Shown: piece after piece, positions 1 to 63,065 of the stretch
How positions within the stretch are numbered: position 1 is the stretch's first letter
Layout: every line of letters starts with the position of its first letter
Source: Bacteroidetes bacterium RIFCSPLOWO2_12_FULL_35_15
GTDB taxonomy: Bacteria; Bacteroidota; Bacteroidia; 2-12-FULL-35-15
Reading direction: 5' to 3'
Length of the DNA: 63,065 nucleotides
Assembly: GCA_001769385.1 (NCBI GenBank)
Contig: MEPB01000072.1
Span: forward strand, 1 to 63,065
Notes under the pieces: generated by a model
Seen by the model: the letters and a program-made list of their open reading frames with translations, nothing else
Told to the model about the DNA's origin: nothing
Database searches by the model: none
Position numbers and translations under genes: made by a program

Positions 1-1
1 A

Positions 2-67
2 GGCAATGCACAAGAAGGAATGAAGGGGAATTACTTTGAACGAACAGTAAAACTTGTAGTGAAATGA
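2..67 (+). CDS. C-terminal end of an unidentified protein (partial)
   Basis: An open frame enters from the left edge and codes for 21 residues ending in RTVKLVVK before a TGA at 65-67. The stop overlaps the ATG of the methyltransferase gene (ATGA, 64-67), which suggests translational coupling in one operon. The tail is too short for me to assign a family. Confidence 0.55.
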   Translation, partial: GNAQEGMKGNYFERTVKLVVK

Positions 68-693
68 CAATCATAGAAACGGCATTTGATAAAAATGCTT
101 TGGAATATGATAACTGGTTTGAAAAGCATGCACCCATTTATCAATCTGAAATTCTTGCATTAAAAGAAGCTATTCCAGCGCATAAAAAGGGCGTAGAAAT
201 TGGAAGCGGAACGGGACGATTTTCTTTGCCTTTCAATATAAGAATTGGAGTTGAACCATCTCCTAATATGTCAATACTTGCAGAACAAAAAGGAATGACC
301 ATAATAAATTCAGTGGCAGAAAATCTCCCATTCCACAATCATTCATTTGATTTTGCATTAATGGTAACAACTGTTTGCTTTCTTTCCGACATTCCTAAAG
401 CCTTTTCAGAAGTTCACCGTATTTTAAAACCACAGGGAGAAATAATTCTAGCCTTCATTGATAAAAACAGTGAGCTTGGAAAGAAGTACGAAAAAGAAAA
501 ATCAGAAAATAAATTTTACAAGAGTGCCCATTTTCATTCTACACAAGAAATTACAGAACTATTACAACAAGCCAACTTCCATAAATTTTCTTATTGGCAA
601 ACCTTGACAAAAAACTATTCTGATGAAATTGAACAACCGGCACAAGGTTTTGGTACAGGAAGCTTTGTAGTAATAAAAGCAATCAAAAATTAA
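64..693 (+). CDS. class I SAM-dependent methyltransferase
   Basis: This 209-aa protein has the Rossmann-type methyltransferase signature: motif I VEIGSGTGRFS near residues 42-53, an acidic end of strand 2 in GVEPSPNM, and motif IV/post-I around HSFDFALMVTTVCFL with SEVHRILKPQGEIILAF, as in Methyltransf_11 proteins that act on small molecules. The start is fixed by the ATGA overlap with the preceding frame. It lies 18 bp upstream of a DsrE-family gene in the same direction, so the two are probably cotranscribed. The substrate cannot be read from the sequence. Arsenite or ubiquinone-type methylation are possible but unsupported. Confidence 0.88.
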   Translation: MTIIETAFDKNALEYDNWFEKHAPIYQSEILALKEAIPAHKKGVEIGSGTGRFSLPFNIRIGVEPSPNMSILAEQKGMTIINSVAENLPFHNHSFDFALMVTTVCFLSDIPKAFSEVHRILKPQGEIILAFIDKNSELGKKYEKEKSENKFYKSAHFHSTQEITELLQQANFHKFSYWQTLTKNYSDEIEQPAQGFGTGSFVVIKAIKN

Positions 694-711
694 TCATAAA
701 AACAAAGGACA

Positions 712-1065
712 ATGAAAATTTTAATCTTAATCAATGATGCTCCTTATGGAACTGAGAAAGCATACAATGCCTTGCGAATTGCAAACCAATTAAACAAAGA
801 TCATGAAACGGTTGAAGTGAGAATTTTTCTGATGGCGGATGCTGCAAATTGTGCTGTTGCGGATCAAACAACGCCAAATGGTTATTACAACATTGAAAGA
901 ATGCTAAAACTTTCACTTAACAAAGGAGCAAAAGTAAAAATATGTGGTAGTTGTGCAGAAGCAAGAGGATTGAAAAATGCAAAACTTGTTGAAGGAGCAG
1001 AAATAAGCACATTGGCAGAACTTACGAATTGGGTAGTGGATAGCGACAAAGTTCTTGTGTTCTGA
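712..1065 (+). CDS. DsrE/DsrF-like sulfur-relay family protein
   Basis: The 117-aa product has the small alpha/beta fold of the DsrE family: the N-terminal strand MKILILINDAPYG, then EVRIFLMADAANCAV, and near the C-terminus VKICGSCAEARGL with two cysteines in a CGSC motif, ending LTNWVVDSDKVLVF. Family members bind or relay sulfane sulfur, and CGSC-type cysteines are the expected carriers. That role is inferred from the family. The stop codon is followed at once by repeat copy A, so this gene marks a recombination junction. A sulfide:quinone-reductase-like gene at the other end of the window is a possible functional partner. Confidence 0.85.
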   Translation: MKILILINDAPYGTEKAYNALRIANQLNKDHETVEVRIFLMADAANCAVADQTTPNGYYNIERMLKLSLNKGAKVKICGSCAEARGLKNAKLVEGAEISTLAELTNWVVDSDKVLVF

Positions 1066-1190
1066 TTCTTTTTGCCATTTTTTTGCAGATCAGAAAATTT
1101 GTTTGTCTTTTTTTGACAAATGTTATTCTAATAAAATAGGAGGGAGGCAAGTATTCAGAAGTACAGGCTGATTTTCAAAGGTATTGGCCC
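1065..1190. repeat. repeat copy A of the element promoter/iteron module (truncated)
   Basis: This stretch is nearly identical, in the same orientation, to 54963-55097. Read on the minus strand both contain two or more GCCAATACNTCTGAAA-like units, a C-rich box (CCTCCCTCC here), TATTTTATTAGAATAAC, the hairpin TTTGTC-A7-GACAAA, and an ATG GCA AAA start. Here the gene that should follow the ATG (1078, minus strand) runs into the end of dsrE after a few codons, so this is a truncated copy. It ends at or within a few bases of the dsrE stop codon. Confidence 0.85.
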
Positions 1191-1280
1191 AATTTATCGA
1201 ACCTATCCGGATTAAAACTTTCTGACAATTCTAAAACCCGCATTCAGAAAGCAATTGAAGAAAATTTGAAAAATAATTAA
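1140..1280 (+). pseudogene. remnant of an unidentified reading frame
   Basis: After an in-frame TAG at 1137-1139 the frame stays open for 46 codons and stops at 1278-1280. The residues (FQRYWPNLSNLSGLKLSD, then IQKAIEENLKNN) look like a real, soluble protein C-terminus rather than random sequence, but there is no start codon and the 5' part overlaps repeat copy A. I read it as the tail of a lost gene. Nothing further is seen between 1281 and the ATPase gene at 1462. Confidence 0.35.
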
Positions 1281-1461
1281 ATTTCCATGTAAGGTTTTTT
1301 TAAGGCTCTGCTACTATCATTACGCATTTCCGTCCTTATTTGATTGGAGTTACCACGGTTATTCATTAAGCAAAAAAAGATTCGATCAAATAAAACAGTA
1401 TTAAGTTTTGATCAGCGTCTAAATTTTGTTTACCAAAAAGGCGTGGCGTATTAATTGATTC

Positions 1462-4056
1462 CTATTTCTCCTTTTTGAGGAACATCCGTGTTTTTAACTT
1501 TTTTTCTATTTCAACTGCCCAAAATACGATGCTTGATACAAGAATCGTAACGCCTAATTCGTAAATAGTGAGCGGATATGTTTTGAAAATAGTATTAAAA
1601 AAAGGAGTATAAATTATCATAAATTGCAGAGCAACGGTTAGCAGCAACGCCACTAACAACGGTTTATTAGAAAACACCCCTATTTTGAATATAGATTCGC
1701 GTTCTGAACGGATAGCCATTACATGACCCAACTGACTAAAACATAAAACTGTAAAAGCCATCGTTTGCCAATGCGAATTCCCATAGTGTATTGAATAAGC
1801 CTGCATTCCAAGAGTTACAATACCCATTAAAAATCCTACCCAAAAGATATGTATGGCCATGCCACCGGAAAAGATATGCTGCTTTGGATTTCTTGGAGGG
1901 CGTTTCATAATGTTTGCTTCCGCTGGTTCAGAAGCAAGTGCCAAACCCGGCAAGCCATCTGTTACCAGATTTATCCAAAGAATATGTATTGCCAATAGCG
2001 GTATTGGTAAACCGAAAAATGGGGCTAGAAAAATGGCCCATATTTCACCTGAATTTCCGGTCATAATATATTTGATAAATTTCAAAATATTATCAAATAT
2101 TCTTCGTCCGTGTTTTATAGCGACTACGATGGTGGCAAAATTATCGTCAAGCAAAATCATGTGTGAGGCTTCTTTTGAAACTTCTGTTCCGTTAATACCC
2201 ATGGCAATTCCAATGTCGGCATTTTTAAGTGCCGGTGCATCATTCACGCCATCCCCTGTCATTGCAACAAAGTGATGCATGTCTTGTAAGGCACTGATGA
2301 TTTTTAATTTTTGTTCGGGGTTTACCCTCGCATACACCCGTACTTTTTCGACAATTTTTTCAAACTCTTCCTGACTTAATTTACCAAGTTCAGAACCGCT
2401 CAACACCATATCCTCTTCCGAAGTAATAATTCCCAATTGTTTTGCAATTGATTTAGCGGTGAGTTTGTGGTCACCCGTAATCATCACCGGAATAATTCCG
2501 GCTTGTTTACATTCTTCTACAGCCTGTTTTGCTTCATCTCTTGGCGGGTCAATCATTCCAGCAAAACCTATTAATGTTAATGATGATTCTAGTTCATCCG
2601 TATTTATTTTTTCAGGCAAAGATGGAAGAATCTTTATTGCATAAGCCAATACCCGATACCCTTTCTCTGCCATCTCATTTACTTTGAGTTCAAATTCCGG
2701 AATACGTGATTTTTGATTGTCGATTAGTTTTTCAAACAATACATCGGCCGCACCTTTTGTAATTGCAATTATTCCATTTTCAATTTGATGCAAGGTAGTC
2801 ATGCACTTTCTGCTTGAATCAAACGGCAACTCAGCCACTCTTGGATATTTTTTTTCTAATTCGGTTTTTTCACTATTTTTATCAAAAGCATATTGAACCA
2901 GGGCCACTTCGGTTGAATCACCAACAAACTTCCCTTCTTTGTTTTTTGAAACATCATTGTTGAGAGCCATTGCATTAAATAAGGCATTCCCTTCTGTAAA
3001 AACAGATTTATATTCTTTATCAGATGTTTCAAAAATTTCCTGCACTGTCATTTTATTCAGCGTGAGTGTACCCGTTTTATCGGAGCAGATATAAGTAATT
3101 GAGCCAAGCGTTTCAACTGCAGGCAGTTTTCTGATAAGGGCATTGTTTTTCACTAATCGCTTTGCTCCAAATGCAAGCGCAATAGTTACAAGTGCAGGCA
3201 ATGCTTCAGGTATAGCTGCAACGGCAAGCGAAATGGAGGTAAGAAGCATAGCTATAAGCTCTTCACCGCGTAACCAACCGAAAAGAAATATTATGGTGCA
3301 AATCACCAGTATTACAATGGACAATCTTTTACCAAAAGCTGCTAACCTTTTTTGTAAGGGTGTTGTTGTTTCATCGGTTTGAATCATTTTAGCAATGTGT
3401 CCGAGTTCAGTATTCATACCTGTTTCGGCTACATAAGCATGCGCACGGCCATTTGTAATAAATGTTCCTTTGAACCCCATATTTTTCCTGTCTCCAAGCA
3501 CATAATCACTTTCAGGAAGTTCCTTTGAATCCTTTTCAACATTATGCGACTCGCCCGTAAGTGCTGATTCATCAACTTTAATTTGATGCGCTTCAAAAAA
3601 ACGAACATCAGCAGGAATGATATTTCCGGTTTCAAGCAAAACAACATCTCCCGGCACTAAATCGGAGGCTGGAATTTCAAGTGCGTTTCCTTTTCGCATA
3701 ACTCTGGCATTACTTGCTGCCATGTTTTTTAATGCTTCCATCGCTTTCTCGGCACGATACTCTTGTATAAATCCAACAACAGCATTAAGAATAACGATTG
3801 CAAGAATAATTATTGTATCCGTTACATCGCCAATAATGCCCGAAATAATTGCCGCTGCAATAAGAATGAGAATCATAAAATCTGTGAACTGGTATAGCAA
3901 CTTCTGCAAAAAAGTTTTCTTTTTTTTATCGGCAATTTTATTTTCCCCGTATTCAGAGAGTCGTTGTGTAGCAGTTGTGTTATCAATGCCTGATGGACTT
4001 GTCTTTAATAACTGAGATATTTCGGACAGAGGTAATAAGTGCCAATTTTGTTTCAT
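1462..4056 (-). CDS. calcium-transporting P-type ATPase (P2 type)
   Basis: The 864-aa protein has the full P2-ATPase layout: N-terminal cation-ATPase domain with PSGIDNTTATQRLSEYG, two membrane helices, the actuator motif DESALTGES, the M4 motif AAIPEALPALV (PEALP, Ca2+ site), phosphorylation site CSDKTGTLT, nucleotide-binding KGAADVLF, hinge AMTGDGVNDAPALKNADIG, and six C-terminal helices. It pumps Ca2+ (possibly Mn2+) out of the cytoplasm. A Ca2+/Na+ antiporter gene ends 6 bp upstream on the same strand, so the two probably form one ion-homeostasis operon. Length and motifs look intact. Confidence 0.95.
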   Translation of the reverse strand: MKQNWHLLPLSEISQLLKTSPSGIDNTTATQRLSEYGENKIADKKKKTFLQKLLYQFTDFMILILIAAAIISGIIGDVTDTIIILAIVILNAVVGFIQEYRAEKAMEALKNMAASNARVMRKGNALEIPASDLVPGDVVLLETGNIIPADVRFFEAHQIKVDESALTGESHNVEKDSKELPESDYVLGDRKNMGFKGTFITNGRAHAYVAETGMNTELGHIAKMIQTDETTTPLQKRLAAFGKRLSIVILVICTIIFLFGWLRGEELIAMLLTSISLAVAAIPEALPALVTIALAFGAKRLVKNNALIRKLPAVETLGSITYICSDKTGTLTLNKMTVQEIFETSDKEYKSVFTEGNALFNAMALNNDVSKNKEGKFVGDSTEVALVQYAFDKNSEKTELEKKYPRVAELPFDSSRKCMTTLHQIENGIIAITKGAADVLFEKLIDNQKSRIPEFELKVNEMAEKGYRVLAYAIKILPSLPEKINTDELESSLTLIGFAGMIDPPRDEAKQAVEECKQAGIIPVMITGDHKLTAKSIAKQLGIITSEEDMVLSGSELGKLSQEEFEKIVEKVRVYARVNPEQKLKIISALQDMHHFVAMTGDGVNDAPALKNADIGIAMGINGTEVSKEASHMILLDDNFATIVVAIKHGRRIFDNILKFIKYIMTGNSGEIWAIFLAPFFGLPIPLLAIHILWINLVTDGLPGLALASEPAEANIMKRPPRNPKQHIFSGGMAIHIFWVGFLMGIVTLGMQAYSIHYGNSHWQTMAFTVLCFSQLGHVMAIRSERESIFKIGVFSNKPLLVALLLTVALQFMIIYTPFFNTIFKTYPLTIYELGVTILVSSIVFWAVEIEKKLKTRMFLKKEK

Positions 4057-4062
4057 ATCTGT

Positions 4063-5079
4063 TTATTTATTGAAGAACAGGTAAATCATAAGAGAGATAT
4101 AAAGAATAACAATTATAAAAGTATCAAGGCTCAATAACCAAAAATGTTTTCTCTTTGGTTTAAACATCAATCCAAGGCCTATAACTGCTGTCATAACAAT
4201 GGTTATAAATACAGATAACAAATGAGAAGGCGATATCCTTGTAAACAAAGAGCCTTCCTTATAAAAGAGATCATCAATACCAAGAATGAAAATATTAAAA
4301 ACATTGCTGCCCAATAAATTTCCAACGGCCATATCCAAGGCTCCCATTTTTAATGCAGCTAATGAAACTACCAATTCCGGTAAAGATGTAGCAGCAGCAA
4401 GAAACAAGGTGCCGAAAAAGGAATTGCCCAAACCCGTATGGGAGGCAATATGTTCACCAAAATAGGGAAGGAATAGTGCAGCACCCACTACAATTAAAGC
4501 GTGCAGGGCATATCCGCCAATAACTTTTTTAAGATTGGAAGCATTGGAAGGAGATGCGGCACTTTTTTCAGGAGGAGATTCAATCAAAGCTGCTTGTTCA
4601 TATTTAAAAATACCCAGCATCGCTATAAAATAAATGCCAAAAAGGAGAAAAGTAAAACTGCTTATCCATAATACATTTGGAATTTGATGCGACATGTCAA
4701 TTGCCATGCCTGCCACCGTTAATAAAATAATTCCAAAAATTGCTGCTACCACATGGCTGGATTTTACCATTGAAAAAAGCGGCTGTTTTAATCGGGCATC
4801 CAATACAGAAAGTATGAGTAGATTAAAAACGCAACTGCCGAAGATATCTCCGGCTGCTAAATTGGGTGCTTTAACAATAGCGACAGAACTGATACCTGTA
4901 ATCAGTTCAGGCAGAGAGGTAACTGATGCCATTAAAACAAGTCCTATCCATGCTTTCCCCATGCCGGTCAGGTCGGCAATTTTATCTCCGTAATAAGAAA
5001 GTTTGGTGCCGCTGAATATGATAACCGATGCACATACAGCAAATCCCAGTATGTTTATGTATAAATTATCCATATCCAT
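4063..5079 (-). CDS. calcium/sodium antiporter (CaCA family, YrbG-like)
   Basis: This 338-aa membrane protein has two homologous halves of about five helices each. Each carries an alpha-repeat: TSLPELITG with GSCVFNLLIL in the first half and TSLPELVVS with GSNVFNIFIL in the second. The paired glutamates in the two SLPEL motifs are the family's ion ligands. Family members exchange Na+ or H+ for Ca2+ across the inner membrane. It lies directly upstream of the Ca2+ ATPase gene with a 6-bp gap, which supports a shared role in Ca2+ export. Confidence 0.93.
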   Translation of the reverse strand: MDMDNLYINILGFAVCASVIIFSGTKLSYYGDKIADLTGMGKAWIGLVLMASVTSLPELITGISSVAIVKAPNLAAGDIFGSCVFNLLILSVLDARLKQPLFSMVKSSHVVAAIFGIILLTVAGMAIDMSHQIPNVLWISSFTFLLFGIYFIAMLGIFKYEQAALIESPPEKSAASPSNASNLKKVIGGYALHALIVVGAALFLPYFGEHIASHTGLGNSFFGTLFLAAATSLPELVVSLAALKMGALDMAVGNLLGSNVFNIFILGIDDLFYKEGSLFTRISPSHLLSVFITIVMTAVIGLGLMFKPKRKHFWLLSLDTFIIVILYISLMIYLFFNK

Positions 5080-5103
5080 TCTGATTTAATTTGTTTTAGC
5101 ATT

Positions 5104-5650
5104 TTACCGGACATCACTTTTTTTAATTATTGGCAACACACCTGACATATCTCCAATAATATTTACTAATTCCGATCCAGAAGGAACAACAATTTTCGTA
5201 TTTGATTTAAGCGAAGACTCAAGCGTTTCCAGCTTTTTAAATAGCTGGGCATTTCCAATAAAGTAGTTATCTGCAGCTTCATTTATTAATTTAATTGCTT
5301 CAGCTGCACCTTCGGCAACCAATATTTTTGATCGTTTAGTACCTTCCGATTCTTTTATTTTTGCTCGTTTTACTCCATCAGCAACGATTTTAGCCGCAGT
5401 GGCATAATCAATAGCGGCAATTTTTTCGTTTTCTGCTTTTACAACTTTATTCATGGTTTCTGTACATCCTTAAGCGGGTCTATTTGTTTCAGTTCGTACA
5501 ATAGTAATTCCCTAGTTTTTTTTTTCATCTGAAAGTGTTCTGTGAAAGAGGAAGTCGTTCTATCAATCCTCTTTGTGTTGGTCTGATTATTCTTATGCCG
5601 CCAAAGAAAATAAGTAATATGGTTATGGTGATAAATAAAAATATTGTCAT
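5104..5650 (-). pseudogene. SPFH/Band-7 (stomatin-like) protein, internally deleted
   Basis: Two ends of one SPFH protein survive and the middle is gone. The N-terminal piece starts at 5650 with a membrane helix followed by RIIRPTQRGLIERL, the usual start of this family, and stops after 41 residues at 5526. The C-terminal piece (5454-5104) holds MNKVVKAENEKIAAIDYAT and the coiled-coil tail with EGAAEAIKLINEA and YFIGNAQLFKKLE. Just upstream of it KQIDPLKDVQ, which normally precedes MNKVV, is still readable. The central SPFH domain (about 150 or more residues) is missing, so the gene is probably dead. Confidence 0.8.
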
Positions 5651-5699
5651 TTTTTGCACCTTTTTTAAATTTTTATTTTATAATAATTATTCTGTAATT

Positions 5700-6593
5700 T
5701 TAATTCAATCCCTTGTCTGCCTTTTCATATTCTCTGTTTTGTTTTTCAATAGTAAGTTTTTTTTCAGGCAAACAAAGTATAGGAACAGTTGCATGGAACA
5801 CAAGGTCATGTGTGATACTCTTGTTAAATATTAATTCAAGGTAACTGTGCTTTTGTGGCATTGTTACCAGCAAATCAATGTGGTTTGTGTTGACAAATTT
5901 GTCAATTTCCCCCGCAGTATCTTCTGAAACCGCAGTATGAAAGCTATGTGGGATGCGTTCAAAAACTTTATCAAGATTCAATCTTTCGAATGCTTGTATT
6001 ATTGATGGAATATCGCTTTCGTTTTTTCTAACGGAAAAGATCAGAGTCTCTGAATTAAAAAGAAGGGCAATTTCTACTAATGGTTCAAAGGAAATATTAC
6101 TTTTTATTTCGTGAAAGTCAGCAGCAAAAACAACTTTGTTGAATCCTAAATATTTTGCGTTTTCAGGGACAGCCAATACCGGACAGGATGATTTTGAAAT
6201 TACATTGCTTGTATTGCTTCCCATAAATATTTTTTTCAATCCATCCGCTCCCTGTGTCCCCATCACAATTATTCCTGCATCATGTTTTTGAGATGCGGTT
6301 ATAATTCCTTCGACCGTAAATCCTGCAATCACTTCGGATTCAATTACTAATTCCTCTTTTCCATGTAGTGTTAATTCGAATTCAGCCATTTCATATACTC
6401 GTTTCAGCCTTTCATCCTGCATATCAAGCTGGGCAATGGGAGTAATGTGTGTTACCGCAGGAGGATTTGGAAACTGATAAACATGGAGTAAAATTATTTT
6501 TGCTTTTGTTTCCTTAGCAAGTGCGATGGCAAAATGTGCTGCATTATAGGAGCATTTTGAAAAATCGGTGGGAACGAGAATTGGTTTCATCAT
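5700..6593 (-). CDS. universal stress protein, tandem UspA domains
   Basis: The 297-aa protein carries two UspA domains. The first starts KPILVPTDFSKCSYNAAHFAI and ends with the ATP-binding motif VMGTQGADGLKKIFMGSNTSNVI-SKSSCPVLAVPE. The second, from about residue 155, is more diverged and lacks a clear G-2x-G-9x-G motif. Tandem USPs of this size are common in Bacteroidota. The leader upstream (6721-6803) matches the one before the second, frameshifted USP gene, so both probably respond to the same regulator. Cytoplasmic; exact role unknown. Confidence 0.9.
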   Translation of the reverse strand: MMKPILVPTDFSKCSYNAAHFAIALAKETKAKIILLHVYQFPNPPAVTHITPIAQLDMQDERLKRVYEMAEFELTLHGKEELVIESEVIAGFTVEGIITASQKHDAGIIVMGTQGADGLKKIFMGSNTSNVISKSSCPVLAVPENAKYLGFNKVVFAADFHEIKSNISFEPLVEIALLFNSETLIFSVRKNESDIPSIIQAFERLNLDKVFERIPHSFHTAVSEDTAGEIDKFVNTNHIDLLVTMPQKHSYLELIFNKSITHDLVFHATVPILCLPEKKLTIEKQNREYEKADKGLN

Positions 6594-6720
6594 TTATTTT
6601 ATTACACAATTATTTAAATTTTTTATTGCTTGTAACACTGCAAATTTGATAGATTTTGAATATTTGTAAAAGAGATTTCATGGTTTTGATTATTCCTTTT
6701 TTTTAAACTATTTATTCTCC

Positions 6721-6803
6721 TGTTGTTTCAAGACATAAAGAAAGGCAGATAAAAGAATTTGACCAATGAAGTTAGTCAAGTGAGGAATTGATATTTATTC
6801 TAC
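6721..6803 (-). promoter_or_regulatory. conserved usp leader, copy 1
   Basis: About 80 bp here resemble 7731-7808, each lying upstream of a usp gene on the minus strand. The shared core contains TTGAC and GTCAA half-sites about 10 bp apart in this copy. Conservation of non-coding sequence before both paralogues suggests a shared promoter or operator. A shared ancestry of the duplicated genes would also explain it. Confidence 0.45.
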
Positions 6804-6863
6804 AATTTTAATTTAGACTTTTTTGTCCAATTTAATTGTAAGAATTTGTGGGAAGAATAATTT

Positions 6864-7693
6864 CTATTCAATTTTTTTTATTGCAAGAAGAGGAATCCAA
6901 CTATGAAAAGCCATTTCGCGGGTAACACTTTTTCCAAAAAGTTTTTCAAAGAATGTGGGCTTATGGGTAAACATGGCAAGTATATCGGCTTTCACATCAG
7001 CAATGTATTCATCAATTGCTTCTTCAATATCATCATTCATTGAAATATGAACAGAAATATGCGGGTATTTATAGTTGCTGATAAGCTTGTTCTTAATTTT
7101 CTCTTTGTCAATTTTTTTCTTTGAATTAGGGGCAACAATATGTAATAGGTGGAGAGATGAATTAAATAACTGAGCAAATTGAATAAGTGTTTTTACTTCT
7201 TTATTTACAGCAAGCATGTCTGAAGCGTAAACAATATGTTTAATGTTATTAATTCTGGCATGTTCAGGAACAGCAATAACCGGGGTTTTGCTATTGCCGA
7301 TAAACGCAACAGCATTGCTGCCTATCAATATTTTCGTCAACCCACTTGCACCTTTTGTTCCCATAATAATTAAATCAATATTATTATTTTGTGCAAATGT
7401 TTCAACAACATCTTCTACAGGATATCCCTTTACAATTTTGTAACTTATATTTATTTTATTTCCGGTTTCTTGCTTAATCTCATCAATTAGATATGAAAAT
7501 CCTGTTTTGCATTATCAACCATTGCTTCAAGAATCTGATTTATTTTCAATGCTGCTTGTGCCCGAGGAGGAGCATCAATAAATACTGCGTGAAGCAGGAC
7601 AATTTCTGCATTTAGTTTCTTTGCCAGTTTAGCAGCGTAATGAACTGCAACTTTTGACAGCTTTGAAAAATCAGTTGGCAGGAGTATTTTCAT
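6864..7693 (-). pseudogene. universal stress protein with a one-base frameshift
   Basis: The start at 7693 gives KILLPTDFSKLSKVAVHYAA, a normal USP beginning, but the frame stops at 7487 after NAKQDFHI. The protein resumes in another frame as GFSYLIDEIKQETG, then the ATP-binding motif IIMGTKGASGLTKILIGSNAVAFI, and ends at 6864 with WIPLLAIKKIE. One extra A in the run AAAA near 7505 would restore a continuous tandem USP of about 275 aa with NAKTGFSYL across the junction. Either a real one-base deletion or a homopolymer sequencing error. Confidence 0.82.
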
Positions 7694-7730
7694 GACTCAG
7701 TTATTTCCTTTAGTAAATACTATTTTCTTT

Positions 7731-7808
7731 GTTGTTTTTTCAAAACGTAAAGAAAAGCAGGTAAGGAAAATTAACCAATAAAGTTTGTCACAGAGAGGAT
7801 TGATTTCG
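7731..7808 (-). promoter_or_regulatory. conserved usp leader, copy 2
   Basis: This is the counterpart of 6721-6803, lying about 40 bp upstream of the frameshifted usp gene. The half-sites are more degenerate here (GTGAC and GTTAA). Confidence 0.4.
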
Positions 7809-7867
7809 AGTGTAAAGTATTATATGCGAAGGTTATTTCATTAAATTTCCGATTTCTCAAATGTCTT

Positions 7868-8305
7868 TTATTTAGCGAATTCAGTTTTGATTGTGAGTCC
7901 TGTTGCATAGTCCACTGTAACAGTAAAGCCCCGCGAACTTGAACATATAAAAGTATTGGCACTGTCTTCTACTTCTAGTGTCATGAAATCGCTTTGCTTA
8001 TGTATTTCAATTGCTTTTTTGCCCCATTTAATTGGATTAGGAAAACTGTCATTTTCAATGGGCATTTTCACAGTCCATTTCACTTTGCACCAGTCATCTA
8101 AACAGTAAATATTAGCTTTACTATCATTCTCGTCAGTTGGAAAATATTTTTCATCTTCTCTGATAATGTTGCAATTGGGTGCAATTCGTTTATATTGGGT
8201 AATTTTTTTTCCAAACGGAATATGTTTTCCGATAATTTCGCCAGTTTCTTTGTTCCGTAAACAAATTATTTCAGCCTCTTTAATTAATTCAAAAATGTCG
8301 TTCAT
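7868..8305 (-). CDS. hypothetical protein, 145 aa
   Basis: I do not recognise this family. The product is soluble with no signal peptide or membrane helix, has five cysteines (ICLRNK, PNCNI, YCLDDWCKV, FICSSS) and a run of alternating strands (GEIIGKHIPFGKKITQYKRI; SRGFTVTVDYATGLTIKTEF). It stands alone between the usp genes and the Crp/Fnr regulator on the same strand, 99 bp downstream of the regulator gene. Codon usage matches its neighbours. Confidence 0.7.
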   Translation of the reverse strand: MNDIFELIKEAEIICLRNKETGEIIGKHIPFGKKITQYKRIAPNCNIIREDEKYFPTDENDSKANIYCLDDWCKVKWTVKMPIENDSFPNPIKWGKKAIEIHKQSDFMTLEVEDSANTFICSSSRGFTVTVDYATGLTIKTEFAK

Positions 8306-8404
8306 TATTTAAAATCTTCTACTTTTTTTAATCTTTTTTTGTTGCAATTGACAATTCCCTATGTATTAGTTTCTTTTTTTTATTTTACTTGCAATTTCAT
8401 TTCT

Positions 8405-9100
8405 TCAAATTTCTGCCACTATATTTAATAAAGCTTTATGCTTTAATATATTTATTTTTGTTCCTTTAGTTGTGATTATTTTTTCATCCTTAAAATTGCG
8501 AAGCATCCGAACTAGAGTTTCTTTTGCGGTTCCAACAAACCCTGCTAAATCATCCCTGTTTATTGAAATGTTAACAGGGTAGGAATTGTTTTCATTTCTT
8601 TGATAAACTTCATTAAGAATCAGCAAACTTAAGGCTACCCGCTCTTTTACTCCATATTGAGAAAATATCGTCATCTTATTTATCCATACAGAAAACTCTT
8701 TTGAAAGCGTTACAAGCAATTGTTTATCAAGAGTTGCTGATTTAGCAACAAGGTTAAAGAACAGATCTTTCGAAATAAATGAAATTACTGTAGTGTCCAT
8801 AGCAACTGCGGAAACAGGATGCGGTTCATCAGCGAGTAAGGGTCTATACCCAAAGAAATCTCCTTTTTTATAGATATAGACAATGCTTTGTTTCCCTTCA
8901 CTATTTGTTTGGAAAATTTTCACTTTACCTTTTCTAATAATATAGATTCCTTTAGAAAAACTCCTTTCTTTAAAAAGAAATTCACCTTTAAAATATTCCT
9001 TACGAATCAATTTGTTTTTTACCAGCTTTGTTTCCTGGGCTGATAAAAAGTCAAATAATAAAGATGATTTTAAGTAATATTTTTCAATGTTAAATCCCAT
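8405..9100 (-). CDS. Crp/Fnr-family transcriptional regulator
   Basis: The 231-aa protein has an N-terminal cyclic-nucleotide-binding-type beta-barrel (about residues 20-115, with KGIYIIRKGKVKIFQTNSEG and YKKGDFFGYRPLL) and a C-terminal winged helix (about 150-225) whose recognition region reads NRDDLAGFVGTAKETLVRML. There is no N-terminal cysteine cluster, so it is not a classical oxygen-sensing FNR with a 4Fe-4S cluster. The ligand is unknown. A perfect TTGACAATTGTCAA palindrome lies about 35 bp upstream of its start and a second one precedes the KamA gene, which suggests autoregulation and control of that operon. Confidence 0.93.
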   Translation of the reverse strand: MGFNIEKYYLKSSLLFDFLSAQETKLVKNKLIRKEYFKGEFLFKERSFSKGIYIIRKGKVKIFQTNSEGKQSIVYIYKKGDFFGYRPLLADEPHPVSAVAMDTTVISFISKDLFFNLVAKSATLDKQLLVTLSKEFSVWINKMTIFSQYGVKERVALSLLILNEVYQRNENNSYPVNISINRDDLAGFVGTAKETLVRMLRNFKDEKIITTKGTKINILKHKALLNIVAEI

Positions 9101-9134
9101 GATGTAAGGATATTAATTTTTTTTTAAAACTAAA

Positions 9135-9148
9135 TTGACAATTGTCAA
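9135..9148. promoter_or_regulatory. Fnr-type palindrome TTGACAATTGTCAA, site 1
   Basis: A perfect 14-bp palindrome, extendable to 18 bp as AATTGACAATTGTCAATT (9133-9150), lies between the divergent crp/fnr-like gene and the transcript that starts near 9184. Crp/Fnr proteins bind TTGAN-N4-NTCAA-type sites, so this is the likely operator of the adjacent regulator. Confidence 0.75.
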
Positions 9149-9170
9149 TTTTTTAATCTAAACGAAGAAT

Positions 9171-9178
9171 TACTTTTG
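9171..9178 (+). promoter_or_regulatory. Bacteroidota-type -7 box TACTTTTG
   Basis: The box fits TAnnTTTG and lies 23 bp after the Fnr-type palindrome, pointing at the leader terminator and small ORF to its right. Transcription would start near 9184. I see no good -33 TTTG at 19-21 bp; activation by the regulator could substitute for it. Confidence 0.45.
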
Positions 9179-9204
9179 GGAACTGATTTCATTTTTTGTT
9201 TGTG

Positions 9205-9240
9205 AACCTGTTAATGTTACAGCCATTAGCAGGTTTTTTT
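9205..9240 (+). terminator. intrinsic terminator in the leader of the 75-aa ORF
   Basis: AACCTGTTAATG (9205-9216) pairs with CATTAGCAGGTT (9224-9235) over 12 bp with one G-T pair and a 7-nt loop, followed by a run of seven T. It lies between the -7 box at 9171 and the start codon at 9244, so it either attenuates the gene or ends a short (about 55 nt) RNA. Confidence 0.7.
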
Positions 9241-9243
9241 AAT

Positions 9244-9471
9244 ATGCAAATTACACAAATAGATATTATTAATAAAATTTTGAATGCTATTGACTCTGAC
9301 GATCTTCTGGAGTTAGCTTCATTTATAGAATGTCGTTTACCGATCGAAGAGATTTACAAAATTAAAAGGATACTTATTTTATTTCTAAAAGAAAATAAAT
9401 TAAATGCTGATCAAATTAATAAAGCAAAACAATTCATTAATTTCCTGGGATTAATTCAAGATGAAAATTGA
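9244..9471 (+). CDS. small hypothetical protein, 75 aa
   Basis: The product is helical and acidic, starting MQITQIDIINKILNAID and ending FLGLIQDEN, with no membrane segment or known motif. I chose the ATG at 9244 because an upstream TTG or ATG start would lie inside the leader terminator stem. Its stop codon overlaps the second Fnr-type palindrome. Together with the KamA gene it may form one regulated unit. Function unknown. Confidence 0.6.
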   Translation: MQITQIDIINKILNAIDSDDLLELASFIECRLPIEEIYKIKRILILFLKENKLNADQINKAKQFINFLGLIQDEN

Positions 9472-9481
9472 CAATTGTCAA
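9468..9481. promoter_or_regulatory. Fnr-type palindrome TTGACAATTGTCAA, site 2
   Basis: This is an identical 14-bp copy of the palindrome at 9135-9148, centred about 65 bp upstream of the KamA start codon. That is a plausible activator position for a promoter in the 57-bp gap before the gene. Confidence 0.75.
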
Positions 9482-9538
9482 TAGAATAAGAAATTGAAAT
9501 TGGTTACTTGCAACAATATTAACTAACTAAATATTGTT

Positions 9539-10876
9539 ATGAAATTTCAATCTTACACGCTTAACAATTTTAAAAACATACCACAAATAAATAAATTGTC
9601 TCCTGGACAGATAGAGGCAATTGAAGTTGTTGGAAATGTATTGCCATTTAAAACAAATAACTATGTAGTGAATGAACTTATCGATTGGGATAATCTTGAT
9701 ACCGATCCGATTTTTAAATTAACATTTCCTCAAAAAGGAATGTTAAGTCAGGAGCATTATGATCTCATGAAAATTGTTTTGGATCAGACCAATTATACTG
9801 ATACAATTAAGAATGTCGCAAATATTATCCGAAACGAATTAAATCCGCATCCTGCCGGTCAGATTGAACATAATATACCTGTATTAAATGGTGAAATACT
9901 ATCTGGGATGCAACATAAATACAGGGAAACATTATTATTCTTTCCGAGCCAGGGGCAAACCTGTCATGCTTATTGCACCTTCTGTTTCCGTTGGCCACAG
10001 TTCGTAGGGATGGATCAATTGAAGTTTGCCGGAAAAGAATCTTCTCATCTCAAAGATTACGTTTTACGAAATAAGCAGATTACTGATATTTTATTTACAG
10101 GCGGAGATCCAATGATAATGAAGGCTAAAGTATTTGCAAGCTATATTGAACCATTATTGGAAGCAAAGCCCGAAAATTTACAAACCATAAGAATTGGCAC
10201 AAAAGCACTTGGTTACTGGCCCTATAAATTTGTTACCGATCATGATGCGAATGAGTATTTAAATCTTTTTGAAAGGGTTGTCTTGAGCGGCATAAATCTA
10301 TCTATTATGGCTCATTTCTCTCATCCTAAAGAATTAGAAACAAGTGTGGTAAAAACCGCAATCAAACGGCTGAGAAGCGTTGGTGTTCAAATCAGAACTC
10401 AATCTCCGGTTCTGAAACACATAAATGATACGCCTGAAATTTGGGCAGAGATGTGGCGAAAACAGGTAAACCTGAATTGCATTCCCTATTACATGTTTAT
10501 ACCAAGGGATACCGGGGCTCAGGATTATTTTGCAGTAACATTAGAAAATGCCTGGCAAATTTTCAGAGGAGCATATCAAAAAGTAAGTGGTGTTTGTCGA
10601 ACCGTACGTGGACCAAGCATGTCATGCACTCCAGGCAAAGTTCAGGTTTTAGGAGTTTCAGAAATCAAAGGGGAAAAGGTTTTTGTATTACGTATGCTAC
10701 AAGGTAGAAATCCTGATTGGGTTGCACGGCCATTCTTTGCGGAATACAATAAGGATGCCATTTGGATGGATGAATTGAAACCAGCTTTTGGTGAACAAAA
10801 ATTCTTTTTTGAAGATGAACTGGAGCTTATTTTCGATGAGCATGTTACTGATGACGAAATTGAAAATTTTGAATAG
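9539..10876 (+). CDS. KamA-family radical SAM aminomutase (lysine 2,3-aminomutase-like)
   Basis: The 445-aa protein has the radical-SAM cluster motif CHAYCTFC (CxxxCxxC) followed by FRW near residue 143, a glycine-rich SAM segment FTGGDPMIMK, and SCTPGKVQVLG near residue 370, where the lysine is the expected PLP-binding residue of lysine 2,3-aminomutases. The family converts L-alpha-lysine or related amino acids to beta-amino acids. Downstream lies a GNAT/nitrilase fusion gene, so a beta-lysine-type compound may be acetylated or otherwise processed. The substrate is inferred only. An Fnr-type palindrome precedes it. Confidence 0.88.
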   Translation: MKFQSYTLNNFKNIPQINKLSPGQIEAIEVVGNVLPFKTNNYVVNELIDWDNLDTDPIFKLTFPQKGMLSQEHYDLMKIVLDQTNYTDTIKNVANIIRNELNPHPAGQIEHNIPVLNGEILSGMQHKYRETLLFFPSQGQTCHAYCTFCFRWPQFVGMDQLKFAGKESSHLKDYVLRNKQITDILFTGGDPMIMKAKVFASYIEPLLEAKPENLQTIRIGTKALGYWPYKFVTDHDANEYLNLFERVVLSGINLSIMAHFSHPKELETSVVKTAIKRLRSVGVQIRTQSPVLKHINDTPEIWAEMWRKQVNLNCIPYYMFIPRDTGAQDYFAVTLENAWQIFRGAYQKVSGVCRTVRGPSMSCTPGKVQVLGVSEIKGEKVFVLRMLQGRNPDWVARPFFAEYNKDAIWMDELKPAFGEQKFFFEDELELIFDEHVTDDEIENFE

Positions 10877-10978
10877 ATGAAATACCTGGGATTAATGGGA
10901 ATTGTATTGTTAGTGGCAGTTACAATTACCGCTTTTATTATGCTGCTATTGTATTGGTATGTTAAGAGAAAGAAGTAA
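10877..10978 (+). CDS. single-helix membrane miniprotein, 33 aa
   Basis: The ATG directly abuts the TAG of the KamA gene (10874-10876), implying coupled translation. The 33 residues form one hydrophobic helix (from LGLMGIVLLVAVTITAFIML) followed by the positive tail VKRKK, a typical small inner-membrane protein. It may anchor or modulate the enzyme encoded upstream; that is inference. Confidence 0.6.
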   Translation: MKYLGLMGIVLLVAVTITAFIMLLLYWYVKRKK

Positions 10979-11079
10979 AGAGATAATTTTTTGCAAATTA
11001 ATTAAGATAGAGGACTTGAGGATTTATATTAAAAATCTTTCGTGAGCGATTGATGTTATAAATTAAAAATATTATAGCT

Positions 11080-12627
11080 ATGGAAAAAAAAGATATTATA
11101 AAAAAAATAAAATTAAGGCAGATACAAAAGGAAGACTATAGCCAGATTACAGGCTTACAACAAAAATGTTTTCCGGGGATGAAGCCTTGGACAGAAAGTC
11201 AATTTAAAAATATAACAAGCATTTTCCCGGAAGGTCAAACTTGTATCCAATATGGAAAAAAAATCATTGCTTCTTCCTGTAGTCTTATCATAAATTTAGA
11301 TGAATATAGGGAGGAGTCACCTTGGAGTGAATTAACCGACAGCGGGAATATTACAAATCATAATAAGTATGGAGATACTTTGTATGGAATGGAAATGATG
11401 GTTGACCCTTATTATCAGGGAATGAAGCTGTCAAGACGATTGTATGATGCCAGAAAAGATTTAGCAAGAAAATATAATTTAAAAAGAATAATTGTTGGCG
11501 GAAGGTTACCAAGTTATCATAAATACTCTTCAACCCTTTCGATAGACGAGTTTGTAGAAAAAGTGATTAACAGAAGTTTATACGATCCTGTATTAACCGC
11601 ACAACTGTCAAATGGCTTTTCGCTAAGAAAAATTTTGCCCAATTATTTACCAAACGATACTGAATCTGTTGGTTATGCAACCCTGTTGGAATGGATAAAT
11701 TATAATCATGAAGTAAAAAAAGAAAGTGGTTATCAACAATCACATTATGTTAGAGTAAGCGCTGTTCAATATCAAATGCGCCCTATCAAAAACTTTGAAG
11801 AATTTGAAAAACATTGCGAATTTTTTGTGGATACTGCTTCGGACTATAGAAGTGACTTTGTAGTTTTCCCGGAAATGATAACGGTACAATTGCTTTCATT
11901 CCTACCTAAAAAGAAACCGGGGGAAGCCGTCAGGGAACTGAGCAAATTTACATTACAATATGAAGCATTATTTACAAGGCTTGCAATTACCTATAATATT
12001 AATATAATTGCAGGCTCTCACCTGACAGTTGAAAATGACAACTTATACAACATCTCTTATTTATTTCGAAGAGATGGTACATTTGAAAAACAGTACAAAA
12101 TTCATATCACATCATCTGAAAAGAAATGGTGGGGCGTTCAAAGTGGTGATAAAATTAAAGTGTTCAATACCGACAAAGGTAAAATTGCAATTCTGGTCTG
12201 TTACGACTGTGAATTTCCTGAGTTGGCAAGGATTGCTGTGAGCAAGGGGGCTAAAATTATTTTTGTTCCTTTCAATACGGATGACAGAAGAGCCTATTTG
12301 AGGGTAAGATATTGTGCACAGGCCCGGGCTATCGAGAATCAGGTGTATGTTATAATAACCGGATGTGTTGGAAACTTACCTGATGTTGAGAATTCGGATG
12401 TTCACTTTTCACAATCAGCCATTTTCACACCTTCAGACGTAGAATTTCATAGAGAAGGAATAGCTTCGGAAGCAATACCCAATACGGAAATGTTAATCTA
12501 TCAGGATTTGGATTTGAACATGTTAAAACGAAATAAGGAAATGGGATCTGTGCAAACGTGGAAGGATAGGGAACAAGGGTTTTATAAATTAACTTATGTG
12601 GAAGATGGTGAAACAAAAGAGGTGTAA
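11080..12627 (+). CDS. GNAT acetyltransferase / carbon-nitrogen hydrolase fusion
   Basis: The 515-aa product joins an N-terminal GNAT domain (about 10-165; acyl-CoA segment YQGMKLSRRLYDARKDLA) to a C-terminal nitrilase-superfamily amidase (about 225-500). The catalytic Glu is in VVFPEMITV, the Lys in KQYKIHITSSEK and the Cys in LVCYDCEFPELAR. Such fusions are known as a conserved bifunctional family in bacteria. Beside a KamA gene, the acetyltransferase half recalls AblB of the N-acetyl-beta-lysine osmolyte pathway, while the amidase half may hydrolyse an amide or N-acyl product. That pathway link is inference. Confidence 0.9.
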   Translation: MEKKDIIKKIKLRQIQKEDYSQITGLQQKCFPGMKPWTESQFKNITSIFPEGQTCIQYGKKIIASSCSLIINLDEYREESPWSELTDSGNITNHNKYGDTLYGMEMMVDPYYQGMKLSRRLYDARKDLARKYNLKRIIVGGRLPSYHKYSSTLSIDEFVEKVINRSLYDPVLTAQLSNGFSLRKILPNYLPNDTESVGYATLLEWINYNHEVKKESGYQQSHYVRVSAVQYQMRPIKNFEEFEKHCEFFVDTASDYRSDFVVFPEMITVQLLSFLPKKKPGEAVRELSKFTLQYEALFTRLAITYNINIIAGSHLTVENDNLYNISYLFRRDGTFEKQYKIHITSSEKKWWGVQSGDKIKVFNTDKGKIAILVCYDCEFPELARIAVSKGAKIIFVPFNTDDRRAYLRVRYCAQARAIENQVYVIITGCVGNLPDVENSDVHFSQSAIFTPSDVEFHREGIASEAIPNTEMLIYQDLDLNMLKRNKEMGSVQTWKDREQGFYKLTYVEDGETKEV

Positions 12628-12688
12628 ATCTACAAACCTATAAAATTATCTCTAAACTTTCTTAAAGAAGTAAACCTAGCGTACTGCT

Positions 12689-12777
12689 ATTTAACATAAT
12701 AGCCTATGTTATAAGACATTTCATGTGTGAAGTTTTCGGGTGGGAGAAATGCTTTTATAACAAGTATTATGTTAATG
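12689..12777 (+). repeat. palindromic site 1
   Basis: ATTTAACATAATA opens the site and TATTATGTTAATG closes it; inner arms GTTATAA and TTATAAC, then CATTTC and GAAATG, pair further in. Its 3' half reads TTTTATAA-CAAGTA-TTATGTTAA, which resembles a dif site with a 6-bp centre. Flanks of about 50 bp upstream and 75 bp downstream are shared with site 5. Confidence 0.75.
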
Positions 12778-12850
12778 CAGATTAGGAAAAAGTATGGTAG
12801 ATTTTTTCCATTAAAAATAAGAAAGAAAAATCAACAACTTTTGTGTGGGA
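12778..12850 (+). repeat. conserved 75-bp downstream flank, copy 1
   Basis: The stretch contains GTAGATTTTTTC followed by an A-rich run and GAAAGAAAAATCAAC, and recurs at 13633-13703 and 14679-14752, each time directly after a palindromic site. No ORF is present in the 113 bp between sites 1 and 2. Confidence 0.7.
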
Positions 12851-12890
12851 TAAGTATCGGTGTGTTGTAAAGGAAGGTATCGGTGTGGCT

Positions 12891-12950
12891 ACTTAACATA
12901 ACAATTAGTTATCGGACTTCTTCGTTCGATAACTGTATTTTATGTTACAT
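12891..12950 (+). repeat. palindromic site 2
   Basis: ACTTAACATAA opens and TTATGTTACAT closes the site. The inner arms GTTATCG and CGATAAC are perfect. It is the shortest complete copy with a diverged interior, so the pairing is conserved while the sequence is not, as in attC sites. Confidence 0.72.
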
Positions 12951-13080
12951 AGAAAAGGCAAGTGGGAGGGGTAATGAAGCTCCGAAACTAAAAACCTTTT
13001 CTTGATTTATGTAGTCGCTATATTATTTATTTTAATATTCTTCACAAGCATGATTGTTTGTGTTGTTATAGCTGTTGCAT

Positions 13081-13470
13081 CTATCGAAAAGCCATGTGGA
13101 AAATCTCTTTCAAAAGCTCAAATAGATAATAAAGTGATGCAATCGATGCAGAAATCGCCAAAACCCAAGTTAGGCGTAAAGTTGTTTTTCCCATGTCCTC
13201 CACATTGGATTGAATTTTAGACAATTCTTTGTTTTTGAGTTTATTAAATTCAATATTCCCGTCAGTCGTAATTTCAAAAGCTAAATTATTTTTATTTTCT
13301 ATTCTTTGTTGAATATAATTCTTTTTTAATAAATCACTTTTTGCATTATCATAATCAAATTTTGTAATTTTTAACGATTTCCTAATTTCATCTTCGGTTG
13401 AATTTATCTCATTAGGATATTCATTAAGATACCAAAGTATATCGTATAATATTTTATCATTTTCATTCAT
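13081..13470 (-). CDS. winged-helix-like protein with a C-terminal membrane helix
   Basis: The 129-aa product starts MNENDKILYDILWYLNEYP and has a helical N-terminal half resembling a winged helix (TEDEIRKSLKITKFDYDNA then a beta-hairpin LAFEITTDGNIEF), a polar linker, and one membrane helix near residues 98-120 (LTWVLAISASIASLYYLF). It lies between palindromic sites 2 and 3 on the opposite strand to their orientation. I do not know its family; a membrane-tethered regulator or antitoxin is possible. Confidence 0.65.
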   Translation of the reverse strand: MNENDKILYDILWYLNEYPNEINSTEDEIRKSLKITKFDYDNAKSDLLKKNYIQQRIENKNNLAFEITTDGNIEFNKLKNKELSKIQSNVEDMGKTTLRLTWVLAISASIASLYYLFELLKEIFHMAFR

Positions 13471-13542
13471 CCCGCAAACCTACAAAACGAACTTAAATTA
13501 ATAGCAGAATAGAAGATATATTTTTGTACTCACTGTGCGTCT

Positions 13543-13632
13543 GCTTAACATAATAGCCTATGTTATAAGACATTTCATGTGTGAAGTTTTCGGGGTGGGA
13601 GAAATGCTTTTATAACAAGTATTATGTTAAGA
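13543..13632 (+). repeat. palindromic site 3
   Basis: GCTTAACATAATA opens and TATTATGTTAAGA closes the site. Its interior is almost identical to site 1. The preceding GCGTCT is shared with the partial site 7. Confidence 0.75.
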
Positions 13633-13703
13633 TAGCTTTGGTAAAATCGAGTAGATTTTTTCAGTTAAAAATGAGAAAGAAAAATCAATCGGTTTTTGTG
13701 GGG
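13633..13703 (+). repeat. conserved 75-bp downstream flank, copy 2
   Basis: This matches 12778-12850 and 14679-14752 with scattered differences and ends just before the start of the 96-aa ORF. Confidence 0.65.
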
Positions 13704-13729
13704 TGCGTGAGGTTTATTATATTTACGGA

Positions 13730-14020
13730 ATGAATAATATTTTCAGTATAATAGGATTATTTTTAGATATAGTAGGTGTTGTAATCCTGTTTTCTTATGG
13801 GTTACCGAGTAAAATAGACAATGAAACTCCAAGAAGAACAATTAGCGAAGAAGAACAAAAAACATTATTGAGAGAGAAATCTAACAAAAAAATAAAGAAA
13901 ATAGCAAAGTTTGCTTTGCTTCTTATTATTCTCGGGTTTGTATTTCAACTTTGTTCCCCAATTATCTCTATTTATAACGATAAAACCACTGACAACAAAC
14001 CAAAATGTAATAATCCCTAA
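13730..14020 (+). CDS. small membrane protein with two helices, 96 aa
   Basis: From the ATG at 13730 the product has a helix at the N-terminus (IFSIIGLFLDIVGVVILFSYG), a charged middle with RRTISEEEQKTLLREKS, and a second helix (IAKFALLLIILGFVFQL). An upstream GTG/ATG extension to 13703 is less likely. Small two-helix proteins of this pattern are frequent orphans in Bacteroidota. It lies between sites 3 and 4 in cassette orientation, that is, its 3' end points to the next site. Confidence 0.6.
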   Translation: MNNIFSIIGLFLDIVGVVILFSYGLPSKIDNETPRRTISEEEQKTLLREKSNKKIKKIAKFALLLIILGFVFQLCSPIISIYNDKTTDNKPKCNNP

Positions 14021-14112
14021 AGGAATACATACCCATTTAAATAAAAACCATTCTAATTCCATTTTTAACCCGTAACCCGAGCGGAGCAGGGTGGCTCTTT
14101 TTTTGTGCGGCA

Positions 14113-14185
14113 GTTTAACATAACGTTTATTATTTTTCAAAGTTCTTTTTTCACTTTGTGGAAATAATAACGCATTATGTTACAT
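14113..14185 (+). repeat. palindromic site 4
   Basis: GTTTAACATAACG opens and TTATGTTACAT closes the site, with AATAATAA-type inner arms and a loop rich in CAAAG/CTTTG that pairs again. The sequence differs from sites 1 and 3 while the fold is kept. Confidence 0.72.
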
Positions 14186-14246
14186 AGCTTCGGTTTGTGG
14201 GAAGCGTATAAAATTTCGTAGTGCGGTGGGTTGTGGTGAACTAAAT

Positions 14247-14276
14247 AAAAAACCTCTGATATTTCTATCAAAGGTT
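14247..14276 (-). terminator. terminator of the 30-aa ORF
   Basis: On the minus strand AACCTTTGATA pairs with TATCAGAGGTT around a GAAA loop and is followed by six T. It lies about 25 bp after the stop of the small ORF at 14300-14392. Confidence 0.7.
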
Positions 14277-14299
14277 AAAATTTCAAAATCAAATTTTTC

Positions 14300-14392
14300 T
14301 TATTTTTTTAATGCTATAATCAATAAAATTATAGCCAAAACCAACTTCGTTAATTTAACGAAATCAATTTCAAAGTTGAAGTTTGTTTTCAT
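14300..14392 (-). CDS. single-helix membrane miniprotein, 30 aa
   Basis: A minus-strand ORF starts MKTNFNFEIDFVKLTK and continues as one hydrophobic helix ending IIALKK. A good terminator follows. The amphipathic start, single helix and dedicated terminator suggest a real gene. It lies in the segment between sites 4 and 5. Function unknown; a type I toxin-like or other membrane peptide is possible. Confidence 0.5.
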   Translation of the reverse strand: MKTNFNFEIDFVKLTKLVLAIILLIIALKK

Positions 14393-14517
14393 CTTTGATT
14401 GCTGGTGTTACAATAGATTGGCTGTTAAATTGGTCGCCACATACGCCAAGATTGTTTATAAGGATGCTATTTCTTTATAAACGCACTCAATTTTAGGGTA
14501 ATCAAGAAACCCAGCTT

Positions 14518-14548
14518 AAAAAAACCGCTGTGGAATAGCGGTTTTTTT
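14518..14548. terminator. bidirectional terminator-like hairpin
   Basis: AAACCGCT (14522-14529) pairs with AGCGGTTT (14537-14544) around a 7-nt loop and has A and T runs on both sides, so it can act on either strand. It separates the small ORF region from site 5. Confidence 0.65.
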
Positions 14549-14612
14549 ATTGTTACAAACGTACAAAATTATCTCATAACTTAATAAAAAGAAGTAATCC
14601 TAGCGTGTGGCT

Positions 14613-14678
14613 ATTTAACATAATATACGCTATTATAAGACAATATTTGATTGTTTTATAATAGGTATTATGTTAATG
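14613..14678 (+). repeat. palindromic site 5
   Basis: ATTTAACATAATA opens and TATTATGTTAATG closes the site, with inner arms CTATTATAAGACAAT and ATTGTTTTATAATAG. The 3' half reads TTTTATAA-TAGGTA-TTATGTTAA, again a dif-like half with a 6-bp centre. Confidence 0.75.
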
Positions 14679-14752
14679 CAGATTTGGTAAAAGTATGGTA
14701 GATTTTTTCAATTAAAAATAAGAAAGAAAAATCAACAACTTTTGTGCTGGGG
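14679..14752 (+). repeat. conserved 75-bp downstream flank, copy 3
   Basis: This is the third copy of the flank seen after sites 1 and 3. With the upstream flank (14556-14606 versus 12632-12681), sites 1 and 5 share about 200 bp in all. No ORF lies between sites 5 and 6. Confidence 0.65.
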
Positions 14753-14792
14753 TGCGCGAGAGTGTGAGTACATAAAAGGTTTTTGTGTGGCT

Positions 14793-14879
14793 ATTTAACA
14801 TTAATATTTATTATAAGAAATTTCAAATGATTTTTTTGTGTGAATTTGAAATGTTTTATAATAGTGTGTTATGTTATAC
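14793..14879 (+). repeat. palindromic site 6
   Basis: ATTTAACATTAATA opens and TTATGTTATAC closes the site. The inner arms TTATAAGAAATTTCAAAT and ATTTGAAATGTTTTATAA are long and nearly perfect. Confidence 0.72.
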
Positions 14880-14940
14880 AGCTTAGGCTTTTTAGAAAAG
14901 CTTTCTAAAAATCATATGCGAGGGCAGAAAACTAAAACTT

Positions 14941-15162
14941 ATGTCATTGTTTTCAGAAGAAACATTAAACCAAATAGAACATGGAACAGAAGATTGCACT
15001 ATGTCTATTATGGTATTCGATTTAGAAGCTAAAATTGAAGACGGGAAAGCTATTATCATTAAAGTTCCAAAGGCGATTCATCTTGAATTAACTTCAGAGA
15101 GTCGTAAAGTTCTTGTAGCTTTAAATAAGTGTGTGGGAGAAAGTTATCCTTCGATATTTTAA
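14941..15162 (+). CDS. small hypothetical protein, 73 aa
   Basis: The product (MSLFSEETLNQIEHGTEDC, ending CVGESYPSIF) is soluble and acidic with no known motif. Its leader ends ACTAAAACTTATGTCATT, which is repeated at the start of the 61-aa ORF at 15221. It is the first ORF after site 6. Confidence 0.5.
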   Translation: MSLFSEETLNQIEHGTEDCTMSIMVFDLEAKIEDGKAIIIKVPKAIHLELTSESRKVLVALNKCVGESYPSIF

Positions 15163-15183
15163 ACGATTAGGCTCAATGCTTTT

Positions 15184-15223
15184 TAAAGGATTAATAAAAT
15201 TAATATAAAAACTAAAACTTATG
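15184..15223 (+). repeat. shared 38-bp ORF leader, copy 1
   Basis: The leader runs through GGATTAATAAAATTAATAT and ACTAAAACTTATG into the start codon of the 61-aa ORF. It recurs with one or two changes at 15676-15714. Conservation right up to the ATG but not beyond points to a shared expression signal. Confidence 0.65.
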
Positions 15224-15406
15224 TCATTATTAACAATAGAAATATTATCTGATAATTCAGTTAAAATAAATTCAACTGAATTATTTAAAGAAATAGATGG
15301 AAAGGAACATAAAGTTACATCTGTAATTTTAGACCACAAAGATTTTATTAATATGTTGAACGAGGATATTAAAAAAGGTGTTGTTAGGAATTTTACCGAT
15401 TCTTAA
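15221..15406 (+). CDS. small hypothetical protein, 61 aa
   Basis: The product starts MSLLTIEILSDNSVKINSTE, is soluble and of no known family. It converges on the minus-strand ORF 15393-15620 with a 14-bp tail overlap. The same layout is repeated 490 bp further on. Confidence 0.5.
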   Translation: MSLLTIEILSDNSVKINSTELFKEIDGKEHKVTSVILDHKDFINMLNEDIKKGVVRNFTDS

Positions 15407-15620
15407 ACAATTCTTCAAGTTCTTTATAAATTGATTCAGGAATTTCTTTAGAAATTTTACTATCAAGCATAAAAACAAATTTATCATCAATTTCGATAAA
15501 TTTGATAGATGACTTAAAAACTTGTTCGTGTGTTAAATTAATTTCATTTGAATCAATTTTTTGAATTAATAAATTAAGCAACTTAGACTTAAATTCATTA
15601 AAATTTTGGTTGGTTTTCAT
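15393..15620 (-). CDS. small hypothetical protein, 75 aa (MxTNQN family)
   Basis: The N-terminus MKTNQNFNEFKSKLLNL matches MNTNQNLFELNLHLAEL of the ORF at 15899-16087, so the two are paralogues. The rest is helical and charged with no known domain. It is paired tail to tail with the 61-aa ORF. Confidence 0.5.
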   Translation of the reverse strand: MKTNQNFNEFKSKLLNLLIQKIDSNEINLTHEQVFKSSIKFIEIDDKFVFMLDSKISKEIPESIYKELEELFKNR

Positions 15621-15647
15621 TGTTGGTTTTGAAGGCTAACACTTTAC

Positions 15648-15676
15648 AGGTATCGGGTAGGTCCGATACCTTTTTT
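15648..15676 (+). terminator. terminator-like hairpin
   Basis: AGGTATCGG (15648-15656) pairs perfectly with CCGATACCT (15663-15671) around six bases and is followed by T6. It lies just before the second copy of the 38-bp leader. Confidence 0.7.
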
Positions 15677-15714
15677 AAGGATTAATAAAATTAATATAAA
15701 AACTAGAACTTATG
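15676..15714 (+). repeat. shared 38-bp ORF leader, copy 2
   Basis: This near-identical copy of 15184-15223 ends in ACTAGAACTTATG, the start of the 65-aa ORF. Confidence 0.65.
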
Positions 15715-15909
15715 ACAAGCTTATTATTTTTATTAGTAGGTATTTTAATCGGATTTTTCCGGAAAGAATTTCAGATAGAACGAAGAAGAAAAAACTTCGA
15801 AATAGAAAAGAAATTAATGTTAGAAAAATCCGATTATGAATTCGAAAGAAGTCAGCGAATTTTAGCTGAAAGCACTAAAGAGTTTTTAGCATCAAGAACT
15901 AAGGAATAA
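15712..15909 (+). CDS. membrane-anchored coiled-coil miniprotein, 65 aa
   Basis: An N-terminal helix (LLFLLVGILIGFF) is followed by a long charged helix (EFQIERRRKNFEIEKKLMLE and onward). The unrelated 61-aa ORF uses the same leader. It overlaps the minus-strand ORF 15899-16087 by 11 bp at the tails. Confidence 0.5.
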   Translation: MTSLLFLLVGILIGFFRKEFQIERRRKNFEIEKKLMLEKSDYEFERSQRILAESTKEFLASRTKE

Positions 15910-16087
15910 TTTTATACTTTGTTCTTGCAATGAATCTCTGTTTTGCAAGTTCATCATTTAGTTTAAATGATAGATTAAGATTATTTAAAGCAACAATTTC
16001 AATAATTGCTTTCTCATAAGTCAACACTTTTGCTTCTAGCTCTGCTAAATGCAAGTTTAATTCAAATAAATTTTGGTTGGTATTCAT
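15899..16087 (-). CDS. small hypothetical protein, 62 aa (MxTNQN family)
   Basis: Starting at the ATG at 16087, the product MNTNQNLFELNLHLAELEAK is helical and a paralogue of the 75-aa ORF at 15393-15620. A longer frame to 16210 exists, but the paralogue supports this start. Confidence 0.5.
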   Translation of the reverse strand: MNTNQNLFELNLHLAELEAKVLTYEKAIIEIVALNNLNLSFKLNDELAKQRFIARTKYKIIP

Positions 16088-16116
16088 TGGTATTTGTGAA
16101 ACCAGCTTTTTAGAAG

Positions 16117-16146
16117 GCATCGGATTAGGCTCTGATGCTTTTTTGA
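16117..16146 (+). terminator. terminator-like hairpin
   Basis: GCATCGGA pairs with TCTGATGC (8 bp, one G-T) around TTAGGC and is followed by T6. A related but weaker version (GATTAGGCTCAATGC) follows the 73-aa ORF near 15165. Confidence 0.6.
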
Positions 16147-16232
16147 TTTCAATATAAATGTAATCTGCAAAACAGTTATTGTTAATTCCGTAGCGACAAT
16201 TTAGCCACAAGAGATAAGCCTGGAAAGCGTCT

Positions 16233-16260
16233 GCTTAACATAATATTAATTGTAAGACAC
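16233..16260 (+). repeat. palindromic site 7 (5' half only)
   Basis: GCGTCT and GCTTAACATAATATTAATTG match the start of the other sites, but no closing TTATGTTAA follows within 150 bp. It marks the right end of the array, probably truncated. Confidence 0.6.
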
Positions 16261-16349
16261 AATCAATAGGGGAGTGGTGGTATAAGTTGCTGTATTTCAA
16301 CTTTTTGTGGTCATGCAAAACTTTTAAAACTTTTGCACGCATTAAATAT

Positions 16350-16378
16350 AAAAAAACCATTGCCACAAACAGCAATGG
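16350..16378 (-). terminator. terminator of the 54-aa ORF
   Basis: On the minus strand CCATTGC (read from 16378) pairs with GCAATGG around 8 bases and is followed by seven T. It starts 8 bp after the stop of the ORF at 16386-16550. Confidence 0.7.
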
Positions 16379-16385
16379 GTAAAAT

Positions 16386-16550
16386 TTAAAGTACTAAAAT
16401 CACTGATCCACCATCTTTAAAAAACATCTCGCCACGTTGTAAACGTGATCCCGAAATACCTTTATTTAGTAGTGTTTTCAAATTCTTGTTATTATTGTAT
16501 TGGTTTTGATTCCAAATACATAATGGCAAATTTAAAATAAAGAACTTCAT
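16386..16550 (-). CDS. small hypothetical protein, 54 aa
   Basis: The ORF starts MKFFILNLPLCIWNQNQYN and ends FFKDGGSVILVL, and is followed directly by a strong terminator. It lies between the partial site 7 and the AbiEi-like gene. No family is recognised. The terminator is the main support for a real gene. Confidence 0.45.
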   Translation of the reverse strand: MKFFILNLPLCIWNQNQYNNNKNLKTLLNKGISGSRLQRGEMFFKDGGSVILVL

Positions 16551-16641
16551 AAACAAGAATATTCTGCACTAAATTACTTACAGGGATATTAACATATTCA
16601 ATAATTGGATTTAATTATATAAAGTATTTACTAGTATTATC

Positions 16642-16672
16642 TTGACAATTGTTTATAAAAGCCTTATCTTTG
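16642..16672 (+). promoter_or_regulatory. promoter of the abiEi-like/xerD operon
   Basis: A TATCTTTG box (16665-16672, TAnnTTTG) lies 20 bp before the ATG at 16693. TTGACAATTGTTT upstream (16642-16654) could serve as the -33 region and also matches 11 of 14 positions of the Fnr-type palindrome seen near 9.1 and 9.5 kb. Confidence 0.6.
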
Positions 16673-16692
16673 TGATACCAATTTAAAATAAA

Positions 16693-17421
16693 ATGACTGT
16701 TGCAAAAACTATAAGCAATCAAATTCAAAAGCTTGAACCTGGAATTCTTTTTACTTATCAGGATTTTAAAGTAGCTCCAAATGCAATGGAAGCTATGGCT
16801 GCTGCATTATGTAGATTGGCTTCAAAAGGTATTATCAAGCGTTTTGGAAGAGGGAAATATTTTAAACCAAAAGAAGGTGCATTTGGCGCGGTTCCACTGC
16901 AAGAAAATCAAATCATTGAATCCATTATAAAAGACAATGGCATTTTAACTGGTTATATTACCGGATCAGCAGCTTATAATAAAATGGGCTTAACAACTCA
17001 AATGTCAAATGAATACACCATTGCAACGTATGAATTCCGCAAACCCTATCAGAAAGGACGAATAAAGGCAAGGTTTGTAAAGGCATATTGTGATATAACA
17101 GAAACAAATATTCCGTTGCTTCAACTATTGGATGCTTTCAAGGATATTAGGAGCATTCCGGGAACAGAAACAAATAATGCTCTTGAATTACTAAAATTAA
17201 AAGTTGAAAAACTATCTTTGGGCGAGCAAACTAAACTTGCTCAATTGGCTTTAAATTATCCCCCGGCAACAAAGGCTTTAGTAGGTGCAGTATTGGAAGC
17301 AGGGATTGACAAAAAAGCATCTGAAAAGCTGTATAAATCGTTAAATCCTTTGTCGAAATATACGCTCGGAATTAAGGAAAGTATATTGCCTAACAAGGAT
17401 AAATGGAAAATAAAAGGATGA
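16693..17421 (+). CDS. AbiEi-like antitoxin / DUF6088 family protein
   Basis: The 242-aa protein has an N-terminal winged helix (PGILFTYQDFKVAPNAMEAM, then LASKGIIKRFGRGKYFKP) and a middle domain with GYITGSAAYNKMGLTTQMS, typical of the DUF6088/AbiEi type IV antitoxin group. These repress their own operon and counter an AbiEii nucleotidyltransferase. Its TGA overlaps the ATG of xerD. The likely toxin partner (18377-19333) lies on the other side of xerD, which is unusual since the pair is normally adjacent. Confidence 0.8.
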   Translation: MTVAKTISNQIQKLEPGILFTYQDFKVAPNAMEAMAAALCRLASKGIIKRFGRGKYFKPKEGAFGAVPLQENQIIESIIKDNGILTGYITGSAAYNKMGLTTQMSNEYTIATYEFRKPYQKGRIKARFVKAYCDITETNIPLLQLLDAFKDIRSIPGTETNNALELLKLKVEKLSLGEQTKLAQLALNYPPATKALVGAVLEAGIDKKASEKLYKSLNPLSKYTLGIKESILPNKDKWKIKG

Positions 17422-18317
17422 ACTGGAAAATATACATAAACGGCTTTAAATCCTACCTTACTTTGGAAAGGTCATTGTCGGATAACTCTATTGGAGCCTA
17501 TCTGCAAGATGTTCAGAAATTAGTCCAGTTTTTTGAGTTAAAAAAAATAGATATTTTGCCAAAAGATGTTCAGTTAAATCATTTGCAAGATTTCCTAAAA
17601 TATATAAATGAACTCAATATTAGCGCACGTTCGCAAGCTCGAATAATAAGTGGCATAAAGGGGTTTTATAAATATTTATTGTTAGAAAATATATTAAACA
17701 TTGATCCAACTGCTTTATTAGAATCACCTCGTTTGGGTCGCAAGTTACCGGATACCTTGAATATAGGAGAGATCAATAAAATCATTGATGCCATTGACTT
17801 AAGCAGTCAGGAGGGGCAACGAAATAAAGCAATGATCGAAACTATGTATAGTTGCGGTTTGAGGGTAAGTGAATTAGTAAATTTGAAAATCTCTCATTTG
17901 CATTTTAATGATGGCTTTGTAAAAGTTACCGGTAAAGGCGATAAGGAACGATTAGTGCCAATCGGAAGAGTTGCTATGAAGCAAATCGACATTTACAAAG
18001 ACGAAGTTCGTTGTCACTTCAAAGTACAAAAGAATAATGAAGGTGTTTTATTTTTAAATAACAGGGGCGCAAAGCTCTCAAGGGTCATGGTATTTATCAT
18101 TATAAAACGACTGGCAGTTAAAGCAGGAGTTAAAAAAAAGATAAGCCCTCATACATTTCGTCATTCTTTTGCCACAGATTTAATTGAAGGAGGTGCAGAT
18201 CTTCGGGCAGTGCAGGAAATGCTTGGGCATGAATCCATTACAACAACAGAAATTTATACTCACCTTGACCGTGATTATTTGCGTCACGCAATCCTTCAAT
18301 TTCACCCACGGTCATAA
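17418..18317 (+). CDS. xerD: tyrosine recombinase XerD
   Basis: I place the start at the ATG at 17418 (ATGA overlap with the antitoxin gene), giving 299 aa. An in-frame ATG at 17403 is possible. An N-terminal SAM-like core-binding domain (about 1-90) precedes the catalytic domain with R149 (GLRVSEL), K173 (GKGDKER), H245 and R248 (HTFRHSFA), H271 (LGHESI) and nucleophile Y280 (YTHLD). The ending LDRDYLRHAILQFHPR is characteristic of Bacteroidota XerD. There is no IntI-specific insertion. It normally resolves chromosome dimers at dif with XerC. Sites with XerD half-sites occur 1-5 kb to its left. Confidence 0.92.
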   Translation: MNWKIYINGFKSYLTLERSLSDNSIGAYLQDVQKLVQFFELKKIDILPKDVQLNHLQDFLKYINELNISARSQARIISGIKGFYKYLLLENILNIDPTALLESPRLGRKLPDTLNIGEINKIIDAIDLSSQEGQRNKAMIETMYSCGLRVSELVNLKISHLHFNDGFVKVTGKGDKERLVPIGRVAMKQIDIYKDEVRCHFKVQKNNEGVLFLNNRGAKLSRVMVFIIIKRLAVKAGVKKKISPHTFRHSFATDLIEGGADLRAVQEMLGHESITTTEIYTHLDRDYLRHAILQFHPRS

Positions 18318-18376
18318 TGAATTTTGAGAAATCTTAGAATAAACTAAACGCCAAACAAAGATTATAGAAAACCAAT

Positions 18377-19333
18377 ATGAAGTTACATCACAATAAAGAA
18401 GTCTTTGCCGAAGCAATTGTATCTACCGCTGAATATCTTGGAATTAAAGAGGTTTTTATAGAAAAGGATTATTGGGTTACTTATGTCCTTAAAAATTTAT
18501 CACAGTCAAAACATAAAGGCACTGTCGTATTTAAGGGGGGTACATCACTTTCAAAAGCGCACCGATTAATAAACCGCTTTTCAGAGGACATTGATCTTGC
18601 TATAATTCAGACTGGAGGAACATCAGGAAATGCTATCAAAAATCTGATAAAAGATATTGAGATAGAAATTACACAAGGACTTAACGAACATACAATACCC
18701 GGAATTACGAGCAAAGGATCTAAATTCAGAAAGACCGTTTTTGAATATCCGAGAGTGATTGTTGGAAATGATTTCGGGCAGGCACAGGATAAACTATTGG
18801 TTGAAATAAATTCCTTCGCCAATCCTTATCCGTATAGCGAAATGCCTATTCAAAGCATGATCGCTGATTTTCTTCTACAAAATGGGAGGAAGGAAGCATT
18901 AGAAGCTTTTGAGCTGAAGGCATTTAATGTCAATGTTCTTGGACTTGAGCGAACATTGACGGAAAAAGTTTTATCATTGGTAAGAGCTGGTTATGCTGAA
19001 AATCCAATGGCAGAGTTAGCTGCAAGGGTTCGCCATATTTACGATTTACATTTTATTTTAAGTAAATCAAACATGCGTGAGTTCGTTTCCGGTGAAGGGT
19101 TTAAAGAAATAATAAAAGATGTGTTGGCTGATGATGAGAGTAATAGCCAGTTTCAAGGTGAATGGACTAAAAAGCCATTAACAGAATCTCTATTGTTTGC
19201 TGACTGGAAAAAAGTATGGAAACAATTACAACCCGTTTATGAAAATGAATTTAAAACATTAGTGTTTTATAAATTACCCGACATTAAAGCTATTGATGAA
19301 TCAATTGAGTTCATAATAAAATCAATAGTATAA
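18377..19333 (+). CDS. AbiEii/AbiGii-family nucleotidyltransferase toxin
   Basis: The 318-aa protein carries the nucleotidyltransferase signature FKGGTSLSKAHRLINRFSED-IDLAI (GG-T-S followed by DxD) at about residues 53-77. It belongs to the group that includes the type IV toxin AbiEii, whose characterised relatives transfer nucleotides to tRNA acceptor ends. The partner antitoxin-like gene is 16693-17421, with xerD in between, so all three may be one operon (59-bp gap here). It may act in abortive infection. Confidence 0.87.
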   Translation: MKLHHNKEVFAEAIVSTAEYLGIKEVFIEKDYWVTYVLKNLSQSKHKGTVVFKGGTSLSKAHRLINRFSEDIDLAIIQTGGTSGNAIKNLIKDIEIEITQGLNEHTIPGITSKGSKFRKTVFEYPRVIVGNDFGQAQDKLLVEINSFANPYPYSEMPIQSMIADFLLQNGRKEALEAFELKAFNVNVLGLERTLTEKVLSLVRAGYAENPMAELAARVRHIYDLHFILSKSNMREFVSGEGFKEIIKDVLADDESNSQFQGEWTKKPLTESLLFADWKKVWKQLQPVYENEFKTLVFYKLPDIKAIDESIEFIIKSIV

Positions 19334-19538
19334 AAACATCTTCATTAGTTTTAGATGCTGTTTCTTTTCAGATAATTTTGTTTTAATTTGTTTTTCGATA
19401 GATTTTAAAGGTTTTGTGTGTTTTAGCAAGATTTTTATTTGAATTTATTAAGATTCGCGTTATTTTTTTTGGTTGGACATCAACTTTCATTTCTAGTTCA
19501 TTGAAAATCGTATATTTAGACAACTATTTTGCAATCAA

Positions 19539-21929
19539 ATGACAGAACCAATTATTCATATAACTAACAATGACAGTGAAGCCGACACCTGCCGAAAAGA
19601 TGTGTTGCCTAAAATCTATGCAAGCGACTGGACTGATGAACAAATTATAGAGCAACGGACTTTCACTGATGGGAAAATTGTTGTGTTAGGAAGAAAAGCA
19701 AAAAGAAAAAAAGCGAAACGCTTTGACTACTTACTTCGCTACTCACAAAACTTCCCACTTGCAATCGTTGAAGCTAAGGTAAAATACAAAGAGGCAGCAG
19801 ACGGAATTCAGCAAGCAAAAGATTACGCAAAAATTTTAGGATTAAAATTCGCTTACAGTACAAACGGTATAGACATTTTAGAATTTGACTTTCTTACTGG
19901 ACTTGAAAAAAAAGTTATAAAGTTTCCTACTCCAACGGAGCTGTGGAACAGGTTAAATTCAGTTGAGCCAGTTAAAGCGGAAATTCAAGAAATATTTCTA
20001 AAACCATTTTTTACTGTTGCAGGAAAGGAAATTCGATATTACCAACGCATTGCAATCAATACAGCTGTCAAAGCAATTTTAGAAGGACGCAAAAGAGCTT
20101 TACTAACACTTGCAACAGGCACGGGAAAAACAACAGTTGCGTTTCAAATTATTTACAAGCTTTGGAATAACCGTTGGAACATTAAAGGAGAATATCGCAG
20201 ACCGAAAATTTTATTTATTGCAGATAGAAGCATTTTAGTTACAGACCCGCACGCAAAAGATTTTGCTGTGTTCGGAGATGCAAGGTGTCTAGTTCCTGAT
20301 GAAGGCTTGCCAAGTAGCAGAGAAATTTATTTCTCCACTTATCAATCATTAGCTGAAGATGAAAACAGAGTAGGGGCATTTAGGAATTTAGCTAGAGATT
20401 TTTTTGATTTGATAGTTATTGACGAGTGCCACAGAGGAAGTTCAACAGAAGATAGCAATTGGAGATTAATCCTTGAGTACTTTAATACTTCTGTTCAGTT
20501 GGGCTTAACCGCAACTCCGTTGCGTGAAGACAACAAAGACACTTATCAGTATTTTAAAAACCCTCTCTACACATACAGTTTGAAGCAAGGAATTGAAGAT
20601 GGATTCTTAGCACCTTATATTGTACATCGTGTAGTTCCAGAACCTGATGCAACAGGTTGGCGACCTCAAGCAGGACAGGTTGATGATAACGGAGTTTTAA
20701 TTCCAGACGGAATTTATACAACAACAGATTTTGAAAGTTCTCTTTCCTATTTGCCAAGAACAAAAGCCGTTGTAAAACATCTTCACGACTTCATGTTGAA
20801 GAACGGACGGTTTGATAAGACAATTGTGTTTTGCGTAAACCAAAGCCATGCTGACGATTTCCGCAGAGAATTCAGTAATTTGAATACTGATTTGGTTAAA
20901 CAATATCCCGACTATGTTGTGAGAATTGTTGCAGATGAAAAAGAGATAGGCAAAGGTCATTTAGGGAAATTTATGGACATTGACGAACCTATTCCTGTTG
21001 TAGTAACTACTTCACGGCTTTTAAGCACAGGTGTTGATGTGCAGACGTGCAAGAACATTGTTTTGTTCAGAATGGTAAATTCAATGACAGAGTTCAAACA
21101 AATTATAGGCAGAGGAACAAGGGTAAGAGAGGACAAAGAGAAATTATTTTTTACCATACTTGATTACACAGGAAGTGCAACAAGAAATTTTGCCGACCCA
21201 GACTTTGATGGAGAACCACCGCTGATAACAGAAGAAGAAATTGACGAAGATGGAAACACAATACCGGGAACAGAAAAAGATTTTCCAGCCCCTCCATCAC
21301 CTAATGACGATGAGGAAGATGAAAAACCAAAGCCACCACCAACAGGCGGTGGTGGAAGGACAGTCTATCGTATCAGCGAAGGTGAAGTACGGATTGTAGC
21401 AGAGAGCGTTCAAATACTTGGAGCAGATGGAAAATTGAGAACGATTCAGTTTACTCAATATGCCAAAGAACAAATCACAATTTTATTCCCTTCTGAAAGC
21501 GAATTGAGAAACAAATGGGCCAACAGCGAAGGAAGAAAAGAAATTATTGAGCAATTGGAGAACAACGGAATTTCTATTGAACAACTTATGGACATTACAA
21601 AACAAAACGAGTCTGACCCGTTCGACTTGCTTTGTTTTGTTGCCTACAATTTAAAACCTAAAACTAGAAAGCAAAGAGCAGATTTATTGAATAAAAACAA
21701 ACCTGATTTCTTTTCCCTTTACAGCGAAAAGGCACAGTATGTTTTACAAATGATTTTAGAAAAATACGTTTACTTTGGTTTAAACCAAATAAGACCTGAC
21801 ATCATTTCAGCCGAACCGATAAGGCAGGAAGGAAATGAAATTGAAATTGTGAATGAGTTTGGCGGGATGGATAAATACAAACAAGCGATAGAACAGTTAC
21901 AAACATTGCTTTATACGGAAGCAGCATAG
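19539..21929 (+). CDS. hsdR: Type I restriction endonuclease subunit R (EcoEI-like)
   Basis: The 796-aa protein has an N-terminal PD-(D/E)xK nuclease (D63 in RFDYLLRY and E78-A-K80), a superfamily 2 helicase with Walker A GTGKT (194-198), DECH (295-298), LGLTATPLR and motif VI QIIGRGTRVRE, and a C-terminal EcoEI_R_C-type domain. It translocates DNA and cleaves it when unmethylated sites are met. The length fits the short EcoEI/EcoR124-like HsdR group. HsdM follows after 9 bp. Confidence 0.95.
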   Translation: MTEPIIHITNNDSEADTCRKDVLPKIYASDWTDEQIIEQRTFTDGKIVVLGRKAKRKKAKRFDYLLRYSQNFPLAIVEAKVKYKEAADGIQQAKDYAKILGLKFAYSTNGIDILEFDFLTGLEKKVIKFPTPTELWNRLNSVEPVKAEIQEIFLKPFFTVAGKEIRYYQRIAINTAVKAILEGRKRALLTLATGTGKTTVAFQIIYKLWNNRWNIKGEYRRPKILFIADRSILVTDPHAKDFAVFGDARCLVPDEGLPSSREIYFSTYQSLAEDENRVGAFRNLARDFFDLIVIDECHRGSSTEDSNWRLILEYFNTSVQLGLTATPLREDNKDTYQYFKNPLYTYSLKQGIEDGFLAPYIVHRVVPEPDATGWRPQAGQVDDNGVLIPDGIYTTTDFESSLSYLPRTKAVVKHLHDFMLKNGRFDKTIVFCVNQSHADDFRREFSNLNTDLVKQYPDYVVRIVADEKEIGKGHLGKFMDIDEPIPVVVTTSRLLSTGVDVQTCKNIVLFRMVNSMTEFKQIIGRGTRVREDKEKLFFTILDYTGSATRNFADPDFDGEPPLITEEEIDEDGNTIPGTEKDFPAPPSPNDDEEDEKPKPPPTGGGGRTVYRISEGEVRIVAESVQILGADGKLRTIQFTQYAKEQITILFPSESELRNKWANSEGRKEIIEQLENNGISIEQLMDITKQNESDPFDLLCFVAYNLKPKTRKQRADLLNKNKPDFFSLYSEKAQYVLQMILEKYVYFGLNQIRPDIISAEPIRQEGNEIEIVNEFGGMDKYKQAIEQLQTLLYTEAA

Positions 21930-21938
21930 AAAATTAAA

Positions 21939-23516
21939 ATGGCAAAAAAGAAAATAGAAAAAGTTATAAAGCAAGAAACACCTGCACAACGACTTTCGGG
22001 AATAATAAAATCGTGTAGGAATACCATGCGTAAAGATAAAGGTATGAACGGTGACGGAGACCGTTTACCTATGCTCACATGGATTATGTTTTTAAAATTT
22101 TTGGACGACAACGAAAGTTTGCAAGAAACACAAGCAGCTTTGAAAAATAAAAAATACAAAGCCGCTATTGCAGAACCGTATCGTTGGAGAGATTGGGCAA
22201 AGGATAAAAATTTGACAGGAGATGATTTACTTTCTTTCATCAACAACGAGAAAGTAAAATTGGCTGATGGAAAAGAAAAAACAGGTTTACTTTATTATTT
22301 GCGAGGACTACAAAGTGAAACAGGAACAGAACGCAAAGATGTAATTGCAACAGTTTTCAAAGGTGTTACTAACCGAATGATTAACGGTTACTTGTTGCGT
22401 GATGTAGTGAATAAGATTGATGAAATACATTTTACGAACAACGAAGAAACAAACACACTCTCTCATTTATACGAAAGCATCTTGAAAGAAATGAGAGATG
22501 CAAGTGGAGATGCAGGCGAATTTTACACGCCACGACCAGTTGTAAAATTTATGGTTGAAATGCTTGACCCTAAAATTGGGGAAACAGTTCTTGACCCTGC
22601 GAGCGGAACAGGAGGATTTTTAGTTTCAGCATTTGAGCATTTAAAGAAGCAAGCAAAAACAGTAGAGCAACAAGAAATTTTGCAAAGCAAATCAATCATT
22701 GGAGGCGAAGCTAAACCACTTCCCTACTTGCTTTGCCAAATGAATTTATTGTTGCATGGTTTGAACTACCCGAACATTGACAGTGGAAATAGTTTACGGA
22801 AACCGCTTCGTGATATTGGCGACAGTGAGAGGGTTAATATTATTTTAACCAATCCACCTTTCGGTGGCGAAGAAGAAAAAGGAATCTTAAATAATTTTCC
22901 TGATGATAAAAAGACCGCAGAAACCGCTTTGCTTTTTCTGCAACTCATCATGCGAAAATTGAAAAAGAAAAAACCCGATCAGGAAGGTGGCAGAGCAGCA
23001 ATTGTAGTTCCTCACGGAACTTTGTTTGCTGATGGAATTGCAGCAAGAGTAAAGAAACAGTTGATTGATGAATTTAATTTGCATACGGTAGTGCGTTTGG
23101 GCGAAGGCATATTTGCACCTTACACAGACATTGCTTGCAACCTTTTGTTTTTTGAACAAGGCGAACCCACAAAAGATATTTGGTATTATGAATTGCTTCC
23201 ACCTGATGAAAGAAAAAAATACAGCAAGACAAAGCCAATACAGTTTGAAGAATTTGACGAAATAAAAAAGTGGTGGAACAAGCGTAAAGAAAATGACAAC
23301 GCTTGGAAAGTAAAACTGAAAACGGTTTTGCTTACTGATGATGAAGGCAAATTACTGAATGTAAATCTTGATGTAAAAAACCCAAACCGTAAAAGTGATT
23401 TGGAATATCGTGAACCAACAGAATTGATTTCTTCAATAGTTGGGAAAGAAAAAAAGGTAATGCAATTGATGAAAGAAATTGAAACAATAATCAGCGAAGA
23501 AGTTTCTGCAAAATGA
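21939..23516 (+). CDS. hsdM: Type I restriction-modification methyltransferase subunit M
   Basis: The 525-aa N6-adenine methyltransferase has an HsdM N-terminal domain, then GEFYTPRPVVKFMVEML, motif I DPASGTGGF (219-227) and catalytic motif IV NPPF (305-308). It methylates host DNA with HsdS and forms the restriction complex with HsdR. Its stop overlaps the HsdS start by 4 bp (ATGA), so translation is coupled. Confidence 0.95.
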   Translation: MAKKKIEKVIKQETPAQRLSGIIKSCRNTMRKDKGMNGDGDRLPMLTWIMFLKFLDDNESLQETQAALKNKKYKAAIAEPYRWRDWAKDKNLTGDDLLSFINNEKVKLADGKEKTGLLYYLRGLQSETGTERKDVIATVFKGVTNRMINGYLLRDVVNKIDEIHFTNNEETNTLSHLYESILKEMRDASGDAGEFYTPRPVVKFMVEMLDPKIGETVLDPASGTGGFLVSAFEHLKKQAKTVEQQEILQSKSIIGGEAKPLPYLLCQMNLLLHGLNYPNIDSGNSLRKPLRDIGDSERVNIILTNPPFGGEEEKGILNNFPDDKKTAETALLFLQLIMRKLKKKKPDQEGGRAAIVVPHGTLFADGIAARVKKQLIDEFNLHTVVRLGEGIFAPYTDIACNLLFFEQGEPTKDIWYYELLPPDERKKYSKTKPIQFEEFDEIKKWWNKRKENDNAWKVKLKTVLLTDDEGKLLNVNLDVKNPNRKSDLEYREPTELISSIVGKEKKVMQLMKEIETIISEEVSAK

Positions 23517-24661
23517 AAAATTGGATTCCATATCGTTTAGGTGATTTTCTTGAAAGAAAGCATGACAGCGTTTCCGTTGACAGCTTTACCAAATACAAAC
23601 GCATCACAATTAAGACCAAAGGGCAAGGCATTGAATTGAGAGACGAAGTTGAAGGAGTTGACATAGGAACAAAGAATCAATTCATGGCAAATCAAAATCA
23701 ATTTTTACTTTCTAAAATTGATGCAATGAATGGCGCATTTGGAATTGTTCCAGAAGAATGTGATAAAGGAATTATTACAGGCAACTTTTGGACTTATGAC
23801 ATAAATGAAAAAATAATTGACAGAGAATATTTGCGATTGCTTTGCATCAAACAAGAGTTTACAAAATTCAGTTTAGAAGCAAGCGAAGGAACAACGAACA
23901 GAAGATATTTGAGAGAGAATAAATTTCTTAATCTCCCTATTTCCCTTCCACTAATTCCTGAACAACAACGCATCGTTTCAAAAATTGAAAGTGTAAAGCA
24001 ACAGCTTGAACAGATAGAAAAGTTAAGAGCGGGGCAAACCAAAGACATCAAGAATTTGCTTTTCAGCAAATATACCGACTTAATTGAAGTTGCTGAATGG
24101 TTGCCAATGAAAGAAGTTGCTCCCATCATAAGACGAGAAGTAAAATTAAATGATGAAGCGCTTTACCCCGAATTAGGAATTAGATGTTTTGGTAAAGGAA
24201 CATTTCACAAACCAGCATTAACTGGGTTAGAAGTTGCAACAAAAAAAATATTTCAAATCAAACAAGGTGATTTGGTTTTTAGTAATGTGTTTGCGTGGGA
24301 AGGTGGAATTGCAGTAGCCAAAGAAGAAGATAATGACCGTTACGGTTCACACCGTTTTATTTCTTGTGTAGCTCACAAAGAAAAAGCGTTGGAAGAATTT
24401 TTATGTTTTCATTTTCTATCTCCAAAAGGTTTGGAAGATATAAATGCTTGCAGCCCCGGAGGAGCAGGAAGAAATAAAACATTAGGCTTGGATAAGCTAA
24501 TGAAGATAAAAATTCCGGTTCCTGACTTTACTTCGCAAAAAGAATTTGTAGAATTGTTACATAAAGTAAATGCTATCAAAAATCAACACACCGAAATAGA
24601 AAAGGAATTAAATCAACTTATGCCTGCCTTGTTGGATAAGGCATTTAAGGGAGAATTATAA
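23513..24661 (+). CDS. hsdS: Type I restriction-modification specificity subunit S
   Basis: The 382-aa protein has two target-recognition domains, each followed by a coiled-coil: PLIPEQQRIVSKIESVKQQL at about 145-165 and FTSQKEFVELLHKVNAI near 340-360. The conserved ending LMPALLDKAFKGEL is typical of HsdS. It sets the bipartite recognition sequence, which cannot be deduced here. KwaA starts two bases after its stop, so restriction and Kiwa genes are transcribed together. Confidence 0.93.
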   Translation: MKNWIPYRLGDFLERKHDSVSVDSFTKYKRITIKTKGQGIELRDEVEGVDIGTKNQFMANQNQFLLSKIDAMNGAFGIVPEECDKGIITGNFWTYDINEKIIDREYLRLLCIKQEFTKFSLEASEGTTNRRYLRENKFLNLPISLPLIPEQQRIVSKIESVKQQLEQIEKLRAGQTKDIKNLLFSKYTDLIEVAEWLPMKEVAPIIRREVKLNDEALYPELGIRCFGKGTFHKPALTGLEVATKKIFQIKQGDLVFSNVFAWEGGIAVAKEEDNDRYGSHRFISCVAHKEKALEEFLCFHFLSPKGLEDINACSPGGAGRNKTLGLDKLMKIKIPVPDFTSQKEFVELLHKVNAIKNQHTEIEKELNQLMPALLDKAFKGEL

Positions 24662-24663
24662 GA

Positions 24664-25227
24664 ATGAAACCAAGAATATTTACAGCCGTATTACTTTTCA
24701 TTAGTGCATATTCGCCACTGTTCTTGATATTGGCGGTAAAAGATTTTGATTTCAAAATCTCACACCAATTAAACCATCCATTACCTATCTATATAATGTT
24801 AGGTGTTTCAGTGTTAAGCATCGTTTTGCTTTTCGTGTCAGTTGCCAATATGAAACGAGGTAGTATGGGTGTAGAAATTGTTTCTGTAAAAAACCGTTCG
24901 GTTGATTTAATCAACTACACCATTCCTTATATGCTTTCATTTTTTGGAATTGATTTATCAAAACCAGAAGATGTTATTTCAATTTCCATTTTTTTACTAA
25001 TAATGTTATTGCTTACGATCACTAGCAAATCCGTTTTCCTCAATCCTATTTTAGCAATTGTCGGTTACGGCTTGTATGATTTGGAATATAAGTTTGACGG
25101 GAAAGTATTTTCAACAATCGTCATTTGCAAAGACGAGTTGCACACGGGAGAGCGTTATTACATACACAGCTTAACCCGTTTTTTATATTTCGTAACACAA
25201 AAAGTAAATCAAGAAGATGCCTCATAG
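24664..25227 (+). CDS. kwaA: Kiwa defence protein KwaA (four-helix membrane protein)
   Basis: The 187-aa product has four membrane helices (near IFTAVLLFISAYSPLFLIL, IYIMLGVSVLSIVLLFVSV, ISISIFLLIMLLLTITS and VFLNPILAIVGYGLYDL) and a short soluble tail, matching KwaA in size and layout. In characterised Kiwa systems KwaA is the inner-membrane partner that holds KwaB at sites of phage attack. Its 3' end overlaps the next gene by 11 bp. The assignment rests mainly on its pairing with a DUF4868 protein. Confidence 0.8.
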   Translation: MKPRIFTAVLLFISAYSPLFLILAVKDFDFKISHQLNHPLPIYIMLGVSVLSIVLLFVSVANMKRGSMGVEIVSVKNRSVDLINYTIPYMLSFFGIDLSKPEDVISISIFLLIMLLLTITSKSVFLNPILAIVGYGLYDLEYKFDGKVFSTIVICKDELHTGERYYIHSLTRFLYFVTQKVNQEDAS

Positions 25228-26152
25228 AGTTATACTCCGAAATCTTAAAGCTCTCAATTTGCGAAGAGCAGAAGTAACGCTTGCACTTGTAAAAGAATAC
25301 AAGCAAGACAGAGTTTCACATTACACAGTGAAGTATGTTCCAATTAATCAATCACTGGAAAGAAGATTGAAAGGAATCATCACAAACAAAATTGACAACT
25401 CAAATAATGTCGAAGAGTATTCTTTTGATTGCCCAGAGCCAGAAGCAGACCAAGTAAGAGCAATCAATTATCAGGAAACGGATTTCTTCAAAATTTTTGA
25501 ACAGTTAACAACTCTCAATCCTGAAGTAGATGTGATCGCGGATGTAGATGAATTGGTGAGAGCAAAAGCATATATAATTATTTTGCGAAACCGAGATGGA
25601 ATTCAGGTTGTAGGTTTCAAGACAATTCCCGAAAACTGGAAAATGAAAAGAGACAGAGGGTTGATTTCGCTTTTGTATCGGGAAAATCGTTTTGAAGATT
25701 TGGAAGCAGAAAATGTTTTTAGTATCGCAAACACGGTTGATTTGCTTTATTTCAATGAAACAATTTTTATTTTATCAAAGAAAGAATTTGAACATGGTTT
25801 GAATTTTAGAGAAGGAATGATTGCTGGAGCAAATGAAATGTATGCAGAAGTTCAGCAACTGAATTTGTTTGTAAACATGAATGTGTTAACTACCAAAGTA
25901 GGAAATAATCAAAGATATTTGAGGAAAATTGCGACAATTCAAAACTTAGGGCATTATCGTAATCCGATGTTTTTAGAACGGATGCAATTACTTAGCCAAG
26001 CAAAAGGTTGGAACATTGAATTTCAAAATGGACAAATTGTTTTTACAGATGAAACAATTGATGATATATTAACTCTATTACAAAACAAGCGACTACATTC
26101 TGAATTAACAGACGAGGATTTTGATGTGGAAAGTGTTAAACCTTTATTATAA
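25217..26152 (+). CDS. kwaB: Kiwa defence protein KwaB (DUF4868)
   Basis: The 311-aa protein fits DUF4868: its C-terminal half reads GLISLLYRENRFEDL, NVFSIANTVDLLYFNETIFIL and KKEFEHGLNFREGM, the conserved core of the family. KwaB is the DNA-binding effector of Kiwa and works with membrane KwaA. The length equals known KwaB. It overlaps kwaA by 11 bp and lies 5 bp upstream of an unrecognised 423-aa gene. Confidence 0.85.
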   Translation: MPHRVILRNLKALNLRRAEVTLALVKEYKQDRVSHYTVKYVPINQSLERRLKGIITNKIDNSNNVEEYSFDCPEPEADQVRAINYQETDFFKIFEQLTTLNPEVDVIADVDELVRAKAYIIILRNRDGIQVVGFKTIPENWKMKRDRGLISLLYRENRFEDLEAENVFSIANTVDLLYFNETIFILSKKEFEHGLNFREGMIAGANEMYAEVQQLNLFVNMNVLTTKVGNNQRYLRKIATIQNLGHYRNPMFLERMQLLSQAKGWNIEFQNGQIVFTDETIDDILTLLQNKRLHSELTDEDFDVESVKPLL

Positions 26153-26157
26153 CTGTA

Positions 26158-27429
26158 ATGTCTCTAATAAATTTTTCTGTTGAATATTACGACACTGTGC
26201 AGCAAAACTTGTTTCAAGGGTTTCCAAATGCTGCAACTTTGAACACACTTGTTCATAATGGAATGTCAATTTCAAGAGATGAATTTCTTGCTTACATGAT
26301 GTTCACTGAGCAAGACGACACTCAAATTGGGTACAGAAACTATGATGAATTAAGCAAAATAGTCGGCTCACGTCTTGGCGACATTGACAATTACCTATCT
26401 TTTAACAATGGCAGCGTTCAATCAAAAGTTACTTCTGGTCGAATGATGAATGCCGGATTTACAGAAAGGTTAGGAGTTGCACTTGGATTATGTGTTGTAA
26501 ATAAAATTCACCAACTAACTGCTGCCGATTGGAAAATAATTCCAAAGACCAATCAGCATAAAACATTTGATTTTAATATTCCAATTGCTTCAACAGGAAC
26601 GAACTTTATTCAAACGGAAAACAAAGGAAGTGTTGTTATTGACAATACATTGCCACAAGTTGTCAGACATCACTATTCAGGCGAACATGGAATTATTCCG
26701 AAGAAAAATTATGTTAGACAAGAGGAGGTAAAGCAACGAATTCCAATCCATCAGAATTTGTTTTATGGAACAATTGGTGTTTTAGACAACAGAACTAACA
26801 GCATAGCAAAAGTTTGGTTGGTTGATCCACCTGCAATGGATATAGAAATGAATCCCGAGAAATACAAATTACTTGCACGGCTTCATTACTACTTAGATGA
26901 GTTTAGAAATATCGGAGTGAGAGAAAACATTACCAAAGCATTGGAAGAAAGAATAAAATCAATTGAAGAAACAAAAGATTATTTGGAGTTTGACAACAAA
27001 CAGTTAGACGGCAATTTTCCACGAAGGGGAGCTTACTATCTTTACATGGAAGGAAAAATGTTTGCTGCCATTGACACCAACGAAGCATTTGGGAGCATAT
27101 TTATCACAGAATACAGACAAAGAATTTCCGCCTTTATAATTGCATTTCCAAAAGCAATAATGCGGCTTATTGTAAAGCAGGACTTCAAAGCAATTTTGGA
27201 ATACAATTACAACCCCGACTTTATAAATGAAAGTGTTCAAGTGCTAATGAGAATAAGCGGCAAAGATATGGAAGACACTAAGTTCCCTGACGACTTGAAA
27301 TTTATTTTCAATGAACGAAAAAAATATTATGAAGCTACTTACTATGGGAAAGTAAGTCATTCGACAGATGGCAGAATTTTTGGTTTGCTAAACGAAGAAC
27401 AAAATATTGACAACGAGAAGTCTTCTTAA
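26158..27429 (+). CDS. uncharacterised protein cotranscribed with Kiwa, 423 aa
   Basis: I do not recognise this family. It is soluble, starts MSLINFSVEYYDTVQQNLFQ, and contains TFDFNIPIASTGTNFIQTENKG-SVV (about residues 138-162), where D, then E-N-K, could be a PD-(D/E)xK nuclease core. That resemblance is weak. The C-terminal part is helical. It begins 5 bp after kwaB, on the same strand, and is the last gene of the HsdRMS-Kiwa run. Standard Kiwa has two genes, so this may be an accessory component or an unrelated passenger. Confidence 0.75.
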   Translation: MSLINFSVEYYDTVQQNLFQGFPNAATLNTLVHNGMSISRDEFLAYMMFTEQDDTQIGYRNYDELSKIVGSRLGDIDNYLSFNNGSVQSKVTSGRMMNAGFTERLGVALGLCVVNKIHQLTAADWKIIPKTNQHKTFDFNIPIASTGTNFIQTENKGSVVIDNTLPQVVRHHYSGEHGIIPKKNYVRQEEVKQRIPIHQNLFYGTIGVLDNRTNSIAKVWLVDPPAMDIEMNPEKYKLLARLHYYLDEFRNIGVRENITKALEERIKSIEETKDYLEFDNKQLDGNFPRRGAYYLYMEGKMFAAIDTNEAFGSIFITEYRQRISAFIIAFPKAIMRLIVKQDFKAILEYNYNPDFINESVQVLMRISGKDMEDTKFPDDLKFIFNERKKYYEATYYGKVSHSTDGRIFGLLNEEQNIDNEKSS

Positions 27430-27635
27430 ACTTCACAAGGAGCTTGTATTTGCAATGATATACACAAGTAATTGTAGATAAGTTCAGTTTCATCATTTGT
27501 AACCCTTCCAATTATTCTTAACTTTGCTTTATGTGCAAGAAATAAAAATGCTTTACGGAAAAATGAATGCAAATGCTTTAATGAAACACACATACATTAA
27601 CTATCCTTAGTGTTAAGAATTTTTAACTTTGTAAT

Positions 27636-28610
27636 ATGGCAGCAGCGGAACAAATAAAAAGTTTAATTAAATCTTTTGGAGATGGAGACGATGACCGTTT
27701 CTTTACTTCTGCTATGCTTATCGCTGCCACAGAGGCTAGACAAGGGCATACAACATTTGCCCAAGAATTAAAATCATTAATTGAAAAAGCAAAAAAGAAT
27801 CGTTCCTTGGCTTTTTTAGACAGAGGCAAAACTATTCCAATTCTTCAACCAAAGCGTGAACTACTTGATTTGATTGATGTTTTTCAACCAAGAATAAGTT
27901 TAAAAGACATGATCCTTACACCAAGCATTAAAGAAATTTTGGCAAAGTTGGTAAAGGAACAAGAGAATCGTGAAATTTTGCAAAAACATAATTTAACACC
28001 AAGAAGAAAATTATTGCTTACAGGCCCTCCGGGTTGTGGTAAAACAATGACGGCACAAGCTTTAGCCGGGGAACTTGGAATTCCTGTTTTTATTGTTCGT
28101 TTAGATGGTTTGATTTCTAAATTCATGGGAGAATCAATTGCCAAGCTGCGTTTAATTTTTGATGCCATGCCCGACCATCGTGGTGTATATTTATTTGATG
28201 AATTTGATTCAATAGGTTCTCACAGAAATCAAGGACAGGATGTTGGCGAAATTAAAAGAGTATTAAATAGTTTTCTAATAAACATTGAAAAAGACCAAAG
28301 CAATAGTATTATTATTGCAGCCACCAATATGCCCGAAATGTTGGATAAAGCTTTATTCAGAAGATTTGATGATGTTATTAATTACCCTTTGCCTAGCATA
28401 AATGAAATTAGTGAAACCATTAAGAAAAATCTTACCGGCTTTAGTTTCAATACAAGAATAAACTATAATAAAATAGCAGAGGAGGCCATTGGTTTAAATT
28501 ATTCGGAAATAGTAAGGGCTTGTGAAGAAACAATAAAAGAAATGATTTTAAGTGGTGCAATTAATATTTCAAAAGATGTTTTGATTGAAACCATTAACAA
28601 ACGAAAGTAA
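27636..28610 (+). CDS. ietA: AAA ATPase, IetA-like defence component
   Basis: The 324-aa ATPase has a helical N-terminus (MAAAEQIKSLIKSFGDGDDD), Walker A GPPGCGKT (130-137), Walker B YLFDEFD (185-191), sensor-1 IIAATNMPEML and arginine finger RRFDD. Followed 3 bp later by a subtilase gene, it matches the two-gene IetAS anti-phage system. The ATPase probably senses or remodels a target and controls the protease. A TAACTTTG box lies only 5 bp before the ATG, so the transcript may be nearly leaderless. Confidence 0.82.
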   Translation: MAAAEQIKSLIKSFGDGDDDRFFTSAMLIAATEARQGHTTFAQELKSLIEKAKKNRSLAFLDRGKTIPILQPKRELLDLIDVFQPRISLKDMILTPSIKEILAKLVKEQENREILQKHNLTPRRKLLLTGPPGCGKTMTAQALAGELGIPVFIVRLDGLISKFMGESIAKLRLIFDAMPDHRGVYLFDEFDSIGSHRNQGQDVGEIKRVLNSFLINIEKDQSNSIIIAATNMPEMLDKALFRRFDDVINYPLPSINEISETIKKNLTGFSFNTRINYNKIAEEAIGLNYSEIVRACEETIKEMILSGAINISKDVLIETINKRK

Positions 28611-28613
28611 AAA

Positions 28614-31157
28614 ATGGCTGATAAAGCAAAATATCCCCACATTATAATTGATGGTTTTTCAAAAACAGAAAACTACAAATACCCTAAAGATATTCTTGTT
28701 AAATTCCCAAAAGCTATTAGAAACAGAGCTTTACATGGTAAACGAATTTTAACTGAACTCGAAAAGATTAAGGAACAATTTCAAATAGACAGTGAAGTTG
28801 AACTTCCTGAAAATATAGTAAGAGAGGATGCAATTTATGTTGAGTTTACTTCTGATTGGGGCTATAAGCTGAAATTTGAACAACTTCACGATAATAGCGA
28901 CAATCCTAAATACCAAATATTAAATATTCGCGAGGAAAATAATCCTGATGATGAAACTAAACATCGATACACAGTTGTAATGATGCTTACAAAAGGAGGA
29001 ATTTCCCACTTTATTAAAAAAGTTAAACTTTATTTGAGTGAAAATACTAAAGATAAAAAAGGAAATATTACAGATATTCCCAAAGCCAATGATTTAATTG
29101 CCAATATTGAAAATATCCAATTCGCCACTTTAAAAGCGTTTTGGTCTGATAATGGCTGCTTTGCTTTTCCCGATGAAGAATTGAGTACTTGGTGGGAAGT
29201 TTGGTTTAGAAAATCGAATAAAAATGAAGATGTAGTTATTCAACAACTTAATGGAATTGGTGCTCAAATAGGACAATCAAAATTGGTTTTTGCTGAGCAT
29301 ATTGTTAGATTAGTAAAAGCCACTGCAACACAACTTTCTAAATCTTTAATGTTGTTAGATAATTTAGCTGAGCTTCGCAAACCACAAGAAACAAATGATT
29401 TTATTACGCATCCAAGTATTAAAGATTCTGAAAAACTGAGTTGGATGAATGATTTATCAAAACGTACAGAATTAAAATTAGATGAGAACAGTGTTTTAAT
29501 TTGTTTATTGGATAGTGGTGTAAATAATGCTCATCCGTTATTAAACAAAGTTTTACCGGATGCTAATCTTTACGCTTGGAAAGATGCTTGGGGCAAACAG
29601 GATAGCGAAAAAAATGGAGGTCATGGTACAGGAATGGCTGGTTTAGCTTTATATGGTGATTTAACAGACGCATTAGCACACAATCATCAGATTCATATTT
29701 TACATGGACTGGAATCATTCAAAATATTGCATCCAAATACAAAAATCGACAAAGAACTTTATGGTGTAATTTATCAAGATGCTTGTTATACTCCTTTGGT
29801 TGATCGGCCATACAATCCAAGAGTTTTCTGTTTATCAGTTACAAATAAAGAGTACATTTTTAGGGGCAGACCATCATCAAGTTCAGCTGCACTTGATAAA
29901 ATAGCTGTTGGGAATTTGCCTGACGGATTAGAACCTCAGTTAATATTGGTAAGCGGAGGTAATGTACATATTAATAAACATGAGGAATTTCCTAATAAAA
30001 ATTATTATGAAGATGTACACGATCCGGCACAAGCGTATAATGCCATAACAGTAGGTAGTTTTACAAATAAAGATAAATTAGTTTCCGATACATTTAAGCC
30101 ATTAGCTCTTTATGGTGGTATGGCGCCATCTAATTCAACATCTGCAACATGGGAAACACAATGGCCTAATAAACCGGATATTGTTATGGAAGGCGGAAAT
30201 TTGGCAACTGATGGGATTGATGTAAGAGCCGAAGATGTATTGCAACCATTATCAATTGATAAAGAATACCCTAAATTTTTATTTCTGCCATTTGATGGTA
30301 CAAGTGCAGCAGTAGCATTAGCTTCTAAAATGGCAGCAGAACTTAGAACAAGTTATCCTCATTACTGGCCTGAGACCATAAGAGGATTAATGATTCATTC
30401 GGCAGAATGGACTACTGAAATGCTTGTTGGTAAAAATTTAAGTATAGAAGCTCACCGGAGGTCAATTCTTCGTTCTGTTGGTTATGGTGTACCAAATAAA
30501 GAAAAGGCAATTTATAGTGCTAACAATTCTCTTACATTGATAGCCCAAAATAAAATTAAACCATATAGGAAAGAAGGCTCTGCTATAAAATACCATGAAT
30601 ACCACCTATTTGAATTACCGTGGCCAGTAGATGTTTTATTAAATGAAATTGGAGATAAAGACGTTACACTTAAAGTTACTTTATCTTATTTTATTGAACC
30701 AAATCCCGGTAATAGACAATATGCAAGTAATTTCCAGTACCATTCACACGAGCTTGATTTCAAATTAATTAAACCGTATGAAAAACAAGATGAATTTAAA
30801 CGGAGAATTTCTGCTGCTGCTGCCGGAACGGAAGAGGATAAACCTAATTTACAATCTGAAGAATGGACTATAAAAGAGCGAATTAGAAGTAAAGGATCGA
30901 TTAAAAAAGATTTCATTACTACTTCAGGAGCGGAATTATCTCAAAGAAATAAATTAGCCGTTTTTCCCAAAAATGGGTGGTATAGAACACGTCCCAAAAA
31001 AGAATTATTCAATTCACCTGTAAGATATAGCCTCATTGTTTCAATTGAAACTCAAAGTAATAAAATTGATATTTATACTCCGGTTCAAACCCTTGTTGAA
31101 ACTAAAATTAAATCACTAATTGAAATACCAATTGACCCAACTAAACACACATTGTAG
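28614..31157 (+). CDS. ietS: S8 subtilisin-like protease, IetS-like defence component
   Basis: The 847-aa protein has a long N-terminal domain (1-285), then a subtilase domain with the full catalytic triad: D300 (LLDSGVNNAHPLL), H337 (GGHGTGMAG) and S564 (FDGTSAAVAL). The C-terminal 250 residues resemble the beta-rich tails of large subtilases. There is no signal peptide, so it acts in the cytoplasm, consistent with a defence protease paired with the AAA ATPase upstream. The 3-bp spacing implies one operon. Confidence 0.85.
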   Translation: MADKAKYPHIIIDGFSKTENYKYPKDILVKFPKAIRNRALHGKRILTELEKIKEQFQIDSEVELPENIVREDAIYVEFTSDWGYKLKFEQLHDNSDNPKYQILNIREENNPDDETKHRYTVVMMLTKGGISHFIKKVKLYLSENTKDKKGNITDIPKANDLIANIENIQFATLKAFWSDNGCFAFPDEELSTWWEVWFRKSNKNEDVVIQQLNGIGAQIGQSKLVFAEHIVRLVKATATQLSKSLMLLDNLAELRKPQETNDFITHPSIKDSEKLSWMNDLSKRTELKLDENSVLICLLDSGVNNAHPLLNKVLPDANLYAWKDAWGKQDSEKNGGHGTGMAGLALYGDLTDALAHNHQIHILHGLESFKILHPNTKIDKELYGVIYQDACYTPLVDRPYNPRVFCLSVTNKEYIFRGRPSSSSAALDKIAVGNLPDGLEPQLILVSGGNVHINKHEEFPNKNYYEDVHDPAQAYNAITVGSFTNKDKLVSDTFKPLALYGGMAPSNSTSATWETQWPNKPDIVMEGGNLATDGIDVRAEDVLQPLSIDKEYPKFLFLPFDGTSAAVALASKMAAELRTSYPHYWPETIRGLMIHSAEWTTEMLVGKNLSIEAHRRSILRSVGYGVPNKEKAIYSANNSLTLIAQNKIKPYRKEGSAIKYHEYHLFELPWPVDVLLNEIGDKDVTLKVTLSYFIEPNPGNRQYASNFQYHSHELDFKLIKPYEKQDEFKRRISAAAAGTEEDKPNLQSEEWTIKERIRSKGSIKKDFITTSGAELSQRNKLAVFPKNGWYRTRPKKELFNSPVRYSLIVSIETQSNKIDIYTPVQTLVETKIKSLIEIPIDPTKHTL

Positions 31158-31222
31158 TTTGTTTTAAAAGATGTTTACAATAAAAAGTAAATTCCATATT
31201 ATTACACAAAAAAGATAGATAA

Positions 31223-32347
31223 ATGGATTTACAAGTTCTTATAAAAAACATTCAAACATTAAGATTAAACGATTCAGATGCGGCATTAAAAAATATTGCC
31301 AGCTCTGAAAAATATTTGCAACAAGCATACGAAGGAAGGTATTTATTTGAGCTTATTCAAAATGTACGCGATGCAAATAAAGATAAAGAAGTAAATTCTA
31401 TTGGTAGTGTTTATATTGAATTAAAAGAAAATGTACTTATAGTTTCAAACACTGGTGCAGCTTTTAATGAGAAGGGCATTAATAGTATTACAACCATTGG
31501 AGATAGTCCTAAAGATAGTCAGGAATTTATTGGGTTTAAGGGAATTGGTTTTAAAAGTGTTTATGAAATTTCTGAAAAACCAAAAGTTGTTACTGAATGG
31601 GGCTCTATCGTATTTGATAAGGAAGCAACGAAGCTATTGCTTTTAAATCGTAATTTTAGCGATAGAGAAATTCCATTGTTTTTTATTCCACATTACTCTT
31701 CAGATAAATTATCAGTTGCTGATGTTCAAAATGGTATAGTTACACAAATTCAACTTCCTTTAAAACAACAAATTAATATTGAGTCGATTATAAAAGCCTT
31801 TGAAGTTGTAGGGGTACATCAATTATTGCTACTCGGTCATCTAAAAAAAATAAAATTTTCTCACAATGATTCAATATCAGAATTTGAAATTACAGAAGAC
31901 AAGAACACAGGTAAAGTAAAAATCAAAAAAAACACAGACGAATTTAATTTTAAACATTTTAAGCCTTCCAATAAAATTGCTATTCCGAAAAGCATAATCG
32001 ATAAATTAGAAGACAAAGAAAAAGAGATTTATGAAAAAGATCCTTTCGTAGATATTTCTCTAGTTTTCGATTTAGATGAAAAAGGTCGAATTTTAAAAGC
32101 CGAAAAAAGTAAGTTATATCTATTTTACCCAACCGAAATATCTTCGGGCTTTGGCTTTATTATCCATAGTTATTTTATCGTAAATCCTGAGAGAAAGGCA
32201 TTAAGGAACTCTTTATTAAATAATTTTTTACTTGAAAGTATAGCGGATTTTTTATCAACCGAATGGTTGGCTCAAGCAAAAAAACAACACCGGAATAGTT
32301 TTATCGACCTTTGGTTTTTGAAAGAAATACGGAAGCTCCAATTCTAA
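31223..32347 (+). CDS. sacsin-type HATPase protein, N-terminal part (frame-interrupted)
   Basis: This 374-aa part holds a GHKL-type ATPase as in sacsin: the N box LFELIQNVRDANKD, then VLIVSNTGAAFNEKGINSI and GFKGIGFKSVYEIS. Its frame ends at 32347 with a non-homologous tail (LKEIRKLQF), whereas the +1-shifted frame continues WF-FERNTEAPILNTLYDKL into the downstream ORF. One extra T in the T5 run at 32315-32319 would join them into a single protein of about 1,540 aa. ATPases of this kind with a nuclease-like tail are frequent in defence islands. Confidence 0.8.
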   Translation: MDLQVLIKNIQTLRLNDSDAALKNIASSEKYLQQAYEGRYLFELIQNVRDANKDKEVNSIGSVYIELKENVLIVSNTGAAFNEKGINSITTIGDSPKDSQEFIGFKGIGFKSVYEISEKPKVVTEWGSIVFDKEATKLLLLNRNFSDREIPLFFIPHYSSDKLSVADVQNGIVTQIQLPLKQQINIESIIKAFEVVGVHQLLLLGHLKKIKFSHNDSISEFEITEDKNTGKVKIKKNTDEFNFKHFKPSNKIAIPKSIIDKLEDKEKEIYEKDPFVDISLVFDLDEKGRILKAEKSKLYLFYPTEISSGFGFIIHSYFIVNPERKALRNSLLNNFLLESIADFLSTEWLAQAKKQHRNSFIDLWFLKEIRKLQF

Positions 32348-35300
32348 ATACTTTATACGACAAGCTAATTAATAATTTGTCTGTCCAAAAAATATTATAT
32401 GATAGAATTACTCAGAAATTTTACAAACCTGTAGATGTAGTTATTGCAGATGGTTTTGATAAAAATTTATTTCCCGACAATCAATTGAACGGTAAACGGC
32501 TTATTTATGTTGGTAATTCTAACACAAGAGATTGGCTAAAAGATGAATTTAAAATTGAGTACCTTTCTTATGAAACAATTGCTGAGCATATTGAAAGGGA
32601 ATGTATAAGACAAAAAAATAAAGCAAACATTCCCTACTTCGAAAACCTTTATAAATACTTAGTCGATCACAATGACTTAAATCTTAAAGAAAAAAAAGTG
32701 TTGCTAACAAGCAAGATGAAACTATTAAGTAGTGAAGAAGATGTGTTTTATGGTTTTAAGGAAAAAATTGAATTCCCGGATAGCATTCAAACAAAGATTC
32801 ATTTTATTCATCCTAAAATTAAAATTAGTGATAGGAGGCAAGGACAGGGGCAAACAGGTTTTCTTGAATATAATACAGAACTTTTAGTTAGGCGATTTTT
32901 AAAGCTTTATGATGAAGGTGTTCCTCCTTTGGATATACTTACTTCTTTATTAAAGCTTAATATATCGGACAGGCTAAATTCAGAAATAAGACAAAAAATT
33001 TTACTTCCTGTAAGGGCTAAAAATAAATGGCTCAACCCTTTTACCCATCCAGTATATATTGAGAGTGATGAATTGAAAAATTTGTTTTCACCGGAAAAAC
33101 TTATTGATTACAAAGTTTTAGGTGATATAGATATTAAAGATGATATTCTTACAACAAAACTGTTACAATTCGGAGCTTGGAATATTCCTGCAATATATTT
33201 TAGCGAAAAACCAATTACTGTAAGTAATCCTGATAGCAGGTATTTATATTTAAATTCAATATCAGGTTATTCAACGATTAATTACCAAATAAAGGGTGAT
33301 TGGATACTTGATATCCCGAAAAGTTTCAATCAATGGTTTACTGATACCATAATAAATAATTGGAACCTTTATCTAACAGTTATTGAGGACGAAAGCAATC
33401 CTTCAATTAAGTATAAATCGCAGACCTCTAATCAATACCTATTATCCAGGTATCAATTGAAACATGTTAGTTCGATGATAAAGTATTTAAAAGAAGAACA
33501 CTGGATACTATTAAATGAAATTAGCGAACCATTAAGCAAAAGCGATGTCGTTGGAGTTGATCTGATAGAAGCAATTCAACAACAATCTTTTTTATTTAAA
33601 AAGTATCTTAAAGTCTTACCAATTCATTTCAGCCACAATAGTGACTTCGTTTCAACAATAGGCTTACATCATCTCGACTCAAAGGCAATATCAACATTTA
33701 AAAACATTCTCCGTAACATACATATTTCATATTCCAGTAAGCAAGACATTGATAAAGAATTTGTTCTTTTTTATAATAAAATTCTTAGCAAACTTTTTGA
33801 TTTATTTAATTATCCTTCATTCAATAAGGATGAAATAGTACAATTAAAACAAACATTTTTTTTAGGAATAAATGAACTTGATAAAAAATTGGAATGGAAG
33901 TCTTCAGATAAAATCTATTACATAGAAGACAAGCCCAGTTATGATATACTCCCTAAAGAAATAAAAGAAATTATTCAACCACATTTTACAAATAGAGATA
34001 GAAATAGGTTTGGCCAAATTGCCAAAAGACTTGGTTTGGACTTTAAAGTTGTCATGGTTCAGGAAGTATCAGAAGCTAAAGTAATAAAGGAGTTGAGTTT
34101 ATGTGAGTGGCTTACTAATATATCTGAAAGCCTTGGTTTGGTTGAAGTTTTGCTTGAAACCAATCTAGATAATATTCTTGATGATATTAGAGATTCCAAA
34201 GTGAAGGTTTGTGATTCTTTCGAGATAAAACTATTTAAAGATGCGGTAAATATTAATACTTTGCAGAACGTTCCATATAAAATACAGGCAGATAAAAATT
34301 ATTTAATATATATCCGAGAGCAAAGAAATATTAAAGAAAATGTGTTTTTAGCTAATGTTTTAAATGACTTACTTGTTGAGCTTTTAGGAAGAGATTTAAG
34401 TACTGTTCGATTATCTTTAATTGACTTTTTTAGCCAATCTGATAGAAAATCCTATATAGACAAGTACGGGGTTGCCGATGACCGTGTCGAAGATATTCGG
34501 GCTAAATTGACTGGATTCATTTTCACGAAAAGACAGTTTTTTTGGTTAACAATATTGGATATTAGAGCAATTCCTAATCCGACTAATTATCTAAAGGATG
34601 GTAGTGTAGATTTATTATCAATATCAAATCTGCTAAATGTTTCTTTCCAAGATTTAGTAAAATATAATGAAGCAATAAATTTCGATGCAATTAACAATAT
34701 TTTAAATATTGAACATTTAGATTTACTACTAACAATGTTGAAAATTTCAATAGAACAATATAATCAGAAGTCCGAAATTAAAATTGATTTTAGACATCAT
34801 TATCTGAATCAGATAGAAGGTATTAAGCAGAAAATGAAACCTTTATTTGAAAATAAAATCTATACGCATTTATCGAATCAAGAAATTTCGGAAAAATCAA
34901 AATTTCAAAATACTATTGATACTTATTTAGCAGAACCGATAGGAATATTTACTAGTCCAATATTAAAAATTGATTTGCAAAATATTTTTTTCCTTGCCTT
35001 TAAAAACAAGTATCCATATCTAAGTATAAACGAAAGTGATGTTTCTGTTGTAGTAAGAAACACTTTATTGGGCATGTATAAAAAGAATAAAGAAGAGTTT
35101 GAAAATAATATATCGAATAACAAAGGCTACGAAAAAGTTGTTGATGAATTTTTGGCTGTGAATACAAATAGAAGCCTTCTTTATTTTGAAAATACAATAC
35201 CAGAATTGGTTAAACTTTTTGATGTTTTCTATAAAAACTCCAATGTAACAAGCACAGAAGGACAACAAAATTCAATTGATCTAAGCCAATATTTTAACAA

Positions 35301-35835
35301 AGTTGGCTTAAAAATAAAAGAAGCAATAACGAACAGCATTGAATCAACTCCAAATTCAACAGACTCAAACGGTCATTCTGGTGGCAGTAGAATTGATGGA
35401 GGTAAACCAAATCCTAAAAACAATTTGATTGGAATAGTAGCAGAAAAATCGGTTTACGATTTAATGTTACTGAAAAACAGCTCAACAGAATGGATTTCAA
35501 AAAATGCTGCAAGAGCAGGTGTAAATCCTGAGGGCTCTGATTCACACGGCTGTGACATTACTTACGTTGATGAATTTAATCAAATACAATACGTTGAAGT
35601 AAAAGGTGCAATAGATAATCAAAATCATTTTTATATTACATACAAAGAATACTACAAGGCATTAAAAGAGAAAGAGAATTACCAAATTATATTAGTGAAA
35701 TTTGCTTTGGATAATGAAAAAAGAGAGCCGAATCATCTTGGTAATATATTTTTACTTGATGCAAACTCAGATGTATTTCATAATAATAAGTTCTCTGCAA
35801 ATTTTAATAGTTTAGAAATTACTTTCCAAAATTAA
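32311..35835 (+). CDS. sacsin-type protein, C-terminal part with DUF3883 domain
   Basis: The frame (1174 aa from a TTG, no good start) continues the protein above. It is mostly helical and uncharacterised until the C-terminal DUF3883 domain (about 1030-1150): IGIVAEKSVYDLML, then GSDSHGCDITYVDEFNQIQYVEVKGA, where D and E-V-K form a PD-(D/E)xK-like site, and ITYKEYYKALKEKENYQIIL. It probably belongs to the same gene as 31223-32347. As drawn it would lack its ATPase and be non-functional. Confidence 0.8.
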   Translation: MVFERNTEAPILNTLYDKLINNLSVQKILYDRITQKFYKPVDVVIADGFDKNLFPDNQLNGKRLIYVGNSNTRDWLKDEFKIEYLSYETIAEHIERECIRQKNKANIPYFENLYKYLVDHNDLNLKEKKVLLTSKMKLLSSEEDVFYGFKEKIEFPDSIQTKIHFIHPKIKISDRRQGQGQTGFLEYNTELLVRRFLKLYDEGVPPLDILTSLLKLNISDRLNSEIRQKILLPVRAKNKWLNPFTHPVYIESDELKNLFSPEKLIDYKVLGDIDIKDDILTTKLLQFGAWNIPAIYFSEKPITVSNPDSRYLYLNSISGYSTINYQIKGDWILDIPKSFNQWFTDTIINNWNLYLTVIEDESNPSIKYKSQTSNQYLLSRYQLKHVSSMIKYLKEEHWILLNEISEPLSKSDVVGVDLIEAIQQQSFLFKKYLKVLPIHFSHNSDFVSTIGLHHLDSKAISTFKNILRNIHISYSSKQDIDKEFVLFYNKILSKLFDLFNYPSFNKDEIVQLKQTFFLGINELDKKLEWKSSDKIYYIEDKPSYDILPKEIKEIIQPHFTNRDRNRFGQIAKRLGLDFKVVMVQEVSEAKVIKELSLCEWLTNISESLGLVEVLLETNLDNILDDIRDSKVKVCDSFEIKLFKDAVNINTLQNVPYKIQADKNYLIYIREQRNIKENVFLANVLNDLLVELLGRDLSTVRLSLIDFFSQSDRKSYIDKYGVADDRVEDIRAKLTGFIFTKRQFFWLTILDIRAIPNPTNYLKDGSVDLLSISNLLNVSFQDLVKYNEAINFDAINNILNIEHLDLLLTMLKISIEQYNQKSEIKIDFRHHYLNQIEGIKQKMKPLFENKIYTHLSNQEISEKSKFQNTIDTYLAEPIGIFTSPILKIDLQNIFFLAFKNKYPYLSINESDVSVVVRNTLLGMYKKNKEEFENNISNNKGYEKVVDEFLAVNTNRSLLYFENTIPELVKLFDVFYKNSNVTSTEGQQNSIDLSQYFNKVGLKIKEAITNSIESTPNSTDSNGHSGGSRIDGGKPNPKNNLIGIVAEKSVYDLMLLKNSSTEWISKNAARAGVNPEGSDSHGCDITYVDEFNQIQYVEVKGAIDNQNHFYITYKEYYKALKEKENYQIILVKFALDNEKREPNHLGNIFLLDANSDVFHNNKFSANFNSLEITFQN

Positions 35836-35867
35836 AATGATTTATAATTGAACTGTAATGATCCCAA

Positions 35868-37835
35868 TTAAAATAACCTTATCTCCGCTTTCCCGCCCCA
35901 ACGATTCTTTTCATCAATGGTAGAAGCCTTGCCATTTTCGCAATAAATAAATGTTTCCACTTCGTTAAGCCATTGGCCATCGCCTTTATATTCTCCAGAC
36001 TTTAGACCTTGAGAAGTAATGATCCAAATTTTATCCGGGTAGGCATCACGGAGCTGTTTGAAGTCGGATGATTTATTAAGGTTTGCGCTCTCTTTGCTAT
36101 CAATTACAATAACATCAAAATTGGCTATTGGTAAGGTGTTTAATGATTTTACAATTTTGAAGTTGGCTCCACCGGAAATGTTTACTTTTTTCAAAAGTTC
36201 TGTAAATGTAGGCGTACCATATTGTTCACCAGCTGCATATAAAACGGAATGATTGAGCTGATGTAATTTATCGGCAAGTTTTAAGGCTAATCCTGATTTG
36301 CCGGAACCACCATTGCCATAAATGAAAATAGAGGTAGGGGCACAGGCTCTTCCGATCAGTTTTAAATAGTCGCTTGTTAAACCGATTTCTTTGAAGGTCT
36401 CATTTCGGACATCTGACACACTCATTACTTCCGTGCCGGAAAGATTGCTTTTGTTTTTGTTTAAATGATGGTGTGTTAATGCCTGTACCGTTGCTCCGGC
36501 TGCTGCTGCAATCATCGTTGGAATAAAACCTAAACTTTTCATTTCAGTTCCAAAGGCAAAATCATTGCTATCAATCAATCTCTGTAAATTGTGGGAAGCA
36601 TCAATTAAAAATTCTGATCCATCCCGGAGATCCAAGGCATAAACTTCTTTCTTATGAATGCTGCTTTTTACTTGGCGAGGTTTAATCAGATCAAAACTCT
36701 CATCAAATTTCCATGCTTTAATAGCATTTATTTTTTCCGGTGAGCATTGGGAATTACCTAAAAATCCGGTTAATCCTTGTTCATTGATTGATAAGGAAGA
36801 TTTTTTACCTGCTAAATAGGCTGCAAGGTTATCAAAAGCAAATTTAAAGGACGAATAATATTTGTCGCTTTTTGTTACAAAACCTTTATCCAAAGCTCTT
36901 ACAAAATGCTTTTGCAAATTTTGTGCTTTTTCTTTTGTCAGTTTTCCAACAAGATTAATGTATCGCTTAATTAATGAAATAGAGATCATTGGAGCAACCG
37001 AAGTAACAATGCTTGTATAATTCTCTAATTGCTTGGCTTGGATTTTAATATCAAATACTTTCACATCATGTTTTAGAGCTTTTAGAAGCGAATCCTGAAT
37101 ATTCATTACTTCTTCGCCATACATTGATTTTTTATTTACCCTGCGTTCTAAAATCGCCTTTTGAACCGCTTTTAAAAGATTCAATACCTGATCGCGTGTT
37201 TTTTGTTTGTTATGGAAATTAACATAGCGTTTGATTAATGTAATTTCATCATCAACACGCTCCACTAATTTGGCATTGCTTTGCTTTACTTCCTTTTTAG
37301 GCTTGGTAGATTTTGAAGCGACTGGCTTGTTTTTTAGTTCCTTAATGTAGTCCGTTACAGATTCTTCACTGTAATTATCTTCGCCAAAATCGGATGATTT
37401 GATTAAATAAAAATAGCTGTCAGGACTTGCGTATTCATGGTCAGGAGGATAAACATTTAAAATCTCAAATTCCTCGAATACGCTGTTTGGCTTGCTCCTG
37501 AAAACTTCTCCTACTTTGTATTTTGGTTTAAAAAATTTCACTTTTTTCACCACCGGACTTTTTTCTACTTTTTTCCAGTTATCAGGCTTAACAACAAATA
37601 CTCTTTGTTCTTCCTTTTTCTTTTCAGGCTTTACCAATGTTTTTTGATATTCGGATAGCTTCAGAAAGTACAGATCAATCATTCGTTTGATTGTTTCATT
37701 GGATTCATAGGTACTCCAATTGCTACCACCTGACGAAACTTTATTTACAAGCTCATGGCTTTTTTTGAATGTTTCCGGTAAGTTTTCTATTCCGATTTTA
37801 TTTACTTCAGCGAAATAATTGTTGGTCGTTATCAT
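35868..37835 (-). CDS. P-loop (RecA/RadA-like) ATPase of the virus-like element
   Basis: The 655-aa protein has two related helical repeats (LIKRYVNFHNKQKTRDQ at about 200 and LIKRYINLVGKLTKEKA at about 288) and a C-terminal ATPase with Walker A GNGGSGKS (507-514), then VLYAAGEQYGTPTFTELL and Walker B FDVIVIDS, ending NEVETFIYCENGKA and NRWGGKAEIRLF. The ATPase resembles RadA/DnaB-type RecA folds more than FtsK-type packaging ATPases. It is the last gene of the minus-strand unit, next to the helicase and methyltransferase genes, so a replication or genome-processing role is likely. Confidence 0.78.
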   Translation of the reverse strand: MITTNNYFAEVNKIGIENLPETFKKSHELVNKVSSGGSNWSTYESNETIKRMIDLYFLKLSEYQKTLVKPEKKKEEQRVFVVKPDNWKKVEKSPVVKKVKFFKPKYKVGEVFRSKPNSVFEEFEILNVYPPDHEYASPDSYFYLIKSSDFGEDNYSEESVTDYIKELKNKPVASKSTKPKKEVKQSNAKLVERVDDEITLIKRYVNFHNKQKTRDQVLNLLKAVQKAILERRVNKKSMYGEEVMNIQDSLLKALKHDVKVFDIKIQAKQLENYTSIVTSVAPMISISLIKRYINLVGKLTKEKAQNLQKHFVRALDKGFVTKSDKYYSSFKFAFDNLAAYLAGKKSSLSINEQGLTGFLGNSQCSPEKINAIKAWKFDESFDLIKPRQVKSSIHKKEVYALDLRDGSEFLIDASHNLQRLIDSNDFAFGTEMKSLGFIPTMIAAAAGATVQALTHHHLNKNKSNLSGTEVMSVSDVRNETFKEIGLTSDYLKLIGRACAPTSIFIYGNGGSGKSGLALKLADKLHQLNHSVLYAAGEQYGTPTFTELLKKVNISGGANFKIVKSLNTLPIANFDVIVIDSKESANLNKSSDFKQLRDAYPDKIWIITSQGLKSGEYKGDGQWLNEVETFIYCENGKASTIDEKNRWGGKAEIRLF

Positions 37836-37891
37836 AAGTTTAAATTTCTTAGTTTTTATATAAATTGGGTTACACGATAGTTCATGAACCC

Positions 37892-40800
37892 TTACAATTC
37901 CATTAATTCTAATTCCAAGATCAATGCTTCAGCTTCCAATTCCATCTCCATTGCATTGGTATCAGGGACAAAACGCTTTGGCTTTTCTACTTTCAAAACT
38001 ATTTCATCTTTGTTTTGAGATCGTTTAAAGGCTTCCACATCCTTGCGGATCACATCAAATAGTTCCTGATGAATAGAAACAGAGGTGTTAAATTTATTTT
38101 GCAGCACATCAATAAATTCATCCATTTTGTTTTCATCCACATAAGCTCTCATTGTGCCGGAAACCAAATCAAAATTGTTGTTTTTTACAAGTGCCAATAC
38201 CTCTTTGTCGAGGAATAACCAACCACCTTGCGACTTTGTACCCTTAACCATGACTACAAATATTCGGCTACGATTGATCGTAATGGAAACATTATTGGTT
38301 GTAAAAATCATTGCACCGGACTGAACACTTTTCACCAATTTGCGTGCTGCTGCAATGGGTACAATTACTTTGTTTGCATTCTCACCAATTTCAGGATTGT
38401 AATTTTCCGGCAAATAAATCCCTTTTAATACTTCACCTTTTTTAATGGTGGTATAGCTGATTAATTTCCCTTTGGTCGTTGAAAAGGCTTGTAGTAAGTT
38501 GCCTGTAACAATGTATCGTACATTGCGATTTACGTTTTTGGTTTTAATGATCTCATCCCAATTTTCTAAAATGGCTTTGCTTTCGCGTGATGTGAGATTG
38601 GTGGATGCACCAATAATGGATTGTAATTTTAATCCGGTATCGCCCGAAGCAGGTAATTCAATGTATTTGTTGCTATCACCCAATGCGAATTTGAACCCAA
38701 CAGAACTAGGAGAGTAGGGGTTTTTACGTTTCAAGTCAATCTCTATTCCTAAAAACAAGGCTTTTGTAAATGTTTGATTCCCTTCGCCAAATGTGATGGA
38801 AGGGTAATTTACCCCACGACCTACATAAAAGAAATTGAAAAAGGCAAGCATGTATTGTTTGTTGTTTTCAGCTTTGGTATCAATTTGTTCAGCGTTTTTA
38901 ACTTTTGCTTTTTCAAGTTCTTCCGTTCTTGAAGCAATCATCATTTGCCTTTCACCTTCATTTACAATTTTTTTGATTTTTGGTTCTTCAGGGATTTTAG
39001 TGATGAGATCCTGATAGCGCAATTCGTTTTCGTTTAAATCCTCTTTCAACCTATTGGCTACAAAAGTTTCGTAAGCATCCAACATTTCACGTTGCATGAC
39101 TTCCGGTTCTGATCCTTGCAATGCTTCATTGATTTTTTGTTCAAGCTCCTTTTGTGAGAATGGCTTTTTCAACACATTGGCATACACTTTTTGCAAAATG
39201 GTATCATCCCCAAATGAGCTGTGTCCACCTTTACCGGATTTTAAGATCGTAGTTTCAATGACTTCGGCTTCTAAATCCATAGCTTCTACTTCTAAATCAT
39301 ATTCTCCAGTCTGCCTTAAATAGTCCACACGTTTATTATACCGGGATACAATCTCATTGTAAAATTCAGCTTGCATTTTTGTTGAAAGAACTGCCACACG
39401 GCCTGAAACCTTTTGTGCTGCATTTTCAACAAAATTGCCTTCATTTTTACTATCTGTTTCACTTTCATTCAGCTTCAATGGATCATCAATAAGCATATTT
39501 AAACTCTGCTTATTACTTTGGTCATTATTTTCCATCAAATATTCCTTTACCACTTTGTCCCCGATTTTATTCAGGAAATCTTCTGACTTTAAAATGGTAT
39601 CTGATTGCTTTTGATTGCTTGTCGTGTTTGCATTTAATGATTTCAATTTTTTTTGCATCATCATAAACAAACGCTTTTCAGCAGGTATAGCAGAACTGAT
39701 GTATTTGTATTCGGGCTTTAAAATTTGCCCGGTACGATTCACACGCCCCATTTTTTGCACCTGTGTATTTACATCAAGCTCCATTTGTAAACCAATAAAA
39801 ACACGTTGCTTTACCTGTTCACGCATAACTTTGTTAGTTGTTACTGCATGTGCCGATGCTCCGGTACTTCCTGATTGATTAATCATTAAACAATCCACTT
39901 CATTGTTATTGAATTGTCGGAAAGCATCATTGGTGCTAATCTTCTTACGTTTAGTAATTACTCCTTGAAACCGTTTTACAGATGCTTTTACTTCGTCAAT
40001 CAATCCTAAAAAACGATTGAATTTGTTTTTGCGGAAAGGGCAGGAGCAACCATTTAAACTATTGCTCGTATCATTTTCATCGTAACCTCCTTTGTTTTTA
40101 ATAAGGATATTCATTGGTTTTGGCGAGAAATAGAAATCTAAATCCACTCCAAACATTTTTTTGATTCTTACACTTTGAATTTCGCTCAAGCTGGTATAAC
40201 CGTATTCGGCATTTTGCATATCCCCATTTAAAATGGCATATCCCCAAATGGTATCGTTTCCATCCCATTCAAGCACATACCAGTCTGTACCACCAATAAA
40301 GAAATGCGCTTTTGCAATAGCAAATTCATTGAATTTCTTTGGCTCTTCATGCTTTGGCAAGTCCTTTTTGTATTTGTTGTATTCTTTTTCGGTGGAATAT
40401 AGTTTAGGTATCTCATCCACCTGCTTGTTCAATCGCTCAATGACTTCATGCAATTCTTCATTGCCGATGATTGCCGATTGTTGAATTTTCGGCATAAACT
40501 TTTTCAGCTTTGGCGAAAGATCACTTGTCTGAACACCATTTTTCGGCCTTGTTTTTACAGGCTTCGCATCGAAATCCGTAACTAAATTTAATTGCAGTTC
40601 ATACTTGCGCCCAGTAACTTCTACAATGGAGAAACCCGCTTTACGGATTTTCTGAATGATGTAATCAATTGGCGAAATGCTTATTCCGGTACTTACTTTT
40701 TCAATCTTTTCCTGAATAGCCATGTATTTCATTTTGGCATCCGGGGAGAGATCAGCAAGTGCAATTGTTTTATAAACACTTTTTCCTTCCGAATCTTTTT

Positions 40801-42508
40801 CGGTAAAACGCAATACGCCATCCAAGCCTTTTTGCAATACCACTGCAAAATCTGCATTGATCGTTTCTCCTTCTTCCACTCCTAAATCCTCAAGAAAACT
40901 ACCCATTGTATTTGCAAAAGCGATCACAGGCTTTCTACCGGCTTTTAAATCAATAATGGCTTCATCGGCTACTGCATCCGCTTTAATGCTCATCAACATT
41001 TGATTGATAACATTAAATACTTTAGAGAAATAGGGTTGGTTATCAATACCTGCTTTATTTGTGCCTTTTCGTCCTTCGACTTCTTTGTATTCGGCTGCAA
41101 GAATATCATCCATGTTTTCAAATACAGGTTTCAAATCTGTTGCTTGAAATTCAATTACGTCCCGGATAATGTCGGTGATGTTATCAGCAATGGCACAATG
41201 TTGTTTTTCTAAAGCATCTAGGGTAATGTATTTAACTACAATCCCATCCATTGTTCTTTCCCTGCGCATCATTTGCCCTTCCTTAACCAATTGAGAAGAA
41301 AGGATTTCTTGTAAGGCTACACCACCGGAAGTAATGGCTTCCACCAATTCATCAGAAGTCATGTTGGCATCGCTCATTGCAGTTTTCATGGCGTAAATCG
41401 GCATGTTATCCGGTCGTTTGGCGAATGTTGCCGATAAGAAAGTAACGCCTATTGTTTGGGCTACAATCCCTTGCAAAACTTGTCCGGTGTTTGATGATCC
41501 TGAAGCATTATGAGATTCATCAATGACCATGATATTATCCTTTGCTATTTGAGTGATGTAGTTTGACTTTTCACTCAATGCAACAAGCTCTCCGGTGCGC
41601 TTATCGGTTTCATTGGTTGCTATTTGCGAATAGGTAAGCATTACAAAATGACAATCGGCAGGAACTTTTAAACTTTGGAAAACTGATTTTTGTCGCCCGG
41701 CTTCCATTGCCTGATGCAGTATGTTTCCATCCTCATCTTTAATATCTGTTTTAGATTCTTTGCCATTTACAATAAATGGTTTGTAATGTCCCCTGCCAAT
41801 AGCAATCAAATCGCGGTATAAGTCAGAAAACAAGTTTGGTTTTTCAGTTATAAAAATTGGTTTTAATCCTCTTTGCACACCATAAGCAATTACCGCAGCA
41901 GCTTGGCGACCTTTTCCTATTCCGGTTTGATCCCCAATTATTAGAGCTTGTCCTTTTGCTTCGATGTTATAGATTGCCAATGCAACCCCATCTATTTGCT
42001 CGGCTGCAAGAGCTTTGCACAATTCCCCATTGGAACGATAGCCCAAACGGTCAATCACAAAATCGTTAATACTCCCACCAACTGCACGTTTTACCGTATC
42101 CAATGCTTGTTGCATTTCGTAAGCCATGCTATCCGGCACATCCACTTTTAACGAATTGTTTTCGCAGCTCATGGATGCAGGAATGTAAGGGGAGCCGAAT
42201 TCATCCTTGTTATATGGATTTTGTGATTCCTGCCATTTGTCTTGACCAATTTTCACAAAAGTCTTATGGTAATCAAATATGAATCCTTTGAACTTTGTTT
42301 CGCGTTCATAATTTGGATATTCACCCCTCATTTTATAGACAATGAGATAGGATAAAAAAGTTCCTTTTTCAAAGTTGTCTAATTCGACATAAGAAACATT
42401 AAATCCATTTTTAAAAGAATATTTTTTTTTGATTTCCGATTGGGTTTCAAAAGAACCGCCAATCATATTAAATTCTTTGGCAAGTTTAAGTGATGTATTT
42501 TTTCTCAT
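37892..42508 (-). CDS. strawberry-notch-like superfamily 2 helicase
   Basis: The 1538-aa protein shows the strawberry-notch core: IIGDQTGIGKGRQAAAVIAYG near residues 190-210 (Walker A type), DESHNASGSSNTGQ, LSATFAKRP, SGSTGASAHAV and motif VI QKMGRVNRTGQ. Large relatives occur on phages, plasmids and integrated elements, where they are thought to remodel or replicate DNA. It lies 12 bp downstream of an adenine methyltransferase gene. The extreme C-terminus EAEALILELELMEL matches that of the methyltransferase. Confidence 0.9.
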   Translation of the reverse strand: MRKNTSLKLAKEFNMIGGSFETQSEIKKKYSFKNGFNVSYVELDNFEKGTFLSYLIVYKMRGEYPNYERETKFKGFIFDYHKTFVKIGQDKWQESQNPYNKDEFGSPYIPASMSCENNSLKVDVPDSMAYEMQQALDTVKRAVGGSINDFVIDRLGYRSNGELCKALAAEQIDGVALAIYNIEAKGQALIIGDQTGIGKGRQAAAVIAYGVQRGLKPIFITEKPNLFSDLYRDLIAIGRGHYKPFIVNGKESKTDIKDEDGNILHQAMEAGRQKSVFQSLKVPADCHFVMLTYSQIATNETDKRTGELVALSEKSNYITQIAKDNIMVIDESHNASGSSNTGQVLQGIVAQTIGVTFLSATFAKRPDNMPIYAMKTAMSDANMTSDELVEAITSGGVALQEILSSQLVKEGQMMRRERTMDGIVVKYITLDALEKQHCAIADNITDIIRDVIEFQATDLKPVFENMDDILAAEYKEVEGRKGTNKAGIDNQPYFSKVFNVINQMLMSIKADAVADEAIIDLKAGRKPVIAFANTMGSFLEDLGVEEGETINADFAVVLQKGLDGVLRFTEKDSEGKSVYKTIALADLSPDAKMKYMAIQEKIEKVSTGISISPIDYIIQKIRKAGFSIVEVTGRKYELQLNLVTDFDAKPVKTRPKNGVQTSDLSPKLKKFMPKIQQSAIIGNEELHEVIERLNKQVDEIPKLYSTEKEYNKYKKDLPKHEEPKKFNEFAIAKAHFFIGGTDWYVLEWDGNDTIWGYAILNGDMQNAEYGYTSLSEIQSVRIKKMFGVDLDFYFSPKPMNILIKNKGGYDENDTSNSLNGCSCPFRKNKFNRFLGLIDEVKASVKRFQGVITKRKKISTNDAFRQFNNNEVDCLMINQSGSTGASAHAVTTNKVMREQVKQRVFIGLQMELDVNTQVQKMGRVNRTGQILKPEYKYISSAIPAEKRLFMMMQKKLKSLNANTTSNQKQSDTILKSEDFLNKIGDKVVKEYLMENNDQSNKQSLNMLIDDPLKLNESETDSKNEGNFVENAAQKVSGRVAVLSTKMQAEFYNEIVSRYNKRVDYLRQTGEYDLEVEAMDLEAEVIETTILKSGKGGHSSFGDDTILQKVYANVLKKPFSQKELEQKINEALQGSEPEVMQREMLDAYETFVANRLKEDLNENELRYQDLITKIPEEPKIKKIVNEGERQMMIASRTEELEKAKVKNAEQIDTKAENNKQYMLAFFNFFYVGRGVNYPSITFGEGNQTFTKALFLGIEIDLKRKNPYSPSSVGFKFALGDSNKYIELPASGDTGLKLQSIIGASTNLTSRESKAILENWDEIIKTKNVNRNVRYIVTGNLLQAFSTTKGKLISYTTIKKGEVLKGIYLPENYNPEIGENANKVIVPIAAARKLVKSVQSGAMIFTTNNVSITINRSRIFVVMVKGTKSQGGWLFLDKEVLALVKNNNFDLVSGTMRAYVDENKMDEFIDVLQNKFNTSVSIHQELFDVIRKDVEAFKRSQNKDEIVLKVEKPKRFVPDTNAMEMELEAEALILELELMEL

Positions 42509-42520
42509 TTTGATAGTATT

Positions 42521-43546
42521 TTAATTTTTCTCTGTCAGCATTAATTCTAATTCCAGTGCCAATGCTTCAGCTTCGATTTCAATCCCTGAAGTACTTTTGA
42601 TTTCTGATGTTTCATTGGTATCGACATATTTTGCAACCCTGTTGTATAATTCCTCGAAAGAAAAAACTGTACGGTCATGATTAGGATTATAGAGTGGGGG
42701 ATAACCTTCGGGCTTAGCTTTGCGCCCATCAATTAAGATCAAACGAACATTAAAAGCTGTTCCCTGCCGGCTGTATAATTTGTGGCCATCAATGTTTATG
42801 CAGTCAAGAACATTGTAATATTTATTCAGGTAAGCAAAAAAGGTTCTGTTTTTTCCGGCTTGTATTCTGCCTTTATCATCCCATGAAGTATGACCACCAA
42901 TGATAAGTGCAGCTCGTCCTTTGTCTTTCATGGTGTCTAATGCACGAATACACATGACATGATCCAATACATCAAACTCAAATTCATTGATCTTAACTCT
43001 GTCGCATTTGCCGAAAGGAGGATTGCTAATAACTGCATCGAAAGACTTATTAAACTGGAATGCTTTAGTAGCATCCTGTTGATATACTTTGAAAAAACCT
43101 TGCTCTTGCAGATTGCTATTTCTTGTTTCATCAATTTCATTCACTGCAAAATTGTGAGCTTCGGAGGCAATGGTTAACAGTCCATTTCCGGCAGATGGTT
43201 CAAAATAAAATCCATCGCCATCCACTTTACAAAACATACCTGCAATAAAACCAATAGGAGCCGGGGTGGAATATTGCTGTAAAAGCATACTTTGGCTAGT
43301 CCGGTGGCTAAGTGTTACCTGTTTGTTATACAAGTCCACAATGCTCAAATAACGCTCATATACTGACAAATCCTGATGGGCTAAACTTCGAGCTTCCAAA
43401 ACGATGGAAAGCTCTGTAAATTCTTTTACAGTGTTTTTATCGGTAATGCCAAAGGATGCAGCAATTCGTTCAACCGATGTTTTATTGTGCTTTACATCAT
43501 TCGACAAATCTTCACGCATACGTTTAATAAATTCCTGCTTTTTCAT
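42521..43546 (-). CDS. N6-adenine DNA methyltransferase of the element
   Basis: I start at the ATG at 43546 (MKKQEFIKRMREDLS), giving 341 aa; the upstream ATG would overlap the previous ORF. It has LQQYSTPAPIGFIAG, motif I FEPSAGNGLL and catalytic SNPPFG, as in adenine methyltransferases without a specificity subunit. The C-terminus IEAEALALELELML closely resembles that of the helicase. It may modify element DNA against host restriction. A Type I restriction system lies 18 kb away. Confidence 0.85.
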   Translation of the reverse strand: MKKQEFIKRMREDLSNDVKHNKTSVERIAASFGITDKNTVKEFTELSIVLEARSLAHQDLSVYERYLSIVDLYNKQVTLSHRTSQSMLLQQYSTPAPIGFIAGMFCKVDGDGFYFEPSAGNGLLTIASEAHNFAVNEIDETRNSNLQEQGFFKVYQQDATKAFQFNKSFDAVISNPPFGKCDRVKINEFEFDVLDHVMCIRALDTMKDKGRAALIIGGHTSWDDKGRIQAGKNRTFFAYLNKYYNVLDCINIDGHKLYSRQGTAFNVRLILIDGRKAKPEGYPPLYNPNHDRTVFSFEELYNRVAKYVDTNETSEIKSTSGIEIEAEALALELELMLTEKN

Positions 43547-43550
43547 TTGA

Positions 43551-43754
43551 CTATCGAATACGAATGGGGATCTGCACATTAAAAACTCTTATGGCTTCAA
43601 TAGTTATTGCTCCAATGGCTGCACCAATCAGTATATCACGCAAACGGTTTCCTTTATCTTCTTTGACCGTAAAAGTTTGAAACTCTTTTGTTTCCGTATG
43701 AGGATTCAGATTGAGTACGGTAGCTGTTTGCCGTTTTGCGTTTGAATAAGCCAT
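43551..43754 (-). CDS. C-terminal part of the spanin-like protein, shifted frame
   Basis: The frame contains TATVLNLNPHTETKEFQTF-TVKED and a membrane helix (LRDILIGAAIGAITIEAI). Removing one A from the AAAA run near 43725 joins it to the 197-aa frame upstream as LFKRKRQTATVLNLNP, a typical continuation for Bacteroidota phage spanin-like proteins. An independent overlapping gene starting at MAYSNAKRQ is the alternative. Confidence 0.5.
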   Translation of the reverse strand: MAYSNAKRQTATVLNLNPHTETKEFQTFTVKEDKGNRLRDILIGAAIGAITIEAIRVFNVQIPIRIR

Positions 43755-44247
43755 TTCTTTTCCAGTCCTGGACTAATTCAAATTCATTGAACACTTTGTA
43801 GTCAACCTTTGTAGTGTCTTTATTTGCAATAACTATAAAGCGTTCCCATTTGTTTTCATAGTGAGTGGAGTATTCAGGATACACATACGAAATACCATCT
43901 TTGCCTTTTATAGTATCGTGAATCAAAACTATTCCGGTAGAAGTTTTAATGTTATTTCCGGTAATGGTTGCTAAATAAGTTGCTGAAATGGTAAGCTTAT
44001 CCACCATCTTTTGAACTTTTGCCAATGCCGAACTATCAATTGCATGAAGGTTTTTAAAACTCTTTACAGAACCATAGAGTAGGGTTGTGGTCGTTTTTTG
44101 CTGACCAAGTTCATTGCGTGTTTGCTTCAGCGTATCTGAACTTGCCTTGTACATTTTTTCAAATGAATCAGATTGGATGCAGCTATTGCGTAAACAAACG
44201 CAAAGCACAAGAATCAGTAATGTGTAAAAATAATCGCGCTTATTCAT
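43654..44247 (-). CDS. spanin-like (Rz-type) membrane-anchored protein
   Basis: The 197-aa frame has an N-terminal membrane helix (YFYTLLILVLCVCL), a heptad-rich stretch (about 25-80) with KASSDTLKQTRNELG, and a C-terminal part with KVDYKVFNEFELVQDWKRNGLFKRK. Helix, coiled coil, then short beta-rich tail is the layout of inner-membrane spanin-like lysis proteins in Bacteroidota phages. The last 27 residues after KRK look out of frame (see the ORF at 43551). It follows a holin-like gene with an 8-bp overlap and lies downstream of a lysozyme gene. Confidence 0.6.
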   Translation of the reverse strand: MNKRDYFYTLLILVLCVCLRNSCIQSDSFEKMYKASSDTLKQTRNELGQQKTTTTLLYGSVKSFKNLHAIDSSALAKVQKMVDKLTISATYLATITGNNIKTSTGIVLIHDTIKGKDGISYVYPEYSTHYENKWERFIVIANKDTTKVDYKVFNEFELVQDWKRNGLFKRKTANSYRTQSESSYGNKRVSNFYGQRR

Positions 44248-44563
44248 TGGGTGTAGCTCCTATCAGTTTTAAGATTTTTTCAATAAAAAATAATGGAACA
44301 ATTCCGCTTAACAATGCGTGAATGGTGTAAAATGGTGCATCATTATCAGCTTGAATGTGAAGCATTTTTACAAGATCATCTGCCATAAGCAAGGATGCAA
44401 ACCCTGCAATCAATGTAAGCGCAATGCTTACCCAGCTATCTTTAAAAAAGAATGCAATTTGAAAAGGCTGATTTAATCTTTTTTGTTTTTGAATGGCATA
44501 CAAAAACTTGATAATAAAACCGCAAAAAAGCAGTGTTATATTTAGTAAGGTTAAGTGGTTCAT
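44240..44563 (-). CDS. holin-like small membrane protein, 107 aa
   Basis: There are three hydrophobic segments (LLNITLLFCGFIIKFLYAI, WVSIALTLIAGFASLLMA, TIHALLSGIVPLFFIEKIL) with charged loops and no signal peptide. Size, topology and position between lysozyme and spanin-like genes suggest a holin or antiholin. No family is recognised, so this is by context. Confidence 0.6.
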   Translation of the reverse strand: MNHLTLLNITLLFCGFIIKFLYAIQKQKRLNQPFQIAFFFKDSWVSIALTLIAGFASLLMADDLVKMLHIQADNDAPFYTIHALLSGIVPLFFIEKILKLIGATPNE

Positions 44564-44605
44564 ATTATTGATTGTTAAACTGTTTTAAAATTTGCTTGAA
44601 CTAAA

Positions 44606-44634
44606 AACGCAGCACCATTCGTTGATGCTGCGTT
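44606..44634 (-). terminator. terminator after the 190-aa gene
   Basis: AACGCAGCA (44606-44614) pairs perfectly with TGCTGCGTT (44626-44634) around 11 bases. On the minus strand it is followed by TTTTTAG. It separates the 190-aa gene from the holin-like gene. Confidence 0.7.
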
Positions 44635-44664
44635 TTGTTTGTTTGTGCTAAAATTTAACGATGA

Positions 44665-45237
44665 CTAAATTTTTATTGCAAGAGCAAGAGCCGCAGCTTC
44701 GGCATCTTTTTTGTCTCCATCAAAAACCATATTGCCCATTTTCACTTTAATACATACATAGGTTAAATTCAATCTACCATCAACAAATGAGGAATCTTTT
44801 AAATCCTGAATTTCAAAAAGGACTTCTTTTGTTCCTTTCGACCTTGTTGAAATGAGTGTTCCTCCTACCTGTGCAGAATATGCAACTCTTGTTTCCTCAG
44901 GAAATTCTTGATTTGTAACTGCGGATAATACACCTTCTCCACGATAGTTCCAGCTCTCAACCGGTAAAAAATTATCATCCCTTTCATTTAGTACTATTAC
45001 TTCAGGAACTCCTCCTTTTTGAGATAATAGTGCTTCATAAATCAGATAATTCGGTGTGTTTCCTCCCAAATCGACTGAATTTAATTGGTACTGCCTGCCT
45101 TTGATGGTGATGATGTTGTTTACCGGATTGCAGTTTTCTAATGCTCCTAAAAAGTCTCTTTTATCTACGGATTCAATTCTTTCTGAACCTACCGGAGTGA
45201 TTTTAATTGTTGTCATTTCTTTCATTTTATTAATCAT
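44665..45237 (-). CDS. beta-rich virion-like protein, 190 aa
   Basis: The first ATG is at 45237, with a second possible start at MKEMTTIKITPVGSERIE five codons on. The protein is beta-rich with segments such as IITIKGRQYQLNSVDLGG and RLNLTYVCIKVKMGN, and ends DAEAAALALAIKI, which recalls the EAEALALELEL endings of the helicase and methyltransferase. A dedicated terminator follows. I do not recognise a family; its place among lysis and putative virion genes suggests a structural protein. Confidence 0.6.
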   Translation of the reverse strand: MINKMKEMTTIKITPVGSERIESVDKRDFLGALENCNPVNNIITIKGRQYQLNSVDLGGNTPNYLIYEALLSQKGGVPEVIVLNERDDNFLPVESWNYRGEGVLSAVTNQEFPEETRVAYSAQVGGTLISTRSKGTKEVLFEIQDLKDSSFVDGRLNLTYVCIKVKMGNMVFDGDKKDAEAAALALAIKI

Positions 45238-45278
45238 TGATTATTTACTTATTTTTAAAAATGCTTTTGCTTTTTCTT

Positions 45279-45929
45279 TTAAAGGTTCACGATACACAAA
45301 GCCCAATGCTGCCAAGCCAAAAAAAAAATCGCTGTGACTGTTCCTTTGTTATCGGAAATGGTCTTTAGAAAACTCGTTCCATACTGTTTTAATTCATCCA
45401 TTCTTGAAAACCACCCTTCCTCATTGGCAGGTTGTTTTAATGCTGCAAATGCAGCTTTACGATGGATAATTAGCTTATTGAATGTATCTGCTTCATTCGA
45501 TTGCTTGTTAATTGTTGCAACCACATCGGCCATCTTTTTTGCATCCATACCAAAAGTTGATTTCACCCAAACTTTCAAACGACTTTGCGCTCCACCAACT
45601 CCAAATGCCCATGCGTAATCAACTATGGCTATGGCAATGGCATCCGACTTAATTTTATCGGCTTGCATTGGATTCCAGTAACCATTGCGATAAATTTTCT
45701 CCCAAATGAAATCCGGCATTTTAAAGAAATTATCGGCACTAGCTGCATAAGCAAGTGTAGGAGCAAGGCTTGAAAAAGTCGTCCATGTAACACCTTTATT
45801 TGTGTGCCATCCGGTTTTGCCGTTATAAGTGAATGGCGCAGGATTTTTACTTGCAGAATCGGTGGTAGCTCTGCTTAAACCGCCCTCTGCTTTTCGTATG
45901 TATGGGATTGCTTTGTTCAGGTCTGCCAT
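45279..45929 (-). CDS. GH108-family lysozyme (endolysin-like), probably frameshifted at its C-terminus
   Basis: The N-terminus IPYIRKAEGGLSRATTDSAS has the catalytic Glu of GH108 muramidases in AEGG, followed by KGVTWTTF and, near residue 105, VDYAWAFGVGGAQSRL. It cleaves peptidoglycan. After residue 195 the frame crosses a run of ten T (A10 at 45319-45328) and ends in an unlikely tail. In another frame the protein would continue FFGLAALGFVYREPLKEKAK to a stop at 45241, giving a proper membrane helix and basic tail. Either an indel or slippage. Confidence 0.85.
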   Translation of the reverse strand: MADLNKAIPYIRKAEGGLSRATTDSASKNPAPFTYNGKTGWHTNKGVTWTTFSSLAPTLAYAASADNFFKMPDFIWEKIYRNGYWNPMQADKIKSDAIAIAIVDYAWAFGVGGAQSRLKVWVKSTFGMDAKKMADVVATINKQSNEADTFNKLIIHRKAAFAALKQPANEEGWFSRMDELKQYGTSFLKTISDNKGTVTAIFFLAWQHWALCIVNL

Positions 45930-45930
45930 G

Positions 45931-46758
45931 TTAATCTAAATAAGGGTGGTTTATCGCTTCCGCTTTTCCATAATTGGAAACATTCATGGTATAAAGCTTC
46001 GGAAAACTGGAAGGTTTTACACCATGATTAATTTGTATTTGACTGGCAGCAATCCAAACTGAATAGATTTTTTTATCAGAGCCAAATACTTGAATTTCAA
46101 TATATAAAGTAGCTGTACTTTGAGAATCACTTAAATAAGTGTCTCGACCAACACTTATCAATTGTTTCCCGGTGGCTAACCCAATAAACATTCCGACATC
46201 ACTTAAAATATCTATGGAATTTCCACGTCTATCAATCAATCTTGGAGTGCCATTTATGTATGGAGTTTTCCTGACAATAACACTTGCTTTTAATGAAATG
46301 GAATCTCCTTTTGTGATGACTGGCCGCTTTGATAAAACAGAAATCACTTGGGTAAATGCTTTATATTGACCGGGGCTTAATTCCTTTTGTAAATCATCAT
46401 TCAATAGATTTCCTCTTGTTAATGCCTTGTAGCTAGTTGCTATATCGCTGTACTTTTTACCTTCATTGAATGCTTTAATGATGGCATCCATAATTTGTTT
46501 TGCATTGGTTCCATCAATCGGTTTTAACCATGAAAAACCACTTGGATTAAAAGCCTGTTGAATAGATGAGGCAGAAGTTGCTTGTTGTTCAATACCAATT
46601 TTTGCAGCTTCTTTTTCTTCCTTATTCTTTTTAATCAGGTAATTCAAGCCATACAAACCACCGCCAATGAATAGTGCACCAAAAATGTAATCAATAGCAG
46701 AGCGTTTGCTTACTGCTGACTGAACAATTATTGGTTGTTGGGGTTGTAGGGTTTCCAT
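45931..46758 (-). CDS. membrane-anchored element protein, 275 aa
   Basis: A single helix near residues 25-42 (IFGALFIGGGLYGLNYLI) is followed by KKNKEEKEAAK, a helical annexin-like stretch (AKQIMDAIIKAFNEGKKYSD, then LSPGQYKAFTQVI) and a beta-rich C-terminal half. Small proteins with this helical unit recur beside putative virion genes in Bacteroidota elements. Its stop lies 1 bp before the lysozyme start. Confidence 0.6.
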   Translation of the reverse strand: METLQPQQPIIVQSAVSKRSAIDYIFGALFIGGGLYGLNYLIKKNKEEKEAAKIGIEQQATSASSIQQAFNPSGFSWLKPIDGTNAKQIMDAIIKAFNEGKKYSDIATSYKALTRGNLLNDDLQKELSPGQYKAFTQVISVLSKRPVITKGDSISLKASVIVRKTPYINGTPRLIDRRGNSIDILSDVGMFIGLATGKQLISVGRDTYLSDSQSTATLYIEIQVFGSDKKIYSVWIAASQIQINHGVKPSSFPKLYTMNVSNYGKAEAINHPYLD

Positions 46759-46780
46759 CTTTTAATTTGTCTTTAATCGA

Positions 46781-46966
46781 CTATAATAAATGCACGTAAG
46801 GTTTAGCTTTCTGAACAAAATTTGGTTTCTTTTTAGCCAAGCCAGCTAAGTAGATCAGATCATCATGTGGCAAGGATTTGATAATATCCGATGCAGCTTG
46901 CAGCTTTTCAGTGCATTTCAAATCGGTATCCGCGGTTACTGTAAATGTTACGGTTTTGGTAGCCAT
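46781..46966 (-). CDS. small element protein, 61 aa
   Basis: MATKTVTFTVTADTDLKCTE opens with a beta strand, then a helix (IIKSLPHDDLIYLAGLAK). No known motif. It is set tightly (about 13-22 bp gaps) between two element genes, supporting a real gene. Confidence 0.55.
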   Translation of the reverse strand: MATKTVTFTVTADTDLKCTEKLQAASDIIKSLPHDDLIYLAGLAKKKPNFVQKAKPYVHLL

Positions 46967-46979
46967 TGCTTTTTTTATT

Positions 46980-48098
46980 TTAAGGTTTTGGGGTAATCAA
47001 ATCGGTCAATAGATCAGCATGTTCCTTGTTGATGCTTCCATCAGGCAAGCAGCAATAGGCACAGATGTTATAGAATGTGCTTAAATCCTCTGCATTTAAT
47101 GATTTAGCAAATACATGTAGATTTTTTAATTGATCTATTTGTTCCGGCTCATAGCCATCGTATTCATTGGTAGTGGTTTCAGTAAAAGAAGCACTGTTAT
47201 TTTCTACTTTATGTTGAACCGATGTAAACTGCTCATCATCCGAAATAAGCATTTGCTTCACTTCTTCAGGGCTTTTATTGGTAACAGCACTTAAATATTT
47301 TGGATTTTCAATTGCAAATTTTTTACCGATACCATATAGAATTCCGATTGCCAATTCCTGCATGGCAGGTGGCTTTTGTTTTGCATTTATCAGTTCGGCA
47401 GCACCGGATAGTTCCCCATCGGATTTTGCCAATTGTGCTTCCAAATCTTCAATATCATCATTCAACCCATCTATTTCTGCATCCTTTTTTTCGATTGCCC
47501 GCTCATGATCTCGTTTCAATTCCCTGATTTCGGATTGTTGTTTAAAATCGTTGAGCTGCCTTGCAAAATCAGCTTTTAGCAATTCTGTACTTTCAGCACT
47601 TCCGTTTGCTTTGTGCAGTTCCACAAACTTTGATTCCAGTTCTTTTATCTTTTCAGATTCCTGAGCATTGCCCAATTCAATGGCTTGGTTCTCTTTATCT
47701 TTTGCGCTTTCTTCAAAATAAATAGTGTAGGCCTCCGGGGTAGTGGTTTTTCTTTTTCCAACAAAAATTGAAATTTTCAAAGCTTGTGGTTTGCGTGTTG
47801 AAGCGATGGTTGTGATCTCTCGTTCAAACTCTTCTTTTCCGAATTTCATTTCACTTGGAATTTTTTCCCAACGCCCTTGTTTGAGAATTTCAATAATTCT
47901 AAAATGCTCCGGGTAACGAATTTTAGCTTTACTTGATGGATCACCTGGAGTGTCCTTATTTTTTCGTTTTTGTGATTGCAGTTTCGCATTTTCTGCTGCT
48001 GTATTCTTTACAGAATTTTCTAATCGTTCAGCAATAGTTGCCAGATCTGGAGCTACCTTGTAAAGCTCATCGGGTGTTTTTAGTTGAAGTGTACTCAT
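46980..48098 (-). CDS. coiled-coil element protein, 372 aa
   Basis: A globular N-terminal part (50-150, with RYPEHFRIIEILKQGRWEKI) is followed by a long coiled coil (about 155-255, including KDAEIDGLNDDIEDLEAQLA) and a helical C-terminal domain. No membrane segment is present. It overlaps the next upstream gene by 4 bp. Unknown function; a scaffold or assembly role is a guess. Confidence 0.6.
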   Translation of the reverse strand: MSTLQLKTPDELYKVAPDLATIAERLENSVKNTAAENAKLQSQKRKNKDTPGDPSSKAKIRYPEHFRIIEILKQGRWEKIPSEMKFGKEEFEREITTIASTRKPQALKISIFVGKRKTTTPEAYTIYFEESAKDKENQAIELGNAQESEKIKELESKFVELHKANGSAESTELLKADFARQLNDFKQQSEIRELKRDHERAIEKKDAEIDGLNDDIEDLEAQLAKSDGELSGAAELINAKQKPPAMQELAIGILYGIGKKFAIENPKYLSAVTNKSPEEVKQMLISDDEQFTSVQHKVENNSASFTETTTNEYDGYEPEQIDQLKNLHVFAKSLNAEDLSTFYNICAYCCLPDGSINKEHADLLTDLITPKP

Positions 48099-48484
48099 TT
48101 TGCGTTATTTATTTTTTCTATGTTTTGTAAATAATGGTAAACTACTTTTTGTTTTTCTTCGATCAATGCAACTCTTGGAACTACCCTGATGAATTCATAA
48201 TCAATAGGAAAGTTGACTGGATCAGTTTCTGTAAGTGTTATCATTCCGGTAAACTCCTGTAATCCGTAAAAATTAAATTTATTGTAGTCAGCTGCTTCTG
48301 TAAAAATATTCGTGTCGCTACGGATAATAAGACTTGGAGAAATGATGCTTGCAGCAACCAAATAATAATATTCATTACCTGCATTAATTTGATCTTCTTT
48401 CACCCGAATAGGCTCAAATGAAAAATCATCAAATCCCATTTCCTTCATTCGCTGTGATATATATGCTATAAGAAAACTGTCCAT
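48095..48484 (-). CDS. beta-rich element protein, 129 aa
   Basis: After a short helix (MDSFLIAYISQRMKEMGF) the protein is mostly beta strands (EYYYLVAASIISPSLIIRSD, FTGMITLTET, YEFIRVVPRVALI). It lies in a row with two other 118-129 aa beta-rich proteins, which suggests small virion proteins. No family assignment. Confidence 0.55.
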   Translation of the reverse strand: MDSFLIAYISQRMKEMGFDDFSFEPIRVKEDQINAGNEYYYLVAASIISPSLIIRSDTNIFTEAADYNKFNFYGLQEFTGMITLTETDPVNFPIDYEFIRVVPRVALIEEKQKVVYHYLQNIEKINNAK

Positions 48485-48486
48485 GA

Positions 48487-48876
48487 TTAATCTGTCTTAA
48501 CTATTTTTTTTCCGCGTAAAATAATTTTCACATAGAATGTCCCAACATAAATGTTATTCGTTTCTATGTACCCTTGAATGAATGTGCCATCTTGAACCTG
48601 CTCATTCAATCCTAAGAAATCCACCTTTTGTTTAGTCCCTGATCCTGCACCTTTTTCAGCTTCTATTATTATTGGATTACTTGCTTTATTGTTGAATGAT
48701 AAAGAAATGGTAGCATTTGGAATTCCTCCCACCGATGGCTTTCTAATTGTTCCAATGTATCCTGTAATCAATACAAAATCTTTCGGGATTTTTTCGGATA
48801 TTTTTGTGATTTTAGTACCCAATCCCGGTTCAATTGGAAATTCCAAAACGATGTATCTTGTTTTTAATACGTACAT
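48487..48876 (-). CDS. beta-rich jelly-roll-like element protein, 129 aa
   Basis: Alternating strands run through the whole protein (VLITGYIGTIRKPSVGG, ATISLSFNN, NIYVGTFYVKIILRGKK). The C-terminal strand YVKIIL is shared with the neighbour at 48876 (YTVKIVL), and a similar final-strand pattern is seen in the 237-aa protein. The pattern suggests a small single-jelly-roll virion protein, which needs a structure prediction. Confidence 0.55.
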   Translation of the reverse strand: MYVLKTRYIVLEFPIEPGLGTKITKISEKIPKDFVLITGYIGTIRKPSVGGIPNATISLSFNNKASNPIIIEAEKGAGSGTKQKVDFLGLNEQVQDGTFIQGYIETNNIYVGTFYVKIILRGKKIVKTD

Positions 48877-49232
48877 TATTTTACCGGATTTTTTAGCATC
48901 AAAACAATTTTAACAGTATATGGATAACCTTGTCCTGCCACTGATCCATCTTTGATAGATACATTTACACTTGAATTTTCGGCAGGCTCATCTATCTCCT
49001 TATCAAAGCGATCATTAGGTGCAACTCCATCCCCACAACTTATTATATAGGCATCATATCCCTGTGGATAAATCTCTTGTCCATTGATTTCAAACTTTTC
49101 AAACTCCAATGCTTTCATTGCAGTTGGATCAGCTGTTAGAGCAAGGATTCCAACTACTTTTTTGTAGTTCCTATCAGTTGTAAAACTCTTTGATGAAACA
49201 ATTTCACCTGCGCCTTTTACTACAAGTGCCAT
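48876..49232 (-). CDS. beta-rich jelly-roll-like element protein, 118 aa
   Basis: I take the ATG at 49232 (MALVVKGAGEIVSSKSF); an upstream ATG at 49262 is possible. The protein is beta-rich with FEKFEINGQEIYPQGYDAYI and ends YPYTVKIVLMLKNPVK. It resembles its neighbour at 48487-48876 in the last strand. The stop overlaps the next start by one base. Candidate virion protein. Confidence 0.55.
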   Translation of the reverse strand: MALVVKGAGEIVSSKSFTTDRNYKKVVGILALTADPTAMKALEFEKFEINGQEIYPQGYDAYIISCGDGVAPNDRFDKEIDEPAENSSVNVSIKDGSVAGQGYPYTVKIVLMLKNPVK

Positions 49233-49308
49233 GTTTTGGTATTTTACCGATCTGAAAATCATTTGTAAAAAAATTAATGTGGTACGTCTTTTTAAATTAA
49301 AAAAGGTT

Positions 49309-49345
49309 GCAATGGTGCATCAATACACCATTGCTTTTCCATCGT
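49309..49345 (-). terminator. terminator after the 237-aa gene
   Basis: GCAATGGTG (49309-49317) pairs perfectly with CACCATTGC (49326-49334) around 8 bases. On the minus strand a T-rich stretch follows (AACCTTTTTT). It stands right after the 237-aa gene, as often seen downstream of a highly expressed capsid gene. Confidence 0.7.
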
Positions 49346-49390
49346 AAAAAAATAACGCTTATCAAAAGACAATGGAAACCTTTATTATTT

Positions 49391-50104
49391 TTAGAAAGGA
49401 ATTACACTTGAACCATGTAGTTCAACACGAATCCAAGTATCTGGTGCAGCAATTTTAGCTAAGTCCATATTGAATTCAAGTTGTTGTTGTGGTTCAATCC
49501 ATTTCGGACTTGACAAACGGAACATACCTGCCAACACATCGCTTTTATTGGTCGTATCAAAAACACTTAGACCAAACTCATTTGGCAATAAATATTTTGT
49601 ACCCACTTTAAATTCTACCTGTCCGTTTACAATGGATTTTTCGGGAACTCCGAAAGAAACATCAACTCCCCCTTTTTCCGAAACACCACTTACCAATCGA
49701 ACATGGGTTAAAAGGAAATAGTTGTCCTTATCCAACTTTCCGTTTGGCAAATTGGAAACACCAACACTTTTTAAGTCAGCGTTTGTAATCATTTTTACTG
49801 TGGTTGATGTACCTGCCGCTTTCACAATATAAAATACGGTATCAGCGAGCTGCAATCTTTTTCCAGCCAATCCATCACGAATAGGAGCAGGCAACATGCC
49901 TAATCTCATCATTGCCTCGTCACGTGATGAAAGGTTATGCCCACCGGCACTCATGCGGGTTTGAGTTAATTTTGATACTGCTGCACGTTTTTGAATCGGT
50001 GGCATTGCCCCGATAGCGCCTAAAAGCATATCTGTTTTTTCAGGACTTAAAAAGCCCAAATCATCAACGCTTGTTAATAGTGCGTTTGCTTCTTCTGTTG
50101 TCAT
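49391..50104 (-). CDS. candidate major virion (jelly-roll-like) protein, 237 aa
   Basis: A helical N-terminal arm (1-70, TEEANALLTSVDDLGFLSPE) precedes a beta-rich domain: YFLLTHVRLVSGVSEKGG, VEFKVGTKYLLPNEFGLSVF, MFRLSSPKWIEPQQQLEFNM and the final strand TWIRVELHGSSVIPF. The last part, a strand rich in small residues after APD, resembles the end of a jelly-roll capsid. Its own terminator follows, and it sits between membrane-protein genes and a row of small beta-rich proteins. This is inference: no capsid family is recognised. Confidence 0.6.
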   Translation of the reverse strand: MTTEEANALLTSVDDLGFLSPEKTDMLLGAIGAMPPIQKRAAVSKLTQTRMSAGGHNLSSRDEAMMRLGMLPAPIRDGLAGKRLQLADTVFYIVKAAGTSTTVKMITNADLKSVGVSNLPNGKLDKDNYFLLTHVRLVSGVSEKGGVDVSFGVPEKSIVNGQVEFKVGTKYLLPNEFGLSVFDTTNKSDVLAGMFRLSSPKWIEPQQQLEFNMDLAKIAAPDTWIRVELHGSSVIPF

Positions 50105-50178
50105 TTTTACTGGAATTAATTTTGTTTTTTGTGGCTTACTCTGTTCAAGGATTTTCAGCGACTTCCTTAATGCTTTTA

Positions 50179-50823
50179 TTAAATGATGGTTGATGAACTT
50201 TCAGCATCCAGAGTGTCGCCCCAATTATTCGGGCCGCCCATTTCTTCGCTTCCATTCATTTCCTCCCGGCTTTTAGGTTGGTATTCAATATGGCGTTCAG
50301 CGGAGTTTAAGTTTGGGTTAAACTTATTTTCTTCAAGCATCTTCGCCATGTCATGTGCCTGATGCTTGTAATAATTTGCTTCCAAAACAGCTCTGCCATT
50401 TCTCATATCTACACGACCTAAACCGTCAACAAGGCTTTTACCTGTAACCGCTTTAACTCCTGCGATCAAGCCACCGCCTGCAACACCATAGCCTAATCCA
50501 TTAGCAAACTGCATGGCAATACCTGTTTTTTTGTGAGTGAATGCCACAGCGGTTGCACCGACTGCCACAAGGATTATTGGTTTTACAATTTTTTTGATGC
50601 TGAATTTTCCGGTTCCATCATCTTCCGGAGTTTGCAGAAATGGAATCTTTTCCATGAGATTAATTGCGATTGATGCAGCAACCAAACCACCAAGAACGCC
50701 TGATGGTTTTGCGATTTGCTCAGTCAATCCTTTTTTAGCTGCTTTTAATTTTTCAGCTCCTTTAAGTCCTGCTTTGCTTTTCGGCTTAGCTTCCTTATGT
50801 GGTTTGGTTGATTTTTTTGCCAT
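50179..50823 (-). CDS. element membrane protein, 214 aa
   Basis: A Lys-rich start (MAKKSTKPHKEAKPKSKAGL) is followed by three hydrophobic segments (VLGGLVAASIAINLM, IVKPIILVAVGATAVAF, GLGYGVAGGGLIAGVKAV) and an acidic, Asn-rich C-terminus. Typical of small proteins in membrane-containing viruses, but no family is recognised. Confidence 0.6.
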   Translation of the reverse strand: MAKKSTKPHKEAKPKSKAGLKGAEKLKAAKKGLTEQIAKPSGVLGGLVAASIAINLMEKIPFLQTPEDDGTGKFSIKKIVKPIILVAVGATAVAFTHKKTGIAMQFANGLGYGVAGGGLIAGVKAVTGKSLVDGLGRVDMRNGRAVLEANYYKHQAHDMAKMLEENKFNPNLNSAERHIEYQPKSREEMNGSEEMGGPNNWGDTLDAESSSTII

Positions 50824-50897
50824 TGTTTTTTATGCGTAATTATTTACCGCGCCCGGATTGGTTTACTTTTTTAATAGTTAATAGCGAATAGTAAATT

Positions 50898-53486
50898 TTA
50901 TTTGAGTACCACTCGCAATACATGACTGCCACTTGGCAACATGGCTTTTGCTCGTTTTACTTTTTGCCCTTTGCGGTACACTGCCACTTTTCCTAAACCG
51001 TTTAATGCAACTTTAGCCTTTGGTTTTGAACCCATGCCAATTGCTCTTCGTGCTGCCGGAGAAACAGCCAATGTGATTACCGCACCAATGGCGATAACTC
51101 CTATTGCTACCGGAACCGGATTTGCTTTTATAAAATCCATTGCCTTTGTCATGATTCCTTCCTCACTTGTACCGGAGCTTCCGCCACCTGCTTCTATGTA
51201 AGCTTCTTTGCCGGCTTCAATTGCTTCAGCCGGAGTTTTGCCTTTTTTTATTGCATCTTCTCGTGCTTCGGTTGATTTTTGCAAAGCCAGGGCTTCCACA
51301 TTTTCTGCTGCTGCACCCGGACTGGCTGCTTCATTTTGTTGGTCAGTCATTATTTCAGAACCATCGGGAACAGCTTCTCCCTTGTTTTTCTTTTTGGAGA
51401 AAAAGCTCATAATTGCTGCAACAAACTTTTTGAATCCGCCACTTTTTTTATCCTTTGCATCTTCTTCTGTTACTTCCGGTGATTCTACCGGAGCATCTTC
51501 GCTTTTTGGTGTGTCAGTAGCAGTAGTATCCGGTTCATAGGAGGATGGATCTGTTGATTCGGGTGCTTCATCCGCTTCGCCCAAACCATTTACAGTTCTT
51601 GCTTTTGAGTATTTAATTTGGGTTTGTTTAGTTACAGCTGCATCGTGTTCTTTTTGAGCTGTTGCATAACTTTTATTATTCATTCCGGCAGTTGCCATTT
51701 TTGAAGCTGCTGCAATCAAAGTTCCGGCTGCTGAAACAATTAATGCGGCTGATGAAATAGGTTCCCCAAGTGCTATTCCTAATCCTGATAGCTTTTTCTT
51801 TGCGCGGCCTTTTTTGATGTATTTCTCAAGTTTTGATGCTTTACCACCAATACCAATGAATATTTTTTCAGCTGCTTCTCTTCCTTTTTTAGAAAGTTCC
51901 CAAGCTGCTTTGGTGATACCCATTTTGTTTGCTTCCTCTAAAGTGAAGTAGGAGGGAAGTAACCTTTGTGCCCATTGAAACAAATTGGTTTCCATCGCTA
52001 ACAGAAAACCTGCACGCATTGCCAATGTCAATGGATTGGAGAGAATCAGGAATTTTTTGATAACTGCACCAACTTTTTTTACAACCTCTTTCGTTTTTGC
52101 AATTATTTTTTTTGCAGCAATGGTTGTCTTTTTTTGAAAGGCATCTACTTTTGCAACTATTCTTTCTCCGGCTTTCCCACCAACTTTTACAACAATCTTT
52201 TTGTTGATCGTATCAACTTTCTTTGCAACAGTTTTTATTACTGACACAACTTTTTTATTGACCGTTTTTACAGCCTTTACAGCTTTTTTTACATTAGAGA
52301 AAAACTTTTTTCCTGCTTTTTTTGATTTTGCTTTACCCAAACCTTGCAGCTCATCAATGAATCCATTAAAATCTCCATGCAGCTCATCAAAATCACCAGC
52401 TAACTCTTCCATATCCCCTAAGTCGCCTAATTCACTGAGATCACCAAATAACTTATCTTCATCGGAAGCAAAACCCATTTCAATTTCTTCAGTGCCATCC
52501 ATTCCGTTTAAGGCTCCGTTTTTTTCATTTAGCTGATTCCAACGTTCTTCCTCTTGTTCAAGTAATTCAAGTGCTGCATCTCTTTCAGGAGTATTCCATT
52601 TTGAGATGGCATGGTCAAGCATTTTTAAATGCGCGGTAGCTCCACCTGCTACTTTCACAGAATCAGGGTCTTTACGGATTATATCTCGTGTAAGGACAAG
52701 GTGATCGTGGATTGCCCGGAGCATTGGGCTGTTTTCTTCCTCAACTGTGCCTAATTCAATACCGTTAAAATGTACCCCATTGAGTAAATCATCTTTGTCT
52801 TGGGCAGTGTTAATGGTTGTTTCGCCTACTTCTCCTAAGCGTGCAAGAGGGATTCCTCCTAAAAATGTTTTGGGTGAGTTCATCGTATGGTCAAATTTGT
52901 CGGTGTATGTTTTTTCTTCGTTGAATTCGTTCAGCACACAATCAATTACATAGTAGCGTTTGCTATCATTGGGGACAGGGACAACAACGTAAACATGCTG
53001 CCAACCTGCATTGTACTTTGTTATGCGAAACTTGAAATTGATTCCTAAATTCATCAGGCAAGAGCCAACTGCAATGCTGAAGCAATCGCAATCAATTCCG
53101 GCTTGTGGTTCGGTTTTGGGATTTCGGGATAGTATTTGTCCATCGTGCCAAGCTCTGCGCGGTCTGCGTAATTCTTCTACGCCATCTTTATCCAGCTTGT
53201 ATTGGCAGTGGTTAAACCAAAAATAGAATACGTTTTTTAGGGTTTCCGGTAAGGTTTTCCCTTTAAGTAGAGGAACAAGTTTTACTGTATCTTCAAGGGT
53301 TTCACGACAATACTTATCCATGTCCTGAACAGTGCGATGTACATTGCCATTATTGGTAACTATATCGTAAGTACCTTGTGCTTTAGGAATGTATTTATCG
53401 TACCGACTGCCATCTTTCAATGTCCGTCTGTATTCGGCAACCAAACCTAAAAATGCAATGGGGTTATATTGATTTGGCTCGCTCAT
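50898..53486 (-). CDS. large transglutaminase-like, Lys-rich, membrane-anchored element protein
   Basis: The 862-aa protein has an N-terminal transglutaminase-like domain (about 100-240) with a putative Cys-His-Asp triad: GIDCDCFSIAVG, GWQHVYVVVP and YYVIDCVLNEF. An acidic linker follows, then a Lys/Ala/Val-rich amphipathic region (about 385-490, VKKAVKAVKTVNKKVVSVIK and onward), the motif NPLTLAMRAGFLLAMETNLF, low-complexity stretches, and a membrane helix near the C-terminus (VPVAIGVIAIGAVITLAV). The layout suggests a structural or DNA/membrane-binding virion protein. Its start overlaps the next gene by 4 bp. Confidence 0.75.
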   Translation of the reverse strand: MSEPNQYNPIAFLGLVAEYRRTLKDGSRYDKYIPKAQGTYDIVTNNGNVHRTVQDMDKYCRETLEDTVKLVPLLKGKTLPETLKNVFYFWFNHCQYKLDKDGVEELRRPRRAWHDGQILSRNPKTEPQAGIDCDCFSIAVGSCLMNLGINFKFRITKYNAGWQHVYVVVPVPNDSKRYYVIDCVLNEFNEEKTYTDKFDHTMNSPKTFLGGIPLARLGEVGETTINTAQDKDDLLNGVHFNGIELGTVEEENSPMLRAIHDHLVLTRDIIRKDPDSVKVAGGATAHLKMLDHAISKWNTPERDAALELLEQEEERWNQLNEKNGALNGMDGTEEIEMGFASDEDKLFGDLSELGDLGDMEELAGDFDELHGDFNGFIDELQGLGKAKSKKAGKKFFSNVKKAVKAVKTVNKKVVSVIKTVAKKVDTINKKIVVKVGGKAGERIVAKVDAFQKKTTIAAKKIIAKTKEVVKKVGAVIKKFLILSNPLTLAMRAGFLLAMETNLFQWAQRLLPSYFTLEEANKMGITKAAWELSKKGREAAEKIFIGIGGKASKLEKYIKKGRAKKKLSGLGIALGEPISSAALIVSAAGTLIAAASKMATAGMNNKSYATAQKEHDAAVTKQTQIKYSKARTVNGLGEADEAPESTDPSSYEPDTTATDTPKSEDAPVESPEVTEEDAKDKKSGGFKKFVAAIMSFFSKKKNKGEAVPDGSEIMTDQQNEAASPGAAAENVEALALQKSTEAREDAIKKGKTPAEAIEAGKEAYIEAGGGSSGTSEEGIMTKAMDFIKANPVPVAIGVIAIGAVITLAVSPAARRAIGMGSKPKAKVALNGLGKVAVYRKGQKVKRAKAMLPSGSHVLRVVLK

Positions 53487-54007
53487 AGGTTTACAATTTT
53501 TTGAACCGGAATAGTTAAACCCATTGTATCGAGCGTAGCATCAACAATTACTTGCTGTGTAGCTTTTTCTCCGCGAATGCGGTCAATGATGTATTGAAGA
53601 AAATTTGGTATTAATGCTGCTGCATTTAAGATGCGTATTTCAACATCATGCTTTAAATCCGTTGAAGATTTTGCGCGGATATTTGTTTCTGTATCTGCCG
53701 GAATCTCCGTATTGGCGAGCTTTGAAATTGTTCCATTCGCTTTTTTTACTGAAACCTTTATGTATGGTTTACTGATTACTAAATCCTGATCGGTTGGATT
53801 GTTAAGCTTTAAATCAATCGTGTAGATCAATGAGGTTGGTACACCAATTGGATTTTTCTTTACTTCTTTTAATGTGAAACCATTAATATCATAATCTAAT
53901 TTATCGGCTGTGTTAGCAGATTTGGTGGCTTTTACAGCACCATACATAACAAATGAGATTACTCCAACGATACTGGTGATTACCACTACTTTTTTAACAT
54001 TACTCAT
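53483..54007 (-). CDS. LEA-14-like (WHy) membrane-anchored protein, 174 aa
   Basis: An N-terminal helix (VVVITSIVGVISFVMYGAV) anchors a beta-sandwich: GFTLKEVKKNPIGVPTSLIY, VISKPYIKVSVKKANGTI, then IRAKSSTDLKHDVEIRI. This fits the LEA type-2/WHy fold found in Bacteroidota element and stress proteins. Its 8-bp overlap with the upstream gene and 4-bp overlap with the transglutaminase-like gene show a tight operon. Confidence 0.65.
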   Translation of the reverse strand: MSNVKKVVVITSIVGVISFVMYGAVKATKSANTADKLDYDINGFTLKEVKKNPIGVPTSLIYTIDLKLNNPTDQDLVISKPYIKVSVKKANGTISKLANTEIPADTETNIRAKSSTDLKHDVEIRILNAAALIPNFLQYIIDRIRGEKATQQVIVDATLDTMGLTIPVQKIVNL

Positions 54008-54287
54008 CTTTCCCTCCTTTGCTTTTGCGCTTTTTCAACCAGTTTAGAGTTAGATCACCGCCAACTTTTACTGCAAATGCTATGATTCCACCAACAGCGG
54101 AGCGCAATAGAAATTCGTAGATTTCAGGAGTTTGGAAAGTGGAAATAACATTGGCAGTAACCGAGATCTCCGGGCTTTGAGAGATGGAAGCGAGGCAACC
54201 TAATACTATTGCAATTAAATTGCTTACAGTGTTCAAATACATATTCGGGTGCTGTATAGAAAACATTTCTTGTTTTATTTTCAGCAA
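54000..54287 (-). CDS. small two-helix membrane protein, 95 aa
   Basis: Two hydrophobic helices (TVSNLIAIVLGCLAS and EFLLRSAVGGIIAFAVKVGG) and a basic tail KKRKSKGGKDE make up the protein. The start may be the internal MFSIQHPN rather than MLKIKQEM. It is the first gene after promoter/iteron copy C, so it opens the structural gene block. Confidence 0.55.
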   Translation of the reverse strand: MLKIKQEMFSIQHPNMYLNTVSNLIAIVLGCLASISQSPEISVTANVISTFQTPEIYEFLLRSAVGGIIAFAVKVGGDLTLNWLKKRKSKGGKDE

Positions 54288-54397
54288 AGATTATTCGGAT
54301 AAAATAGGGGGGAGGCATGTAATTGGCAGCTTTCAGAGGTGTCGGATAATTTTGATAAGGTTCGGATAACTTTGATAATCTTTGGCAGATATTCAAT
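54288..54397 (-). promoter_or_regulatory. promoter/iteron module copy C
   Basis: On the minus strand three or four units of about 20 bp (TTATCCGAACCTTATCAAAA, TTATCCGACACCTCTGAAAG) are followed by CATGCCTCCCCCCTATTTTA, TCCGAATAATCTTTG and the first structural gene. Copies B and A share the order units, C-rich box, TATTTTAT, GAATAA, TTTG. An ORF through this stretch (54124-54396) is a shadow. Confidence 0.7.
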
Positions 54398-54422
54398 GGT
54401 ATTTTAATAACAAAAACAAAAA

Positions 54423-54449
54423 AAACGGTTGGGGATTTCCGAACCGTTT
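54423..54449. terminator. bidirectional terminator
   Basis: AAACGGTT (54423-54430) pairs with AACCGTTT (54442-54449) around 11 bases with T runs on both strands. It follows the 89-aa gene on the minus strand. Confidence 0.75.
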
Positions 54450-54471
54450 TTTTAATGATGGATATTTGATA

Positions 54472-54741
54472 TTAATTGACTTGACCTTCCTGATCCTTTT
54501 TAATTAAAAGCTTGTAGTTTTTTCCTGATGAGTTAAGAATGGATCGCTCCCAATCATCATTTTCTTTTTCTGTTCTCTCCCGGATAATATAGTCCGGGTT
54601 CTTATCCAGCTCCAACAAAGATTGTTCGCCATGAAAAGCGTAGTAAACACTAGCTTTTATTAGCTTCTTATTTGTTTTTGCACTAAAGATATTCATACCC
54701 TGATAGTGCCTGTTAAATTCAAAATAGCTTAATGTTGTCAT
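54472..54741 (-). CDS. small element protein, 89 aa
   Basis: MTTLSYFEFNRHYQGMNIFS starts a soluble basic protein with a strand-helix pattern and ends NYKLLIKKDQEGQVN. No known family. It follows the 66-aa gene closely and is closed by its own terminator, so the two form a separate first operon under promoter copy B. Confidence 0.55.
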   Translation of the reverse strand: MTTLSYFEFNRHYQGMNIFSAKTNKKLIKASVYYAFHGEQSLLELDKNPDYIIRERTEKENDDWERSILNSSGKNYKLLIKKDQEGQVN

Positions 54742-54775
54742 GTTTTTTTAGTATAAATATTGGTTAGTATTATTT

Positions 54776-54976
54776 TTAATTGCCATTACCTTCAATATGT
54801 TCAATGATTAATTTTACTTGTTTTGGTAAGAGGTTTTGGTATCGGTTTTTGATTGTCATTTTGTCTAGTTTCCTTTTTATTGGTGATATACAAGCTGTAA
54901 AATCTTCATAGCTCATTTTGTAATGCTCTCGCATGGATTTGAATGATTGCCCGGTTAATTCTAATTCTTTTGCCAT
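54776..54976 (-). CDS. small helix-turn-helix-like regulator, 66 aa
   Basis: From the ATG at 54976 the product reads MAKELELTGQSFKSMREHYK, then MSYEDFTACISPIKRKL, a compact helical protein with a helix-turn-helix feel, suited to controlling the nearby iteron/promoter modules. The frame extends upstream, but ATG GCA AAA lies at the expected distance after the conserved promoter module and is also present in copy A. Confidence 0.6.
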   Translation of the reverse strand: MAKELELTGQSFKSMREHYKMSYEDFTACISPIKRKLDKMTIKNRYQNLLPKQVKLIIEHIEGNGN

Positions 54977-55097
54977 TTTTTTATATATCAGAAAATTTGT
55001 TTGTCTTTTTTTGACAAATGTTATTCTAATAAAATAGGGGGGAGGCAAGTATTCGGAAGTATTCAGAAGTATTGGCTAATTTTCAAAGGTATTCGGC
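54963..55097 (-). repeat. promoter/iteron module copy B (match of copy A)
   Basis: On the minus strand: units TTGCCAATACATCAGAAAG, TTGCCGAATACCTTTGAAAA and TAGCCAATACTTCTGAATAC, then CTTGCCTCCCCCCTATTTTA, TTAGAATAACATTTG and the hairpin TTTGTC-A7-GACAAA before ATGGCAAAA. It is a direct repeat of 1065-1190, 54 kb away. It may serve as promoter with operator iterons, as replication origin, or both. Confidence 0.75.
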
Positions 55098-55227
55098 AAC
55101 TTTCTGATGTATTGGCAAATTTTAATCAGAGTGAAAAATCTAAGTAATCTATTTTTTGTATTTTTACACAACCAAAAATTATATACGAAACAGCAAAGTA
55201 ATTTATAAAATAGCTTTTAATAGCTGC

Positions 55228-55387
55228 CTCTTAGTCCACGAAACCGCGAATTTCAAACTAACCTAAAGATGCAGCCCGATTCCCTTATATGGGTGCGGGC
55301 TGTCTTGCTTTAGGTTAGGGTGCTTCGCGGTACCTGTGGACTTAGACAAGTTCAGTTACCGCACCCACCATTTTTTAGGTGGGTTTT
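55228..55387 (+). ncRNA. strongly folded RNA or leader ending in a terminator
   Basis: Four nested perfect stems build one long hairpin: GTCCAC/GTGGAC (55234-55239 with 55336-55341), CCGCGAA/TTCGCGG (55244-55250 with 55324-55330), CTAACCTAAAG/CTTTAGGTTAG (55258-55268 with 55308-55318), CAGCCCG/CGGGCTG (55272-55278 with 55296-55302). A terminator (ACCCACC/GGTGGGT, 55363-55384, then T4) follows, 16 bp before the response regulator ATG. I match it to no known RNA family. It may be a small RNA, a cis-acting leader, or a DNA structure at the element's end. Confidence 0.55.
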
Positions 55388-55402
55388 AAACCCTAAAAAA
55401 TG
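55369..55402 (+). promoter_or_regulatory. hairpin sequestering the response-regulator start codon
   Basis: CATTTTTTAGG (55369-55379) is perfectly complementary to CCTAAAAAATG (55392-55402), whose last three bases are the ATG. It uses the 3' arm start of the terminator at 55363-55384, so the two hairpins exclude each other. Confidence 0.55.
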
Positions 55403-55810
55403 ACTCCAACCAACCCCACTTTCAAGTGTAATTCTGTGATGCTTATTGACGACAACACTATTGATAATTTCATTAACGAACGGATTATAAGGAATCAATT
55501 TTTTTCTGATAATATTTTGGTGCATACAAACGTAAGCAGTGCTTTGGAATATTTTGCAAATATTAAAAAGATGAAAAACATTTCCCCTGTACTTATTCCC
55601 GATTATATTTTTTTAGATATAAATATGCCTTTGATGGATGGATGGGGATTTTTGCAAGGCTTTGAGAAATTAAACTTGCCTTTTGATTGCAAAATCATTG
55701 TGCTTACTGCCTCTGTAAACCCAGCAGATGAAGGGAAAGCAAAATCGTATAAAAATGTTGTTGGATTTTTCAGTAAGCCTCTTTCAGATGCTGTGTTGGA
55801 ATTGCTATAA
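55400..55810 (+). CDS. stand-alone response regulator receiver protein
   Basis: The 136-aa protein consists of a REC domain only: acidic pair in SVMLIDDNTIDNF, phospho-acceptor Asp in IFLDINMPLMDGW, Thr in IVLTASVN and Lys in GFFSKPL. It has no DNA-binding output domain. Such single-domain regulators are abundant in Bacteroidota and usually pass phosphate or bind partners. No histidine kinase is adjacent. The start codon is inside a hairpin that excludes an upstream terminator. Confidence 0.9.
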   Translation: MTPTNPTFKCNSVMLIDDNTIDNFINERIIRNQFFSDNILVHTNVSSALEYFANIKKMKNISPVLIPDYIFLDINMPLMDGWGFLQGFEKLNLPFDCKIIVLTASVNPADEGKAKSYKNVVGFFSKPLSDAVLELL

Positions 55811-55814
55811 ATAA

Positions 55815-55844
55815 TTGAGGTCTGAAAAATTTAATATATATTTG
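55815..55844 (+). promoter_or_regulatory. promoter of the 43-aa membrane protein
   Basis: TTG (55815-55817) and TATATTTG (55837-55844, TAnnTTTG) are spaced 19 bp apart, the Bacteroidota consensus spacing. A leader of about 110 nt would precede the ORF. Confidence 0.55.
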
Positions 55845-55958
55845 CTTCGTTAATCATCCCCAAAAATTAACAAGAATATTTTGCTTTTCATTTAGCAAAA
55901 TCATTTTGTGCATTTAATCGGCAGTGATCTTCCGGTTAAATTTTTACATCCCCAAATT

Positions 55959-56090
55959 ATGAAACGGTTTTTTAAGAAAAAATCAGATAATAAGTATGGA
56001 TTGGTATTACTGGATGTTGTAATCCTGTTAATTATTTTAATACTAATAGGGTTAATTCTTTATGCTATTGATATATTTTGGGGTGTGTAA
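55959..56090 (+). CDS. single-helix membrane miniprotein, 43 aa
   Basis: From the ATG at 55959, MKRFFKKKSDNKYG is followed by one long hydrophobic helix (LVLLDVVILLIILILIGLIL) and a short end. A positive start and one helix suggest a small inner-membrane protein. An upstream ATG (55908) would add 17 residues. Function unknown. Confidence 0.5.
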   Translation: MKRFFKKKSDNKYGLVLLDVVILLIILILIGLILYAIDIFWGV

Positions 56091-56239
56091 AAATGCAAAA
56101 ATTGGGATTAGCTAAAAACATTTGATCAGTTTGCAAAAAGTGAACCTGAATCAGAAAAAATAACTCACCGATCAAATCAATAACATAAGCAAAAAAAAAT
56201 CATCCCTCCCAAGCAAATAATTTTCTTATCTTCGCAGCG

Positions 56240-56620
56240 ATGAAACGATTTTTTTCTATAATAGTATTAATCGGATTTCTCAGTTCGACCACAGAGTTAC
56301 ACGAGTTATTTAAACTACCCCATGTCGTATATCATTTCTTTGAGCATCGTTCAGAGCATCCCGATGTTTCATTAGCTCAGTTTCTACAAATTCATTTTTC
56401 ACAAGAGCACAGCAATCATAAAGGCGATAATCACAATAAAGGTTGTTTACCTTTTCAGGGAGAACACAATCACCCAATACAATTGTTGCAATTTTACGCT
56501 AATAATTATTCTGACTTTAGATTAATTCCACAAAGCAGTTCTGTAAAGAATCAATATTTTAGTCAGTCATTTTCTCCTTCTGCTTATCTTGCTAATATCT
56601 GGCAACCACCTAAAGTTTAA
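56240..56620 (+). CDS. His-rich exported protein near metal efflux genes, 126 aa
   Basis: A signal-like N-terminus (MKRFFSIIVLIGFLSS) is followed by a His/Glu-rich region (HVVYHFFEHRSEHPD, HSNHKGDNHNKG, GEHNHPIQ), suited to binding Cu, Zn or related metals in the periplasm. It lies upstream of a CusA-type pump in the same direction. Small His-rich proteins are common at this place in Bacteroidota. Role inferred from context. Confidence 0.7.
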   Translation: MKRFFSIIVLIGFLSSTTELHELFKLPHVVYHFFEHRSEHPDVSLAQFLQIHFSQEHSNHKGDNHNKGCLPFQGEHNHPIQLLQFYANNYSDFRLIPQSSSVKNQYFSQSFSPSAYLANIWQPPKV

Positions 56621-56675
56621 ATCTGTTCTTTTATGTAATTCTCTAATTAAGGCATAATTGCCTTTGAGTTATTAC

Positions 56676-56715
56676 GCCTTTTCTATTACCTACGCGCATA
56701 GATAATAGAAAAGGC
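56676..56715. repeat. 13-bp inverted repeat before the RND gene
   Basis: GCCTTTTCTATTA (56676-56688) is perfectly complementary to TAATAGAAAAGGC (56703-56715) with a 14-base loop. No T run follows, so it is not a good terminator on the + strand. It may be a leader hairpin or operator. A shorter AAGGCA-TAAT-TGCCTT hairpin lies just before it (56649-56664). Confidence 0.5.
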
Positions 56716-56882
56716 CCTTTCACCAGATTTAATAAGAAAACCAAAAAGAAATAAAAAAATCTCGTAATAAGCCATTAATAAAGCTGTTCTCCGAATAATT
56801 GGAGGTTATCATCTGTATCATTTTATTGATGCAGATGCTCAAAGAATATGGCATTACTATCATCATATAACAAAATAATACT

Positions 56883-59800
56883 ATGCTCAATAAAATAATT
56901 ACGTTCTCTATAAAGAACAAACTCATAATAGGGCTATTCGTTTTAGTCCTCATTGGTTACGGGCTTTACCAAATCACAAAACTGCCGATTGATGCCGTGC
57001 CAGACATCACCGACAATCAGGTGCAGGTAATCACGGTTGCACCTTCACTTGGCGCACCTGACATAGAACGTCTCATCACTTTTCCCATTGAACAGGCCAA
57101 TAGCAACATTCCGGGGCTGAAAGAAATTCGCAGTTTCTCACGGTTCGGTTTGTCGTTAATCACAATTGTATTTGATGATGATATAGATGTCTATTGGGCA
57201 AGGCAACAAGTAACGGAACGATTGAAGTTAGCACAAGAGCAAATCCCAAAAGGACTTGGTTCACCTGAGTTAGCCCCGGTTACAACGGGCTTAGGAGAAA
57301 TTTATCAGTATGTAATCCGTGCAAAACACGGCTACGAAACAAAATATGATGCCACCGAATTGCGGACAATTCAGGACTGGATTGTTCGCAGACAATTGTT
57401 GGGCGTGAAAGGTGTTGCCGATGTAAGCAGCTTTGGCGGAAAGTTGAAGCAGTTTGAAATAGCCATTGATGCGAACAAATTAAAATCATTCAGTATCTCG
57501 ATTAATGATGTGTTCACTGCGCTGGAAAACAACAATGAAAACACAGGGGGGGCATACATTGAAAAGAAGTCAACAGTCCTTTATATCCGCAGCGAAGGCT
57601 TGATCGGAACAATAGATGATATAAAAAGTATCGTTGTAAAAAATACAAGCAACGGAACGCCACTTTTAATAAACGATGTAGCCGAAGTGAGAATAGGAAG
57701 TGCTGTTCGATACGGTGCAATGTCATACAACGATGAAGGCGAAGCGGCAGGTGCAGTAGTGATGATGCTGAAAGGAGGTAACAGCAGTGAAGTAATAGAA
57801 AATGTAAAAGAACGCATCAAACAAATTGAAAAAACTTTGCCGGAAGGTGTGGAAATAGAACCATTTCTTGACCGAACAAAAATGGTGAACAACGCAATAG
57901 GCACAGTTTTAAAAAATTTAATGGAAGGGGCATTGATTGTGATTTTCATACTGGTTTTATTCTTAGGAAATTTTAGAGCAGGTATTTTAGTTGCCTCGGT
58001 AATCCCTCTCTCCATGCTGTTTGCTGTGATTATGATGAATATCTTTGGTGTTAGCGGAAACCTCATGAGTTTAGGCGCTTTAGATTTCGGTTTGATAGTA
58101 GATGGTGCAGTAATTATTGTAGAAGCTGTGATGCATAGTTTAATTCATGGTAAAACTTTAGGAAGTATTGCAAGAATAAATCAAAAGGAAATGGACGACA
58201 CCGTAAATCAATCTTCAAGTAAAATGATGAGCAGTGCGGTATTCGGGCAAATAATTATTCTCATTGTGTATCTTCCAATTTTTACGCTTGAAGGAATTGA
58301 AGGAAAAATGTTTAAGCCAATGGCTCAAACCGTTGTATTTGCACTGTTGGGTGCATTCATTCTTTCACTCACTTACATTCCGATGATGAGTGCTTTCTTT
58401 CTTAACAAAAACATTTCTCACAAAAAAAATATAAGTGATAAAATGATGGACATCTTTATAAATATTCATCAAAAATATCTTTCTAAAATTTTGAACTTCC
58501 CAAAAACTACTATCGGAATTGCCTTTGGATTATTGCTAATTGCCGGAATTGTTTTCTCAAAAATGGGAGGAGAGTTCATTCCAGAATTACCGGAAGGAGA
58601 TTTTGCCGTTGAAACAAGAGTGTTAACGGGTAGCAATATAAACACTACAGTTGACGCTTGTTTGAAAGCGGCTCACATACTGAAAAAGAAATTTCCAGAA
58701 GTGGAAAAAGTAATTGGTAAAGTGGGAAGCGGTGAAATCCCAACCGACCCAATGCCAATGGAAGCAGCCGATTTAATGATAATTTTGAAAGACAAATCCG
58801 AATGGACATCAGCCGAAACCTGGGATGAACTTTCCGAGAAAATGAGTGAAGCGTTAAAAGATGTTCCCGGAGTTACATACAGTTTTCAATATCCTGTTGC
58901 CATGCGTTTCAATGAATTGATGACGGGGGCAAAACAAGATGTTGTGTGTAAAATATTTGGAGAAAATTTAGATACACTTTCAAAATATTCAAAATTATTA
59001 GGCCATGTAGCAGAGAAAATAAACGGTGCTCAAAATGTGTATGTAGAACCGATAGACGGACTTCCACAACTCATTATTCATTACAAACGAAACATCATTG
59101 CTCAATACGGTCTAAATATTTCCGACATTAACAGAGTAGTGAACACTTCACTTGCAGGGCAAAGCAGCGGATTGGTATTTGAAGATGAAAAGCGTTTTGA
59201 TTTGGTCGTTCGCCTTGCAGGAGAGAACCGACAAAATTTAGAAGATGTGCAAAATCTTTTAATCCCTACTTCGCAAGGAACACAAATTCCATTGTATCAG
59301 GTTGCCGATGTTTCGATTCAGGAAAGTGTAAATCAAATTCAACGGCAAGATGCAAAGCGGAGAATTATTGTCGGCTTCAATGTTAGTGGTAGAGATGTAC
59401 AGACTATTGTAAAAGATTTGCAAATTCAAATTGAAAAACAAATAAAATTTCCTTCGGGCTACTATGTTACTTATGGTGGAGCATTTGAAAATTTAATTGC
59501 TGCAAAAAAACGATTATCAATAGCAGTTCCTCTATCTTTATTGTTGATATTTCTTTTTCTCTTTTTTGCTTTTGGTTCTATCAAGCAGGGATTGCTTATT
59601 TATTCGGCTATTCCACTTTCTGCAATAGGTGGAATTTTATTTTTAGCTATGAGAGGAATGCCTTTTAGCATCAGTGCAGGAATTGGTTTTATTGCTTTGT
59701 TTGGTGTGGCGGTGTTGAATGGAATTGTTTTGATTGCAGAGTTCAACCGAATAAAAAATGAAGGCGAAACCGATACAAAACAAATTGTTTTGCAAGGAAC

Positions 59801-61241
59801 AAAACACCGTTTGAGACCAGTGCTTATGACTGCCTTTGTTGCATCGCTTGGTTTTTTACCAATGGCATTAAGCCACGGTTCTGGTGCAGAAGTGCAAAGA
59901 CCTTTAGCAACTGTAGTAATCGGTGGTTTGCTGATAGCAACTTTCCTTACACTTTTCGTTTTGCCCGTGTTGTATATTCTTTTTGAAAAAGGCTTTTCGC
60001 TAAAAAGGAAAAAGGAAAGTGCAATCACAGCAATTTCAATATTGTTGCTCACATTCTTTTCTTTTCAAAATGCAAATGCACAATCGCCAATCACTTTGCA
60101 AAGTGCCATTGACACAGCATTGAAAAATAATCTGACAATAAAGAATGAAAAACTAAACGCAGAATATCAGAAGAAGTTGAAATCCGCAGCCGTTGACATT
60201 CCTCAAACAAATTTCACAGGCGAATACGGACAAATCAACTCTTTTTACAAAGACACGAAGTTTGGAATTTCACAAGGAATCAGTTTTCCAACTGTTTACT
60301 CAAAACAAAAATCATTGCAAAACGAAAATTATAAAAGCAGTGTATTGAATATTGCAGTAGAGGAAGCCGAACTGAAAAAGCAAGTGAGTGATATTTTTTA
60401 CCTGTTGGTTTATTTACAGCAAAAACAAGAAATTCTTTTGCAGAATGATAGTGTGTATGCTTCATTTTTAGAAAAAGAAAACTTGCGTTTTGCCAAAGGC
60501 GAAAGTAATGTGCTAGAAAAAACAACAGCCGAAACACAACGTGGACAAATAGCTATTCAGTTAAACGAACTGAAAAATGATATTGAAATACTACAACTGC
60601 AATTTCAATTGTTGCTCAACACAATAACTGTTTTCACACCATCAGCAGAGAATCCGAAAATGTTCTTCACAGCATCGCTTGACACTTCTGTAATCTATAA
60701 TCATCCACAGATTAAAGTTTTGGAGCAGCATAAACAAATTTCATTAGTAAAAAAGCAATTGGAAAAATCAAAACTACTTCCCGAATTAAACTTTGGTTAC
60801 AACAACCAAAGCATTCAGGGAACAGGAGCAAATGATGTTGTGTATCCAAAAGCATATCGTTTCAGTTCCATTCAGTTTGGAATAGGTGTTCCTTTATTTT
60901 TCTTTTCTCAAAGAGGGAAAATAAACTCTGCTAAAGTGCATCAACTGATTTCAGAAAACAACTATCAGTTGGGTTTGCAAACGTTAAAAACAGAATATCA
61001 ATCTGCGTTCAAGCAATACCAAACACAATTACAAACTGTAAAATATTTTGAGGATACTGCCTTGCAAAATGCGAGCATCATTACCAAAACCGCCAACCAG
61101 CAATTTATAAATGGCGACATCAATTACCTGGAATGGACAATGCTAATCAACAATGTAGTAAGCATTAAAAGTAATTATGCTGATGCAGTCAAAAATCTTA
61201 ATCAATCAATTAATCATCTCAATTACTTAACTTCTAAATAA
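56883..61241 (+). CDS. CusA/CzcA-type RND metal efflux pump fused to a TolC-like outer-membrane domain
   Basis: Residues 1 to about 1040 form an HME-type RND pump with 12 helices and two periplasmic loops (NKLIIGLFVLVLIGYGLYQI; VPDITDNQVQVIT; SLGALDFGLIVDGAVIIVEA with the acidic proton-relay residues). After LFEKGFSLKRKKES a second signal-like helix leads to a TolC-family domain (about 1065-1450: ITLQSAIDTALKNNLTIKNE and further helical repeats). Such CusA-CusC fusions are known in Bacteroidota. With the HlyD-type adaptor encoded next it exports heavy-metal ions such as Cu, Ag, Zn or Co. Confidence 0.92.
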   Translation: MLNKIITFSIKNKLIIGLFVLVLIGYGLYQITKLPIDAVPDITDNQVQVITVAPSLGAPDIERLITFPIEQANSNIPGLKEIRSFSRFGLSLITIVFDDDIDVYWARQQVTERLKLAQEQIPKGLGSPELAPVTTGLGEIYQYVIRAKHGYETKYDATELRTIQDWIVRRQLLGVKGVADVSSFGGKLKQFEIAIDANKLKSFSISINDVFTALENNNENTGGAYIEKKSTVLYIRSEGLIGTIDDIKSIVVKNTSNGTPLLINDVAEVRIGSAVRYGAMSYNDEGEAAGAVVMMLKGGNSSEVIENVKERIKQIEKTLPEGVEIEPFLDRTKMVNNAIGTVLKNLMEGALIVIFILVLFLGNFRAGILVASVIPLSMLFAVIMMNIFGVSGNLMSLGALDFGLIVDGAVIIVEAVMHSLIHGKTLGSIARINQKEMDDTVNQSSSKMMSSAVFGQIIILIVYLPIFTLEGIEGKMFKPMAQTVVFALLGAFILSLTYIPMMSAFFLNKNISHKKNISDKMMDIFINIHQKYLSKILNFPKTTIGIAFGLLLIAGIVFSKMGGEFIPELPEGDFAVETRVLTGSNINTTVDACLKAAHILKKKFPEVEKVIGKVGSGEIPTDPMPMEAADLMIILKDKSEWTSAETWDELSEKMSEALKDVPGVTYSFQYPVAMRFNELMTGAKQDVVCKIFGENLDTLSKYSKLLGHVAEKINGAQNVYVEPIDGLPQLIIHYKRNIIAQYGLNISDINRVVNTSLAGQSSGLVFEDEKRFDLVVRLAGENRQNLEDVQNLLIPTSQGTQIPLYQVADVSIQESVNQIQRQDAKRRIIVGFNVSGRDVQTIVKDLQIQIEKQIKFPSGYYVTYGGAFENLIAAKKRLSIAVPLSLLLIFLFLFFAFGSIKQGLLIYSAIPLSAIGGILFLAMRGMPFSISAGIGFIALFGVAVLNGIVLIAEFNRIKNEGETDTKQIVLQGTKHRLRPVLMTAFVASLGFLPMALSHGSGAEVQRPLATVVIGGLLIATFLTLFVLPVLYILFEKGFSLKRKKESAITAISILLLTFFSFQNANAQSPITLQSAIDTALKNNLTIKNEKLNAEYQKKLKSAAVDIPQTNFTGEYGQINSFYKDTKFGISQGISFPTVYSKQKSLQNENYKSSVLNIAVEEAELKKQVSDIFYLLVYLQQKQEILLQNDSVYASFLEKENLRFAKGESNVLEKTTAETQRGQIAIQLNELKNDIEILQLQFQLLLNTITVFTPSAENPKMFFTASLDTSVIYNHPQIKVLEQHKQISLVKKQLEKSKLLPELNFGYNNQSIQGTGANDVVYPKAYRFSSIQFGIGVPLFFFSQRGKINSAKVHQLISENNYQLGLQTLKTEYQSAFKQYQTQLQTVKYFEDTALQNASIITKTANQQFINGDINYLEWTMLINNVVSIKSNYADAVKNLNQSINHLNYLTSK

Positions 61242-61250
61242 ATTTCAATT

Positions 61251-62390
61251 ATGACAAAATATATTATTATATCAATAGCGTTTGCAGTCCTCACATCGTG
61301 CGGAAGCAAAGAAAGTGAAACGGAAGCTACCTCAGAAACACCAAACGAGAACATGGTTGAACTCACCGATGCTCAACTCAATCATTCTGAAATCAAAACA
61401 GGAAAAATTGAGCAACGCAGTATTTCATCACTCTTAAAGGTGAACGGCAAAATTGAAGTGCCGCCTCAAAACTTAGTGTCAGTCAGCGTTCCTATGGGTG
61501 GCTATCTAAAATCAACAAAATTGCTTGAAGGTATGCACGTCAGCAAAGGCGAAGTAATTGCCACAATGGAAGATCAGCAATACATTCAACTACAACAAGA
61601 TTACCTAACGGCAAAAGCACACTTTACTTCCATTGAAGCTGAATACATCCGTCAAAAAGATTTGAACCAAAGCAAAGCAAGCAGCGACAAAGTTTTTCAG
61701 CAGGCACAAACTGAATACATCTCTCAAAAGGTGTTGGTAAAATCATTGAGTGAAAAATTAAAGCTCATTGGTATCAATCCCGACAACCTCAATGAAAATT
61801 CCATTTCTCGAAGCATCAACATAACTTCACCCATTGACGGTTTTGTTTCGCAAGTAAAACAAAACATTGGGAAATATGCAACACCAACCGATGTATTGTT
61901 TGAATTAGTAAACCCTGCCGACATTCATTTGAGCTTAACCGTTTTTGAAAAAGATTTAGATAAACTATTTATCGGGCAAAAAATTGTTGCTTACAACAAT
62001 AATCAAACGAGCATAAAATATAGCTGCGAAATAATTCTAATCAGTAAAGATATTTCAGCCGAAAGAACTGTTCTTGTTCACTGCCATTTTGAAAAATATG
62101 ACAAATCCTTAATCCCCGGAATGTATATGAATGCAGAAGTGGAAGTAGCCACCAATAAAGCATTTGTAATTCCAAACGATGGCTTGGTTCGCTTTGAAGG
62201 CAAACAATATGTTTTCATTGAAACCGAAAACAAAAAATACCTGATGCAAGAAGTAACCACACAAAACAACGAAATGGGTTTTACTCAAATTACCTTTGCC
62301 GATAGCACCGATATGCGTAACAAAACGTTTGTAACACAAGGAGCATACACTCTTTTAATGAAAATGAAAAACACAGAGGAGGAAGAATAG
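61251..62390 (+). CDS. HlyD/CusB-type periplasmic adaptor lipoprotein
   Basis: The 379-aa protein begins with a lipoprotein signal (IIISIAFAVLTSCGSKES, lipobox LTSC), then a metal-efflux-type adaptor: barrel-sandwich half (VSVSVPMGGYLKSTKLLEGM), helical hairpin (about 100-160), second lipoyl half (NITSPIDGFVSQVKQNIG) and beta-barrel. It bridges pump and outer-membrane channel. It starts 9 bp after the pump gene, same operon. Confidence 0.92.
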   Translation: MTKYIIISIAFAVLTSCGSKESETEATSETPNENMVELTDAQLNHSEIKTGKIEQRSISSLLKVNGKIEVPPQNLVSVSVPMGGYLKSTKLLEGMHVSKGEVIATMEDQQYIQLQQDYLTAKAHFTSIEAEYIRQKDLNQSKASSDKVFQQAQTEYISQKVLVKSLSEKLKLIGINPDNLNENSISRSINITSPIDGFVSQVKQNIGKYATPTDVLFELVNPADIHLSLTVFEKDLDKLFIGQKIVAYNNNQTSIKYSCEIILISKDISAERTVLVHCHFEKYDKSLIPGMYMNAEVEVATNKAFVIPNDGLVRFEGKQYVFIETENKKYLMQEVTTQNNEMGFTQITFADSTDMRNKTFVTQGAYTLLMKMKNTEEEE

Positions 62391-62514
62391 AAATTTATGG
62401 GTGGAGGCTTGTTTTTTTTTAGTTTTCGACAAGAAACTTTTTTCATTGCCAAGTTCTCTCCCCCGCTAAATTCCCTAATTACTCTATAAGTTCAACATAA
62501 CCTAACAAGAAAAA

Positions 62515-62557
62515 TTTGGTAGTCTAATTAATAGTTCATACTTTTGTGAACTATTAA
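62515..62557 (+). promoter_or_regulatory. arsR promoter with overlapping operator
   Basis: TTTG (62515-62518) and TACTTTTG (62539-62546) form a Bacteroidota promoter with 20-bp spacing. The -7 box is framed by a perfect 11-bp inverted repeat, TTAATAGTTCA (62528-62538) and TGAACTATTAA (62547-62557). A dimeric ArsR protein bound there would block the promoter, so autorepression is likely. Confidence 0.8.
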
Positions 62558-62568
62558 ACACTTAAACA

Positions 62569-62889
62569 ATGAATGGGAAGAAAATTTTTGAATTACACGC
62601 TGATGTTTGCAAGGCATTAGGACATCCTTTGCGAATTGAAGTTATTGACTTGCTACAAAAAAAAGAGCTTTGTTTTTCTGATATTCTTGAAGTAACTGGC
62701 GGATTAAAATCCAATTTATCGCAACACCTTACGGTAATGACAAAAAAAGGCATCCTAAAAATGAGACGGGAAGGGCAATGCAATTATTATTCACTTTCTT
62801 CTAAAAAGGTTGCTCAGGCTTGCCGACTAATGCGTGAAGTTCTAATAGAAAGTCTAAAAAAGCAAAATGCAATTCTTGAAAAAATGTAA
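62569..62889 (+). CDS. ArsR-family winged-helix repressor
   Basis: The 106-aa protein has the ArsR fold: CKALGHPLRIEVIDLLQKKE, then the recognition helix LKSNLSQHLTVMTKKGIL and wing REGQCNYYSLSS. Cysteines at LHADVCKAL, KELCFSD, GQCNYY and AQACRLM could sense metal or reactive sulfur. It precedes a sulfide:quinone-reductase-like gene, as do the sulfide/persulfide-responsive ArsR regulators BigR and SqrR; that parallel is inference. Confidence 0.88.
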   Translation: MNGKKIFELHADVCKALGHPLRIEVIDLLQKKELCFSDILEVTGGLKSNLSQHLTVMTKKGILKMRREGQCNYYSLSSKKVAQACRLMREVLIESLKKQNAILEKM

Positions 62890-62902
62890 TCTTCAAAAAA
62901 TA

Positions 62903-63065
62903 TGGGCAAAACAATTGTAATATTAGGTGGCGGATGGGGCGGTTTGACCGCTGCCCATGCACTGCGTGCAATGCTTCCTGATTACCGTATTGCGGTGATC
63001 GAAAAAAGACAATCATTTGTTTTCTATCCTTCATTTATCCGAGCCATTATCGGGGAAAAAACAGA
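62903..63065 (+). CDS. FAD-dependent oxidoreductase, sulfide:quinone reductase-like (partial)
   Basis: The first 54 residues are seen before the window ends. They contain the FAD-binding GGGWGGLTAAHAL motif and EKRQSFVFYPSF-IRAIIG, as in SQR and related NADH dehydrogenase-like flavoproteins. Start at ATG 62903, 13 bp after arsR. The rest is outside the window. Confidence 0.8.

Follow-up and report, generated by a model that had tools for sequence, protein, structure and literature searches.

Integrons are bacterial gene-collecting platforms. The dif site is the dimer-resolution site of the chromosome, and XerD is the dif recombinase. As described in part of PMC3089051, phage CTXphi inserts at dif, and its attP(+) contains two inverted dif-like sites with unequal centres that can be paired into one. 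Modules of Acinetobacter plasmids carry genes with XerC/XerD sites, and in a passage of PMC7399989 these pdif/Xer modules are thought to be moved by the host XerCD. Part of Escudero et al. (2016) sets out a chicken-and-egg paradox for the integron, in that the I2 domain of the integrase needs attC and attC needs I2, and suggests Xer-exploiting elements as possible ancestors of integron cassettes (PMC4792948). A passage of a later paper restates the Xer scenario and names the missing intermediates as its limit (PMC7790495). Such an intermediate would be expected to combine small segments, CTXphi-like folded dif pairs, a dif-like head site and a XerD duplicate, which is the appearance of the array described here. 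No description of such arrays was found in the literature searched.

The window, i.e., the whole stretch of 63,065 bp analysed (contig MEPB01000072.1 of Bacteroidetes bacterium RIFCSPLOWO2_12_FULL_35_15), when read along its minus strand, presents a XerD paralogue gene (xerD2) pointing away, the dif-like site s7, and then six hairpin-ended segments in one polarity (Table 1). A preliminary description had reported six complete sites and a seventh half site; the six hairpins were recovered within 12691-14877, whereas the supposed half site proved to be a complete dif-like site.

Table 1. Positions of the array sites, selected ORFs and neighbouring genes in the window. For s1-s6, the strand is that of the cassette sense.
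Feature	Position	Strand	Remarks
Hairpin site s1	12691..12775	-	two inverted dif-like arms
Hairpin site s2	12893..12948	-	
129-aa ORF, segment s3-s2	13081..13470	- (cassette sense)	no Pfam match above cut-off
Hairpin site s3	13545..13630	-	hairpin near-identical to s1
105-aa ORF, segment s4-s3	13703..14020	+ (against cassette sense)	GTG start; no Pfam match above cut-off
Hairpin site s4	14115..14183	-	
Hairpin site s5	14615..14676	-	
Hairpin site s6	14795..14877	-	
1355-bp segment between s6 and s7	14880..16234	.	small ORFs in both senses
ORFs of the s6-s7 segment	14941-15162, 15221-15406, 15393-15620, 15712-15909, 15899-16102	+, +, -, +, -	
Site s7	16233..16260	-	complete dif-like site, centre TTAATA, at the place of attI
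AbiEi-like antitoxin gene	16693..17421	+	DUF6088; PADLOC AbiEi
xerD2, XerD paralogue	17403..18317	+	304 aa, catalytic residues kept; TIGR02225
AbiEii-like toxin gene	18377..19333	+	

Each of the sites s1-s6 consists of two inverted dif-like sites, in which the two XerD half-sites pair with each other, as do the two XerC half-sites, with a short, partly unpaired centre between these pairs and a variable loop. When folded as single-stranded DNA, these sites gave z values of -3.53 to -6.11, and none of 200 shuffles folded equally well; s7 gave no hairpin (z = -0.46, with 69 of 200 shuffles equally good).

With dif-like defined as a 6-nt spacer and at most 5/22 mismatches to the XerC and XerD half-sites of the dif found in this genome, six dif-like sequences occur in the window, every one within the interval 12632-16260 reported in the preliminary description, against a background of six in 630,650 bp of mononucleotide shuffles (about 0.6 per window). 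Compared with the genome's own dif, s7 has 4/22 mismatches in the arms and 0/6 in the centre, its TTAATA being the common dif centre of the genus. In addition, the outer flank of the left arm of s5, when reverse-complemented, is identical to AGCCACAC, which flanks dif in G006, G016, and G018. In 66 sites, both arms retain the arrangement of dif, with TATAA, a centre that is usually 5-7 nt long, and TTATG. These sequence comparisons support the assignment of the s1-s6 arms as inverted dif/Xer sites, as proposed in the preliminary description.

The stems covary. Over 50 distinct sites, 97.3% of 897 stem cells are paired, cells changed on both sides number 114 compared with 32.5 (sd 5.4) in shuffles, and the covariation score is 0.373 compared with 0.124 in shuffles and 0.044-0.078 in slid controls. 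On one measure the sites did not exceed the shuffles: the number of pairs with a both-side change was 7 compared with 6.3, and 197 of 500 shuffles were as high. A shared fold had been suggested in the preliminary description. Past TTATG, coupling between the arms is confined to positions +2 (z = 6.5) and +6 (z = 2.7). On the inward side it is seen at -1 to -3 and at -6 and is lacking at -4 and -5; mapping of the crossover from this coupling gave no clear break.

The closing motif had been said not to match the integron R box GTTRRRY fully. Read on the minus strand, all seven window sites match it, whereas the mismatch does apply to the wider family, in which 18 of 50 distinct sites match. The R'' box RYYYAAC fits none of the six window hairpins and 8 of the 50 distinct sites of the family. 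In the host genome, the integron-integrase model TIGR02249 found 14 stretches, none above its cut-off. A standard attC/IntI integron is therefore rejected, in line with the earlier view that the sites are not standard attC and that an integron integrase is absent. A plasmid is improbable as well: the two ends of the contig do not overlap by as many as 15 bases, and some of the 18 proteins scanned are of chromosomal type, such as those for cation transport and restriction.

The segments in the window and in the congener G018 are 117-1355 bp long, and the sites stand in one polarity. Small ORFs between the sites had been noted before. The window segments have ORFs in both senses, and three of the six lack an ORF of 35 aa or more. 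For 52 sites, which include two duplicated pairs, the 900 bp on the R'' side were scanned for their longest ORF, with a minimum of 60 aa and irrespective of annotation as a gene; it points toward the site in 33 cases and away in 6, with none in 13. In G018, dif is followed by a 139-aa ORF, a hairpin, a 79-aa ORF, and a second hairpin, in a single sense throughout; these two cassettes come immediately after the presumed chromosomal dif, and the empty-site comparison for this genome is weak. Two kinds of hairpin, each along with its downstream flank, are found repeatedly in the window and G018.

The reading preferred here, on which confidence and doubt are about equally balanced, is that the array is an integron-like gene-cassette platform built of Xer/dif parts, in which XerC, together with XerD or XerD2, would capture segments at dif in the form of folded single strands. 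A cassette would be a short stretch of DNA, in many cases carrying a small ORF, that ends in a hairpin site of inverted dif-like arms. One DNA strand would fold into a single dif-like site, with the XerD half-sites outside, the XerC half-sites inside, and the centre partly unpaired. XerC with XerD, or with a dedicated XerD2, would swap one strand between this folded site and a double-stranded dif, for which s7 would serve in the window and the dif of the chromosome in G018. Replication would then finish the insertion, as for phage CTXphi. The dif-like site would stay at the head, and therefore later cassettes would enter there and the array would grow on the XerD side. We infer which strand folds, which recombinase acts, how strands are exchanged, and how replication resolves the product. 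Several observations count against this reading: the array DNA had no match to plasmids and phages, and no relatives were found of the window ORF 13081-13470 in viral contigs and plasmids, nor of the G018 cassette ORF tried in viral contigs. The mixed ORF senses in the window, the single covariation measure at shuffle level, the few single-polarity arrays, and the restriction of XerD2 to one genome also weigh against it.

The gene xerD2, which the preliminary description missed, starts 1.1 kb beyond s7, and its product is 78% identical to the resident XerD (dN/dS 0.05 by NG86, with dS saturated) and passes the TIGR02225 XerD equivalog model (336.0 bits, cut-off 329.6). Two XerDs are seen in the host genome only, with one in each of 33 congeners; no full-length XerD was obtained from G020, G027, or G028, and 10 of the 80 loci in the XerD comparison served as the outgroup. 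No XerD2 counterpart was found in the other site-bearing congeners, and R1, trained on the six window sites, found no sites at E 1 over the 80 XerD-relative loci. A conserved AbiEi-XerD-AbiEii unit is rejected, since neither AbiE protein was found in these loci, some of which span only 4-5 kb.

Another tyrosine recombinase, such as the 547-aa protein on contig C93, might instead act on dif-derived cassette sites, which is doubtful. Of four proteins compared with the integron-integrase model, this one has the top score (209.2 bits, below the cut-off of 265; XerD2, 132.3; resident XerD, 125.4; XerC-like, 122.9), and its close or partial copies (57-100% identity, by our grouping) occur in four of the seven site-bearing and four of the 29 other congeners. 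However, matches at the search threshold occur in 5/7 and 14/29, respectively, which is a weak link, the gene lies on a different contig on which R1 found no site, and the arms consist of the XerC and XerD half-sites that make up dif in the genus.

The covariance-model search of related genomes proposed earlier was run, and found sites in at least seven of 36 congeners and at least 28 of 396 Bacteroidia genomes. The R1 and R2 counts are floors because only part of the first-look candidates was scored (128-150 per genome, and 11 in the class search); widening the search to family and order level added no genomes to the 36 of the genus, and the genus count excludes opposite-strand repeats of a site (2/20 rows). 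In G018 and C9, sites neighbour the presumed chromosomal dif, and in the window they neighbour the dif-like s7; no dif is known at nine of the 18 genus sites. Hairpins flagged by a separate scanner at G024 and G025 (three arm mismatches each) had no R2 support. Beyond the window and G018, single-polarity arrays were observed in just three contigs, all of a viral collection.

A scattered, MITE-like distribution, named in the preliminary description as evidence against cassettes, is found in part outside the genus, where the sites are mostly solitary and several form inverted pairs. It is improbable that the sites are MITE-like or transposon-end repeats, with dif-like ends by descent, that are moved by a transposase. 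Some sites form inverted pairs, separated by 0.4-1 kb, whose outer flanks match (L169, two pairs; L213; L214; L222). This arrangement would suit such repeats, as would the Rhs core match within 3 kb of 22 of 52 aligned sites, two of the 22 being at the source locus of the query. In contrast, the window and G018 sites start at a dif-like site and keep a single polarity, and across the family pairing is maintained although the loops and inner arms differ.

It is likewise improbable that the sites are scars left at dif by single-strand integrative elements exploiting Xer (IMEX), such as CTXphi-like or microvirus-like phages or satellites, with no cassette platform. The fold is that of CTXphi attP(+), as given in part of PMC3089051, and a passage of PMC3091885 describes an extra dif-like sequence near one end in some Bacteroidetes microvirus proviruses. 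Moreover, one arm of the C9, L234, and L235 hairpins is itself dif-like and TTAATA-centred, with 0/28 mismatches in C9. However, the segments in the window and G018 are too short for such phages, and several same-polarity segments at one dif are better fitted by repeated capture. Nine cassette ORFs scanned had only weak, function-unknown PHROGs matches (best, phrog_3999 at E 1.6e-4 for the 79-aa G018 ORF).

A reading of the sites as terminators of transcription, or as RNA elements that close genes, is favoured by the same-sense ORF that usually precedes a hairpin. It is very improbable, since a terminator-like match is found in s2 only (1/6 window sites) and on the strand against the cassette sense, no Rfam family reaches the gathering threshold in the window, which also rejects a known RNA family, and the dif likeness and flank would be left unexplained.

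The putative capture platform has an integron-like layout of dif parts beside a spare XerD, and therefore may show how integrons originated. Such a platform would turn dif into a gene-capture locus in Bacteroidota. Somewhat more tentatively, a XerD2-run platform without IntI, in which dif takes the role of attI and folded dif pairs take that of attC, may represent a living form of the step by which integrons could have evolved, with folded sites of this kind spread through Bacteroidota and serving to move genes via the dimer-resolution machinery.

Compared with pdif modules, in which separate XerC/D sites flank the module, an inverted pair tens of bases apart here forms one hairpin at the segment end. 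The likeness to CTXphi attP(+) lies in the paired inverted sites, whereas CTXphi and other IMEX differ from the short segments in a row, the non-phage ORFs, and the XerD duplicate beside one array. With integrons and CALINs, the array shares a recombinase pointing away, a head site, hairpin-ended segments of one polarity, imperfect hairpins conserved in structure, small ORFs without known function, and the R box at all seven window sites. Conversely, the window has a neighbouring XerD, no IntI above the cut-off, and a dif-like head site, and its arms are XerC/XerD half-sites that lack RYYYAAC, unlike integron attC. Overall, the fold is closest to CTXphi attP(+), and the layout is closest to the integron.

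Each of the six hairpin sites of the window, s1–s6, folded far better than its shuffled counterparts (z −3.53 to −6.11; 0/200 shuffles equally good), unlike the seventh motif, s7, which did not fold better than shuffles in the same test. In the host genome (5.39 Mb in 110 contigs, the window being the full 63,065-bp contig C72), a covariance model trained on s1–s6, R1, matched the six window sites, a single place on contig C9, and repeats of the array sites on the opposite strand; with 150 of the 8760 candidates scored, these counts are to be read as "at least".

Coordinates of features in the window and at other loci
Feature	Location	Coordinates
Six hairpin sites, s1–s6	window	12691-14877
48-nt repeat (94% identical)	window	15179-15226 and 15670-15717
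Seventh motif, s7	window	16233-16260
Defence-rich stretch past the array	window	16693-35835
xerD2	window (+)	17403-18317
Run of minus-strand genes	window (−)	42521-53486
Glycosyl hydrolase 108 (endolysin-like)	window, within that run	45279-45929
Hairpin with dif-like arm	L044 (C9)	9230-9337
Hairpin with dif-like arm	L234	10335-10417
Hairpin with dif-like arm	L235	1403-1510
F7 gene	L044	9444-10037
547-aa tyrosine recombinase	L001	1201-2844
Putative single-strand binding protein	L001	2972-3310

The pattern ATAA-N6-TTATGTTAAAT occurred at 23 places in 22 of the 36 congeners. At 18 of these places, one per genome, the centre was TTAATA (14), TAAATA (3) or TATATA (1), and these are presumed to be the chromosomal dif; the XerC half was TTGTCTTATAA, or at most two changes from it, in 12/18, and its outer part was more divergent in the other six. 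The remaining five places, in genomes G003, G021, G031 and G033 and at a second position in G005, look different, and that second G005 place is a hairpin site. The C9 place carries the dif consensus itself. The sequence after dif in G006, G016 and G018 is AGCCACACGC, and the left arms of s5 and the C9 site are exactly preceded by the reverse complement of AGCCACAC, to which the left-arm flank of s2 and s6 shows one mismatch in 19 bases. A scan for dif-like sequences (6-nt spacer, at most 5/22 mismatches) yielded six in the window, all within the array, compared with about 0.6 per window in shuffles. Two dif-like arms in inverted orientation make up every hairpin.

At three loci (L044, L234, and L235), one hairpin arm is itself dif-like with the centre TTAATA; relative to the genus dif, the arm on C9 has 0/28 mismatches. 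The F7 family of 197-aa proteins adjoins dif in three genomes (at L044 and at the G011 and G017 dif loci), reading away from it; it had no match in PHROGs and is possibly an element targeting dif. On viral contigs (L258, L261, L264, L265, L268, L292, and others, some of ~4-5 kb) there is a dif-like site in which the XerD half is the same and the flank is ATAGCC; no second arm was seen within the 90 bp shown upstream.

Although s7 was taken for a half site in the preliminary description, its minus strand reads GTGTCTTACAA-TTAATA-TTATGTTAAGC, a complete dif-like site. The xerD2 gene (304 aa) lies on the XerC side of s7, 1.1 kb off, and reads away from it. XerD2 shares 78% identity with the resident XerD, which is encoded on contig C94, retains the catalytic residues, and scores above the XerD cut-off and far below the integron-integrase cut-off. 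XerD matches at E 1e-60 were found in 34 of the 36 genus genomes, two in the own genome and one each in the 33 others; at this threshold XerD2 was found in none of the others, and a single XerD is present in each of the other site-bearing congeners. The tree places XerD2 among the genus XerDs, with weak support for its position and a branch length of 0.46, compared with 0.1 for the resident copy. Between XerD2 and the resident XerD, dN/dS is 0.05, and dS is saturated. The gene is flanked by AbiEi and AbiEii genes; the stretch past the array also encodes type I restriction (HsdR, HsdM, and HsdS), a KwaB-like protein, a subtilase, and a NOV_C protein.

On the minus strand, the order is xerD2 (pointing left), dif-like s7, and six segments of 1355, 118, 431, 484, 595, and 117 bp, each closed by a hairpin of the same polarity. 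The 595-bp segment contains a 129-aa ORF in the cassette sense, the 1355-bp and 484-bp segments contain ORFs in both senses, and three segments lack an ORF of at least 35 aa. None of the eight cassette ORFs scanned matched Pfam above the cut-off, and matches of the cassette ORFs were weak in PADLOC (best, LmuC, E 0.002, and WH_III-A, E 0.0011) and in PHROGs (best, phrog_3999, E 1.6e-4). The 48-nt repeat leads into ORFs at 15221 and 15712, and part of it also lies upstream of the ORF at 14941. The genes of the minus-strand run mostly lack a Pfam match among those scanned, and the run might be a cluster linked to phages or injection.

The clearest case of cassettes at dif is the congener G018: the presumed chromosomal dif is followed, all in one sense, by a 139-aa ORF, a hairpin, a 79-aa ORF, and a second hairpin. 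One of the two G018 sites shares with s1, s3, and s5 the R'' side and ~75 bp beyond it; the other is similar to s4. Among 18 dif loci, only those of G018 and C9 have sites supported by R2, a model built from 15 sites of five genomes; the best R2 match at the others searched (E 0.0036) covers dif itself. The distance from dif to the start of gene family F0 is 142-907 bp in G004, G030, G006, and G016 and 3317 bp in G018, where the cassettes and other ORFs intervene. As an empty-site comparison this is weak, because F0 is also distant in G009 (1141 bp), G005 (2861 bp), and G017 (5216 bp), none of which has a site there, and lies on the other side of dif in G013.

R2 detected 18 sites in 7 of the 36 congeners and, in Bacteroidia, sites in 28/396 genomes and 24/203 genera, 24 of the 28 genomes belonging to genera other than that of the window. 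In the alignment of 50 distinct sites, pairing was seen in 97.3% of 897 cells, and 114 cells were changed on both sides versus 32.5 in shuffles, with slid controls far lower, whereas the number of pairs showing both-side change was no better than in shuffles (7 versus 6.3); part of this signal is built in, since the sites were aligned by fitting them to the structure. The window plus strand, which integron nomenclature would call the bottom strand, has 47 G-U cells and at most 24 possible A-C cells (our count). This is a hint that the plus strand is the one that folds, the G-U excess sharing the bias of the structure-fitted alignment. Across 66 sites, the dif spacing is kept in both arms, the centres are often unequal in length, and arm coupling is present at −1 to −3 and absent at −4 and −5. 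The ORFs on the R'' side of 52 sites pointed toward the site in 33 cases and away in 6, with none in 13. Three viral-collection contigs (L276, L286, and L294) each carry two same-polarity sites 1.2-1.5 kb apart, with mixed-sense ORFs between. Identical same-polarity sites with identical flanks in L223 (7416 and 14749, 7.3 kb apart) and L224 (2126 and 8875, 6.7 kb) are either site-bounded tandem duplications or assembly effects. No description of such arrays was found in open-licence PMC full texts, a scope outside which preprints and most subscription papers fall.

We give about even chances to the reading of the array as an integron-like platform of Xer/dif parts, in which cassettes would be captured as folded single strands at dif. 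Several observations count against it, including the finding of XerD2 in this genome only. Sites found outside the genus are mostly solitary within ~20 kb. The inverted pairs in L169, L213, L214, and L222, 0.4-1 kb apart with R' arms facing and outer flanks matching, represent another way of using this site. An Rhs core match lies within 3 kb of 22 of the 52 aligned sites, including two at the locus that supplied the query. The same cassette was not seen in two places when array DNA was compared with plasmids and phages, and two cassette ORFs with viral contigs (one also with plasmids). The recombinase of the type on contig C93 was found, at the search threshold, in 5/7 site-bearing versus 14/29 other congeners, and as close or partial close copies only in 4/7 versus 4/29. 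Finally, the closing motif, previously described as not fully GTTRRRY, does fit in 7/7 window sites, versus only 18/50 of the wider family.

The Rhs core matches near sites, in other Bacteroidota (L164, L169, L210, L212-L214, L219, L222-L224, L228, L231, L238, and L239), mostly read away from the site. The tyrosine recombinase of L001 has a long N-terminal extension and scores just below two integron-related cut-offs; the gene beside it was named by eye.

In the published account of CTXphi, two inverted dif-like sites whose centres differ in length pair on the plus strand into attP(+), and XerC catalysis suffices for integration; one strand pair is exchanged with dif, which is still functional afterwards (PMC3089051). 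A reaction of this type between a small one-hairpin circle and dif would yield the order dif, cassette, hairpin, and repeated capture would give the order of G018 and of the window; we infer the strand, enzyme, crossover, and circles of this scheme. The TTAATA-centred dif-like arms in the C9, L234, and L235 hairpins would be as expected next to a CTXphi-type insertion.
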